From contig CANHRE010000007.1 in the NCBI GenBank assembly GCA_947463095.1, forward strand, positions 1 through 52,744: a DNA stretch of 52,744 bases, read 5' to 3'. The translations under genes and the position numbers were made by a program. Shown in pieces: positions 1-52,744 of the stretch. Each line of letters starts with the position of its first letter. Position 1 is the first letter of the stretch. The notes under the pieces were generated by a model, which saw only the letters and a list, made by a program, of their open reading frames with translations, ran no database searches and was not told where the DNA came from. Source of the stretch: Flavobacteriales bacterium. GTDB taxonomy: Bacteria > Bacteroidota > Bacteroidia > NS11-12g > UBA955.

Positions 1-123
1 CAATGTGAAACTGTTGTCAGGAGCAACTACGTCTGAATTTTTCTTACAGGAGTAGATAAGCAAAGCCGAAGTTGCGAGAAGGATGACCTGCTTAAACGAA
101 CGCAGTTGGAAGCATAATTGCAT
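1..123 (-). CDS. N-terminus of a lipoprotein, truncated by the left window edge
   Basis: Minus-strand translation MQLCFQLRSFKQVILLATSALLIYSCKKNSDVVAPDNSFTL: basic N-terminus, hydrophobic core and a Cys lipobox (LIYSC). Open to position 1. Not in the supplied ORF track. Confidence 0.55.
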   Translation of the reverse strand, partial: MQLCFQLRSFKQVILLATSALLIYSCKKNSDVVAPDNSFTL

Positions 124-256
124 GCTGCAAAGGTAATTGCTACAAACAGGTTTTCTCTTCGGAGGCGGCAAAGCGCATTCCGAAACCACTTCATTATGCC
201 ATCCGAAACAAGAAGAAACTGAATTGTTACATGGTCCGCTGCCAAAGTTCTCAGCA

Positions 257-757
257 TCAGAACTGAAAGCGATAACCGAGGTATAAACCAGTACTCTTGA
301 ATCTGAGCTTGTTGTCAAACTGAACCCCGTTGTTTTCAAACGGCTTCACATGGCTGAGCAAGGAGCGATGCAACGACCAGGAACACTCCAGATGTTTCAG
401 CCGGAAGCATAAACTAAGGGCTGTGATGGGCAACATACGCCGCGTGGATTGATGCGTGGCAGCTACAGCAAAGGGGTAAAACTCAGCCGGGGCGTTTTTA
501 TACAAACTGTAATCCGCCGTGAGCTCTTCAACGGGTCTTTGCAGGTAGGAACCAAGCCCTGCGGAACCAAAGAACTTGATCAATTTAACATTCATCGATG
601 CCGAATAATGAAACAGCAAACCGGGAAGACTGCCCGCTTGTGCATCAACAACGGGCCCTATAAACATTCAGATCCCCGCAGGCATGTTAAGTTCTTGAAG
701 AGTTGCCCCTATTTTGTAATGGTTCTGCAATTCAAAGTCATGGCTCAATACCAACAT
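257..757 (-). pseudogene. Possible remnant of an outer-membrane beta-barrel protein gene
   Basis: Frame ends ...RFKSTGLYLGYRFQF*, resembling a barrel C-terminus with terminal Phe. The same frame is open upstream of an in-frame TGA just before 667 (…KIGATLQELNMPAGI*MFIGPVVDAQAG…), and the IS256 element lies directly upstream. Confidence 0.3.
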
Positions 758-903
758 TGACAAAATATTATTTTGGACAGATGTGGATGATTGAACTATC
801 TTTCTTCCTGTAATAAAATATTTCAAAAATTCATTTGAAGAGCGATTCCAGATAACACAACATTAATAATTATAAAGAATATGAAACACGACATATTTAT
901 TGG

Positions 904-2199
904 GAGTGTTACATTAACTGTGTCAGATTCATTAAAGATTTAACTTCAACCTTTCTCCAAAGATAATAGATAGTTGAGCTAAAGTCTGGTTCCAGTTATG
1001 TACTGGTCTGTTCCATTTGGAGCAGATGTTTTCCTGAGCAAGGAACAGCATTTTCATCAGAGCATCTTCAGATGTAAAGGCTCCTTTGGATTTAGTCACA
1101 GCGCGTAGCTGCCTGTGGAAGCCTTCAATGATGTTGGTTGTGTAGATAATGCGCCTGATTTGCTTGTTGTACTTGAAGAACGCGCTTAACCGATCCCAGT
1201 TCTTTTTCCAGGATTCTATGACCTTGGGGTATTTTGAGCCCCAGGTAGCTTCCAGCTGTGACAAGTGCTTTTCTGCAAGCTCTTTGGTCGAAGCCTGGTA
1301 AACCTGTTTTAAGTCCTTCAGGAACGCCTTAACATCCTTGTAGGAAAGGTATTTTATGGAGTTTCTTATCTGATGCACGATACATAGCTGGACCTCCGTA
1401 TTTGGATACACGCTTTGAAGAGCATCTGCGAACCCTGTCAGGTTATCCATACAGGCAATGAAGATATCTTCAACGCCCCTGTTCTGAAGGTCGGTAAGCA
1501 CCTGCAACCAGAACCGGGCACCTTCGTTTTCCCCGATATACAGGCCCAACAGTTCTTTGTAACCTTCCTGATTAAGACCTAAGCAGCAATATACCGCTCG
1601 CGATATAACACGTCCTTCGTGACGCACTTTGTAGTGTATGGCATCCAGCCATACGAACGGATACACCGATTCCAGAGGACGACTCCGCCATTCCTGGATT
1701 AAGGGTATGATTTTGTCCGTAATACGGCTTATTGTGGCCGTAGATACCTCAATACCATAGAGCTCCTGGATATGGTCACTGATGTCTCCAAGGCTATTGC
1801 CTCGCGCATACAGAGCCAGTATTTGCCGGTCAAGGTCAAGCCCCAAGGTTCGTTGCCGCTTGCCAACAATTTCGGGCTCAAATGTGCCATTACGATCTCG
1901 GGGCGTCTGGATCTCTACCTGTCCGAAATTCGTCTTTAGCGACTTTGGCAGCTTACCGTTTTTCCGGTTTGGCTCTTCTCCGGCCTCAATATGAGCCTCA
2001 AGCTCTCCAACCAACGCTTCCTCTAAAAACTCCTTAATCAACGGCGTCAGGGCCCCGTCTTTGCCCAGCAAACTCTTGCTCTCTTTAAAACGGCTCGCGA
2101 AGCTCTTCTTGAACTCCTCGTAGTCAAATGGTTTTTTTGTCATCGTTTATGTCAAGTTTAGTGGTTTTCCCTAAAATTGACACAGTTAGTGTAACACTC
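904..2199 (-). mobile_element. IS256-family insertion sequence
   Basis: Near-perfect terminal inverted repeats GAGTGTTACATTAACTGTGTCA (904-925) and the reverse complement of TGACACAGTTAGTGTAACACTC (2178-2199) enclose an intact transposase ORF. Confidence 0.85.
932..2143 (-). CDS. IS256-family (mutator-type) transposase
   Basis: 403 aa; RDRNGTFEPEIVGKRQR, VWLDAIHYKVRHEGRV, CMDNLTGFADALQSVYPNTEVQLCIVHQIRNSIKYL and TTNIIEGFHRQLR are typical of the family. Confidence 0.95.
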   Translation of the reverse strand: MTKKPFDYEEFKKSFASRFKESKSLLGKDGALTPLIKEFLEEALVGELEAHIEAGEEPNRKNGKLPKSLKTNFGQVEIQTPRDRNGTFEPEIVGKRQRTLGLDLDRQILALYARGNSLGDISDHIQELYGIEVSTATISRITDKIIPLIQEWRSRPLESVYPFVWLDAIHYKVRHEGRVISRAVYCCLGLNQEGYKELLGLYIGENEGARFWLQVLTDLQNRGVEDIFIACMDNLTGFADALQSVYPNTEVQLCIVHQIRNSIKYLSYKDVKAFLKDLKQVYQASTKELAEKHLSQLEATWGSKYPKVIESWKKNWDRLSAFFKYNKQIRRIIYTTNIIEGFHRQLRAVTKSKGAFTSEDALMKMLFLAQENICSKWNRPVHNWNQTLAQLSIIFGERLKLNL

Positions 2200-2243
2200 T
2201 CACCCCGTGAAAAACAATGGTACTATTTAAGCACCACTTGACA

Positions 2244-4085
2244 TTACTCCACGGTAACGCTCTTGGCGAGGTTTCGGGGCTGATCTACGTTGCAACCGCG
2301 CATCACGGCAATATGGTAGCTGAGTAATTGCAGCGGAATGGTGTTGATCAATGGGCTGAGCGACTCATCTGTTTCTGGCACTTCAATCACATAATCTGCC
2401 ATTTCCTTCACTTTGGTATCGCCTTCAGTAACTACGGCAATAATCTTCCCTTTGCGCGCCTTCACCTCCTGGATGTTGCTGATTACCTTCTCATAATGGG
2501 CGCTGTTGGTGGCCACCACGACTACGGGCATTTCTTCATCAATCAGGGCAATGGGGCCATGCTTCATTTCAGCCGCAGGATAACCCTCTGCATGAATGTA
2601 GCTGATTTCTTTCAGTTTCAGAGCCCCTTCCAACGCTACGGGGAAATTATAGCCCCGGCCCAGGTAAAGGAAGTTGCGCGCATCTTTATATTTAGCGGCG
2701 ATTTCTACAATCTGATCATTCAACTTCAGGGATTTCTCCACCTTGGCAGGAATGGATTCCAACTCATACATGAGGGTACGCAGTCGATCGCTGCGCATAT
2801 TTCCCTTCAGTTTAGCCACGGCCATGGCCATAATGGCCAGTACGGTAACCTGGGCGGTGAATGCTTTGGTACTGGCAACGCCGATTTCCGGACCGGCATG
2901 CGTGTAGGCACCGGCATGACTCATGCGCGGGATGCTGGAACCCACTACGTTACATACGCCAAAAACGGTTGCACCGCTGCTTTTTGCAAGTTCCATGGCG
3001 GCCAAGGTATCGGCGGTTTCACCGGACTGGCTGATGGCTATAACTAAGTCATCGCTGTAAATCACCGGGTTGCGATAGCGGAACTCACTGGCGTATTCAA
3101 CCTCTACGGGAATGCGGGCATATTCTTCAAACAGGTATTCACCCACCAAACCGGCATGCCAGCTGGTGCCGCAGCCTATCAGCAACAGGCGCTTGATGTT
3201 GCGCAGCTTCTCTTCATACTCGAAAATACTGCGCATGTGGAACTCGGTCTCTTTGGGGTCAATACGACCACGAAAACTATCAAGGATCGACTTAGGCTGC
3301 TCGTATATTTCCTTGAGCATGAAGTGCTCGTAGCCACCCTTTTCCAGTTGCTCTAGGTTCATTTCAAGCTCATGTATGTAGGGTGTTTGGATTATATTGT
3401 CGATGGTGCGCACCGACAATTCTCCGTTGTCCACGATGGCAATTTCCCCATCATTGAGGTAAATGACCTGACGGGTGTACTCCACAATAGGCGTTGCATC
3501 ACTGGCCAGGAAAAACTCACCTTCTTCTTCACCGATGCCCACCACCAGCGGACTGCCCTTTCTGGCGGCGATTAGATGTTCAGGATGATTTTTAGAAAGG
3601 ATTACGATGGCATAGGCGCCAACTACCTGGGCCAGGGCAGCGCGTACTGCATCCTGAAGGGACAGGTTGGTATGATTCATCACATCTTCGATCAGATGAA
3701 TCAGCACTTCCGTATCCGTATCACTTTCGAAAGTATGCCCTCGAAGAACTAAACCCTCTTTCAGGGTCATATAGTTCTCTATAATCCCATTGTGGATTAC
3801 CGCCAGCTCTCCGTTCTGCGATTTATGCGGATGTGCATTCACATTATTCGGAACACCATGGGTTGCCCATCGGGTATGACCCATCCCGATGTTCCCTTCC
3901 ACATCCTCATTGATCAGGCTGTTTTCTAAATCGGCAACCTTACCCTGCTTTTTATATACCCGCATGTCACCATTCATCAGTGCAATGCCTGCACTGTCGT
4001 AACCACGGTATTCAAGTCGTTTGAGTCCCTTTATGAGGATGGGGTAGGCTTGCTTAGGGCCAATGTAAGCAACGATTCCACACAT
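2244..4085 (-). CDS. glmS: Glutamine--fructose-6-phosphate aminotransferase (isomerizing)
   Basis: MCGIVAYIG N-terminus with catalytic Cys, two SIS domains, C-terminus PRNLAKSVTVE. Start set at 4085 rather than 4103 because Cys must follow the initiator Met. Confidence 0.97.
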   Translation of the reverse strand: MCGIVAYIGPKQAYPILIKGLKRLEYRGYDSAGIALMNGDMRVYKKQGKVADLENSLINEDVEGNIGMGHTRWATHGVPNNVNAHPHKSQNGELAVIHNGIIENYMTLKEGLVLRGHTFESDTDTEVLIHLIEDVMNHTNLSLQDAVRAALAQVVGAYAIVILSKNHPEHLIAARKGSPLVVGIGEEEGEFFLASDATPIVEYTRQVIYLNDGEIAIVDNGELSVRTIDNIIQTPYIHELEMNLEQLEKGGYEHFMLKEIYEQPKSILDSFRGRIDPKETEFHMRSIFEYEEKLRNIKRLLLIGCGTSWHAGLVGEYLFEEYARIPVEVEYASEFRYRNPVIYSDDLVIAISQSGETADTLAAMELAKSSGATVFGVCNVVGSSIPRMSHAGAYTHAGPEIGVASTKAFTAQVTVLAIMAMAVAKLKGNMRSDRLRTLMYELESIPAKVEKSLKLNDQIVEIAAKYKDARNFLYLGRGYNFPVALEGALKLKEISYIHAEGYPAAEMKHGPIALIDEEMPVVVVATNSAHYEKVISNIQEVKARKGKIIAVVTEGDTKVKEMADYVIEVPETDESLSPLINTIPLQLLSYHIAVMRGCNVDQPRNLAKSVTVE

Positions 4086-4092
4086 AGCTTCG

Positions 4093-4100
4093 CAAAAATA
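4093..4100 (-). promoter_or_regulatory. Candidate -7 box TATTTTTG upstream of glmS
   Basis: Matches the Bacteroidota TAnnTTTG consensus, 7 nt upstream of the glmS ATG. Confidence 0.4.
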
Positions 4101-4150
4101 CATTTAAAGCCCATCAATTCAGTACTTTATAAGGAGCCGATAAACGCAAA

Positions 4151-4188
4151 AATCCCGGATTGTATAAAATAAACTACAATCCGGGATT
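4151..4188 (-). terminator. Rho-independent terminator of metK
   Basis: Perfect 14-bp inverted repeat AATCCCGGATTGTA / TACAATCCGGGATT with 10-nt loop, followed by TTTTGCGTTTA on the minus strand, just after the metK stop. Confidence 0.8.
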
Positions 4189-4206
4189 CTGACGTTATGA
4201 ACTCAC

Positions 4207-5502
4207 TTAAAGTTTGAAGGCTTTTTTCACTGCCGGAACAGCATCCAGGGATTCCCAGGGGAACAAGGTAACCTTCACGGTCTTCTCGTCTTTCTTACCC
4301 TTGCGGAACACCTTCGTTACGGTTTGGGTTTCACGGCCCATGTGTCCATATGCGGCGGTTTCCAGATAGATGGGTGTGCGCAGTTTAAAGCGGGTTTCAA
4401 TGTCGTAAGGACGCAGGCTGAATTCCTTCATCTTCCTGATTTTATCGGCTATTTCTCCATCTGACATTTTCACTTTTGCCGTGCCATAGGTATTCACATA
4501 AACACCGATGGGTTCTGCCACACCGATGGCGTAGCTCACCTGCACCAAACATTCTTCGCAAACACCGGCTGCTACCAGGTTTTTAGCAATGTGGCGTGTA
4601 GCATACGCCGCGCTGCGGTCTACTTTACTTGGGTCTTTTCCGCTGAAAGCACCACCGCCGTGGGCGCCACGTCCACCGTAGGTGTCAACGATAATTTTGC
4701 GCCCGGTAAGGCCTGTATCACCATGCGGTCCGCCAATAACGAACTTACCTGTGGGATTCACGTGGTATTTGATGTCACTACCAAACAGCCCATGAAGCCT
4801 TTTGGGCAATTTTTTCTTCACTGCAGGCACCAAGATTTCGCGCACGTCCTTGTCAATTTGTGCAAGCATGGCATCGTCCGCTTTCTTCATATCGGCGGCT
4901 TTACCCGATTTAGGTTGAATAAAATCGTCATGCTGTGTACTGAGCACGATGGCTTCGATGCGCATCGGCTTATTATCATCGGAGTACTCAATGGTAACCT
5001 GACTTTTGGCATCGGGCCTCAGGTATTTCATCCTCTTACCTTCCCTGCGAATGGCTGCCAATTCTTCAAGCAGCAAATGCGAGAGGCTAAGCGGCAGCGG
5101 CATAAAGTTGTCGGTTTCGTTGGTGGCGTATCCGAACATCATGCCCTGGTCACCCGCGCCCTGATCTTCTTTTTTCTTACGATCCACACCTTGATTAATG
5201 TCGGGGCTTTGCTCGTGGATGGCGCTGAGGATCCCGCAACTGTTCGCTTCGAACATGTACTCGCTGCGGGTATAACCGATTTTACGAATCACCTCACGGG
5301 CGATTTCCTGAACATCCAGGTTCGCTTCGGATTTAACTTCACCTGCCAATACAACCTGGCCTGTAGTAACAAGTGTTTCACAGGCAACCTTGCTTTCAGG
5401 GTCGTAAGCGAGAAAATTGTCAATGAGTGCGTCTGAAATCTGGTCGGCAACTTTGTCCGGATGTCCTTCAGAAACGGATTCAGAAGTGAAGAAATATGGC
5501 AT
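4207..5502 (-). CDS. metK: S-adenosylmethionine synthase
   Basis: [46 protein letters not shown] and [27 protein letters not shown] motifs. Start placed at the internal Met of the listed ORF. Confidence 0.97.
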
Positions 5503-5595
5503 TGTTTTAAACAGGCGCGAAGATAAGCATAGATTTCTTCTTTCTTTTGCAGACAGCAAGGTCCTCTTTGTATCTGGTAATTATTGTAAAGTTCT

Positions 5596-6840
5596 GTGAA
5601 AAAAAGGAAAGAAGGAATAGTGAAAACGCTTCGCAGGCTGGGTCCGGGTTTAATCACCGGAGCCAGCGATGATGATCCCTCAGGCATTGCCACCTACGCT
5701 CAGGCTGGTGCAGCGTTTGGTCCGGCGTTTCTTTGGACAGCCCTGTTCACCTGGCCATTGATGGTCAGCATGCAGCGCATGTGCGCACGTATAGGCATGG
5801 TATCCAGGAAAGGTTTGATGGCCGTCATCAGGCAATACTATCCCCGGTGGATAACCATAGGCATCCTGATGCTCTCCGTTCCATCCATCATCCTGAACAT
5901 CAGCGCTGACCTTGCCGCAGTTGGGGCTGTAGGGAATATGCTCGTGCCGGGAATACACCCCTTTGTTTTTTCTACGTTGGGAAGCGCGTTGCTGCTCTAT
6001 GCTGTAGTGAAATGGAACTACCAGAAAATCTTCATGGTATTGAAATGGCTATGCCTTGCACTTTTTTGTTACTTGCTGATTCCATTCATCACTTATACTG
6101 ACTGGAAAACCGCGCTGCACAGTACGCTGATACCACACTTCGAGTGGACCCCCGCCTTTTTTCTAACCCTAACAGGTATTTTAGGTACCACAATATCTCC
6201 TTATCTATTCTTCTGGCAATCCAACATGGAAGTTGAGGAACTCAGAAAAAAACACCTGCCTGTCGGTAAAAAAAGCTTTCTGTTTATGGATCGGGATGTG
6301 CGGCTCGGTATGGTGCTGAGCAACCTTACATTCTACTTTATCATTCTCACTTCCAGCTCGGTGCTGCACGCCAAGGGGGTAACACAAATAAATACTGTTA
6401 CAGATGCGGCGAAGGCCCTGCTTCCTTTGGCCGGAAATGCAGCTTATGCCCTGTTTGCCTTAGGCGTGATAGGCACAGGAGCACTAGCCATACCCGTACT
6501 CGCAGCAACGCTGGCGTACATGACTTCCGAAACCTTCCAATGGAACGAGGGTCTAAACAAACGTTACCATCAGGCGCCCAAATTTTATCGGGTAATTATC
6601 GCCTCAATACTTACTGCACTGCTCATCAACCTGACAAACATCAGCGCGGTTCATTTACTCATCTGGTCAGCAGTTTTGTACGGGGTTGTTTCTCCACCTC
6701 TTATTGCTATTATTCTATTTATTGCCAATAACAGGGAAATCATGAATGGTCATGAAAACAGCCGCGGAATGAATATCGCAGGAGTGGTTACCTTTTTGCT
6801 GATGAGCATTTGCGTACTTCTGCTGTTTGTTCTCCAATAA
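5596..6840 (+). CDS. NRAMP-related divalent metal transporter
   Basis: GPGLITGASDDDPSGIATYAQAGAAFG N-terminus and a multi-TM profile; TM1 motif DPSG and TM6-region TTISPYLFFWQ. Confidence 0.85.
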   Translation: MKKRKEGIVKTLRRLGPGLITGASDDDPSGIATYAQAGAAFGPAFLWTALFTWPLMVSMQRMCARIGMVSRKGLMAVIRQYYPRWITIGILMLSVPSIILNISADLAAVGAVGNMLVPGIHPFVFSTLGSALLLYAVVKWNYQKIFMVLKWLCLALFCYLLIPFITYTDWKTALHSTLIPHFEWTPAFFLTLTGILGTTISPYLFFWQSNMEVEELRKKHLPVGKKSFLFMDRDVRLGMVLSNLTFYFIILTSSSVLHAKGVTQINTVTDAAKALLPLAGNAAYALFALGVIGTGALAIPVLAATLAYMTSETFQWNEGLNKRYHQAPKFYRVIIASILTALLINLTNISAVHLLIWSAVLYGVVSPPLIAIILFIANNREIMNGHENSRGMNIAGVVTFLLMSICVLLLFVLQ

Positions 6841-6858
6841 TTCCGTTTACCTTTCCGC

Positions 6859-7407
6859 ATGAAAAGATTCCTAAGCTGCCTTTGGGTAGTTCTTGTGTTG
6901 TTGTTTGCCCCCGTTTACGGCCAGCCTGATACATTCCGGGAAATAGATAATAAATACGCCCATTTACGAATACCGTCAGGGTGGGAATACCTGGAAGGAC
7001 CCCGTGGCGTACTTTTTTCTGTGTTGAGTCCGCTAACTAATACATAAGACAGCTTCCGCGAGAATTTCAACCTTGTAATGGTTCCTCTAGGGGATGAAAC
7101 GATAACTGGTTTGCTCAAACAGGCCGCATCTGCTACGATAAAGGCGATGAAGTCCTTGTTGCCTGATGTAACCCTGGAACAACAAGATTCAGGAACTTTC
7201 ACCTACGGCAAATACCTGGACATGCAGGCCTACAGTAATTTCAGCCGACTGGTGTGGAATTGGCGCGTTTTTTCATTTAATGGTTACATGTACTTCTTTA
7301 CAACCACGGGAAGACTTCACAGTAATGACGCCACAGCATTCAGGGAACAAGTACGAGACCTGCTGAACAAATCACTGGTGCTCAAGAAACCTGAAGTTGC
7401 TGAATAA
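6859..7407 (+). pseudogene. Small secreted protein gene interrupted by one in-frame TAA
   Basis: Signal peptide MKRFLSCLWVVLVLLFAPVYGQ; frame runs ...VLSPLTNT*DSFRENFNLVMVPLGDETITGLL... with both halves in the same frame (stop codon 7045-7047). Confidence 0.65.
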
Positions 7408-8170
7408 AATTATGCACTTCATCAATAAACAACTGAGGCTGGTCGGCGTGAACCCAATGACCTGCGTCTGGAATACCAACAAAATGAGCCTTGGGGAAAT
7501 GCTCCACGATTTTCGGTCTGTCTTCATCCTTCAGGTAACCTGAACGCATTCCATAGACAAACAAACTGGGCCCAGAATAAACACCTTGGAGTTCAAGGCC
7601 TCCAATAATTTCCGGATACGCCTGCTTCAAAGAGGATAAATTGAACTTTGTTGTGTACCCACCATCAGGCAGTGGTTCCAGATTTTTCAGCAGAAACTGC
7701 CGAACGCCGGGATCGGGGGCGTAGTGTCTGAAGGCATCATCCGCTTCACGGCGACTTCCCAACATATGCAGCGGAATATGTTCAAAAGCTTCAAAATATG
7801 GTAAATGGCCAGGCTTATAGGCCTTGGGCGCAATATCTGCTACAATCAGCGCCTCCAAGCGATCCGGATAATGCATAGCGGCATGCATGGCAGTTTTTCC
7901 ACCCATGCTATGACCCAGAACGATTCCCTTCTCCACTCCCAGATGATCCATGAGCGCGATTAAATCTTCGGCCATGGCATTAAAAGTCATTTCAGGATGG
8001 TGAAAACTCTTTCCATGGTTTCGCGCGTCAAAGCTTACAACCTTGCATGTAGTCCCAAGGATACCGGACACATAATGCCAATTGTCCAGCATTCCAAAAA
8101 TCCCGTGCATGATGAACAGCGCAGGCCCCTGCTGCCCGTATTCCCGATAATGTACCAGCGATCTTTGCAT
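7382..8170 (-). CDS. Alpha/beta-fold hydrolase (YbfF-like esterase)
   Basis: MHGIFGMLDNW oxyanion region, GHSMGGKTAMHAAMHYPD nucleophile elbow, C-terminal DAGHWVHADQP. Confidence 0.9.
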   Translation of the reverse strand: MQRSLVHYREYGQQGPALFIMHGIFGMLDNWHYVSGILGTTCKVVSFDARNHGKSFHHPEMTFNAMAEDLIALMDHLGVEKGIVLGHSMGGKTAMHAAMHYPDRLEALIVADIAPKAYKPGHLPYFEAFEHIPLHMLGSRREADDAFRHYAPDPGVRQFLLKNLEPLPDGGYTTKFNLSSLKQAYPEIIGGLELQGVYSGPSLFVYGMRSGYLKDEDRPKIVEHFPKAHFVGIPDAGHWVHADQPQLFIDEVHNFIQQLQVS

Positions 8171-8184
8171 CCTTGAAAAAGAAA

Positions 8185-8203
8185 GAGCCGTTCAACACGG
8201 CTC
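8185..8203 (-). terminator. Terminator downstream of ald
   Basis: GAGCCGT/ACGGCTC stem with 5-nt loop, followed by TTTCTTTTT on the minus strand. Confidence 0.6.
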
Positions 8204-8227
8204 CTTCATATCATTTGGTTAATTACT

Positions 8228-9343
8228 TCAGGCTAAAACTTCTTCTACCGGGGTATAAGGCAGGTTAAACGCTTCACTAACACCGCGATAAACCACCTTA
8301 CCTTCAACCACATTTAATCCCAGCTTCAACTCAGCATTGGCTGCACAGGCCTGTTTCCAGCCCTTATTGGCCAACATAATGGCATAGGGTAACGTTGCAT
8401 TGGTAAGGGCGAGCGTGCTGGTATATGGCACCGCGCCGGGCATGTTGGCTACGCAATAGTGCATCACATCATCCACAACATAAGTAGGTTCTGCATGAGT
8501 TGTGGGTTTGCTGGTTTCAAAGCAACCACCTTGGTCTATAGCAACGTCGACAATAACCGAACCTTTTTTCATAGTTGGCAACATTTCGCGTGTAATCAAC
8601 TTTGGAGCCTTTGCCCCGGGTATCAACACACCGCCAATAACCAAGTCTGCCGTACGTAACGCCTTACGGATGTTGTACTCGCTGCTGTATTCTGTTTGCA
8701 CATTGGCCGGCATCATGTCATCCAACTGACGGAGACGGGGCAGGCTGATATCCATAATGGTCACCTGGGCTCCCATTCCTGCCGCAATCTTAGCCGCCTG
8801 AGTGCCCACTATACCTCCGCCGAGCACGAGTACTTCAGCCGGACGCACTCCGGGAACACCTCCCAGCAGCACTCCGCGACCTCCCATAGGCTTCTCCAGG
8901 TATTTTGCTCCTTCCTGCACACTCATCCTGCCAGCCACCTCACTCATGGGAACAAGCAAGGGCAGGCTGCGGTCAGCACGCTCTACAGTTTCGTATGCCA
9001 AACATACCGCATTGCTCTTAATCATGGCATGCGTTAAGGGTTCATAACTGGCAAAGTGGAAGTAAGTAAACAAAAGCTGACCGGCTTTAATCATAGCATA
9101 TTCAGCCTCAATAGGTTCCTTAACCTTTACTATCATTTCAGCAACACCATAAACCTCCTCTATGGTTGGAAGCAGAGATGCTCCAGCATGAATGTATTCG
9201 TCATCTGAAAAACCGCTGCCTATGCCTGCAGTTTGCTGCACAAACACCTTGTGTCCGTGTTTTACCAACTCAGCAACGCCCGCCGGGGTCAAAGCCACAC
9301 GGTTCTCGTTGTTCTTGATTTCCTTTGGAAGACCTATGATCAT
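8228..9343 (-). CDS. ald: Alanine dehydrogenase
   Basis: MIIGLPKEIKNNENRVALTPAGVAELV..., VLVLGGGIVGTQAAKIAAGMGAQVTIMD, VANMPGAVPYTSTLALTNATLPY. Confidence 0.96.
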   Translation of the reverse strand: MIIGLPKEIKNNENRVALTPAGVAELVKHGHKVFVQQTAGIGSGFSDDEYIHAGASLLPTIEEVYGVAEMIVKVKEPIEAEYAMIKAGQLLFTYFHFASYEPLTHAMIKSNAVCLAYETVERADRSLPLLVPMSEVAGRMSVQEGAKYLEKPMGGRGVLLGGVPGVRPAEVLVLGGGIVGTQAAKIAAGMGAQVTIMDISLPRLRQLDDMMPANVQTEYSSEYNIRKALRTADLVIGGVLIPGAKAPKLITREMLPTMKKGSVIVDVAIDQGGCFETSKPTTHAEPTYVVDDVMHYCVANMPGAVPYTSTLALTNATLPYAIMLANKGWKQACAANAELKLGLNVVEGKVVYRGVSEAFNLPYTPVEEVLA

Positions 9344-9404
9344 GGTTCTGAATAAGTCGCAAAATTAGCTTTTTATCTGTCAGTGCATAATTTTGAGGCC
9401 ACAG

Positions 9405-9734
9405 ATGAGCACTTCCTTTCAGAGAAAAATCCATTATCTAACCCTGGCAACGATGTTCTTAGGAGGTTTGGGATTGTTAGAAGGCAAATGGTACCTAAGC
9501 GCCATGGGTGCCTTGTTTTGTGTTACTTCCGTGGCGCTAACTGCCATACTTCTGCCTTCCTTCCTTCGTTCCCAAAAAGAACACAGATGGAGCAATGCTT
9601 CTTTTCTGATTGAATTCGTATTCCTCCTCACCCTTGCTCTGATACACGTGATTCCGGGGCATTACCCGTTAAGTATTCTGCTCTCGTTGCTTGCTATACT
9701 ACCGGCTATTGCCTGGGTACTCAGCAGGAAGTAA
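9405..9734 (+). CDS. Small predicted membrane protein, unknown function
   Basis: About 109 aa with several hydrophobic segments (FLGGLGLLEGKWYLSAMGALFCVTSVALTAILL; FLIEFVFLLTLALIHVI; SILLSLLAILPAIAWVL). Confidence 0.6.
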   Translation: MSTSFQRKIHYLTLATMFLGGLGLLEGKWYLSAMGALFCVTSVALTAILLPSFLRSQKEHRWSNASFLIEFVFLLTLALIHVIPGHYPLSILLSLLAILPAIAWVLSRK

Positions 9735-9869
9735 ACACACCTGATTAATTCCTTAAACCCCCTATTAGGTTTAAGTTGACATCGGCAGTTCGCCACAGAC
9801 TGTCGAAAAATGGTGTCACGCAACAAAGCCTTCATAAGGGCAATAGAAACAATAGTATATTCATATAAT

Positions 9870-9897
9870 GAAACAGGGCCCCTTGGGGCCCTGTTTC
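9870..9897 (-). terminator. Terminator hairpin between the giant ORF and the small + gene
   Basis: Perfect 13-bp stem GAAACAGGGCCCC-TT-GGGGCCCTGTTTC. Confidence 0.7.
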
Positions 9898-9923
9898 TAT
9901 CATTCATTTAATCATTATTCCGA

Positions 9924-12900
9924 TTAGGGGGTAAGCTTCGTGAAGCGTTTCACAGCACGCATACTGCCATTCTTCACTACAACCATATACTGCCCTTCGC
10001 TGATTGCACCAAGTTCCAGTTTATAAGTACCTGGACGACCGCTCAGCTGATAGGTTCTTACTAACCTGCCTTGCGCATCCAACAGTTCCACGCTGGTTTC
10101 TTCATTAGATATCAGGTCTATTGCCAGATTTACAGAAGTTGTAGCAGGGTTCGGATACAGCGCTACCTTATTGGCAAGCGCATCAGGATCGTTTACACCC
10201 ATACCCCATACATTGACAGTTCTTGAGATACAAACCGTTGTATCGCAAGTTCCCTCAGCACGAACATAGTAGGTTGTACTGCCCGCAGGCGCCACAACGA
10301 TACTCGATCCAAACCCGATAGGTGCACCTTTACCGCAGGCATCTTTATACCATACCCATCGTGCATTATCACCTCTTGACCCTCCAAAAATGGAGAGCTT
10401 GATGGATGCTCCATTAAGGATGGTGTCTGTAGATGTTACGATACCAGCTGCAGCTGTACTGGGCAGCAATACACGCACAGGTTTGTTCACGCAGGCTGTA
10501 ATGTTGCATGGGCCCTCTGCTCTTACAAAGAATATGGTGCTTCCATTGGGCACTTTTGTGATGGAGGTACCGCTTCCCTGAAGGCTTCCGCCGCATGAGG
10601 TATGATACCATTTCCATTCTGCGCCTTTACCAAGGGTACCACCATTAACTGTCAGCTTCACTTCTTCGCCTCGACATGGAGTATCGTTGCTTACACTAAT
10701 AGATACAGGGCCGGTAGAAGCAGAACCAGTGAAGAGTGATTTAAATGCACATACCGTGGTATTACAATAACCTTCTGCTCGCACAAAGTAGGTCGTATTG
10801 GCTGCCGGAGTAACGGTAAGTGACTTACCAGTACCCTCGTAGGCAGAACCACAAGCTCCGCTGTACCATACCCACTGAGCTCCACTGCCAAGCTTACCAC
10901 CCACCACATTCAGGGTAATTGGACCTCCGCAGGAGGTATCAGCTGAGCTTGTTACTTTATCAGGGTTATGACTTTCGGTGTACACACCAACACTTACTGA
11001 CAAACATGCAGTGGTATTACAAGTACCCTCTGCGCGCACATAATAGGTTACAGGATCATCAATTCTTACAGAATAGCTGGTACCCGTAGCCACAGAAGCA
11101 CCTAAACCACAACCATTTTTATACCATTTCCAGTTAGCAGCTGTACCCAGCGAACCACCGGAAATACTCAAAGTTACAGTGCTACCCTTACATACGCTAT
11201 CGGCCGTAGTGCTGATGGTTGTGGCTGGCGTTGAGAAGTCATTCACCTGAACAGTTACAGACTGACAGGCTGTGGTGTTGCAAGTGCCTTCAGCGCGCAC
11301 GAAGAATGTAGTAGTTACGCTCACATTCAGCTGTACACTTGCACCTTCTGCTACAGGAGCTCCTGTTCCACAACCACGTTCGTACCATACCCACTTGGCA
11401 TTGCTGCCAAGGGAACCACCCTGAACTTTAAAGGTAACCAAACCTGAACCACAAAGCGATTTAACACTTGCCGTAGCCTGGGTCGGATCGGTACTTGGTA
11501 CCAATACCTTCACAGACCTGCTTACGCAAACTGTTGTGTTACAAGTACCTTCTGCCCGTACGAAGTAGGTTGTGGTGATATCAGGATCTACAACAATAGA
11601 TAAACCTGAGCCCAATTTCTTTGACCCACAGGCATCCTGATACCAAACCCAAGTTGCATTGCTGCCCAAAGTACCACCGTTTACAGTCAGCTTCACGGTT
11701 CCACCTTTGCACACTGAATCCAGCGTTGCACTGATTGAGGTTGCTGCAACACTCCGGGTGTTGACCTTCACCGTTCTACCTGGCGCACAAGTGGTAATGT
11801 TACAAGTACCTTCGGCACGTACAAAATACGTAGTCGTAGCGGTAGGTGTCGTGGTTATAGATGGACCACTTCCTATGGCTGTACCGCCGCAGAAACCGGT
11901 GTACCAGCGCCACCTGGCATTTGAGCCAAGTGAACCACCTACTATGGAAAGCCTTACAGATTCTGTACCGCAGGTAGAATCTTTACTGAGGCTGACACTG
12001 CTGGCCGCCACACTCCAAATATTTACCTTGATGGTGCGGAATACATAGGAGGTATTATTACAAGTACCTTCTGCACGCACTGAATAGGTCGTGGTTGCAG
12101 TTGGACTCACCACGATGCTTTTACCTGTACCAATCCTTGTGGTGTTGTTGTACCACACCCAACTTGCATTATCACCAAGCGCACCACCCACTACCGATAA
12201 TGTAACATTGGTATTTCCGCAGGTTGAATCGGCGGTGGTTGTAATACCTGTCGGTGCCGTAGAAAGCCTGTTTACTTTAATGGATTTAGACACGCAATTG
12301 GTCACATTACAAGTGCCTTCTGCACGAACGAAATACAAAGTAGTAACAGAAGGTGAAACGGTAATTGAAGCTCCGGTACCTGCAGGTATTCCACCGCAAG
12401 ACGCTATGTACCATTTCCATGTTGCATTGCTGCCTAAACTACCACCCGACACGCGCAATGTGGTGCTTCCTCCTGAACAAACGGAGTCCACGGATGCCGT
12501 TATTGCAGAAGCGGCAACCGACTCGGTATTCACCTGAATAAACTTACTCACACAAGCAGTGTTATTACAAGTTCCTTCAGCACGTACATAGTAGGTTGAA
12601 CTTGAGGTTGGGGTTACCGTAATCGAATTACCTACGCCAATGCTTGTACCTCCGCAACTACCTTCATACCAGACCCAATTAGCATTGCTGCCCAAGGTGC
12701 CACCATTTCGCGTTAAGGTAACTACTGCACCATTTGGACAGATAGAGTCAAGCGTAGATGTTACAGAACTCGCAGCTGTTGAAGACATATTCACCTTGAT
12801 TGTTCTGTTCACACAAACAGTGTTATTACAAATACCTTCAGCCCTTACAAAATAGGTTGTTGTTGCTGTTGGTGCTACTGTAATGGATGAACCCGTTCCT

Positions 12901-15900
12901 ATGGAAGTACCTCCGCATGCGACGGTGTACCATTTCCAGCTTGCACCTGTTCCAAGGCTGCCTCCATTTACGCTAAGGGTTACATTAGAGCCCCCGCAGG
13001 TGGAATCGAAAGTAGTGCCTATAGACGTTGGATCTGTACTTGGTGTATTAACGATAATAGTCGCATTTGCACAAGTTGTGGTATTGCAAGGCCCTTCAGC
13101 ACGCACATAGTAGGACGTAGTAACTGTGGGAACAACATTTATTGAACTGCCCTTGCCTATTGCCGTACCACCGCAATTTCCGGCATACCAAACCCATGAA
13201 GCCCTTCCACCTAAACTACCTCCATTTACTGTAAGCGTCACAGTTGTTTTACCGCAGGTAGATGTTGCGTTTGAACTAACGGACACAGGCGCAGTACTGA
13301 GTGCCTCAACTATGATACTCTTGCTTACACAAACAGTACTGTTACAAACACCTTCAGCACGTACAAAATAAGTAGTGGTGACCGTTGGGGATACCTTCAA
13401 CGTGGTGCCCGAACCTATTGAAGTTCCACCACATGTACCGGCATACCACTTCCAGCTTGCACCGGTACCTAAAGTTCCACCTTTAACAGTCAGAACCACA
13501 TCCGTTCCGGTACAGGTTGTGTCATCAGAGGCACTGATGCTGCTTGCAGCAAATGAAAGCGCATTCAGCGTAATTGTTTTGCTCACGCAGGCCGTGTTGC
13601 CGCATATTCCTTCCGCACGCACATAATAAGTAGTGGATGCTGATGGAGTAACGACCACACTTGATCCTGTACCGACAGAGGCACCGCCACAAGAACCGGC
13701 ATACCACTTCCATGTTGCACCAGTACCAAGCGTTCCACCGGAAACTGTCAGGGTAATATTGCTGGTTCCGCAGGTAGTATCTTTTGAAGCGACTATTGAG
13801 GAGGCCGCGGTAGAACCCCTGCTGATGGTAACAGTCTTGGTTAGACAGGTTGTATTGTTACAAGTACCCTCTGCACGCAGATAATATGTAGTAGCGGATA
13901 CAGGAGTAACAGTAACGGAGGTACCCGAACCTACCAGCGTTCCACCGCAGAATGAAGTATACCATTTCCAGCCGGCGTTACTGCCGAGGCTGCCACCGTT
14001 TACGCTTAGCGTTGCAGAACTTCCATTGCACACACTATCAGGACCATTTATTGAAGTAGCGGCAACAGAATTCCTCAACACCTTAACAATTTTACTTACA
14101 CATGCCGTGCTGTTGCAGGTTCCTTCAGCCCGGAGGAAATAAGTAGTAGTTGCAGAAGGAGCTACACTGATCGTACTTCCAGTACCAACAGAAACTTTAC
14201 CACAACTGTCGCTGTACCATTTCCAGCTGGCGTTACTTCCTAATGTACCACCAGTCAATTTCAGTGTAGCACTAGTACCTGCACATACGGAATCTGGAGC
14301 GGAAATCGAGCTTGCTGCAACGGAAGGATAATTAACCTTCACCGCCTTGGATGCACACGCGGTGGTGTTACAGGTTCCTTCAGCACGGACAAAATAGGTG
14401 GTAGAAGCAGATGGGGCTACAGTTAATGTGCTGCCGCTATGGATGCTTGTACCGCCGCAGTTATTGTCATACCATTTCCAGGCAGCATTGCTACCCAAAG
14501 AGCCACCTGAAACTGTAAGCGTCACATTGGCGCCGTTACATACAGAATCTCTGCTCACGGTTACAGCTGTAGCAGCAATAGACAGACGATTCACTTTTAT
14601 AGTCTTAGCTACGCAAACCGTGTTGTTGCAAGAACCTTCAGCCCTAACATAATAAGTTGTTGTAACAGAAGGGCTAACAGAAACAGAGGTTCCAGTACCG
14701 ATGAAGGTACCGCCGCAACTGCCTGAATACCATTTCCAATTTGCTCCTGGTGCCAGTTTGCCACCATTTACGTACAACATGGTATTGTTGCCTGCACAAA
14801 TTGAGTCATTTCCTGCTGTAATTGAAGTGGCAGGCTCAGAAGTATCCTTTACAGTGATGGTCTTAACCACACAGGCTGTGATGTTTATAGAACCTTCCGC
14901 TCTAACGAAATAAGTGGTATTAACCGTGGGCGACACAGTAATGCTGTTGCCTGAACCAATTTTGGTTCCGCCACAAGTACCACTGTACCATACCCAACTT
15001 GATTTAAATCCAAGTTTACCGCCATTGGGGCTTAGAGTTACCGATTTACCCTTGCATATGGTATCGGAGGTGGCGATTATAGATATCGCTGCCTTTGAGG
15101 AATCCCTCAGGAATATCAATTTGGAAACGCATGGTGCACTGTTACAAATACCTTCAGCACGAACATAGAAGGTTGTTTGCTGAGGAATAGCAGTAGAAAG
15201 TGAATCACCATATCCCACAGGCTTACCTGTTCCACAACCTCCGGCGTACCATACCCAACGAGCACCTGCTCCAAGTTTACCTCCAGTAACCTTAAGCTTG
15301 GTTTTCTGACCAGGCAATAAGGTATCAAGAGTAGCTGTGAGGCCAGATGCACCGATGGATGTATCCCTGATATTAATGATCTTACTTACACATGCAGTCG
15401 TATTACACGCACCTTCAGCACGAACAAAATAGGTTGTTCGCACTTTCGGATTTACCGTAATCGATGAACCTGATCCCAAGGCTGTGCCTCCGCATGATCC
15501 ACTATACCATTTCCAGGTTGCGCCGTTGCCGAGGCTACCGCCACTTACTTGGAGCGTAGTAGGTCCACCGCTGCATACAGAATCTGTTGTAGCAGATATA
15601 GCGTTGGCCGATACGGACAAACTCATGCGGCGCACCGTAACATTCACACAGGCAGTGCTGTTACAAGTTCCTTCAGCCCGAACATAATATGTTGTAGTAG
15701 CAGAAGGAGTTACGGTAATACTGCTACCGGAACCAAGGAGGGTACCTCCGCAGGTACCACTATACCATTTCCATGAAGCATTACCACCCAAACTACCGCC
15801 AGAAACGCTCAGCGAAGTGCTTCCACCGGGACAGAGTGAATCTACTGCAGCCACAGCAGCACTAGCTGCCGTGGACAATGCATTAACCTTCACTGTTCTG

Positions 15901-18900
15901 CTTACACAGGTAGTATTGTTACAAGTGCCTTCGGCGCGCAGGAAGTAGGTTGTTGTAGCACTCGGGTTGACCACAATATACGACCCTGTACCTACTAAGG
16001 TTCCACCGCAACTGCCTGAATACCATTTCCAGTTGGCATTGCTTCCAAGGCTACCACCCACCGCTGTCAGCGTTACACTGCTACCGGCACAAACCGAGTC
16101 AACGGAACTGTTGATTGACGTTGCAGCTGTTGATGGCTGATTAACTTTAAGTTGCCTGTTTACGCAAGCAGAAGCATTACATGTACCCTCAGCACGCAAG
16201 TAGTACACTGTGTTCACTGTTGGTGAAACAGTGAGGCTATTGCCCGTTCCTATAAGTGTACTACCACAATTACCCAAATACCATTTCCATGATGCATTTC
16301 CACCAAGGCTTCCACCTGAAGGCATTAAGGTTACACTATTTCCATTACAAATGGAATCTGGACTGGCTGTAATACCATTTGCGGCAACCGATAGGGCATT
16401 CACCTTTACGGTACGGCTTATACATACGGTATTATTACAAGTACCTTCAGCCCTCAGGAAGTAGGTAGTTGTAGCAGTTGGGCTAACAGTTATTGCATTG
16501 GCTGAACTGATGAACGTTCCTCCACAGCTGCTGCTGTACCACTTCCAAACTGCATTACTTCCCAGCGAGCCACCAACCCTAGTAAGAGTTACGTTGTTGC
16601 CATTACAAATGGAATCAGCGGTTGTTGAAATTGAAGTCGCCGCAATTGACAGCGTATTCACTTTGATGGCCTTGCTCACACATACAGTGCTGTTGCAAGT
16701 GCCTTCTGCACGAACGAAGTAGGTTGTTCCTGAGGAGGGACTTACTGTGATACTGCTTCCGGTGCCTGCAGCGGTTCCGCCGCAGCTGCCGGTATACCAC
16801 CTCCAGGAGGCATTGCCACCAAGGCTTCCGCCATTTACTGAAAGGGTTATGCTGCTTCCGTTACATACCGAATCGTTTCCGGTAATACTGCTGGCAGCTA
16901 CTGAGAAATTATTGACTTTGATTGTCCTGCTCACACAAGAAGTCGTGTTGCAGGTGCCTTCAGCACGTACAAAATAGGTTGTGCTTGCAGAAGGGCTAAC
17001 TGTTATACTGGCTCCGGTGCCTACAGAAGTACCACCACAGCTGCTGCTGTACCACCTCCAGCGCGCATTACTACCCAAACCACCACCAGATACTGAAAGC
17101 GTTACACTGCTTCCATTACATACAGAATCAGCACTCACAGTTATGCCCGTTGGTGCTACAGAATTACTGAGTACGCGAATGTTCTGATCCACACAAGTGG
17201 TGTTGTTACATGTACCTTCAGCACGAACGAAATAGCGTGTTGTTGACGTTGGACTCACTGTGATGCTTGCTCCGGTGCCGGCTGCGGTGCCGCCACAAGA
17301 ACCCGTAAACCATTTCCATCCGGCTTTATCGCCCAGCGTTCCACCGTTTACGGAAAGCGTTACAGAAGATCCAGGACAAACCGTATCGGCTGAGGCCACA
17401 ATACCAGTTGCAGCTACCGAAACAGGACGAATGAATATGGTGTCATTCACACAGGCGGTATTGTTGCAAGTTCCCTCTGCTCTTACAAAATAGACCGTTT
17501 GAACAGTGGGATTAACTGTGATTTTATCTCCAGTTGTGAGTGCAGTACCACCACAGCTGCCAGTGTACCAGCGCCAAGAAGCCCCGGTGCCTTTTGTGCC
17601 ACCCTGAACTTCCAGCGTAACCGTGGCCCCAGGACATACAGAATCAGAAGGTGAAATTTTGATACCAGTTGCGGCAATACTCAACGTATTCACACCAAGG
17701 ACAGCTGAACGGCTGGTGATAGAATCCCCGGCACAAAGCCACACTTTCACTGAATACAATCCGGCGTTGGAAGTGGTAACTCCACTAAGACGAAGCGTAT
17801 CCCGTGTTACTCCACTAAACACACCACCATTTGCCAGCGCAACGCCATTTCTGAACCACTGATAATTTACACCGGAAGACGGGAATGAACGAACTGCAAA
17901 AAATGCATTCCCTCCCGGACAAACAGCGGTATCAGCAGGCTGTGTAGTGATCGCTGGTATCGGCGTAAACTCATGTACCCCGATGTCAGGATTGGTAGCG
18001 CTTCTACCGAAATTCCAAAAGTCTGTGTTTACATAGTTTACAGGAACTCCACCTTTATTCAAGGAACAATTCGCTGGATTCAATACCTGCAAACGCAGGA
18101 AACTGTCAGCAAGGAAACTAGTAGATTGGAACACCGGGTTCACAGATACCGAAATTAAATCTCTTGTTGCACCCATCAGCGTCTTGTATGCTGCAAGCGT
18201 TTGAACGCTATTAATACCATCTCTGAAAATCAGGTTTGCAGCGCCCGGAGTACCGGCAAAGAAACTGTTGCCATTTGATCCAGGTATGTAGGTAGTCAAT
18301 GCAGAAGAGGAGCGCTCATGAGCAACTGTATAACCCGATCCCTTAGGCGTAGATGTATTTACTACGAGGTTGTTGCGCATCATTACCCTTGGGGTTGCCA
18401 GCACATAGATACCGCTGGCTGTGAGGTTCGCACCTGCGGTTGAAGCATTCAGGTATACGGTATTGTAATCAATGAATGCCGTATCTGTAGCTCCCCCTCC
18501 GGCGATTTCGATGCCTCTGATGGCCGTAGAACTATTGACGGGAACGTTTAGGTTCGCAATGCGGTTATTGCTCAAGAACAATTTCGCACCCGCCCCGGGC
18601 GCTGCATAGCGTATACCCGAAATCAACGGAGCGCCGGTAATACCGTAAGCCTGCAAATCGCTGATGGTGTTCCGGCTCACTGTAAAGTTTTGCGTACCTA
18701 TAGTAGCGATTTCAATACCGCGTATGGTACCGCCAAAGGAAATTAATGAGTCAATCCGGTTGCCCTTGATGTCTACTCCAATGGTGCCGTAGTTGCTGTA
18801 GATGCCGGTAATCGGACCAATACCCTGGTTTACCAGTGAATTAACCACGTTACTGTCCATAAACCTTCTCGGTGAATTTCCGGTTAGACCATTGGTCAGG

Positions 18901-21900
18901 TACAGGCCATACAAACCTCCGGAATTTGTACTTAAACCAGTCATGAACACATTGTCCAAAATGTTGCGGCTGTAAACCTCTGTTAGCTGTGTACCACCTG
19001 AGGCACCATTATACACACCGTATATGGTCGTCGCGGTATTTCTGGCTCCCAGGTTTCTTATGGTATTTCCCCATACATAATTCAGCGTATCTGTTGATGT
19101 ATTGGTTAGATAAATCCCATAGATGGTCGAGCCGGTTGCGCCGGTCAGGGTATTATTCATCAATCTATTACCGGTGATATACCGATAACGTTGGGATGAT
19201 GTGGCCGGATAAATCCAGAATGCCGTACTACCGTGCGTGTTGCCTATCAAATCATTATCCTTGATATGCAGGAAACGTCCGGATGAAACACTATATATTC
19301 CATATAGCGTTCCTGAGAATCTGCTGTTGGAAAGAACGTTGCCATTGATTCTCATAGTACCTCCTGTGTAGGTAGCACCATGATAAATAGCAAAATGTGC
19401 TCCCGTTAGATTATCTAATGAATCATTGATAAACCGGTTGCGCAGGATTTCACCGTTCAGAGTTGAACCAGCCATCCACAACAAATAATTTGAGCTTGTG
19501 GATGTCTGACTAATGAAACTATTGCTGATTTCATTGTCTGCAATACGACATCTTCTGGTCGCAGCATTTGCGTAAATACCGTATATGTAACCATTTTGAA
19601 TGGTGTCCCTGGTGATGCTGTTTGAATCTATATAGTATTCATTGCTCGCAGTGTATGGTTGATACAATATGTAGCTTAACGTGGTGCCGGCAAAACCTCC
19701 GGAGAAGAAGCGGTCCATCCTGTTATTCGAAATTCTTCCTATGTTGCTCGCTCCTGGTCCGAAAATTCCATATTGATAATAGGTGGAGCGCATGTTTTCC
19801 ATCACGTTATCGCGAACGGTTACATTCACACCGGTAAAGGGTAGATAAAGACCATAGAAATATGACCCAGTAGAACCTCCTACACTAATGTTTCTGATGG
19901 TATTTCTGGCTATGGTCGCATGAGTGCCAGTGCCTGAATAGATACCAAAGAAGGCACTGCGACAGCTGTCTCCTTCAATGAGGTTATCAGTAATTCTCAG
20001 GGTGTCTGAGGTTCCGGCATGGAACAGCGCGTATTGGGTGCTGTTGGCTACAGGCTGCAACAAACCCTGTACAACGTTATTTGTAAGCACAGCATTGGAA
20101 GAGGACCCCGCATAAATTCCATAGATTCCAGTATTTGAACTGGTATCCCTGGAAATCGTATCGCGATCAATCAACAAATACCCCGGCTTACCTGCAGTGA
20201 AAATGCCATAGAGTTGACCCGGCAATACACCAAAGGTGCGTGAATTCCAGATTTTATTGTTGCGAATAAGTACCCTATTATTTGGGCCTCCGGCAGCAGA
20301 ATAAACACCTGCTACCACAAAGGTTCCGTTTCTTCCTTCCTGGCGTACAACTATGGTATTGTTTTGAACCTGAACGTTTTGGTTATTGTTTGCATTTGCC
20401 GCAAACACGGCTATGCCTAAAGTCTGAGCATAGTTCTGGAAACCACCGTCTGCAGTATTATCTACATAGTTGTTTGCCGCAAAGAAGAAGTTGGTTTCTG
20501 AAGAACGTATGCCATTGGCTGAAAGCTGCTGCGCTGTTGCTATGGCTGAGTCGCCCCAACCTGTGATTCTGCAATTGGTAACGCTGTCATATTGATTTAA
20601 GAGGTTGTACGGTGCTGCATCATTAAAGCCAATGATGTGGATACCTGTATTCACCCTGTTGATTCTAAGGTTATGGAATCGGCAGGAGTCATGACTTCCA
20701 AGCCTGCTGGTCAGGGCCAAAGGCTGATTGTCCGTTGAAAGCAAATTGGAGACAAGGATGCCTTTTGATCCTGAACCACCTACCTGGGCTCCAGCCACTT
20801 CGCGATGCCGTCTGGACATCCTGATGCTGGCATTCCGAATAACCACGCGCTTACAACCATCGTTGCTGCTGCTGTTCAACAGGGCGTAACCCCATTCCAT
20901 GAGCGTTGTTGGGTTCCTCGAAGTACTGCTGTCCTCAAGGTCAATTCCGTCAATGGTTACCCAGTCTTCACCAATAATTTTAAAGATACCATCAGGGCTT
21001 GCGGAGAGGTTGGTAGCTACCCCATTATATCCGTATACGATGGGATTTGCTCCGGTACCGCTCTTCTGGATAACCAGTTGCCTGTTCCGGCTTGGACGGA
21101 AACCTGCGCATGAGCTGTTGATGTATAACTGCAAACCACCAGAAGGAGCTACTTCCGTATGTCCGGCGCGCACATTAAGGGTCACTGCACCGCTCAGTCC
21201 TTTCAGGTTTACATCATTTAATGCATCTGCCAGGGTGCTGTAGTTTGGCGATGTTCCGCCAACGGTATAAGTACCCGACATGGGCGAACTGATAGCCCGT
21301 TTGCCTGTTGGACTGGAAGGTGTTATGTTATAGGTGGTACCAGCCAGCGTCAAATCAAGCGCTGATGCATCCACACTGTCACCACCATTCCCACATTTCA
21401 CGTCATAAGCAAGCCAGAAGTAGAAGGTATCGTTACAATACAGAGGCAAGGAACCGGTAAACGACATGGTTCCGCTTGGATTGGCAATGGTATTGCCAAA
21501 GCGGGGAGCACCCCCGCTGAAAATGGGCGAAGTACCGGTAAAATAAAGCTTAGCACTGTCCAAATCACGGGCTGTATTCGTTGTACCCGTGGTATTAAAC
21601 CGCATACGAGTCAGGTTCGGAGGCGAGACCGAGCCGCTGATGGCGACTTCCACACGCAGAATTGGCGCATTCCGCGCACCTTGAGACAAACCGCTCTGAA
21701 TTTGAATTACAGTATCCGCAACAGCCAGCGTAGAACCCAGAGGCGTAAAGCTTCCTTCATCCGCACCAATGTCAGGCTTGGAGGCGCTGCGTGCATCGTT
21801 GTCATAATCATCCGATACGGTTGAAATGGGTACACCTGCTGATTCAACCGCCGTACCTGTGCTTGTGCTGATGTGCAGGTAGTTAGGGCTTGTAGCTGTG

Positions 21901-24900
21901 GTACTGCGGAAACTCAGGCTGCTGCTCAACGAATATGCATCGCGAACACCGTTGCCCTGGTTCACAGAACGGTTCAGGAAGTCACAAATGGTCTTATCGC
22001 TTACAAGATCCGTAATATTTCTGTAAATGATGCTGTTGGTTGATGTACCGGTATAGTACAGGTTGTTACCAGTTTGCTGCAGGTAGTTGCTGGTAGGCAA
22101 ACCATTACCAGACCTGATTAATACCGCTGCAAAACCGGCTCCTGAAGGTGTACTGTTGTTGTAGAAGATGTTGTTGTTCATCAGGTAGCGTCCAGTACTC
22201 GTGCTCATGTTGATGGCAGCACTGTTGAAGGCGGCTCCTGTTGAACTTGCATTCAGGTAAACAGTATTGTAATACACCTGATGGTAAGCAGTACCACTCA
22301 GGTTCATGCCCGTCAGCCATGAAGTACTACTATTCATCGCTGGAGCTTTTACGTCTCCTACATAGTTGTTGTGCACCAGTGCGTCGAAACTGTTAGAGCT
22401 TAATAAGCCCATGATGTTTGCGGTAGAAGCACCGGTAGCATTCAAGTCTGCAATCTTGTTCTTATAAATTTCGGAATAACGGCAGCTCTGAACCACCATA
22501 CCGTACATGGTTGTAGCACTGGATGGATTTCCATACAAACGGGTAATGGTATTATTCGCAGCGGTTACAGAATCTGCCGCTGAACTAAATAAACCAAATA
22601 TGGTTGCTGAAGAATAAGTAGAGTTCGTGGAAATTGAATCCGCCAAGTTGTTATTCATGCGCACTATGTTTCCGTTGAGCAGATAAACAGGATATTCAAA
22701 ATCCAGTCCGCTGACGTTATTTACTCTGTTGGAATTGGCATCTACGTTCACATAGTTCTGATAAGAACCATACAAACCAAAGAACGAGTAACCACCTGGT
22801 GTGCTGGGCGTTTGTTTCACCAAACTCATCACGTTGTTGTTCATGGTGGTTAAAGAATCATAAATGGGGAATGTAGTGGTTGTATAGGCGTGATAGATGC
22901 CATAAACCGTTCCACCCGCCGAACCGGTATTGCTGATGTTCAGCATGGTATCGCGGTTAAATTCCCGGTATCGGGCGGCGTTGCTGCTCCAGAAACCATA
23001 GAGGGTTTTGGTGCTGGCGTAGTTCAGATTTTGAATGCTGTTATCGCTCACCACCAGGTTCCTTACCACGGGCAGTACATACACCCCGTAGAACGTTCCA
23101 CCTGAGTTAGAACTGAAGTTGCTGCTCAGGATTCGGTTTCCAGTAATGGTAATGTCCTGGTTACGTCCACCTGCATAGATGGCAATACCTCCGTGGGGTA
23201 TTGTCGAGGCTGTTGCTGGAGCATGATTCCAGGTGATACGGTTGTTGCGGATAATACCACCTGAGAAGTTTTCCAGGGTGGAAGTGTTGGAAGTTCCGGC
23301 CCCGATGCGGATGGCATAGAATGTTCCGCTTGTTCCGGGGTAATCACTTCCGCCGTCCGCTTTGTTGTCAATGAGGTTACCACTGATTACATAGCGGTTG
23401 GCATTCATCATTTGAATACCATTGGTCTCCACCGTGGAGCCGCCGAAGTTGGTCAGGCGGTTGTTGGCAATAGTATCGCGAAGGTCTTTTATGAAATAAA
23501 ACTGGCTGGCCAATTCCGGACCATACCAGTTGATGGGCATGTAGCAGTTGGTGATGGTGTTATTGCTGATGCGGATATCGTCATTGGTGCCGTCCTGCAG
23601 GGTTACAGCAGGTGAAGTACTTACCGCTGTAGTAAGGATGTTAGACACCAGAACTCCCACACAACCATTACCTGCCCTTGTGCTTCCACTGGTATTGTTG
23701 GCCTTGTTCAGCACGATGGAACAATTCTGAATCACAATACGCTTACATCCATCCCACGCGTTGCGCTTTAACAGGGCGATACCCCATTCTGCCTGAGTGG
23801 TAGTGGTGGTATTCAGTGAGGTGTCGCGGAATGCAAGACCGTCAATCGTGATGTAGTCATCGCTCACAATCTTGAGGATGGCATCAGGGCTGGCACCGGT
23901 AATGGTAGAAATCCCTGTGCCCGCAGAAATAATCGGCGCTGCTCCTGAACCTGCCGCACGGCGGATGGTCAATGTATTCACAACATTGGGACGGGTAGCT
24001 CCGCATGTAGTAGGATTCACGTTGATGACGATACCGCCTGCGGTAGCCCTTTCAATATGGCCGGGACGTACATCGAAAACCACAGGGCCGGAAAGTCCAC
24101 GGGTGTTCAGGTCGGTAACAGCCAGTGCCAGGGTGGCATACGAAGGCGTAGTACCACCAACAGTATATGTTCCGGACATACCGGTAACATTGGTGATTGT
24201 TCTGGTTCCGGTTGGCGCTCCACCGGTTACGGCGCTGGCTACTCCATTAATATATAAGGAGTCCATCTGACAATCAAGCACAAACGTGCCTGCTCCAGGA
24301 CAACGTACTCCATAGGTTACCCAGAAATAGGCTGAACCTGCACAGTTAATTTTCTGATTGATGTTGAAAGCAAAACTACCGTTGGGACCCACTCTTGTTC
24401 CAAGCAGCACGGGGCTGCTGTAGTTGAGGTTGCCTGCTGTGTACCAAAGCTTGGCCGTATCAATGCTGGTGGTGGCACTGGTAGTTCCGCTGGTGTTGAA
24501 TACCAAGCGGCTGATATTTACCGGAGCTGCGCTGCTCAGGCTGCTGAGGGCAATCTGTGAGCGCAGAATTTGGGCATCTCGGGTGCCCGAGTTTACCGCC
24601 AACGTTGATGGATGGGTAACCGTAATCGTAGCCGTTGCCGTAGAACCTGAAGGCACGCTTCCGTTGAATTCATCGGCTCCGATATCAGGCGTTACCGCGT
24701 TGCGGTTTTGACTTTCCACATCTGTGGTGAATCCAGTTATAAACCTTCCTCCGCCTTCGGCAAAAGTGGAAGTGGAGGTATTCACCAGCAAGAAATTACT
24801 GTTAGTATAGTTGGTTGACTGGAAAGCTACTACGCCCAAAACACTGTTAGCATCACGTTGCGGAGCAGCGGTCAGCCTGCTGGTAAACAAACACATGGTA

Positions 24901-27900
24901 GAATCCGAAATCGCATCTGCACTGTTCCGATACACCGGATACTTCGCGCGTGGCGTGGGATTCAGGTAGTACAAGTTATTGTTGCTTCGGTCAGAGTAGT
25001 TGGTGTTGGTAATACCGGTTGTTGTTTTCCAGAAGCCTGCAGTTAAACCGGTAGTTGCTGAACCAGGCGTTGAAGTGTTGTAGAAGATATTGTTGAACAC
25101 ATCGGCTGTTCCGCTTGAGCCGGGCCAGAACAGCGCTGCCGTGCTGAAACTGCTCGCCGATCCTGATGTATTCAGGAATACCGTGTTGTTAAAAATTCTT
25201 GCCGGTAGGGAAGGTGTGGACGTCATGGCAACCTCAATACCTGCCGCCGAAACAATTGACGGTGCAGTTGTGCTGATGTTGTTAGGTCCACTGATATTGG
25301 CAATGCGGTTGTTCCACACCGTGTAGTTACCATATCCACCGATTGCTATACCGCGACCATAACCATAAGCACTCAGGTTGCTGATATCAGAGATGATGTT
25401 ACCTCCTACAAAAATCCAGTTCGTTGTGGACGTTGACGTAAAGTTCAATCCGGTGGCAATCGAGTTGGCCGTTGATGTGGAATTGGTTACCACCCGGCTG
25501 ATGCGGTTGCGCAGGATGAATATCGAATCACCGATGGATAGCGAATAATCTATACCCAACGCTGTGGTAGTTCCTGCTGTTATGTTGGTGAACAACGAGT
25601 CAACTACGTTGTCACTGATTTCTATGTAATCACCATAACCGGAATAAATACCACGGATGCTTCCAAAACCATGAATCCTCCTGACAGTGTTGTTCTTCAT
25701 GATCAGGTTGTTGGATGAAGAAGTACCATGGCGCATACCCTCAACCGTAACAGCCGATGTGCTGTTCTCCGGACCATAGATTCCGAACACTGTGTTGCCG
25801 CGCATAAAATGCGTTCCATTCGTCGGTGAACCAAAGTCGTAATAACCATAAAAGATACCGGTTCCTGCACTACCCGGCACTATCAGGATGTTGGCAATCA
25901 GGTTGGAATCCGCCTGATACCAGGGGGTCGACACACTGTTCAAAATACCATAGCTGGTTGTACCATTACTCAATATATAGATACCGTCAGCGGGATTTAG
26001 GCCCCCAATGATGTTGCGGCTCAGTTCATACCCCTTTAGGTATGAGGTACTCGACACGGATGAGATGCCTGTAAACTGGTACGCACAGGTATCATCGTTA
26101 ATGATATTTTGGCGTACATACGCCTTTTCAATCATACCGCTGCTGTTACCCCAGTTGATGCCGGTGAAACTGCCGGTGCTGAAATTTACCCTGGAGTTGG
26201 TAACGCGGTTGCCAATAATCTGCAACCCATCTTTTACATAGGAGGTAACTGCAATACCAATGAAGCTGCCGTTGGCATTGAAGCAACGGTCCACGGTATT
26301 GTCGTTAAATACCATCCGGCAAACGCCGCCCAAATCGGTAAGCGCTCTGATGCCATATACGGTTGAACCTGATACCAGGTTGTTTCTGACAATGGTTGTG
26401 TTATTTCTACAAAAGGTGATTGCATTGTTGATTCCCTGTCCGGAAATCCAGATACCGTTAATACCGGTGCTGGCCGGAATGGAGGAGTACCCGATTTGGT
26501 TGTTGTTGTCAACCCGGTTGTTTTGTACCAGAAGCCTGTTGATGTTGTAGGTTTTGATGCCATTTTCTGCAAAACCCAGTACCAAATTGCCATTGGCAGC
26601 CAGCGCTCCACCAATAATGATGTCCTGGTCTATGTGCGTATAAGGAATGGTTCCATCCACAGCACCCCTGAACAAAATGCCGCTGTAAGCATTGATTACC
26701 GTATCGCTTTCCAGGGTGTCGAACTGACAACGACCTGAAGCCGAGATTGGGGTAATGGTTGTTGTAAGCGCATTGTTGGCTGCCGGTACAAAGGCAATAC
26801 CCTTGTTGCCGTTCTCAAACAAGGTCGGGCCCGAGTTGAATACCGGTGCTGCAAACCATATTCTGCTGTTGCGGATGGCTACGTTCTGAGATGCATTAAT
26901 GTTGCTGGCGCGGAACACAATAAAGGCCGCCTCCATCTGCGCTGCTCCGGTGGTATTGGAGTCGGACAGGTTTATACCGTCTATGGTTACGTAGTCAGAA
27001 CCGTGCAATGCCCATATATAGTCGACAGTTACTGAAGAAGTACTCAGGGTATTGGTACCTACTCCCGCGGTAATCTGGGGTTTGGCGCCGCTGCCGAAAG
27101 CCTGGAAGCGAATGGGGTTTGCTGCCGTGCCAGTTGTTGTGAGGTTAATGCCGGCTGCAGGCGCTGTTTCTCTGTGGCCTCTGGCCACATATACGTTAAC
27201 CGGTCCGCTGATGACACCACTGTTCAGCGCGGTGACAATTGAATTAATGGTAGGATAACATGCACTGGGAACCAGGTAGTTTCCACTGAAGCCAGTACCT
27301 GTTCCAACGGTGTATGTAAAATTGGCTCCCCCGTTGTTACCCAGATTCAGGGTGGCCATGTCATGTCCACTTTCTCCGAAAGAAGTAACATCAGCACGAA
27401 TGGCCGACAGTGATTTTGGAGATGTGTATATATAATAATATAAGGAGGTACCCGCTGTTTGGCAAGGAATGATAGCTCTGACGCTGGTGCCGCTCACGGT
27501 CATTTGAACCAGTGTTGATGTGGCAAATGTGGAACTGGTGCTCCAGCGCAGATAAACCTGTTCGCCGGAAGCAGGCGTTGAGCCAAGCACTGCTGTAACA
27601 AGTACACTGTTGCCCGGATTCACTGCACCGGCAGCAGGACTTTGGGACACCGAGGTAACGCTTGCCGGATTGAAGGAAGTTTCCAACACCGACATATTTT
27701 CGTTAGTCGGTATGGCACCTGTGCTGCGCTCCGTAATGTTTACAGTATAATATCTTCCTGCGGTTACTGAAGGATAGAATCCACTGGTTCCTCCTGAAGA
27801 AGTGTTGAAGGTAGCCGTAGCAGTAGTTGAAGGAAACGCTGTATTCGGCGTGATGTATTGATTGTAGCCCGCCAATGTAACCGGACCGCTATACGGACGC

Positions 27901-28154
27901 CAGTTTGTGGTATAGTTGGGTGAGGCCGCTGTACCTGTGGCAAATTCCCACTTCCTTGTACCGGAAGATGCTGATGAACTTGCCTGGAGTCGAACCTGCC
28001 TGAATGCGCCGCGGTCGGTAAGGTTATACGTGCTGTAAGACCCGCTAACCACTTCCGTTCCAAGTACCGTTGCCTGTCCGGAAACCGTCTGTGAACTGTT
28101 CACAAAAATCATGGCTGCAAATGCCGCCGTGAGTGCTTTGTAGAATTTATGCAT
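9924..28154 (-). CDS. Giant secreted T9SS substrate: three beta-helix modules, Ig-like repeat array, type A sorting domain
   Basis: Single 6,076-aa ORF. Signal peptide MHKFYKALTAAFAAMIFVNSSQTVSGQA; repeated N-rich beta-helix signatures (xxIxxNxIxNxxxxxxxxGIY); 29 repeats ending VRAEGTCNxTxCVS; C-terminus VALYPNPATTSVNLAIDL...GTYKLELGAISEGQYMVVVKNGSMRAVKRFTKL. Confidence 0.95.
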   Translation of the reverse strand: MHKFYKALTAAFAAMIFVNSSQTVSGQATVLGTEVVSGSYSTYNLTDRGAFRQVRLQASSSASSGTRKWEFATGTAASPNYTTNWRPYSGPVTLAGYNQYITPNTAFPSTTATATFNTSSGGTSGFYPSVTAGRYYTVNITERSTGAIPTNENMSVLETSFNPASVTSVSQSPAAGAVNPGNSVLVTAVLGSTPASGEQVYLRWSTSSTFATSTLVQMTVSGTSVRAIIPCQTAGTSLYYYIYTSPKSLSAIRADVTSFGESGHDMATLNLGNNGGANFTYTVGTGTGFSGNYLVPSACYPTINSIVTALNSGVISGPVNVYVARGHRETAPAAGINLTTTGTAANPIRFQAFGSGAKPQITAGVGTNTLSTSSVTVDYIWALHGSDYVTIDGINLSDSNTTGAAQMEAAFIVFRASNINASQNVAIRNSRIWFAAPVFNSGPTLFENGNKGIAFVPAANNALTTTITPISASGRCQFDTLESDTVINAYSGILFRGAVDGTIPYTHIDQDIIIGGALAANGNLVLGFAENGIKTYNINRLLVQNNRVDNNNQIGYSSIPASTGINGIWISGQGINNAITFCRNNTTIVRNNLVSGSTVYGIRALTDLGGVCRMVFNDNTVDRCFNANGSFIGIAVTSYVKDGLQIIGNRVTNSRVNFSTGSFTGINWGNSSGMIEKAYVRQNIINDDTCAYQFTGISSVSSTSYLKGYELSRNIIGGLNPADGIYILSNGTTSYGILNSVSTPWYQADSNLIANILIVPGSAGTGIFYGYYDFGSPTNGTHFMRGNTVFGIYGPENSTSAVTVEGMRHGTSSSNNLIMKNNTVRRIHGFGSIRGIYSGYGDYIEISDNVVDSLFTNITAGTTTALGIDYSLSIGDSIFILRNRISRVVTNSTSTANSIATGLNFTSTSTTNWIFVGGNIISDISNLSAYGYGRGIAIGGYGNYTVWNNRIANISGPNNISTTAPSIVSAAGIEVAMTSTPSLPARIFNNTVFLNTSGSASSFSTAALFWPGSSGTADVFNNIFYNTSTPGSATTGLTAGFWKTTTGITNTNYSDRSNNNLYYLNPTPRAKYPVYRNSADAISDSTMCLFTSRLTAAPQRDANSVLGVVAFQSTNYTNSNFLLVNTSTSTFAEGGGRFITGFTTDVESQNRNAVTPDIGADEFNGSVPSGSTATATITVTHPSTLAVNSGTRDAQILRSQIALSSLSSAAPVNISRLVFNTSGTTSATTSIDTAKLWYTAGNLNYSSPVLLGTRVGPNGSFAFNINQKINCAGSAYFWVTYGVRCPGAGTFVLDCQMDSLYINGVASAVTGGAPTGTRTITNVTGMSGTYTVGGTTPSYATLALAVTDLNTRGLSGPVVFDVRPGHIERATAGGIVINVNPTTCGATRPNVVNTLTIRRAAGSGAAPIISAGTGISTITGASPDAILKIVSDDYITIDGLAFRDTSLNTTTTTQAEWGIALLKRNAWDGCKRIVIQNCSIVLNKANNTSGSTRAGNGCVGVLVSNILTTAVSTSPAVTLQDGTNDDIRISNNTITNCYMPINWYGPELASQFYFIKDLRDTIANNRLTNFGGSTVETNGIQMMNANRYVISGNLIDNKADGGSDYPGTSGTFYAIRIGAGTSNTSTLENFSGGIIRNNRITWNHAPATASTIPHGGIAIYAGGRNQDITITGNRILSSNFSSNSGGTFYGVYVLPVVRNLVVSDNSIQNLNYASTKTLYGFWSSNAARYREFNRDTMLNISNTGSAGGTVYGIYHAYTTTTFPIYDSLTTMNNNVMSLVKQTPSTPGGYSFFGLYGSYQNYVNVDANSNRVNNVSGLDFEYPVYLLNGNIVRMNNNLADSISTNSTYSSATIFGLFSSAADSVTAANNTITRLYGNPSSATTMYGMVVQSCRYSEIYKNKIADLNATGASTANIMGLLSSNSFDALVHNNYVGDVKAPAMNSSTSWLTGMNLSGTAYHQVYYNTVYLNASSTGAAFNSAAINMSTSTGRYLMNNNIFYNNSTPSGAGFAAVLIRSGNGLPTSNYLQQTGNNLYYTGTSTNSIIYRNITDLVSDKTICDFLNRSVNQGNGVRDAYSLSSSLSFRSTTATSPNYLHISTSTGTAVESAGVPISTVSDDYDNDARSASKPDIGADEGSFTPLGSTLAVADTVIQIQSGLSQGARNAPILRVEVAISGSVSPPNLTRMRFNTTGTTNTARDLDSAKLYFTGTSPIFSGGAPRFGNTIANPSGTMSFTGSLPLYCNDTFYFWLAYDVKCGNGGDSVDASALDLTLAGTTYNITPSSPTGKRAISSPMSGTYTVGGTSPNYSTLADALNDVNLKGLSGAVTLNVRAGHTEVAPSGGLQLYINSSCAGFRPSRNRQLVIQKSGTGANPIVYGYNGVATNLSASPDGIFKIIGEDWVTIDGIDLEDSSTSRNPTTLMEWGYALLNSSSNDGCKRVVIRNASIRMSRRHREVAGAQVGGSGSKGILVSNLLSTDNQPLALTSRLGSHDSCRFHNLRINRVNTGIHIIGFNDAAPYNLLNQYDSVTNCRITGWGDSAIATAQQLSANGIRSSETNFFFAANNYVDNTADGGFQNYAQTLGIAVFAANANNNQNVQVQNNTIVVRQEGRNGTFVVAGVYSAAGGPNNRVLIRNNKIWNSRTFGVLPGQLYGIFTAGKPGYLLIDRDTISRDTSSNTGIYGIYAGSSSNAVLTNNVVQGLLQPVANSTQYALFHAGTSDTLRITDNLIEGDSCRSAFFGIYSGTGTHATIARNTIRNISVGGSTGSYFYGLYLPFTGVNVTVRDNVMENMRSTYYQYGIFGPGASNIGRISNNRMDRFFSGGFAGTTLSYILYQPYTASNEYYIDSNSITRDTIQNGYIYGIYANAATRRCRIADNEISNSFISQTSTSSNYLLWMAGSTLNGEILRNRFINDSLDNLTGAHFAIYHGATYTGGTMRINGNVLSNSRFSGTLYGIYSVSSGRFLHIKDNDLIGNTHGSTAFWIYPATSSQRYRYITGNRLMNNTLTGATGSTIYGIYLTNTSTDTLNYVWGNTIRNLGARNTATTIYGVYNGASGGTQLTEVYSRNILDNVFMTGLSTNSGGLYGLYLTNGLTGNSPRRFMDSNVVNSLVNQGIGPITGIYSNYGTIGVDIKGNRIDSLISFGGTIRGIEIATIGTQNFTVSRNTISDLQAYGITGAPLISGIRYAAPGAGAKLFLSNNRIANLNVPVNSSTAIRGIEIAGGGATDTAFIDYNTVYLNASTAGANLTASGIYVLATPRVMMRNNLVVNTSTPKGSGYTVAHERSSSALTTYIPGSNGNSFFAGTPGAANLIFRDGINSVQTLAAYKTLMGATRDLISVSVNPVFQSTSFLADSFLRLQVLNPANCSLNKGGVPVNYVNTDFWNFGRSATNPDIGVHEFTPIPAITTQPADTAVCPGGNAFFAVRSFPSSGVNYQWFRNGVALANGGVFSGVTRDTLRLSGVTTSNAGLYSVKVWLCAGDSITSRSAVLGVNTLSIAATGIKISPSDSVCPGATVTLEVQGGTKGTGASWRWYTGSCGGTALTTGDKITVNPTVQTVYFVRAEGTCNNTACVNDTIFIRPVSVAATGIVASADTVCPGSSVTLSVNGGTLGDKAGWKWFTGSCGGTAAGTGASITVSPTSTTRYFVRAEGTCNNTTCVDQNIRVLSNSVAPTGITVSADSVCNGSSVTLSVSGGGLGSNARWRWYSSSCGGTSVGTGASITVSPSASTTYFVRAEGTCNTTSCVSRTIKVNNFSVAASSITGNDSVCNGSSITLSVNGGSLGGNASWRWYTGSCGGTAAGTGSSITVSPSSGTTYFVRAEGTCNSTVCVSKAIKVNTLSIAATSISTTADSICNGNNVTLTRVGGSLGSNAVWKWYSSSCGGTFISSANAITVSPTATTTYFLRAEGTCNNTVCISRTVKVNALSVAANGITASPDSICNGNSVTLMPSGGSLGGNASWKWYLGNCGSTLIGTGNSLTVSPTVNTVYYLRAEGTCNASACVNRQLKVNQPSTAATSINSSVDSVCAGSSVTLTAVGGSLGSNANWKWYSGSCGGTLVGTGSYIVVNPSATTTYFLRAEGTCNNTTCVSRTVKVNALSTAASAAVAAVDSLCPGGSTSLSVSGGSLGGNASWKWYSGTCGGTLLGSGSSITVTPSATTTYYVRAEGTCNSTACVNVTVRRMSLSVSANAISATTDSVCSGGPTTLQVSGGSLGNGATWKWYSGSCGGTALGSGSSITVNPKVRTTYFVRAEGACNTTACVSKIINIRDTSIGASGLTATLDTLLPGQKTKLKVTGGKLGAGARWVWYAGGCGTGKPVGYGDSLSTAIPQQTTFYVRAEGICNSAPCVSKLIFLRDSSKAAISIIATSDTICKGKSVTLSPNGGKLGFKSSWVWYSGTCGGTKIGSGNSITVSPTVNTTYFVRAEGSINITACVVKTITVKDTSEPATSITAGNDSICAGNNTMLYVNGGKLAPGANWKWYSGSCGGTFIGTGTSVSVSPSVTTTYYVRAEGSCNNTVCVAKTIKVNRLSIAATAVTVSRDSVCNGANVTLTVSGGSLGSNAAWKWYDNNCGGTSIHSGSTLTVAPSASTTYFVRAEGTCNTTACASKAVKVNYPSVAASSISAPDSVCAGTSATLKLTGGTLGSNASWKWYSDSCGKVSVGTGSTISVAPSATTTYFLRAEGTCNSTACVSKIVKVLRNSVAATSINGPDSVCNGSSATLSVNGGSLGSNAGWKWYTSFCGGTLVGSGTSVTVTPVSATTYYLRAEGTCNNTTCLTKTVTISRGSTAASSIVASKDTTCGTSNITLTVSGGTLGTGATWKWYAGSCGGASVGTGSSVVVTPSASTTYYVRAEGICGNTACVSKTITLNALSFAASSISASDDTTCTGTDVVLTVKGGTLGTGASWKWYAGTCGGTSIGSGTTLKVSPTVTTTYFVRAEGVCNSTVCVSKSIIVEALSTAPVSVSSNATSTCGKTTVTLTVNGGSLGGRASWVWYAGNCGGTAIGKGSSINVVPTVTTSYYVRAEGPCNTTTCANATIIVNTPSTDPTSIGTTFDSTCGGSNVTLSVNGGSLGTGASWKWYTVACGGTSIGTGSSITVAPTATTTYFVRAEGICNNTVCVNRTIKVNMSSTAASSVTSTLDSICPNGAVVTLTRNGGTLGSNANWVWYEGSCGGTSIGVGNSITVTPTSSSTYYVRAEGTCNNTACVSKFIQVNTESVAASAITASVDSVCSGGSTTLRVSGGSLGSNATWKWYIASCGGIPAGTGASITVSPSVTTLYFVRAEGTCNVTNCVSKSIKVNRLSTAPTGITTTADSTCGNTNVTLSVVGGALGDNASWVWYNNTTRIGTGKSIVVSPTATTTYSVRAEGTCNNTSYVFRTIKVNIWSVAASSVSLSKDSTCGTESVRLSIVGGSLGSNARWRWYTGFCGGTAIGSGPSITTTPTATTTYFVRAEGTCNITTCAPGRTVKVNTRSVAATSISATLDSVCKGGTVKLTVNGGTLGSNATWVWYQDACGSKKLGSGLSIVVDPDITTTYFVRAEGTCNTTVCVSRSVKVLVPSTDPTQATASVKSLCGSGLVTFKVQGGSLGSNAKWVWYERGCGTGAPVAEGASVQLNVSVTTTFFVRAEGTCNTTACQSVTVQVNDFSTPATTISTTADSVCKGSTVTLSISGGSLGTAANWKWYKNGCGLGASVATGTSYSVRIDDPVTYYVRAEGTCNTTACLSVSVGVYTESHNPDKVTSSADTSCGGPITLNVVGGKLGSGAQWVWYSGACGSAYEGTGKSLTVTPAANTTYFVRAEGYCNTTVCAFKSLFTGSASTGPVSISVSNDTPCRGEEVKLTVNGGTLGKGAEWKWYHTSCGGSLQGSGTSITKVPNGSTIFFVRAEGPCNITACVNKPVRVLLPSTAAAGIVTSTDTILNGASIKLSIFGGSRGDNARWVWYKDACGKGAPIGFGSSIVVAPAGSTTYYVRAEGTCDTTVCISRTVNVWGMGVNDPDALANKVALYPNPATTSVNLAIDLISNEETSVELLDAQGRLVRTYQLSGRPGTYKLELGAISEGQYMVVVKNGSMRAVKRFTKLTP
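9927..10200 (-). other. T9SS C-terminal sorting domain of the giant protein
   Basis: LYPNPATTSVNL...VELLDAQGRLVRTYQLSG...ISEGQYMVVVKNG...KRFTKL matches the type A CTD pattern. Confidence 0.9.
10206..17685 (-). repeat. Array of 29 in-frame Ig-like repeats, about 258 bp (86 aa) each
   Basis: Counted 29 (V/L)RAEG motifs, each preceded by C-x-G...VTLxVxGGSLGxxAxWKWYxGxCGGTxxGxGxSIxVxPxxTTTY. Resembles the CHU_C-associated Ig-like family of Bacteroidota. Confidence 0.92.
17700..17960 (-). other. Classical Ig-like domain between the beta-helix region and the repeat array
   Basis: ITTQPADTAVCPGGNAFFAVRSFPSSGVNYQWFRNGVALANG...LRLSGVTTSNAGLYSVKVWLCAG. Confidence 0.8.
17965..27300 (-). repeat. Three paralogous parallel beta-helix modules, the first two each followed by a BNR_assoc_N-like domain
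   Basis: Module starts near 27300, 24180 (MSGTYTVGGTTPSYATLALAVTDLN) and 21282 (MSGTYTVGGTSPNYSTLADALNDVN); module ends PDIGADEFNGS (about 24680), PDIGADEGS (about 21775), PDIGVHEF (about 17980). Confidence 0.8.
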
Positions 28155-28237
28155 AGGTTTTTTCGTTTCGCTTTTTCTGCGAAGAAGAAGGACTACTCAC
28201 CCAACAGCACCTACACACAGTCCACTTCCCCGAACGA

Positions 28238-28245
28238 CAAATATA
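28238..28245 (-). promoter_or_regulatory. Candidate -7 box TATATTTG for the giant gene
   Basis: TAnnTTTG match about 84 nt upstream of the ATG, in the divergent intergenic region with the helicase gene. Confidence 0.45.
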
Positions 28246-28402
28246 TAAATCGCACGTATTGATTCATCATTACACGGTTTTTTTTGCGTTTCGTAGATAA
28301 ACTTTTTTAACGCCATAAACAGTTTTTATATAGTAGAACGCCTTTCTCCTGGCTGAAAACCGGGTTTTCATTCAGAAGCGCAGATCTTTGAAGCAGTTGA
28401 GC

Positions 28403-30817
28403 ATGACAACGCCAAGTGCCGTAAAAAACTGGTTTCAAAGCCGCGGCTGGAGCCCATTTCCGTTCCAGCTGGAAACAGCAGCCTATTATGAGGAACTGAT
28501 AGGTGGTTTGCTGCACGCCCCTACCGGAAGCGGTAAAACATTTGCCCTGGGTGTTCCTGCCATCGCGCATCACGCACAACGTCAGGATAAAGGCCTGCGT
28601 ATCCTGTGGATTACCCCACTGCGCGCCCTAAGTTCAGATATTTGTGCTGCCCTCCAACAGGCGGCCGACGAACTGAGCACAGGTTGGAAAGCAGCCATAC
28701 GGCATGGTGATACCGCAGCAGCTGCAAAAAAACAATTGGATCTTCACCCGCCGGAAATACTCATTACCACCCCCGAAACCCTGCACCTGCTGCTGGCCCG
28801 AAAGGGTTGTAAGGAGCGCTTTGCCGCCCTGGATGCCGTTGTGGTGGATGAATGGCATGAACTGCTGGGCAGCAAACGCGGTGTTCAGATTGAACTAGCG
28901 CTGGCTGCGCTCAGAAACCTGCGACCGGAATTGAAGGTTTGGGGTATTTCGGCTACCATCGGCAATATGGAAGATGCCTTGGATGTGCTGCACCCCGCAG
29001 GCGGAAACACCAAACTCATCAGTGCCGGAACGGTGAAAAAAACGGAAATGCACACCCTCATGCCCGATGAGTTGGAACGCTTCCCCTGGAGCGGACACTT
29101 GGGCATTCGACTTCTGGAAAAAGCAGCTAAAATCATTGAAGAATCAGGTTCCACCCTGGTTTTTACCAATACGCGCAGCCAGTCGGAAATATGGTACCGC
29201 AGCTTGTTGGAACATAACCCCGGTCTGGCAGGACGCATCGCCATGCACCATGGCTCCTTAAGCGCAGAAATTCGCTCCTGGGTTGAAGAACAACTCCATC
29301 TGGGCAGCTTGAAAGCCGTCGTTTGCACCAGCAGCCTGGACCTGGGTGTTGACTTCCATCCGGTGGATACAGTCATACAGGTTGGCAGCCCCAAGGGCAT
29401 GGCCCGTTTCATGCAAAGAGCCGGTAGAAGCGGCCACCGTCCGGATGCCAGCAGCCGCATCTACTTCCTGCCGACCCACAGCCTCGAGCTGATCGAGGCC
29501 GCCGCCCTCCGCGCAGGCATGGAAAGCAAAATCGCCGAGCAAAGAACACCCAAGGTGCGCTCTTTTGATGTACTGCTCCAATTTTTGGTAACCCTAGCCG
29601 TTGGCGATGGCTTTGAACCACAGGAAACCTTCCGTCTGATTCAGGGAACACATGCCTTCCAAAGCATCACCGAAGAAGAGTGGAACTGGTGCATCGGCTT
29701 CCTCACCACCGGCAATGCTTCGCTGGAAGCCTATGACGAATTCCGGAAGTTGCACCGTGTAGGCGACCGTTATTACATCACCAGCAGAAAAGCCGCCATG
29801 ATGCACCGCCTGAACATCGGCACCATCAGCAGCGAACAGAGCATCAGCGTGCGCATGCAGGGCGGCGAACACCTGGGCAGTATCGAGGAGTATTTCATCT
29901 CGCGCCTGAAACCCGGTGATACCTTTGTGTTTGCAGGGCGCACCCTGGAATTTATTCGTCTGGAAGGCATGGTGGCCTATGTGCGCAAAACCCAGCGCAA
30001 GAGTTCCCTGGTACCCAGCTGGATGGGGGGAAGGATGAGCCTGAGCAATGAGGTAAGCAGCCTGCTGCGCGCACAAATTGAACACTGGCAAAGTGCTGAC
30101 AGCCTGGAAATGCTCAAAGTCAAGCCCCTGCTGGAATTACAGGCCATTCGTTCCGCCGTTCCAAGCAGTAATGAGCTGCTGCTGGAAACACATCAAACTG
30201 AACGAGGCCATCACCTTTTTGTGTTCCCGTTCGAAGGCCGCATGGTGCATGAAGGCATGGCCATGCTCCTGGCATACAGGCTGAGTAAAATAAAAGAGGC
30301 TTCCTACTCACTGGCCATGAACGATTACGGCTTCGAACTGCTCTGCGCCGAGCCCATCCCGCTCATGGAAGGCCTGGAAGAAAACCTCTTCGGCACCGAG
30401 AACCTGGCCGAAGATTTATACGCCTGCACCAACTACAGCGAACTGACCCGGCGTCGTTTCAGCGATATCGCAGCCATCAGCGGCCTCATCTACCGCGACC
30501 TGCCCGACCGCGTGCTCAAAACCCGACACCTGAAGGCCAACGCAAAACTGTTCTACGAAACATTCAAAACCTATGAGCCCAATAACCTGCTGCTGCGACA
30601 GGCTGAAGAAGAAGTGTATTTCGACCAGCTGGAAGAACATCGCCTCAGGGCAGCCCTCAACAGGGCAGGAAAAAGGAAATTACTCCTGATAAACTGCACC
30701 CGCTTTACCCCCTTTGCCTTCCCCATCATGGTGGACAGCATGTCGCGCGAAATGCTCAGCAACGAACGCCTGGAAACCCGCATCGAACGCATGTTGCGGG
30801 AAGCCACAAAAGATTGA
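28403..30817 (+). CDS. Ligase-associated DNA damage response DEXH-box helicase (Lhr-core type)
   Basis: APTGSGKTFALGVPA, VVDEWHELLGSKRGVQ (DEWH), VWGISATIGN, MHHGSLSAEIRSWVEEQL, QRAGRSGHRPDA. ATG at 28403; a TTG at 28388 is possible. Confidence 0.93.
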   Translation: MTTPSAVKNWFQSRGWSPFPFQLETAAYYEELIGGLLHAPTGSGKTFALGVPAIAHHAQRQDKGLRILWITPLRALSSDICAALQQAADELSTGWKAAIRHGDTAAAAKKQLDLHPPEILITTPETLHLLLARKGCKERFAALDAVVVDEWHELLGSKRGVQIELALAALRNLRPELKVWGISATIGNMEDALDVLHPAGGNTKLISAGTVKKTEMHTLMPDELERFPWSGHLGIRLLEKAAKIIEESGSTLVFTNTRSQSEIWYRSLLEHNPGLAGRIAMHHGSLSAEIRSWVEEQLHLGSLKAVVCTSSLDLGVDFHPVDTVIQVGSPKGMARFMQRAGRSGHRPDASSRIYFLPTHSLELIEAAALRAGMESKIAEQRTPKVRSFDVLLQFLVTLAVGDGFEPQETFRLIQGTHAFQSITEEEWNWCIGFLTTGNASLEAYDEFRKLHRVGDRYYITSRKAAMMHRLNIGTISSEQSISVRMQGGEHLGSIEEYFISRLKPGDTFVFAGRTLEFIRLEGMVAYVRKTQRKSSLVPSWMGGRMSLSNEVSSLLRAQIEHWQSADSLEMLKVKPLLELQAIRSAVPSSNELLLETHQTERGHHLFVFPFEGRMVHEGMAMLLAYRLSKIKEASYSLAMNDYGFELLCAEPIPLMEGLEENLFGTENLAEDLYACTNYSELTRRRFSDIAAISGLIYRDLPDRVLKTRHLKANAKLFYETFKTYEPNNLLLRQAEEEVYFDQLEEHRLRAALNRAGKRKLLLINCTRFTPFAFPIMVDSMSREMLSNERLETRIERMLREATKD

Positions 30818-30875
30818 GTTGCTTTCCAGGAACTTTGCATTTACCTGCCACCCCCATCTGGTATTCATCATTCCC

Positions 30876-33266
30876 ATGCGCCATTCCATCAATACCCTGA
30901 AAAACACCCTGCTGTTATGTGTTTTTTTTCTGTGGAATCAGGTCTCTGCCCAGACTTGCGGCAAGTACGACTTCCTGGAGGCCTTTATCTTGGATATTCG
31001 CCACGAAGGCGAAAGCAAACAGGCTCGCGATGTGGAAGTATGGCTGAAAGAAATGCGGAGTAATCAAACCGTCAAGCGCATTCTTCCCAACGAACAAATC
31101 CGGCTGAATGGCCACGTGGAATACCCGCGGGCCGGAAACTATTTTCTGGTTGACTTCCATTCAACATCTTACCGTGAACCTGAGCCTATTTACGTGGCTA
31201 TGGTCATCTATAAAAACGACACTTTTCAATATCGCCTTCCCTATGAAAGCAGGGTGCATACCTGCTCCCAGCATCTGTTCGAAAAAAGAAAGGAATGGAA
31301 CGATACACTCCGCTCCAGAAATGGGAAGGCGCATGTACCCTTCCGCATCACCCTTGGGCAACCCCCCGGAAATTTACCGGTGCGCTTCCCTTTAGAAGAA
31401 GTGCTGGCGCAGCCCGTTTGGCACAGAACCTATGACGAGCTGAACAGACCCTGCGATATGCTTCAGAGGATCAGAATTTTTGATGCCCTGAGCCTGAACA
31501 CCGTCCAGGTAATTGCTGCAGGCACCGGATTTTGCGTCGGTACCCACGAGGAACCGCAGCATTTCCGGCGTGTGGATGTTTACGGCGATAACCCAAAGGG
31601 CATTCCCGATTTATGCTTCACCCGAATAAAAATCCAACGAAACAGACCCCTGCCCGATGAGCTGTACCGAGATTTCTGGCTGTTCAGCCAAAGGCACCAA
31701 CTTTGGTACCGCAGCAACCTGCTCAGCGAATATGCCAATGTGGAACTCGATAAAGAAGGCTTCCCTATTCGCGCCGAATATGAAGACTCTTCAGGCGTAA
31801 CCATCATCAGACGCTACCAATGCGACGGCAAACGCTGGCAACTGGCTTCCACAGAACGACGATTTCCACCCGCGCCCCCAGAAAAGCCAAAACCCCGTTA
31901 TGACTATTGTTTAACGATAGAAGGAACTACATACGGGAACAAAGCCGTTCAAGCCGGAACCTCCGTTCAGCCGGAAGATGTTTATGTGCGTGACACCTTC
32001 CTGATAAAAAACCTCTGCGACCGCAGCATCAAACTGGATTGCCGCGATGCCAACGCTTGGATGCTGAAGATACCCGAAGCCATCGGGCCCTACCGAACCC
32101 TGAGCCTGGTGTTTGAAGCACGTCATCCGCTGGATCCGAATACCCTTTCCTCCCATCAACAAATATTCAACCTGCAGAGTTCCGCCGGACAAAGTATCAG
32201 CCTTGGTATTCAATACTACCTGGCCGGTTTGAACACTGTAGTTCGTGATTCCTTGGGAATGGTGAAGGCCTATAAAAAGCGCTACAGGGAAACATTCAGT
32301 AACCTTCATGTTCTGGTCAATCATCAAGGAATTCCGACCGGCGTTGGCGAATGCCTGGGCCTTACAGACCGTAAAACAGGCACTTGGCAATATCCTGACA
32401 GTACGGGCCGCAGCAGGCATGTTGAACTTCACGGAAAAGCCGTGGCTGTGAGCATTCAGAATCAGGAGCGTATGGACAGCAACGCCATTGTGGAAGTGCA
32501 CCGCGAAGGCATTTGGGAACCGGCCTTCTTCCAAAGAAGCAACAACAGCTTTTTATTGGCTACCGATGCCAAAACCGACAGCATTCGCATCAACAGCGGC
32601 GGGTACAGTGCCTTATGTCGTTACCGCTATCTTCTGGAACAGGACAGGGCTCATCTGCCAGCTTACCTGAGCCGCCCGGAGGAAGTGACCTATTACAACG
32701 GCATCTGTGAGGTACCATTGAATATACATGGCCATCAATACGTGCTGCGTTGGAACTGGAATATTCCTGAAGCCAATAAGGAAGGCATGCTGCAACAACA
32801 AGCTTCGTTGATAGCCTCGCTGCGCAAACAGTTTCCTGGGCTGCGTACGGACATCTACGAACTCGAGTCCATGTTACCCATATTGGATATGCATGCGCTG
32901 AATGAAGCCACACGACAGCGGCTTTTGGGGAAACTTACCGGCCTGCAGGAAATCGAAACTATCAGCAGGGTGGTTCAACCCCACGGGAATCAAAACACCT
33001 TCGCCGGCCGGGAAACCGGTGTGGTATTCGATATGGATGTGTATCCCGAACGCTTCCACAAACAACTGGATTCACTCGGGTTTGAGCGCATGCAACAAAC
33101 CTGGGGTACTACCCATTATTACCAGACAACCTGGAAAGGAAAACTCATGGATGCCTCATACTTCAGGGCCGTAAGCGCCCTTGCGGCAATGCCCGGAGTG
33201 AGCCGGGTCTATCCATCCTTCCACTATCGCGTGTATGCCGAGCCCGCAGATCGGCTGGAGGAATAG
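30876..33266 (+). CDS. Uncharacterised secreted protein (about 796 aa)
   Basis: Signal peptide MRHSINTLKNTLLLCVFFLWNQVSAQ at 30876, not the 30714 start, which overlaps the helicase. No catalytic motif recognised. Confidence 0.8.
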   Translation: MRHSINTLKNTLLLCVFFLWNQVSAQTCGKYDFLEAFILDIRHEGESKQARDVEVWLKEMRSNQTVKRILPNEQIRLNGHVEYPRAGNYFLVDFHSTSYREPEPIYVAMVIYKNDTFQYRLPYESRVHTCSQHLFEKRKEWNDTLRSRNGKAHVPFRITLGQPPGNLPVRFPLEEVLAQPVWHRTYDELNRPCDMLQRIRIFDALSLNTVQVIAAGTGFCVGTHEEPQHFRRVDVYGDNPKGIPDLCFTRIKIQRNRPLPDELYRDFWLFSQRHQLWYRSNLLSEYANVELDKEGFPIRAEYEDSSGVTIIRRYQCDGKRWQLASTERRFPPAPPEKPKPRYDYCLTIEGTTYGNKAVQAGTSVQPEDVYVRDTFLIKNLCDRSIKLDCRDANAWMLKIPEAIGPYRTLSLVFEARHPLDPNTLSSHQQIFNLQSSAGQSISLGIQYYLAGLNTVVRDSLGMVKAYKKRYRETFSNLHVLVNHQGIPTGVGECLGLTDRKTGTWQYPDSTGRSRHVELHGKAVAVSIQNQERMDSNAIVEVHREGIWEPAFFQRSNNSFLLATDAKTDSIRINSGGYSALCRYRYLLEQDRAHLPAYLSRPEEVTYYNGICEVPLNIHGHQYVLRWNWNIPEANKEGMLQQQASLIASLRKQFPGLRTDIYELESMLPILDMHALNEATRQRLLGKLTGLQEIETISRVVQPHGNQNTFAGRETGVVFDMDVYPERFHKQLDSLGFERMQQTWGTTHYYQTTWKGKLMDASYFRAVSALAAMPGVSRVYPSFHYRVYAEPADRLEE

Positions 33267-33311
33267 CCCGTGGTTCGATAAACTCCCCTTGACAGGAATT
33301 CCAACGCTCCC

Positions 33312-34940
33312 TCAGCGCTTGTCCTGTTCAACAAAACGCACTTCCACCCTTCGGTTGCGGCGGCGCTCCTCCGGATTATTGTTTGGGCCGATTGGTTCGG
33401 AACTTCCCCGGCCTTCGGCTTCCATTCGCGCAGCGTCTACCCCAAATTGCTCCAGGTATTGCTTTACAGCTTCTGCCCTTTGCCGTGAAAGCAACCTGTT
33501 TCTATCCTCGTCACCCGTGGAATCGGTATGACCGCTGATGCGTAAACGCAAGGTTGGGTGCGATTGCAACCATGCTGCAAGTTCATCCAGTTGTTCAATA
33601 CCATCATCCTCGAGCTTTGCACTGTTACTTGGAAACAGCACCTGCTCCAGGATAAAGGGATTTTCTTTGGAAGCTGCATCGGTTTTGTCCTCCTTTTTTG
33701 GTGGTATTTGCCAGGTGTTGGAAGTGCAGGAAGCGCTGCCGGCCGGCCAGACCGAAACATCATCAATAAAATAATAAGCTTCCTTCTGGCCCTTGCTGTT
33801 CACCCGCGCCACATGGATGCTGTCTAAGGGGCGAAATCCCCCGATACTCATAAACCGCTCCCCACCTTTTGCCCGATAGGCGCCGCTCAGGTGCATCCAT
33901 TGCTCCCTGTAGAACAATACCTGCCCGGAGCGATTCACCAGATGGGGCTGCAAACCTGATTCTTCAAAACGATAAAAATCCAGAGGGGTATTACTGAAAT
34001 GGAAACCAACGGCATCGGCGGCGAAGGCACTCTTGCGGCTCAGGATAAAATGCACCTTTACACAATAAACGCTATCGGATTTTAAAGGCTCTTTCAGTGT
34101 GCCGCATAAATACTCGATATGGCTGCCCCCACGTGAGTAAATGCGAATACCGGTACTTGCTGTCCCTGTGCGGTGCCGGGCCTTCTTGCCTCTGTAAAAA
34201 TCCGGGGTTCCTGAAGCACGGGTCCAATAATCTACCATGGTATCGTCGAAACTCAGGGCGGTCATTTCTGGCCAGTTCTCTCGGGCATATTCAAACGAGG
34301 GATTGTGCAGCAGATTCAGCCTGTCGGGAAGATTCCAGTTGCTGTCGGCCAGAATGTCTGTATTGTGAAAAGGGGCGTCGCTGATTCCAAGGAGCGCATC
34401 ATCACCCTGCTCCAGTTGGCCCGGTACGCTCATGGTGGTGCGCATGCTCAGCACACCAAGATGTTGCACATAGCTTCGGTACAAAGTGCCCTGCTTCATG
34501 ATGTTTACAAGGAAGCTGTCCCTGCCGGTACGCGTTATTTCCCAGCGTTCATCGTTCCAGACAAACACCCCTTCATGCATAAATTTTGTAAGTTCCTGAG
34601 TTCCTGCTTCCGCACCGCGCCTGCGGTATCTTTCAGTTTTCAGTAAAACACCGGTGGAATCGTACCAGTTCCAGGTTCCGGCCGGTCGGTTGTTGCCGTC
34701 TTTTTTTCGCTGGTAACATGCCACCTGCGCCTTGACGCCGTTTCCATAGTAATATGTCCACCTGCCCCGCTTGTATTGCTCGGGGACCGGTTTTTTTCCA
34801 GGTTCTTTCCGGTAGGAATAGGCAGAAGAATAAGCTCCGGCGATTTTCAGCGTTCCATCGGGCCAGTAGCTGCGCGGCGGCACCTTTACTGCGCAAGAGG
34901 TTCCGAAGACCATCATCGCAAAAGAAATGCGGCGGAGCAT
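33312..34940 (-). CDS. OmpA-domain protein with MORN-like N-terminus and jelly-roll/CBM-like middle
   Basis: C-terminus LFPSNSAKLEDDGIEQLDELAAWLQSHPTLRLRISGHTDSTGDEDRNRLLSRQRAEAVKQYL...NRRVEVRFVE; N-terminal YPDGTLKIAGAYS...RGRWTYYYGNGVKAQVACY...; middle LLHNPSFEYARENWPEM...YYFIDDVSVWP. Confidence 0.85.
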   Translation of the reverse strand: MLRRISFAMMVFGTSCAVKVPPRSYWPDGTLKIAGAYSSAYSYRKEPGKKPVPEQYKRGRWTYYYGNGVKAQVACYQRKKDGNNRPAGTWNWYDSTGVLLKTERYRRRGAEAGTQELTKFMHEGVFVWNDERWEITRTGRDSFLVNIMKQGTLYRSYVQHLGVLSMRTTMSVPGQLEQGDDALLGISDAPFHNTDILADSNWNLPDRLNLLHNPSFEYARENWPEMTALSFDDTMVDYWTRASGTPDFYRGKKARHRTGTASTGIRIYSRGGSHIEYLCGTLKEPLKSDSVYCVKVHFILSRKSAFAADAVGFHFSNTPLDFYRFEESGLQPHLVNRSGQVLFYREQWMHLSGAYRAKGGERFMSIGGFRPLDSIHVARVNSKGQKEAYYFIDDVSVWPAGSASCTSNTWQIPPKKEDKTDAASKENPFILEQVLFPSNSAKLEDDGIEQLDELAAWLQSHPTLRLRISGHTDSTGDEDRNRLLSRQRAEAVKQYLEQFGVDAARMEAEGRGSSEPIGPNNNPEERRRNRRVEVRFVEQDKR

Positions 34941-34973
34941 GGATGAAAAACGATTTAAACCTCTTGAAATTGC

Positions 34974-37250
34974 TCAGCGTATAAACACCAGCTTGCTCAT
35001 GTAGCTGTCGCTGCCGTCGCGGTTGATGCTGAAAATAAGGTAGAGGCCACTGGCGGGCTTATCGCCGTTCAGCTTGCGACAATTCCAGGTGGCTGTGCCT
35101 CCGCTGGCGCGGGTTTCATACACCACATTTCCGTTGATATCGGTGATTTTAACTTCGGCATCGTCCGGCAGGCCCTGCATCATTACGCTGCCTTCATAAC
35201 CGGGTCGCACCGGGTTTGGGAACACCTTGACTTTGCCGTGAACATCGTTGGCAATGGTGGCGTCGCCGCGCCACGAGCTGATGCCTTCGCTGCTGCCGAA
35301 AAACACCTCGCCTGTTTCTTCCATGATGCCGATGCTCTGCACTTCGTTCGACAATAAGGGGCTGTTGTCTCTGGTGAAATGTTGCAGCACCTTCAGTCCG
35401 TTTTCCGCTACCAGATAAGCGCCGTTGTTGGTGCCCACCCATTTACGTCCACCGCCGTCAACGGTGATGCAGTTGATTACCTGCGTACCCAGCAGATAGC
35501 CGGTGGTACCGCCTTCCACAATCACGAAGCGCTCAGCATTTACGGCTTTGTTGTTGGGAAATAACTGATCCGGACGGGTAAATACGGCAAGGCCCTGGTC
35601 GGTACCTACCCATATATAGCCGTAGCGGTCGGTAGCAATGCAGCTTACCTCGCTGCTGGGCAAACCGCCGTTGTCGGCCTGATTGTTCAGGAAGCGCTGA
35701 CGGTCGTCGGAAAGAACATCTGGCGTTTCGTTGTCATCATAAACCATCAGGCCCACTGGGCCATTTGGGCCAGTGCTGGAGTTGTTGTAGGCCAGCATCC
35801 ATTTGTGGCCGTAGTCGTCAACCACCAGCTGCCCTACGTTGTTGTTCAGCAGGCTGAAGCTTTTCCAACCCCCAGTTTTCAGCAGCACATTCAGACCGGT
35901 GGCGCTGCCAAAATTGCTCACCCAAAGGTTGCCATTTTTGTCAGTGGCCATGCCTGTAACACGTGTCCAGATGGTGTTTCCGAATTTGCGCAGGCTGCTG
36001 TTGCTGCTGTCAATACGCAGTCGGGGCTCTGTTCCGCTGAAAAACACCATGCCGAAGGAATGGGTTCCCAAGAACACCCGTTTGGTTTCCGGCTCGGCAT
36101 AGGCTACCGTCCAGTCGTATAAGCCATCGGTGATGGGATTAGGACTGCGGTTTATCCAGCGGTTCTCATGAAACATCGCATAGCCGCTGTTGTTGAAGGC
36201 ATTGCCGTAGGTATTGGTCGTTCCGCCTCCGGTAACATACAGGGTGCGTCCAACGGAGGCCATCTGGTAAGACTGTTTGAAGGCCGGACCATTGGGAAAG
36301 AAGCTCACCTCGCTGCCATTGATTTTCTTGATGAGCCCGTAGGTGTTCAGCACAAACCACACATAGCCTTCGCGATCAACAATGCCGCGGTTAATCAGGT
36401 TCACCGGAATGACGGATTTGCTTTTGCCATCATCGCTAATGATTCTTCCTTCTGCAAAAACATACAATCTTTCGTAGTAGATGCCGATGTTGGCAATAGT
36501 ATCCTGCTTTCCGTCGTAATAGTCTGTCCAGGAACCATTCCGGTATTGTTTCATCACTTTGTTAAGATCGCAAACCAGCGTATTGTTCCAGTTCACCATA
36601 TTCCTGCACGTTACTCCGTTGCGCAGCAACTTCCAGTTGTTGTAATCGCTTAGGTTGCGCGTACCGTCGTAGGGCGCGTAAAGTATGGCTCCCGAAATGG
36701 CGGCATACAGGGTGTCGTTCACCACAGCCGTGGCGGAAACAGCAACCGTGCTGCCTCCTGGGCCGATGCTGGTATAGGAATCGGTAAAAATCGCTCTGGA
36801 AACATCCAGCACCAGGATGCCTAGTCCTGTAGCAATTATGGCCTGATTGCCACGGAAGTGTACATGTTTGATGGCTTTGTCGCCCTGAAGGGATGACTGC
36901 AGTACATCAGGGAGGTTCACAATGCGGTTGTCGTTTTTCAACAGGTCTATATTGCCGTTGCGGTAGCCGATAATCACCACGTCTGCATCAGGCTGATAAC
37001 CCAGATAGGAGATGCCCACATCGCTGAACCCATCCACAGATGAGAGGCGGCGTACTTCACCGTCTGCCTTGCCCACGCTGAACAGACCATTTTCACTGGC
37101 AGCCAGGATATGCTCCCGGGTTTCTGCCAGATGCTTACAATCGGCATAGGGTAAATGTACCCTCCAGGATCCAAAAGGAATATCGGCCTCCCCCTGAGCG
37201 GAAAGAAGACCGGCCTTCACGATTCCCAAAATCAGCCACCAATACCTCAT
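34974..37250 (-). CDS. porZ: Type IX secretion system protein PorZ
   Basis: FGSWRVHLPYADCKHLAETREHILAASENGLFSV...LSSVDGFSDVGISYLGYQPDADVVIIGYRNGNIDLL, beta-propeller-like repeats, C-terminal sorting-type domain (VFPNPVRPGYEGSVMMQGL...LVFIR). Confidence 0.8.
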   Translation of the reverse strand: MRYWWLILGIVKAGLLSAQGEADIPFGSWRVHLPYADCKHLAETREHILAASENGLFSVGKADGEVRRLSSVDGFSDVGISYLGYQPDADVVIIGYRNGNIDLLKNDNRIVNLPDVLQSSLQGDKAIKHVHFRGNQAIIATGLGILVLDVSRAIFTDSYTSIGPGGSTVAVSATAVVNDTLYAAISGAILYAPYDGTRNLSDYNNWKLLRNGVTCRNMVNWNNTLVCDLNKVMKQYRNGSWTDYYDGKQDTIANIGIYYERLYVFAEGRIISDDGKSKSVIPVNLINRGIVDREGYVWFVLNTYGLIKKINGSEVSFFPNGPAFKQSYQMASVGRTLYVTGGGTTNTYGNAFNNSGYAMFHENRWINRSPNPITDGLYDWTVAYAEPETKRVFLGTHSFGMVFFSGTEPRLRIDSSNSSLRKFGNTIWTRVTGMATDKNGNLWVSNFGSATGLNVLLKTGGWKSFSLLNNNVGQLVVDDYGHKWMLAYNNSSTGPNGPVGLMVYDDNETPDVLSDDRQRFLNNQADNGGLPSSEVSCIATDRYGYIWVGTDQGLAVFTRPDQLFPNNKAVNAERFVIVEGGTTGYLLGTQVINCITVDGGGRKWVGTNNGAYLVAENGLKVLQHFTRDNSPLLSNEVQSIGIMEETGEVFFGSSEGISSWRGDATIANDVHGKVKVFPNPVRPGYEGSVMMQGLPDDAEVKITDINGNVVYETRASGGTATWNCRKLNGDKPASGLYLIFSINRDGSDSYMSKLVFIR

Positions 37251-37351
37251 ACGTTTTATTATAGACACTATGTAAATCATCCGCAAAATACGCCGCATCA
37301 GGCTAAAACGCTGATATTATGATGAAATGGCGGTAAGTTTGCCAGCTTATT

Positions 37352-39703
37352 ATGTGGGACAAAATTGCAAGTGCGGTGATGCGCTACCGCGTCTGGTGGC
37401 TGCTTATCATCCTTGGTCTTACAGGATTCATGGGATACCATGCCAGTAAAATTCAACTGGCTTATGACATGCAGAAGCTGGTTCCCAAGACCGACAAGGA
37501 TTTCATTACCTATATAGATTTCAAAAAGAAGTTTGGCGAAGACGGCAACAAGTTGATTATCGGCGTTCAAAGCGCTGAATTCTGGAAGATTGGATATTTC
37601 AAAAGGTTTTCAGCCCTGTGCGATAGCCTTTCCACCATTCCCGGCGTAACCGGTTTGGTGTCACCTTCGAGGGTAGTATCGCTGCAGGTGGACGACAGCC
37701 TGCAACAATTTGTTACCCATCCGCTGTTCAGCAAGAACATACAAACCCAGGAAGAGCTGGATTCGTTGTACGGCATTTTTGAGACCCTGCGCTTTTATGA
37801 CCAGCTCATCTTCAACAAAGACAGCGGTGTGGCTCTTTGCATCGTATCCATTGAACAGAAAGTGCTGGACAGCGAAATACGCAATGCCCTGCTGCGCAAA
37901 GCTTTTCAGTATTGCGATCAATTTGCCGCTGAAAGCAAAACCGTTATTCACTATTCAGGGCTGCCCTTTATCCGCAATGAGTTCAGCACCAAGGTAAAGA
38001 GCGAGATTACCCTGTTTACCATCATTGCATTTGGCATTACCGCCTTGCTGATTCTGCTGTTCTTCAGAAGCGTGACCACCTTGGTTATTTCCATGGGTTT
38101 TATTGCCATCGGTGTAATCTGGTGCTTGGGCATTTCTCAGCTGTACGGCTATAAAATCACCATGTTGATAGGCACCCTGCCCACGCTGCTGGTGGTGATT
38201 GGTGTGCAAAACACCATATACCTCATCAACAAATACCACGACGAATACCGCCGCCACCGCAACAAGATGAAGTCGCTCACGCGAATCATTTCGCGCATTG
38301 GCGTGGCCAGCTTCCTCATCAACATCACCACGGCCATAGGATTTGGCGTGTTCTACTTCACTGATTCCGCGGTACTGGAACAGTTTGGTGTTGTAGCCTT
38401 CTGGGCCATCAACGCCATATTCGTTATCACCCTGGTGGGCCTGCCCATTGCCTACAGCTTCCTGCCTGCACCGAGCCTGAAGCAAATTCAGCACCTGGAA
38501 AACCGCAACATCACACGCTTCCTGGAATGGGTGCGCTTCATGGTGTTCCATCACAAACGCCGCATCTATTTCTGGAGCATCGCACTGACGGTTTTTGCCA
38601 GCATCTATATGTGGCGCCTGAGGCCTCTGGCTTACATGGTGGACGATATCCCACACAACTCCAAGTTGTACCAGGATCTGGAATTCTTCCAAAAACACTT
38701 CAAAGGGGTTATGCCTTTTGAAATTGTGGTTGAGTGCACTGAAGAAAACGGAGCCAAGAACTACACCACACTGAATAAAATTTACGCGCTTCAAAAGAAA
38801 CTGGAGAAATTCCCCGAGCTGAGCAAGCCTATTTCTCTGGTGGAACTGGTGCGCTTCGCCAACCAGACCGTGCACAACGGCGAGCCGAAATACTATCGCC
38901 TGCCGCCAACTACCGAACTGGGACAAATAGCCATGTATATGCCGGAGCCTTCCGAAGGACATAAAAACATGATGGACGGCCTGGTAGATAAAAATTACCG
39001 CGAATTGCGCGTGAGTTATCAGATGGCCGACGTGGGCAGTGTGCGCATGAAGGAAATCACCGAAGAGGTGCATCGTATCATTGACGAGATGTTCTCCAAA
39101 GAACAGTTCGATGTGCACATCACCGGAACCTCAGCAATTTTCCTGAAAGGCAACTCATACCTGTATGACTCCCTGCTCAGCTCCACGTTCTGGGCGCTGG
39201 TAATGATTGCCTTTACCATGGGACTGCTGTTCCCCTCGCTGAAGATGATCATCATCTCATTGATTCCGAACTGCATCCCGCTCATCATCACGGCAGGCAT
39301 TATGGGCTACCTGCAGATCCCGCTCAAGCCCAGCACCATCCTGGTGTTTTCCATCTCCTTCGGGATTGCCGTAGATGCAACCATCCACTTCGTTACCACC
39401 TTCCGGCGAGAGTTAAAACACTCTGACAAAAGCCTGCGCGAAACCCTAAGCCATGTGATCATGGAAGTGGGTCACAGCATGATTTACACCAACATAGCGC
39501 TGTTTGCTGGCTTCATGATCTTCGTATTCAGCGATTTCCAGGGAACCAAAGCCCTGGGCTGGCTCACAGGAACAACACTGCTTGTGGGTATGTTCGCAAA
39601 CCTGTTCCTGCTTCCCGCGCTTATCCTCAGCTTCGAAAAAGGACTGAATCCCAAGGAAGAGTTGAGCGAAACTGTGATTGATTTGCCTGAAGAGGAAGAA
39701 TAA
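37352..39703 (+). CDS. MMPL/RND-family transporter
   Basis: 783 aa; YDMQKLVPKTDKDFITYIDFKKKFGEDGNKLIIGV, FGITALLILLFFRSVTTLVISMGFIAIGVIW, GIAVDATIHFVTTFRRELKHSDKSLRETLSHVIMEVGHSMIYTNIALFAGF. Confidence 0.9.
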   Translation: MWDKIASAVMRYRVWWLLIILGLTGFMGYHASKIQLAYDMQKLVPKTDKDFITYIDFKKKFGEDGNKLIIGVQSAEFWKIGYFKRFSALCDSLSTIPGVTGLVSPSRVVSLQVDDSLQQFVTHPLFSKNIQTQEELDSLYGIFETLRFYDQLIFNKDSGVALCIVSIEQKVLDSEIRNALLRKAFQYCDQFAAESKTVIHYSGLPFIRNEFSTKVKSEITLFTIIAFGITALLILLFFRSVTTLVISMGFIAIGVIWCLGISQLYGYKITMLIGTLPTLLVVIGVQNTIYLINKYHDEYRRHRNKMKSLTRIISRIGVASFLINITTAIGFGVFYFTDSAVLEQFGVVAFWAINAIFVITLVGLPIAYSFLPAPSLKQIQHLENRNITRFLEWVRFMVFHHKRRIYFWSIALTVFASIYMWRLRPLAYMVDDIPHNSKLYQDLEFFQKHFKGVMPFEIVVECTEENGAKNYTTLNKIYALQKKLEKFPELSKPISLVELVRFANQTVHNGEPKYYRLPPTTELGQIAMYMPEPSEGHKNMMDGLVDKNYRELRVSYQMADVGSVRMKEITEEVHRIIDEMFSKEQFDVHITGTSAIFLKGNSYLYDSLLSSTFWALVMIAFTMGLLFPSLKMIIISLIPNCIPLIITAGIMGYLQIPLKPSTILVFSISFGIAVDATIHFVTTFRRELKHSDKSLRETLSHVIMEVGHSMIYTNIALFAGFMIFVFSDFQGTKALGWLTGTTLLVGMFANLFLLPALILSFEKGLNPKEELSETVIDLPEEEE

Positions 39704-39753
39704 GCATCTACTGCGTTTTTGATACGCTGAGGGGCTTCCGAAACCATAATATA

Positions 39754-39790
39754 TGTCATGGTGCCCCTCGGCTATGCCCCACCACCCCTG
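39754..39790 (+). repeat. H element, left-half fragment (H3)
   Basis: TGTCATGGTGCCCCTCGGCTATGCCCCACCACCCC matches the left half of H1 and H4. Confidence 0.55.
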
Positions 39791-39827
39791 CTTGAAATCG
39801 CCGAATGGAAAGACCTCCAATTAAACC

Positions 39828-41243
39828 TTAAGCCTTCTTCCTGGTAATCACCCAATACACCGGCAAGCCAGCCAGAACGATGAGCAGTCCGCGCAGGGTA
39901 TAGGTGGTTTTAAACACCAGCAAATCAAGGCAGATGGCACCGGCCAGGAGTATATACAAGGCAGGAATCAGCGGATAACCAAAGGCCTTGTAGGGACGAG
40001 GAGTATCTGGCTCCAGCTTACGGAGGCGAAAAATACCCGCCACGGTGATGATGTAAAATACCAGGCTTGCAAAGGTGCAATAGTCAAGCAGGTTGTTGTA
40101 CGAACCGCTTAAGCACAGCAGCGAAGCCCATCCGGCCTGCGCCCACAGGGCATTCGCGGGAACGGCATGGCGGTTCAGCTTCCGCGCACCCTTAAAAAAC
40201 AGGCCGTCTTCTGCCATCGCTTCATACAAACGCGCACCGGCCAAAATCAAACCATTATTACAGCCAAAGGTGCTCACCATAATAAGCAGTGCCATAATCC
40301 AAACACCTGAGTCGCCGAGGATAACCGCCGCTGCGGCAGCGCCTACACGGTCGTTGGCGGCATGGCTAATGCTCAGGCCGTTCAGCCCGTTGGCCTGCAG
40401 AGGCAACAAGGCCAGATAAGCCACGTTGGCCATGATGTACACCAGCGTAACCAAGAGCGTACCCATGAACAGGCTGCGTGGTATGTTGCGGGATGGATCT
40501 TTGATTTCACCGGCAATGAAGGTTACGTTGTTCCAGGCATCGCTGCTGAACAGGGAACCAATAAGGGCAGTGCCAAAGGCGGTAATGGCCGCCCAGGAGC
40601 CCAGTGTTTCCCAATGCACTGTATCCTTAGGGCTGCCGTAGGCCTGGAATCCGAGCTTCCAGTTTTCAGACCACATATTGCCCTTGAATATCCAGTACAC
40701 ACCTGCTCCAATCAAACCAAACAAGGCCAACAGCTTTGCCATGGTGAAGATGCGCTGTATCCATTTTCCTTCCTCAATGCCTAAGGTGTTCAGCCAGGTG
40801 AGCAGCAGGATGGAGCCAATGGCCACACCCTGAGCGGCACTGATCTTAAACCCGGCAATATTGACCAGCACATGCTCGCTCCCCAATCCGGGAAGGAGCA
40901 CGCTGGTATAGTTGGCAAAGGCCATAGCTACGGCAGCAATAACCCCCGATTGTATGACGGTGAACACACTCCAGCCATAAACAAAGGAGGTCATGGCCCC
41001 GAAAGCCCTGCGTATGTACACATATTGCCCTCCGGCCTTGGGCATCATACCCGCCAGCTCGCCATAGCTGAGCGCCGCCGTGAGGGTAATCAATCCGGTA
41101 ACAAACCAGGCCAGCAGCAGGAGCCCGGGTGAGCCCAGCTGCCGGCTCATGTCGCTGCTGACCAGAAAAATGCCGCTGCCAATCATGCTCCCTGAAACAA
41201 TCAGGGTAGCATCGGCGAGTCCGAGGGAACGTATCGGTTTCAG
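39828..41243 (-). CDS. APC-family amino acid permease
   Basis: SGSMIGSGIFLVSSDMSRQLGSPGLLLLAWFVTGLITLTAALSYGELAGMMPKAGGQYVYIRRAFG. Conserved N-terminal LKPIRSLGLADATLIV extends to 41243 in frame, beginning with CTG. Confidence 0.85.
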   Translation of the reverse strand: MKPIRSLGLADATLIVSGSMIGSGIFLVSSDMSRQLGSPGLLLLAWFVTGLITLTAALSYGELAGMMPKAGGQYVYIRRAFGAMTSFVYGWSVFTVIQSGVIAAVAMAFANYTSVLLPGLGSEHVLVNIAGFKISAAQGVAIGSILLLTWLNTLGIEEGKWIQRIFTMAKLLALFGLIGAGVYWIFKGNMWSENWKLGFQAYGSPKDTVHWETLGSWAAITAFGTALIGSLFSSDAWNNVTFIAGEIKDPSRNIPRSLFMGTLLVTLVYIMANVAYLALLPLQANGLNGLSISHAANDRVGAAAAAVILGDSGVWIMALLIMVSTFGCNNGLILAGARLYEAMAEDGLFFKGARKLNRHAVPANALWAQAGWASLLCLSGSYNNLLDYCTFASLVFYIITVAGIFRLRKLEPDTPRPYKAFGYPLIPALYILLAGAICLDLLVFKTTYTLRGLLIVLAGLPVYWVITRKKA

Positions 41244-41253
41244 AAACGTACGT

Positions 41254-42747
41254 TTATTTCAGGTGATGGGCCCTGAGTCGGGAATGGCGTATGCTGTATC
41301 CGAAGTACACCACCAAACCGACCAGCAGCCATGCCGCTGCGGTTGACAGGGTGAAAAGGTCCAGTGAGAAAATCATGACCATACAGACCAGAATCCCCAG
41401 GATGGGTACCAGTGGAACCAGCGGGGTTTTGAAGGGCCTGTGCAGGTCTGGTTCTGTTTTGCGCATGATGAGTACACCCGCGCTTACCAGCACAAAGGCA
41501 AACAAGGTACCCACCGAGGTAAGGTCGCCGGCCAGGCTGCCAGGAACAAAGGCGGCAAACAAACCCACAAACAGCAATAAAATAAGGTTGCTCTTATAAG
41601 GCGTATGGTATTTAGGATGTACTTCTGAGAAGGCGCCGGGTAGCAGGCCATCCTTGCTCATGCTGAAGAACACACGGCTCTGACCCATCAGCATCACCAG
41701 GATTACCGAGGAGAAACCGGCCAGGATGGCCACGTTGATGCTGTCACCCAGCCAGGCGTAGCCGGTCATGTATTGTTTCACCGCATAGGTTACCGAAGCT
41801 TCCTTGCCGGCGGTCATAAATTCCCTGTAAGGCGCAACACCGGTCAGCACATGGGCAAAAAGCACGTACAAAACGGTGCAGACCAAAAGCGAAACCAAAA
41901 TACCAATGGGCATATCGCGTTTGGGGTTCTTTGCTTCCTGGGCAGCCGTGCTCACGGCATCGAAGCCGATGAATGCGAAGAACACAATGGCCGCGCCGCG
42001 CAACACACCCAGCCAACCATGGTGGAAGGCAGGAGCGTAGGAGTATTCTTTACCGTTGGGCAGCTTCAGTGGTGCCGCATCATCGGGAATCAAGTAGGGA
42101 GTATGGTTATCGGGATTGATGAATTTCCAGCCGATGTAGATAAAACCAAGCACGATGGTAACCTTCACCACTACCATCACGGCATTTACAAAAGCGCTCT
42201 CGCTGGTGCCACGGATGAGCAGCAGGGTGAGCGCACCCAGAATGACCAGGGCAGGCAGGTTAATCATGCCATGCACCAGTTGACCGTTTACGACGGCCGA
42301 TTCAAAAGGTGAATGACACCATTCATAGGGTATTTTCCCGCCTAAAAGGTTATTGAGGTATTCACTCCAGGCGATGCTCACTGTGGCAGCACCGAGGGCA
42401 TATTCCAGAATCAGCGCCCAGCCGATGATCCAGGCGAACAGCTCGCCCATGGTGGCGTAGGCATAAGTATAAGCACTTCCTGCAATAGGCAGCATGCTGG
42501 CAAATTCCGCGTAGCAAAGGCCTGCGAAGGCACAGCCGATGGCCGCAATCAGGAAAGAAAGAGTTACCGCCGAACCGGCAGCCTCACCTGCGGCGGCAGC
42601 GGTGCGCACAAACAACCCTGCTCCGATGATGGCGCCAACGCCCAGGGCAATCAGGTTCCACACGCCGAGGGTGCGTTTCAGTTGACTGCCCTCGCCCGCC
42701 TCACTGTGTAACAGGTGGATGGGTTTTCTTAAGAATAGTTTGCTCAT
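41254..42747 (-). CDS. APC-family (cationic amino acid transporter type) permease
   Basis: LKRTLGVWNLIALGVGAIIGAGLFVRTAAAAGEAAGSAVTLSFLIAAIGCAFAGLCYAEFASMLPIAGSAYTYAYATMGELFAWIIGWALILEYALGAATVSIAWSEY. Confidence 0.92.
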   Translation of the reverse strand: MSKLFLRKPIHLLHSEAGEGSQLKRTLGVWNLIALGVGAIIGAGLFVRTAAAAGEAAGSAVTLSFLIAAIGCAFAGLCYAEFASMLPIAGSAYTYAYATMGELFAWIIGWALILEYALGAATVSIAWSEYLNNLLGGKIPYEWCHSPFESAVVNGQLVHGMINLPALVILGALTLLLIRGTSESAFVNAVMVVVKVTIVLGFIYIGWKFINPDNHTPYLIPDDAAPLKLPNGKEYSYAPAFHHGWLGVLRGAAIVFFAFIGFDAVSTAAQEAKNPKRDMPIGILVSLLVCTVLYVLFAHVLTGVAPYREFMTAGKEASVTYAVKQYMTGYAWLGDSINVAILAGFSSVILVMLMGQSRVFFSMSKDGLLPGAFSEVHPKYHTPYKSNLILLLFVGLFAAFVPGSLAGDLTSVGTLFAFVLVSAGVLIMRKTEPDLHRPFKTPLVPLVPILGILVCMVMIFSLDLFTLSTAAAWLLVGLVVYFGYSIRHSRLRAHHLK

Positions 42748-42829
42748 GGCTTTAAGAAAGCGCAAAATGCAACATTTTCGGTAAAAATCCCGTTTCGCAA
42801 GCTCCTGTGGTTCTCGAAGGCAGCCCTGT

Positions 42830-42910
42830 TGTCATGGTATCCCTCGGCTTCGCTCCCCCACCCCCACAGCTCATTGCTAAGTCGACTTGGTGGGGGCAGG
42901 CACCATGACA
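42830..42910 (+). repeat. H element, complete copy (H1)
   Basis: Terminal inverted repeats TGTCATGGT...ACCATGACA with internal CCCCCAC...GTGGGGG arms. Confidence 0.75.
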
Positions 42911-43178
42911 GATTTTTAATCACCATGACAGGTATTTTGGCTCCACACAACATAAGGCATTACTAATTTCAAACCATCTAACAAATTACAACCCAACAAC
43001 GCCGCAAAAGGACCGGCCTCAAATGATGGGAGGTGTTAAACGCAGCAAGCCGCCGCTAAATGCCGAGGAAGCTGCCCGGGAACCAGCACTTACCACTTAC
43101 CACTTACCACTTATCCCTTACCACTATCCAAGCAGCCTTGATTTTTTGCTTACTTTTTCATCAAGGAAAAAGTAAGAG
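42901..43178 (+). repeat. R element copy A
   Basis: CACCATGACAG...CAACGCCGCAAAAGGACCGGCCTCAAATGATGGGAGGTGTTAAACGCAGCAAGC...TTACCAC repeats...CTTACTTTTTCATCAAGGAAAAAGTAAGAG. Confidence 0.8.
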
Positions 43179-43300
43179 AAAAGAATAGTGTAAGGTTCAT
43201 TCAGTGGTGAGCAGAATCCCTAAGCGCTCTAAAATAAAATTTAGCCAAATTTGCCATCACTTAATTATTCACGGTTTCCCGCCGCTCGCTTCGCGTGGTA

Positions 43301-43347
43301 GTGCCTGCCCCCACTGAATTGCGTTAGCAATGAACTGTGGGGGAGCG
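43301..43347 (-). repeat. H element core in reverse orientation (H2)
   Basis: GTGCCTGCCCCCACTGAATTGCGTTAGCAATGAACTGTGGGGGAGCG; its reverse complement aligns with the H1 core CGCTCCCCCAC..CAG.TCATTGCTAA...GTGGGGGCAGGCAC. Confidence 0.7.
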
Positions 43348-43379
43348 TTTGGAACTACCCCCAATGGTTCGACGCGGCT

Positions 43380-43660
43380 CACCATGACAGACTTTATATG
43401 CTCACCATGACAGGCTTTTTGGCTCAACATGACATAAGACATTGCGAATTCCAACCCATCCCACCAACCACTATTCAGCAACGCCGCAAAAGGACCGGCC
43501 TCAAATGATGGGAGGCGTTAAACGCAGCAAGCAGACGCTAAAAGCCAAGGAAGCTCCGAGCCGCTCGGGGACCGGCACTTACCACTTACCACTTATCCCT
43601 TACCACTATCCAAGCAGCCTTGATATTTTGCATCCTTTTTCATCAAGGAAAAAGTAAGAG
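43380..43660 (+). repeat. R element copy B
   Basis: Same ordered segments as copy A, offset by about 480 bp in direct orientation. Confidence 0.8.
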
Positions 43661-43798
43661 ACAATTCTTGCTTAAGGATTCAATAGGTTGGCACAGACCC
43701 CTGTCATAAGCATATATTCAAAATGAGCTCAGGATGACAGCACCATGACAGGCTTTCTTGCTTACCTTAACATGCTCTTCTGTTTTCGCAGAGCACCT

Positions 43799-45382
43799 TC
43801 AGGGTGCAGCAATCATTCCCCGCAAATCATCCAACGTATTGATTTCCTGCACCGTCTTATCGCGGCGCCAGCGCACCATGCGCGGAAAGCGCACCGCTAT
43901 GCCTGATTTATGCCGCTTGCTGGCACCAATACCTTCAAAGGCAACTTCAAAAACCAGCTGCGCCTCTACCGAACAAACCGGCCCAAAACGCTCAAGGGTA
44001 TGGTCTTTAATCCAGCGGTTGATGGCAGCAAACTCGTCGTCACTCAACCCTGAATAGGCCTTGGTAAAGGGCACCAGGTTCCGCTGGGCATCATAAACGG
44101 CGAAGGTGAAATCGGTATAAAGCCCGGCGCGGCGACCATGACCGCGTTGGGCATAAATCATCACCGCGTCCACGGTATAGGGATCTGTTTTCCATTTCCA
44201 CCAGGAGCCCTTGCGGCGTCCAGTCTGATAAGACGCATCCCGTTGCTTGAGCATAAAGCCTTCAGCCAGGTGTTCCCGGGCCTGAGCGTGCAGGTCCTTC
44301 AACCCTGACCAGCTGTCAAACGCCACCAGGGGCGAAATTCCCAGAGTGGGCAAATCCAGGCGTGCTACCAAGGCTTCCAGCAACGCCCTTCGCTCCTGCT
44401 GCGGTTTCCGGCGGATGTCTTCACCTTCCCATTCCAAAAGATCATAAGCCAGCATGACCACCGGAGCCTTTTTCATGGTGGCCGCCGACACCTGCTTCCG
44501 GCCCAATCTTGACTGCAACACCTGAAAGGGCAGCGGCTTCCCTTCGCTCCAGGCCAGCACCTCACCATCCACCACTGCCTGTATATCTGCCAGCGCCGGA
44601 TGCGATACCAGCTCCGGAAACTGTGCACTGATCAGCTCTTCACCCCGCGACCACAGATGCACCTGTCCCCCACGCGCAACCAACTGCCCACGGATGCCGT
44701 CCCACTTCCACTCTGCAAACCAGTCTTCGGGCTTGCCCAAGTGCGCTAAGTCCTGCTCTAATGGATAGGCCAGATAAAAGGGATAAAGCCGCGCATCATC
44801 GCGACGCTCGTCGAGCAGCAATTCCTGCCAGCCTGTTGTTTGCGGACTCCAGTTCCCCGAAAGGCGCAAGGCCACCACCGCGTCTTCCAGACCCAAAAGC
44901 CTGGCAAGTGCCTGCACGAGCAACTGCTGCGACACACCTACCCTGAAACCACCGGTAATCAGCTTATTGAACACAAAACGTTCATGCCTGCCCATGCCCA
45001 TCCATATGCTATGCACAGCTTCCCGCACCTCTGCGGATTCACGGCTTTTCCAGGAACTGATTTCTTCCATGCATTCCGCCAGCGACATCCGGCAATGCTC
45101 CACGCCTTCCGGAACCAGGGCTGCCAGGCATTCGCTCATGTCGCCGGCAATATGCCAGCATTCATCTACCAACCAAAGCGGAATTCCCGCCATTTCACCG
45201 GCCCAGGCGCGCAGCATGGTGGTGTTGATGCTCCGTCGCGGCCTGCGGTGCGTGAACAGTGCCACGGCCCAAACACGGTCGGCCTCCGGCGCTTCCCTGA
45301 AATAGTCCATCAGGGCTTCCTTCTTTTTGGTTGTTGAAGTGGTTTGGTCTAAAGCGGCGATGAGGTGGGCGAATTGTTTCAT
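43799..45382 (-). CDS. Ligase-associated ATP-dependent DNA ligase
   Basis: Active-site motif EWKWDGIRGQL (KxDG), VDGEVLAW, EGFMLKQRDASYQTGRRKGSWWKWK, C-terminal RFPRMVRWRRDK. Confidence 0.93.
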   Translation of the reverse strand: MKQFAHLIAALDQTTSTTKKKEALMDYFREAPEADRVWAVALFTHRRPRRSINTTMLRAWAGEMAGIPLWLVDECWHIAGDMSECLAALVPEGVEHCRMSLAECMEEISSWKSRESAEVREAVHSIWMGMGRHERFVFNKLITGGFRVGVSQQLLVQALARLLGLEDAVVALRLSGNWSPQTTGWQELLLDERRDDARLYPFYLAYPLEQDLAHLGKPEDWFAEWKWDGIRGQLVARGGQVHLWSRGEELISAQFPELVSHPALADIQAVVDGEVLAWSEGKPLPFQVLQSRLGRKQVSAATMKKAPVVMLAYDLLEWEGEDIRRKPQQERRALLEALVARLDLPTLGISPLVAFDSWSGLKDLHAQAREHLAEGFMLKQRDASYQTGRRKGSWWKWKTDPYTVDAVMIYAQRGHGRRAGLYTDFTFAVYDAQRNLVPFTKAYSGLSDDEFAAINRWIKDHTLERFGPVCSVEAQLVFEVAFEGIGASKRHKSGIAVRFPRMVRWRRDKTVQEINTLDDLRGMIAAP

Positions 45383-46395
45383 TCTGTTCCCTCCTCGCGC
45401 ATATCGGCAGATTCACCGGTGAAGTTGGCGCGCACCACCTGGGCATCCAGTCCGTGCATTTCATTCAGATAGCGCGAAAACAGCGCCGCATAGCCGTGGG
45501 TAACAAATACCTGTGCAGCGCCGGTGGCCAGCACCGCGGAACGAAGGCCATCCCAGTCGGCATGGTCGCTCAGGGCAAATCCACGCTCGGCATTCATCCA
45601 CCTGCGGGTTCCGCGCAGCGCCATCCAGCCGCTGGCTGCAGCCTCAGCATAAGGCTCAAAGCGCTTGGTCCAGTTGCTCTCGGCTACCGAGGCGGGTGCG
45701 ATGATTACCGTACCCGGCGCAATATGCTGTTGTCCTGAAACCAAAGGCGGGTTGGGAATATCGAGTCCTGCGGCCAGCAGCGCCAGATTGGTATTGCGCA
45801 CGGAACCATGCACCAGCATGGGTACTCCAGCTGCATGCAGGGCGCACATGATGCGCTGTGCTTTCCCCAGCGAATAGGCATGGATGAAGGCATTGCGCCC
45901 TTCGGCAGCAAGACCGCGTATCCATTGAAGCATATCGGCAACCACTTCCTCCTGGGGCCTCCAGCGAAACAAAGGAAGGCCGAAGGTGCTTTCCGTTACA
46001 AAATGGGTGCAGCGTATGGGCTCAAAAGGCGTGCTGAGGCCATCGTTTTCCGTTTTATAATCGCCGGAAAGCACCCATACCTCATCTTTATAAGCCACGC
46101 GCACCTGCGCCGAGCCGGGAATATGCCCTGCCGGGTGTAGGCTCAGTTCCACTCCGTTGATAAAACGCTTTTCGCCGTACTCCAGTGTTTCCAGGCTGAT
46201 GTCGGAACCCAGACGCAGACGCATCACTGGCCCCGACACGCGATGGGCGAGGTAGTGGCCATGCCCGCGGTAGGAATGGTCGGAATGGGCATGCGTAATG
46301 ACGGCACGCGGCACCGGCTTCCAGGGGTCTATATAGAAATCACCCCGGGCACAATAGAAACCCCGTTCCGTAAAGCTGATCAACACAAGCGACAA
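45379..46395 (-). CDS. Ligase-associated DNA damage response exonuclease (SNM1-like metallo-beta-lactamase fold)
   Basis: AVITHAHSDHSYRGHGHYLAH, LHPAGHIPGSAQVRVAY, VLSGDYKTENDGLSTPFEPIRCTHFVTESTFGLP; stop overlaps the ligase start by 4 nt. Confidence 0.92.
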   Translation of the reverse strand: MSLVLISFTERGFYCARGDFYIDPWKPVPRAVITHAHSDHSYRGHGHYLAHRVSGPVMRLRLGSDISLETLEYGEKRFINGVELSLHPAGHIPGSAQVRVAYKDEVWVLSGDYKTENDGLSTPFEPIRCTHFVTESTFGLPLFRWRPQEEVVADMLQWIRGLAAEGRNAFIHAYSLGKAQRIMCALHAAGVPMLVHGSVRNTNLALLAAGLDIPNPPLVSGQQHIAPGTVIIAPASVAESNWTKRFEPYAEAAASGWMALRGTRRWMNAERGFALSDHADWDGLRSAVLATGAAQVFVTHGYAALFSRYLNEMHGLDAQVVRANFTGESADMREEGTE

Positions 46396-46496
46396 ACTTC
46401 GTGAAGCAGGATTATGTTTGGGTCATTTAGCCGGAAAGCTTTGCAATTTTCGATGATGCAGAACATAGTTTTGTTTGCGGAAGCAAGCAGCTTTCT

Positions 46497-47660
46497 ATGT
46501 TTCGCCACATCACAAATACCGTATGGGTATTATCCCTGGTGAGCCTGTTCACCGACATGGCCAGCGAGATGCTGTACCCCGTCATGCCACTCTACCTGAA
46601 GCAAATAGGTTTTTCGGTGTTGCTCATCGGGATCCTCGAAGGCATGGCAGAGGCCACGGCGGGGTTGAGCAAAGGCTACTTCGGCAGACAATCTGACCTG
46701 TCCGGCAAGCGCGTTCCTTTTGTACAGTGGGGATATTCCCTGAGCGCGGTTGCCAAGCCACTGCTGGCTTTGTGGACACACCCCGCGTGGGTATTCGGGG
46801 CGCGCACCCTGGACAGGCTGGGTAAAGGCATCCGAACAGGCGCCCGAGACGCCCTGCTCTCTGATGAATCAGCTTCCGGAAGGAAAGGCACCGTTTTTGG
46901 ATTCCACCGCTCTATGGATACCCTGGGCGCTGCCCTCGGACCGGCACTGGCCCTGCTTTATCTGAACTTCTACCCACAGCATTACCGCGAACTGTTCCTG
47001 CTGGCCTTCTTTCCGGGTTTCCTTGCCATGCTGAGTACCCTGTGGCTTCGCCCGAAAACCCTGACATTAAAGCCTAAAAGACCCAAACCATCCTTTTTTA
47101 GTGCCATGAGTTACTGGCGCCATAGTCCGCAGGCGTACAGAAAACTCAGCGCCGGACTGCTGGTATTCGCCCTGTTCAACAGCTCTGATGTGTTCCTGCT
47201 GCTTCGCGCACGTGAAAGCGGCATGGATGACCCATCGCTCATTGGCATATATATCGCCTACAACTTGGTGTACGCACTGAGCTCCTATCCTCTTGGGATA
47301 CTGGCTGACCGCATCGGTTTGAAAAACATCCTGTTGTTCGGCATGCTGGTTTTCTCTCTGGTTTATGCCGGGATGGCTTTTTCAGAAAACACCTTCATAC
47401 TGGGCTCCCTATTCCTCCTATACGGATTATATGCCGCCGCCACCGACGGGATATCCAAAGCGTGGATCAGCGGAATCGTGGAGCGCAAGGATTCAGCCAC
47501 AGCCTTGGGCAGTTTTGCGGGTTTTCAGAGCATTGCTGCCTTGCTGGCCAGCACCTTGACCGGCTTGCTTTGGATGCTGGCCGGAGCCGAATTCAGTTTG
47601 TTGTGCTCCGCCGTGGCTGCTTGTGGCGTAGCGGTTTACCTGAGGTTTTTTGTGCGGTGA
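46497..47660 (+). CDS. MFS transporter
   Basis: NTVWVLSLVSLFTDMASEMLYPVMPLYLKQIGFSVLLIGILEGMAEATAGLSKGYFGRQSD...RTLDRLGKGIRTGARDALLSDE. Confidence 0.92.
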   Translation: MFRHITNTVWVLSLVSLFTDMASEMLYPVMPLYLKQIGFSVLLIGILEGMAEATAGLSKGYFGRQSDLSGKRVPFVQWGYSLSAVAKPLLALWTHPAWVFGARTLDRLGKGIRTGARDALLSDESASGRKGTVFGFHRSMDTLGAALGPALALLYLNFYPQHYRELFLLAFFPGFLAMLSTLWLRPKTLTLKPKRPKPSFFSAMSYWRHSPQAYRKLSAGLLVFALFNSSDVFLLLRARESGMDDPSLIGIYIAYNLVYALSSYPLGILADRIGLKNILLFGMLVFSLVYAGMAFSENTFILGSLFLLYGLYAAATDGISKAWISGIVERKDSATALGSFAGFQSIAALLASTLTGLLWMLAGAEFSLLCSAVAACGVAVYLRFFVR

Positions 47661-47687
47661 TTTGGGAGTTCGTAAGTTTTGGAGTTC

Positions 47688-47777
47688 CTGTCATGGTGTC
47701 CCTCGGTTACGCTCCACCACCCCCACGGTGTCTTGCTACGCGTCATAGTGAGTTCATCGAACTACAGTGGGGGCAAT
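47688..47777 (+). repeat. H element (H4), lacking the right terminal ACCATGACAG
   Basis: CTGTCATGGTGTCCCTCGGTTACGCTCCACCACCCCCACGGTGTCTTGCTACGC...CAGTGGGGGCAA. Confidence 0.7.
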
Positions 47778-47898
47778 CCAGGGGGGGGTAGACGCCTCGC
47801 TCGGGCGGGGCTTACCTAAATTCTAGGCACCCCAATTTCGCAAGCTACTACCGAACAAGTGGAGGCTGTCCCTAACCATTTTTATCCATTCCACCAAA

Positions 47899-48130
47899 CA
47901 ACGCCGCAAAAGGATCGGCCTCAAATGATGGGAGGCGTTAAACGCAGCAAGCAGACGCTAAATGCCAAGGAAGCTCCGAGCTGCTCGACTCCCCCTGTCG
48001 CTGCGCTTACGGGGCAAGCTGCTCCCCCACCCCCACGGTGTCTTGCTGCGCAATCCATTGGGGGCAAGCAGTTGCTTTGCTACTCGGTGGGGGCAGGCGG
48101 GGACCGGCTCTTACCACTTACCACTTATCC
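47899..48130 (+). repeat. R element copy C, interrupted by an H element and truncated on the right
   Basis: CAACGCCGCAAAAGGATCGGCCTCAAATGATGGGAGGCGTTAAACGCAGCAAGCAGACGCTAAATGCCAAGGAAGCTCCGAGCTGCTCG | about 111-bp insert | GGGGACCGGCTCTTACCACTTACCACTTATCC. Confidence 0.8.
47988..48098 (+). repeat. H element (H5) nested within R copy C
   Basis: GCTCCCCCACCCCCACGGTGTCTTGCTGCGCAATCCATTGGGGGCAA...GGTGGGGGCAGGC shares its core with H4; absent from R copies A and B at the same point. Confidence 0.7.
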
Positions 48131-48180
48131 TGTGTATTCCGGCGATATTGACCCCCTATTCCGGGAAGTTGACCCCCCTG
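48131..48180 (+). mobile_element. Solo IS21-family-like terminus (relic)
   Basis: TGTGTATTCCGGCGATATTGACCCCCTATTCCGGGAAGTTGACCCCCC: begins TGT and contains a tandem ATTCCGG-N-TTGACCCCC motif resembling IS21-type multi-site ends. No transposase ORF nearby. Confidence 0.5.
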
Positions 48181-48267
48181 CTTACACAACAGGAGGCTAC
48201 TTCATCGATACCTGTACAAATTCTAAACGGGAAAGCGGATATTTGCCCGTTGTTTCCCCAAGCAAAC

Positions 48268-50439
48268 ATGAAAAAACTCATATTCACCCTGATTTTGGGC
48301 GCCTTTGCAAGCATGCAAGTGCGCGCCGACGAAGGCATGTGGCCGCTGACCATGCTGGCCAAACTGCAGGATGCCATGCAGGCCAAAGGTCTTAAGTTGA
48401 CCGCAGAAGACATTTACAGCATCAACAAAAGCTGTCTTAAAGACGCGGTGGTAAGGCTCACCACCAAGCAAGGTCGTATGTTCTGCTCTGGTGAAATCAT
48501 CTCCGAGCAGGGCCTGTTCCTCACCAACCACCACTGCGGATTCGGTGCTATTCAGGAACTGAGTACCACCGCCGACAACATCCTGGAAAACGGCTTCTGG
48601 GCTAAAGACCAAAGTCAGGAGAGGCCTGCCAGCTTCCATATTGCCCTGCTGGCCAAGGTGGAAGATGTGACCGACATGGTGCTCGATGGCATTGCCATCA
48701 ACGGTTCTGAAGCTGAACGCAGCAAAGCTGTATCTGAAGCCGTGCAAAAGATGACCAAAAAACTCACGGACAGCGAAAAAGAGCAAGGCAAAGAATACAA
48801 GGTAGAACTCGTTCCTTTTTACAACGGCAACCGCTTCCTGGCTATGTATTATGTGGTTTACAAGGACATCCGCCTGGTAGGAACCCCTCCACAGAACATC
48901 GGCAAGTTTGGCGGTGAAACCGACAACTGGATGTGGCCCCGCCATACCGCAGACTTCAGCATGTTCCGCATATACGTGGGCGCTGACAACAAGCCTGCTG
49001 AATACAATGCCGCCAACAAACCCTATGCACCCAAACACTTCTTCCCGATTTCCCTGCAAGGCACCAAGCAGGGCGACTTCGCCATGATTATGGGCTATCC
49101 CGGAAGAACCTCGCGTTATACCTACAGCGAAGGCATTCGCTACTTCAGTGAAAAAGACCGCCCCGCCCGCGTGGACGTGCGCCGCAAGGTGCTTGACCTT
49201 TATGAAGAGTACATGTTCAAAGATCCGGCCATCAAGCTGATGTATGCCGATAAATACGCCGGACTGAGCAACTACTGGAAGAAATTTATGGGTGAGCGCG
49301 ACGGACTGAAAAAACTGAATATTTACGAACGCCGCAAAGCTGAAGAACGCGCCTTTGAAAGCTGGATGAATGCTGAAGAAGTGCGCAAAGGGACTTACGG
49401 CGAGGTAATGGGTCTTTATGATGAAGCCTATCAGGGTCTGAGCCAGTACGGTATGTTCGGGCTTTACCTCGGAGAGGCCGTAATGAACTGCCAACCATTC
49501 TCCGTAGCAGCTTCTTATACAGAACTCGCCAACCTGCTTGCCGATAAAACCAAACAGGCGGAAGCTAAAGAAATGGCCGGCAAGATGATGGGCTCGGTAG
49601 ATGAAACCTACAAAGAGTTTTATGCACCCATCGAGAAGAATGTGCTGGCCGCCATGATGAAGATGGTTTATGAAGGTTTAGACCCCACGCTTCAGCCATT
49701 GGAGTTCCGCAACTGGATTGCAAAATACAAGAACGACTACCAGCGTTTGGCCGATGATGTGTTCAAACGTTCTATGTTCGCCGACGGCGCCAAACTGAAA
49801 GCCTTCCTCGCCAAACCTTCCGCAGCCATCAGCAAAGATCCGGTCATGATGATCTGGCAGGCCTTCAATAAGAAGAGCGCCGAACTTCAGCCGGCGATGA
49901 TGGCCGTCAACACCAAACTGGGACGCGCCAACCGCCTGTTCCAAAGCGCCATGCTCGAGATGAACCGCGACGGCAAACTGATTACGCCCGATGCCAACGC
50001 AAGCATGCGTCTTACCTATGGCACTGTGCTGAGCTACGACGCCCGTGATGCCGTTCACTACAACGAATTCACCACCCAGAAGGGCGTGCTCGAAAAGTAC
50101 ACCCCCGGCGATATTGAATTCGATGCGCCCAAAAAGCTGATTGATATGCTGCGCAGCAAGGATTTCGGTAACTATGCGAACGCTGAAGGCAATCTGCCCG
50201 TGTGCTTCCTGACCAACCACGACATCACCGGCGGCAACAGCGGCAGCCCCGTGCTGAACGCTGAGGGCCACCTGATTGGCACCGCCTTCGACGGCAACTG
50301 GGAAGCCATCTCCTCCGACTTCGCCTTTGAACCCGACCTACAGCGTACCATCTCCCTCGACGTGCGCTACACCCTGTTCATCATGGACAAGTTCGGCGGC
50401 GCCGGACACCTGTTGAATGAAATGAAGATTATTCGCTAA
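48268..50439 (+). CDS. S46 family dipeptidyl-peptidase (DPP7/DPP11-like)
   Basis: DEGMWPLTMLAKLQ, GLFLTNHHCGFGAIQ, TGGNSGSPVLNAEGHLIGTAFDGNWEAISSDFAFEPDLQRTISLDVRYTLFIMDK. Signal peptide starts at 48268, so the 47962 extension is rejected. Confidence 0.93.
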   Translation: MKKLIFTLILGAFASMQVRADEGMWPLTMLAKLQDAMQAKGLKLTAEDIYSINKSCLKDAVVRLTTKQGRMFCSGEIISEQGLFLTNHHCGFGAIQELSTTADNILENGFWAKDQSQERPASFHIALLAKVEDVTDMVLDGIAINGSEAERSKAVSEAVQKMTKKLTDSEKEQGKEYKVELVPFYNGNRFLAMYYVVYKDIRLVGTPPQNIGKFGGETDNWMWPRHTADFSMFRIYVGADNKPAEYNAANKPYAPKHFFPISLQGTKQGDFAMIMGYPGRTSRYTYSEGIRYFSEKDRPARVDVRRKVLDLYEEYMFKDPAIKLMYADKYAGLSNYWKKFMGERDGLKKLNIYERRKAEERAFESWMNAEEVRKGTYGEVMGLYDEAYQGLSQYGMFGLYLGEAVMNCQPFSVAASYTELANLLADKTKQAEAKEMAGKMMGSVDETYKEFYAPIEKNVLAAMMKMVYEGLDPTLQPLEFRNWIAKYKNDYQRLADDVFKRSMFADGAKLKAFLAKPSAAISKDPVMMIWQAFNKKSAELQPAMMAVNTKLGRANRLFQSAMLEMNRDGKLITPDANASMRLTYGTVLSYDARDAVHYNEFTTQKGVLEKYTPGDIEFDAPKKLIDMLRSKDFGNYANAEGNLPVCFLTNHDITGGNSGSPVLNAEGHLIGTAFDGNWEAISSDFAFEPDLQRTISLDVRYTLFIMDKFGGAGHLLNEMKIIR

Positions 50440-50456
50440 GCTTTAACGCAGAAAAC

Positions 50457-50489
50457 AAAAACCGGTCTCGAAAAGGGGCCGGTTTTTTT
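50457..50489 (+). terminator. Terminator of the S46 peptidase gene
   Basis: AAAAACCGG...CCGGTTTTTTT hairpin with T-run after the stop at 50439. Confidence 0.65.
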
Positions 50490-50511
50490 GTGCTCGAATT
50501 GGTGATTACAT

Positions 50512-51711
50512 TCATTTGGACACATTCATCAATAAAGCTAAAAACTGTTCCACGCCCAGCGCTTCAACGCCATGCGGAAGCGGGAATTGTTCCTCGCCTC
50601 CATGAATCATCCATGCTTTGGTAACGCCGATATCATTACACGCTTCATAAAAACCCCTTGCAGGTTTTGCGGATGAAGAACGTTTGATTTCTATAGCCCA
50701 TAATTGCCCGTCAGGAGTGCGCAATACCAAATCTATTTCGGCCTGGGCGGCGGTTCGGTAATAACTGAATTCCCATCTGCTGTCGGTTTGAAGCAACAGT
50801 TGTTCCACTACAAAGCCCTCCCAGCTGGTGCCCATGCCGGGATGCGACAACAAACTTTCCATATCATGTACTTGCAAAAGGTTATGCAGCAATCCCGAAT
50901 CCCTAAGATAAATCTTGGGCGTTTTAATCAGGCGTTTTTTCACATTTCCTGACCAGGGTGTCAACTGACGCACCATGTACAAATCGGTCAGAATATCCAT
51001 GTAGTTGCGCACGGTAGTATGACTCAGTTCCATGCTTCTTCCAACTTCACTCAGATTCACCTGGTTTCCATGGTAATGAGCAAGCATTTTCCAGAACCTT
51101 TTCATCCTTACCGGGGCAATTCCAATTCCCAGGGCTGAGATATCGCGCTCCATGAAAGTGGCAATAAAATCTTCCCTCCATAACCAGCTTTTCTTGTCAT
51201 CCTCGGCCAGATAACTATCTGGATAACCACCCCTTAGCCAACGGCGTTCCTGGTCATACTGCCATTCCTTCGCCGCCTGCAATTCTGGTACTGAAAAAGG
51301 CGCCAGTTCCAGATAACGGATACGTCCGGCCAGTGTTTCTGAGCTGTGCTGCATCAACTCCCTGGAGGCTGAACCTAAGAGCAGGAATTGCGCATTACGC
51401 TCGCCCTTACGTCTCCGTTCATCTACAATCCCCCGGATTATGCGAAAAACATCGGGTAGGCGTTGTACCTCATCTAAAATGAGCAAACGACCCTCAAAAC
51501 GCTTCAAGTAGGCTTCGGCATCACTAAGCTTGTTTTGGTCAACATCTGATTCGAGGTCCAGGTATTGGGTTTCTTTGTTTATAACATCGGCTACCGACAA
51601 CGCCAATGTTGTTTTACCCACCTGGCGAGGTCCTATGAGCGCAACCACAGGCATGGAATGCAAGGCTTCCAGCAGTTGCGCCTCCATCTGACGTTTGATG
51701 ATTTGCTGCAC
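50512..51711 (-). CDS. AAA ATPase with C-terminal DUF4143
   Basis: VVALIGPRQVGKTTLAL Walker A, LLILDEVQRLPDVF Walker B, C-terminal RTAAQAEIDLVLRTPDGQLWAIEIKRS nuclease-like segment. Confidence 0.92.
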   Translation of the reverse strand: MQQIIKRQMEAQLLEALHSMPVVALIGPRQVGKTTLALSVADVINKETQYLDLESDVDQNKLSDAEAYLKRFEGRLLILDEVQRLPDVFRIIRGIVDERRRKGERNAQFLLLGSASRELMQHSSETLAGRIRYLELAPFSVPELQAAKEWQYDQERRWLRGGYPDSYLAEDDKKSWLWREDFIATFMERDISALGIGIAPVRMKRFWKMLAHYHGNQVNLSEVGRSMELSHTTVRNYMDILTDLYMVRQLTPWSGNVKKRLIKTPKIYLRDSGLLHNLLQVHDMESLLSHPGMGTSWEGFVVEQLLLQTDSRWEFSYYRTAAQAEIDLVLRTPDGQLWAIEIKRSSSAKPARGFYEACNDIGVTKAWMIHGGEEQFPLPHGVEALGVEQFLALLMNVSK

Positions 51712-51719
51712 GAGTATAA

Positions 51720-51778
51720 CAAAGATAGCAATTAACCTTGCGTTTTGAAACTTTGGTTTTCAATTAGCAAGGTTAATT
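51720..51778 (-). promoter_or_regulatory. Promoter plus operator-like inverted repeat upstream of the DUF4143 ATPase gene
   Basis: TATCTTTG (-7 box type) at 51720-51727, and a 12-bp perfect inverted repeat AATTAACCTTGC (51730-51741) / GCAAGGTTAATT (51767-51778) with an inner TTGAAA/TTTCAA pair. Confidence 0.55.
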
Positions 51779-51826
51779 CAGTATCGGCCTCTTGGTTAGG
51801 GCTACAGGTTGGCAAACAACCAAGGA

Positions 51827-52504
51827 TCAGAAGGCCTCTTTATCCCAGTGTTTACGCCGGATATATCCTTTGGAAATGAGTTTCGCGCCGCTGATGCTTA
51901 CACCTGCTTTGTTTCGGTAGCGGGCCTCCGGAATAATGTGCTTCCATTGTTTCATTTCACAGGCGTCGTACAAGCCCAGGCGAATGGCCCTGCGTCCACT
52001 CATGATGCGCCCATTGCTCCAGTTCAGGTAATGGCAGTGCTCACAAATCAGGAATGGATCGTCTGCGCTCGGCATCCAGGGATCGTTGTTTGGTTCGCAG
52101 TTCAGTCGGAAGCAATCAGCACCCAGATTTACACGATAACTTTCCGTGGGGAAAAGGCGTACCACTGGATACTGCAGGCCATCATATGACTGATAAACGA
52201 ACAGGTACAAAGTATCTGCTTTGGTGCAGTAGCCTCCCAGGCTTACACTGCGCATTCGTTCCGGCGTTTGGTAAGCATCCACAATGATGGTACCGTAGCA
52301 TGGTCCTATTAGCTCGAATCTGGTTTGATCTACGTTCACGGGAATACTGTCGAAGAACAAAGTGAACCGGTCACCCTCCAGTCCATAATTAAAGTGCCAT
52401 TGCAATCTTGGTTCGAGCTTGTTAAAGCTGTATTCCTGGGCATGGAGGATGCTGCAGGGCAGCAATGCAAATAAGCATAGGACACACTTCACAGAGCAAC
52501 GCAT
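51827..52504 (-). CDS. Uncharacterised secreted protein
   Basis: Signal peptide MRCSVKCVLCLFALLPCSILHAQ at 52504; no recognised domain. Confidence 0.7.
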   Translation of the reverse strand: MRCSVKCVLCLFALLPCSILHAQEYSFNKLEPRLQWHFNYGLEGDRFTLFFDSIPVNVDQTRFELIGPCYGTIIVDAYQTPERMRSVSLGGYCTKADTLYLFVYQSYDGLQYPVVRLFPTESYRVNLGADCFRLNCEPNNDPWMPSADDPFLICEHCHYLNWSNGRIMSGRRAIRLGLYDACEMKQWKHIIPEARYRNKAGVSISGAKLISKGYIRRKHWDKEAF

Positions 52505-52585
52505 GATTTCCTGATGAATCCGTTCAGCTGAAAAGACATTGCAATGCATAAGCACAATGGGCCTGAATGCTTCCTTAAAACCGAT

Positions 52586-52744
52586 TCAATTTACGCAATC
52601 CTGCCTGGTTTTCTTCAACCGGCCCACATCGAAACCGAGCGCGGTGGCCTTATCCAGCGAAGCCTGATAGGTAGGCTCATCCATATTCCGTTGCCGGCTA
52701 AGGATCCAAAGAGTATTCCTGTCGGGCGAACCCACCATGGCACG
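52586..52744 (-). CDS. blc: Lipocalin (Blc-like) C-terminus, truncated by the right window edge
   Basis: Minus-strand translation RAMVGSPDRNTLWILSRQRNMDEPTYQASLDKATALGFDVGRLKKTRQDCVN*, characteristic Blc C-terminal motif. Not in the ORF track. Confidence 0.8.
   Translation of the reverse strand, partial: RAMVGSPDRNTLWILSRQRNMDEPTYQASLDKATALGFDVGRLKKTRQDCVN

Follow-up and report, generated by a model that had tools for sequence, protein, structure and literature searches.

The question raised by this locus is what an almost invariant repeat core, found in three intergenic copies (A, B and C) of a Flavobacteriales genome, actually records: a retained function or a recent spread. An earlier note on the window (the whole stretch of DNA that was analysed, 52,744 nucleotides in length) had described these copies, and all three lie where it placed them: the window contains the 20-mer CGGCCTCAAATGATGGGAGG three times and no more, always on the + strand (at 43014, 43496 and 47916), with a mean count of 0.00 in 100 dinucleotide shuffles of the window (i.e. 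it was never recovered). Copies A and B are 84% identical over 154 nt and copy C, taken in the same register, reaches 64%; as had been read from the letters, CTTACCA heptamers stand 3' of the core in all three copies, and A and B share a CATCAAGGAAAAAGTAAGAG tail (90% identity across 102 nt) that is absent from C. The description of the copies as intergenic, equally oriented and free of transposases also agrees with their surroundings, since A and B are flanked by an amino-acid permease gene on one side and a DNA ligase gene on the other, copy C has an MFS gene and a peptidase S46 gene as neighbours, and no transposase gene was seen adjoining any of them. With regard to their extent, the core as delimited in that note is real, but the copies run far past it.

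Comparison of all copies revealed a longer module of ~168 nt, of which the core forms merely the initial portion. A rod-like hairpin comes first in this module and a terminal hairpin second, the loop of the latter (NTCAAG) being complementary to a CTTGAN that lies upstream of it. The module is present in two forms. In type I copies the core is succeeded by CGAGGAGATCACCG...GGCATTCGGC...GCCTTTCATCATTTGCAGCCTTGA, a T-rich linker and the hairpin CTTACTTTTTC-ATCAAG-GAAAAAGTAAG, and the segment 3' of the core is the opposite arm of the long hairpin (e.g. CAAATGATG is complementary to CATCATTTG). Type II copies, to which A, B and C belong, have CTTACCA-type heptamers in the place of this rod 3' arm, and the number of heptamers differs between copies in a minisatellite-like fashion. 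A classification by pattern assigned 19 of 31 copies to type II, 10 to type I and 2 to a cut form; the form of the module seen in the window is a derived one.

In copy A (+ strand), the core (42995-43078) includes the 5' arm of the rod (43015-43073, as delimited from the type I alignment and structure) and is followed by five heptamer units (43089-43123), at the position of the rod 3' arm in type I copies, and by the tail (43136-43176), which consists of CCTTGAT, a T-rich linker and the hairpin CTTACTTTTTC / GAAAAAGTAAG, the loop of the latter (ATCAAG) being complementary to CTTGAT. Copy B (+ strand) has its core at 43479-43555 (rod 5' arm starting at 43497), four heptamer units at 43578-43605 and a tail at 43618-43658, in which sequence and fold indicate that the outer part of the hairpin stem has decayed. 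Copy C (+ strand; core 47897-47975, rod 5' arm starting at 47917) ends with three heptamer units (48110-48130) and without the tail hairpin, and holds in its interior a separate palindromic repeat (CCCCCAC ... GTGGGGG, 47985-48098, no strand assigned) that is not found at the matching position in copy B; it is a cut copy bearing an unrelated palindromic repeat. A and B are spaced by a period of 482 bp and look like a tandem pair rather than two separate insertions. A by-eye comparison of the segment between them (43218-43246, + strand; CTAAGCGCTCTAAAATAAAATTTAGCC vs CACATCTGTCCAAAATAATATTTAGCC) suggests, with low confidence, that it may be a degenerate MITE left end and that A-B may constitute a tandem dimer.

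Outside the window, the core matched 34 places (E < 1e-3) in the window's own 2.6-Mb genome (an incomplete MAG), several of them at contig ends, and hence was not confined to the three copies first noticed. Two genomes of the same genus were searched, of which G001 yielded 3 matches and G002 none, and a genome of another genus of the family (G009) harbored 8 diverged core copies; among the GTDB contigs a 29-mer was matched exactly only once, in JAGWYC010000013.1 ('Bacteroidetes bacterium isolate REEB481'), with flanks identical to those of the G001 locus.

The means of this spread are indicated by the surroundings of the other copies. In the window's genus the core lies inside MITEs that carry a 15-bp TIR (CACWKCTGTCCAAAA; as a pair, CACATCTGTCCAAAA / CACTGCTGTCCAAAA), measure 377-663 bp from TIR to TIR when paired, and are short (<1 kb), multi-copy and devoid of transposase coding. 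Perfect 9-bp target duplications were found in only three of the nine paired elements (CTTTGAAAT in L199, AGCTGGAAC in L201 and GTTTCGATT in L210). A candidate partner is provided by L191 in G002 (a sister species). This element measures 1341 bp and bears the TIRs of the MITEs, between which DUF4372 (PF14294, 6e-16) and DDE_Tnp_1 (PF01609, 3e-10) were detected in a decayed gene with frame breaks; its non-coding termini (90 bases at the start and 100 at the end) are similar to those of the MITEs. DUF4372 elements are members of the IS4 family, and the relationship to the MITEs was recognised from the common TIRs rather than from a catalogue match. As two MITEs of the same vehicle kind (L192 and L204) gave no module match, we regard the module as cargo, which in the window's genus sits where the transposase gene would be. 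Copies A-C have neither an intact TIR pair nor a target duplication of their own, and their putative assignment to the MITE is by homology to the other copies; one left end of this IS4-type MITE also stands alone elsewhere in the window (671-785, - strand, TIR CACATCTGTCCAAAA at 771-785). Taking these lines together, we consider it very probable that the three window copies represent parts of an IS4-derived MITE and that the core belongs to a passenger module. The recent spread that the earlier note had proposed is well supported by the genome-wide copies and by MITEs with TIRs and 9-bp duplications.

In other lineages the vehicle is a different one. Full-length copies in G132 are sharply bounded units that add ~245 nt on the left of the module and 66 nt on its right; their TIRs (AACTGACTATCCGCATGTAG / AACTGAGTATCCGCTTAAAG) are imperfect, and their duplications are AT-rich and ~9 bp long. 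They are accompanied by minis of ~100-128 bp with the same TIRs and without the full module. The elements of G009 show different ends again, and in G253 and G063 the common sequence stops at or near the module border (stand-alone units); for a stand-alone copy in G164, an empty-site comparison found that synteny was not kept. The vehicle, in short, is changed between lineages and the module retained.

The class and a wider sample of the phylum were searched with a covariance model (R1, cutoff E <= 1e-3), of the kind that the earlier note had proposed. Within the class, 85 of the 296 genomes, spread over 58 of 155 genera, contained the module; in the phylum sample of 249 genomes 48 did so, 28 of them from outside the class, with the proviso that matches near the cutoff may include chance ones. 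Across the phylum the module is for the most part intact; many of the module-bearing genomes hold numerous copies, and multi-copy genomes have their own version (at least 40 copies in G132, 94-98% identical). Most of the rod sequence changes from genus to genus, and what stays is the GNCCT start, the AGNCTTGA tail and the fold. In G132, where ORFs were counted crudely, the copies lie between 16 convergent, 12 tandem and 1 divergent gene pairs, an avoidance of divergent pairs which fits insertion filtered by harm equally well as function. No recurrent gene was found beside the copies, other than the translated repeat itself and shared flanks; no Rfam family matched above its gathering score, either for the element in the window copies or for ten type I/G009 loci; the tail motif was not encountered in the open-access literature searched; and a plasmid collection returned no match to one module version, nor to the IS. 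A weak match to RF03531 in L024 falls outside the element, on its upstream side, and under the gathering score. Of the two outcomes that the earlier note had named as refutation, neither came about, the core having well over three places and no Rfam match. An integron attC identity, prompted by a GTTAAAC motif, was rejected, given that the opposite site is variable between copies and that the copies are dispersed.

The fold itself is supported by several observations. When 14 type I modules, drawn from two genera, were aligned, the rod exhibited many doubly compensated pairs: on a structure that takes in the tail pairing, 97.9% of cells were paired, double-sided changes occurred in 18 of 55 pairs (1-3 in slid controls) and the covariation score was 0.302 (0.141 when shuffled, at most 0.056 with partners slid), an edge over the slid controls that is partly expected, as the structure was derived from the same 14 sequences and these come from two related groups. 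Other genera lend support independent of this alignment. In 34 of 35 elements the rod has its second closing pair (G-C 27, A-T 4, C-G 2, T-A 1), and CTTGAN faces the loop NTCAAG in 34 of 37 (the fixed bases being required by the search); the free sixth base of loop and upstream segment pairs in 32 of these 34 (T-A 18, C-G 10, A-T 4), where ~14 would be expected by chance from the marginals. The terminal stem varies in sequence and keeps its complementarity, and the linkers between the loop helix and this stem are of zero length, so that both helices cannot be complete together; the tail may represent a partly opened pseudoknot or a switch. Across modules the median MFE z was -5.4 (below -3 in 30 of 34). 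The base pairs of the wider family are kept via compensatory change. On the other hand, the window copies fold at the level of shuffled sequence (z of -0.5 for A, +1.0 for B and +0.9 for C), and the module structure is lost in all three. The suggestion of a functional RNA or DNA element is thereby upheld for the wider family, which covaries and spans the phylum, and is not upheld for A-C, in which the partner arm is gone and the fold is at shuffle level. The weak step was to read function from a near-identical core, as the identity of A-C is best explained by recent common descent through MITE amplification and not by retained function.

We propose that a DDE transposase of the IS4 family, working in trans through the TIRs, would have spread the MITEs and duplicated 9 bp at each insertion; such trans-mobilisation appears to be the best-supported route of spread in the window's genus. 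In A-C the rod 3' arm has been exchanged for the CTTACCA minisatellite and, as folding shows, the structure no longer forms; these copies may now spread solely as passengers of the MITE. For the intact copies elsewhere, the likeliest single reading, to which we would grant slightly less than an even chance, has the fold acting in RNA form, where the tail would protect or mark the 3' end. More tentatively, the module could constitute a phylum-wide family of mobile structured RNAs (a rod plus a terminal pseudoknot), spreading alone in some genera (G253 and G063) and repeatedly captured by unrelated MITEs in others, in which selection would keep the fold rather than the sequence or the vehicle, and whose stand-alone form is explained by no RT, RAYT or linked transposase.

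The module might instead act as DNA, providing single-stranded hairpin ends for a transposase (HUH/Y1, RAYT-like or other) in the manner of REP or PATE and without any RNA role. This is possible and, in our estimation, rather unlikely. In its favour, most G009 copies have a left hairpin resembling the inverted right one and no obvious target duplication, a left hairpin of similar kind is present in G132, and the ratio of G-U to A-C changes is neutral across genera (13 vs 15, without asymmetry). Within G132 wobble changes outnumber A-C ones (21 vs 2 cells, though only 6 vs 2 distinct events), and the two counts together decide for neither RNA nor DNA. Y1 transposases of subclass 2.6, mostly from Bacteroidetes, are moreover described with atypical secondary structures as flanks (PMC6006769), which we count in favour of such DNA ends. 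Yet the model found 0 module matches in 30 Y1 loci (the best-scoring Y1 matches and not the complete set of any subclass), in the window's genome the single Y1 gene that was found has different repeats on its flanks, and several near-complete module-bearing genomes (G145, G129, G284 and G305) gave no Y1 match; a RAYT/REP linkage was rejected on the grounds that the 30 Y1 loci lack the module, that other repeats surround the Y1 gene of the window's genome and that some module-bearing genomes lack Y1. A route through RNA, by which a resident RT would copy the module in SINE-like retrotransposition with the tail as recognition end, could account for the conserved 3' tail and for the missing left part of some G132 and G009 copies; we hold it to be very improbable, as no PF00078 RT was found in 9 of the 16 module-bearing genomes searched (including G132, with its many copies, and the single-contig G341), and as the G132 unit has the TIRs and duplications of a DNA transposon.

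Two further readings concern the meaning of the conservation. Long quasi-palindromes are known to be corrected by template switching in replication, and many helix pairs differ wholesale from genus to genus, as they would if the compensatory changes stemmed from mutation and the structure were its by-product rather than a target of selection. Under such correction, however, mismatches should vanish, and yet genera with dissimilar helices have in common an asymmetric rod base, an apical internal loop and the tail motif, and the interleaved pairing in the tail is more than a simple palindrome; we deem this origin improbable. That A-C are themselves functional, as a small RNA or as a cis element for the neighbouring genes, would agree with a near-identical, intergenic core in a single orientation and with the tail kept in A and B, and is nonetheless very unlikely: the rod 3' arm is missing, folding is at shuffle level, copy C is without the tail and has another repeat inside, and, as 19 of the 31 classified copies share the type II form, the identity follows from amplification. 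The preferred reading for the window thus stays with MITE passengers whose module has been damaged.

Several known systems resemble parts of what is described here. ERIC elements of enterobacteria are long imperfect palindromes, intergenic, non-coding and present in many copies, and share with the module an intergenic, rod-like hairpin of comparable size; they belong to another phylum, whereas here the rod is joined to a terminal hairpin/pseudoknot tail, linked to TIR-bearing MITEs and subject to sequence turnover with the structure kept. IS4-family insertion sequences (DUF4372 + DDE_Tnp_1) and their derived MITEs have the same TIRs, 9-bp duplications and similar non-coding ends, and differ in that the interior here is a foreign, conserved and structured module in place of the transposase gene, the partner having been found decayed. 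Among Bacteroidota, BrickBuilt and MITE464/PgRS of Porphyromonas gingivalis (~19 copies; PMC4596501) are likewise MITEs whose interior holds a minisatellite of tandem repeats and whose TIRs are IS-like; their repeats are of 23 nt, their TIRs are of IS5 type and they have been described within P. gingivalis, in contrast to 7-nt units, IS4-type TIRs and a phylum-wide module. REP/REPIN sequences with RAYT (TnpA-REP), including subclass 2.6 (PMC6006769), are also multi-copy, intergenic, palindromic and bacterial, yet measure 21-65 nt as compared to ~168 nt for the module, which has no linked Y1 in the loci tested and bears an interleaved tail motif. MITEs with internal minisatellites and Y1 genes with atypical flanking structures are therefore already known in Bacteroidota; what was not met in Rfam is a structure-conserved module that is common to MITEs of different ends across the phylum, and its tail motif did not turn up in the open-access papers searched.

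For the window, the locus offers a clear case in which the invariant core of damaged copies mimics function and records recent transposition, and, since MAG contigs end at such repeats, their annotation has practical value. For the wider family, the module keeps its fold despite the turnover of its sequence between genera and reaches tens of copies in some Bacteroidota. If acting as DNA, it would represent a new kind of transposon end; if used as RNA, it would be one of the more abundant structured RNAs that a major phylum has and no catalogue lists.

A second palindromic repeat family (CCCCCAC ... GTGGGGGCAGGCACCATGACAG), recovered in the window at positions 42820-42930, 43300-43345, 47711-47790 and 47985-48098, was found to lie both within and around the R copies, giving the repeats a mosaic organization. 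In a genome from another genus of the same taxonomic family (G009), palindromes (CCCGATAGCTATCGGG) were likewise found in the linker of the hairpin module. Moreover, we observed that one module copy of this genome (L041, ~1377-1560) is bracketed by ~33 bp of a gene 3' end (CTGGGAAAACTGCCCGG...GCAAAACCCTGA), present on each side, a duplication that we regard as unusual. While copies in other genomes are dispersed, the modules of the single-contig genome G341 (loci L164 and L166) are arranged in near-identical tandem repeats (~333 bp).

Upstream of the element at locus L024, a match to the Rfam family RF03531 (n00280; positions 1075-1172) scored below threshold (37.5 bits vs. a gathering cutoff of 65.2), and, since the description of RF03531 is that of an sRNA lying inside a helicase gene, the match likely reflects coding similarity. 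Separately, the window encodes a predicted giant protein (6076 aa) in one uninterrupted open reading frame (9924-28154, minus strand).

The sole Y1 transposase gene found in the window's genome (L111, G000:C54, 1-2236) is flanked by two repeat families other than the module (TAATCCCGTAGGGATGGCACATCGGTAG, and GTTACCGATATACCATGCCTACGGCATTGGTTACG as tandem copies), a layout that is REPtron-like.
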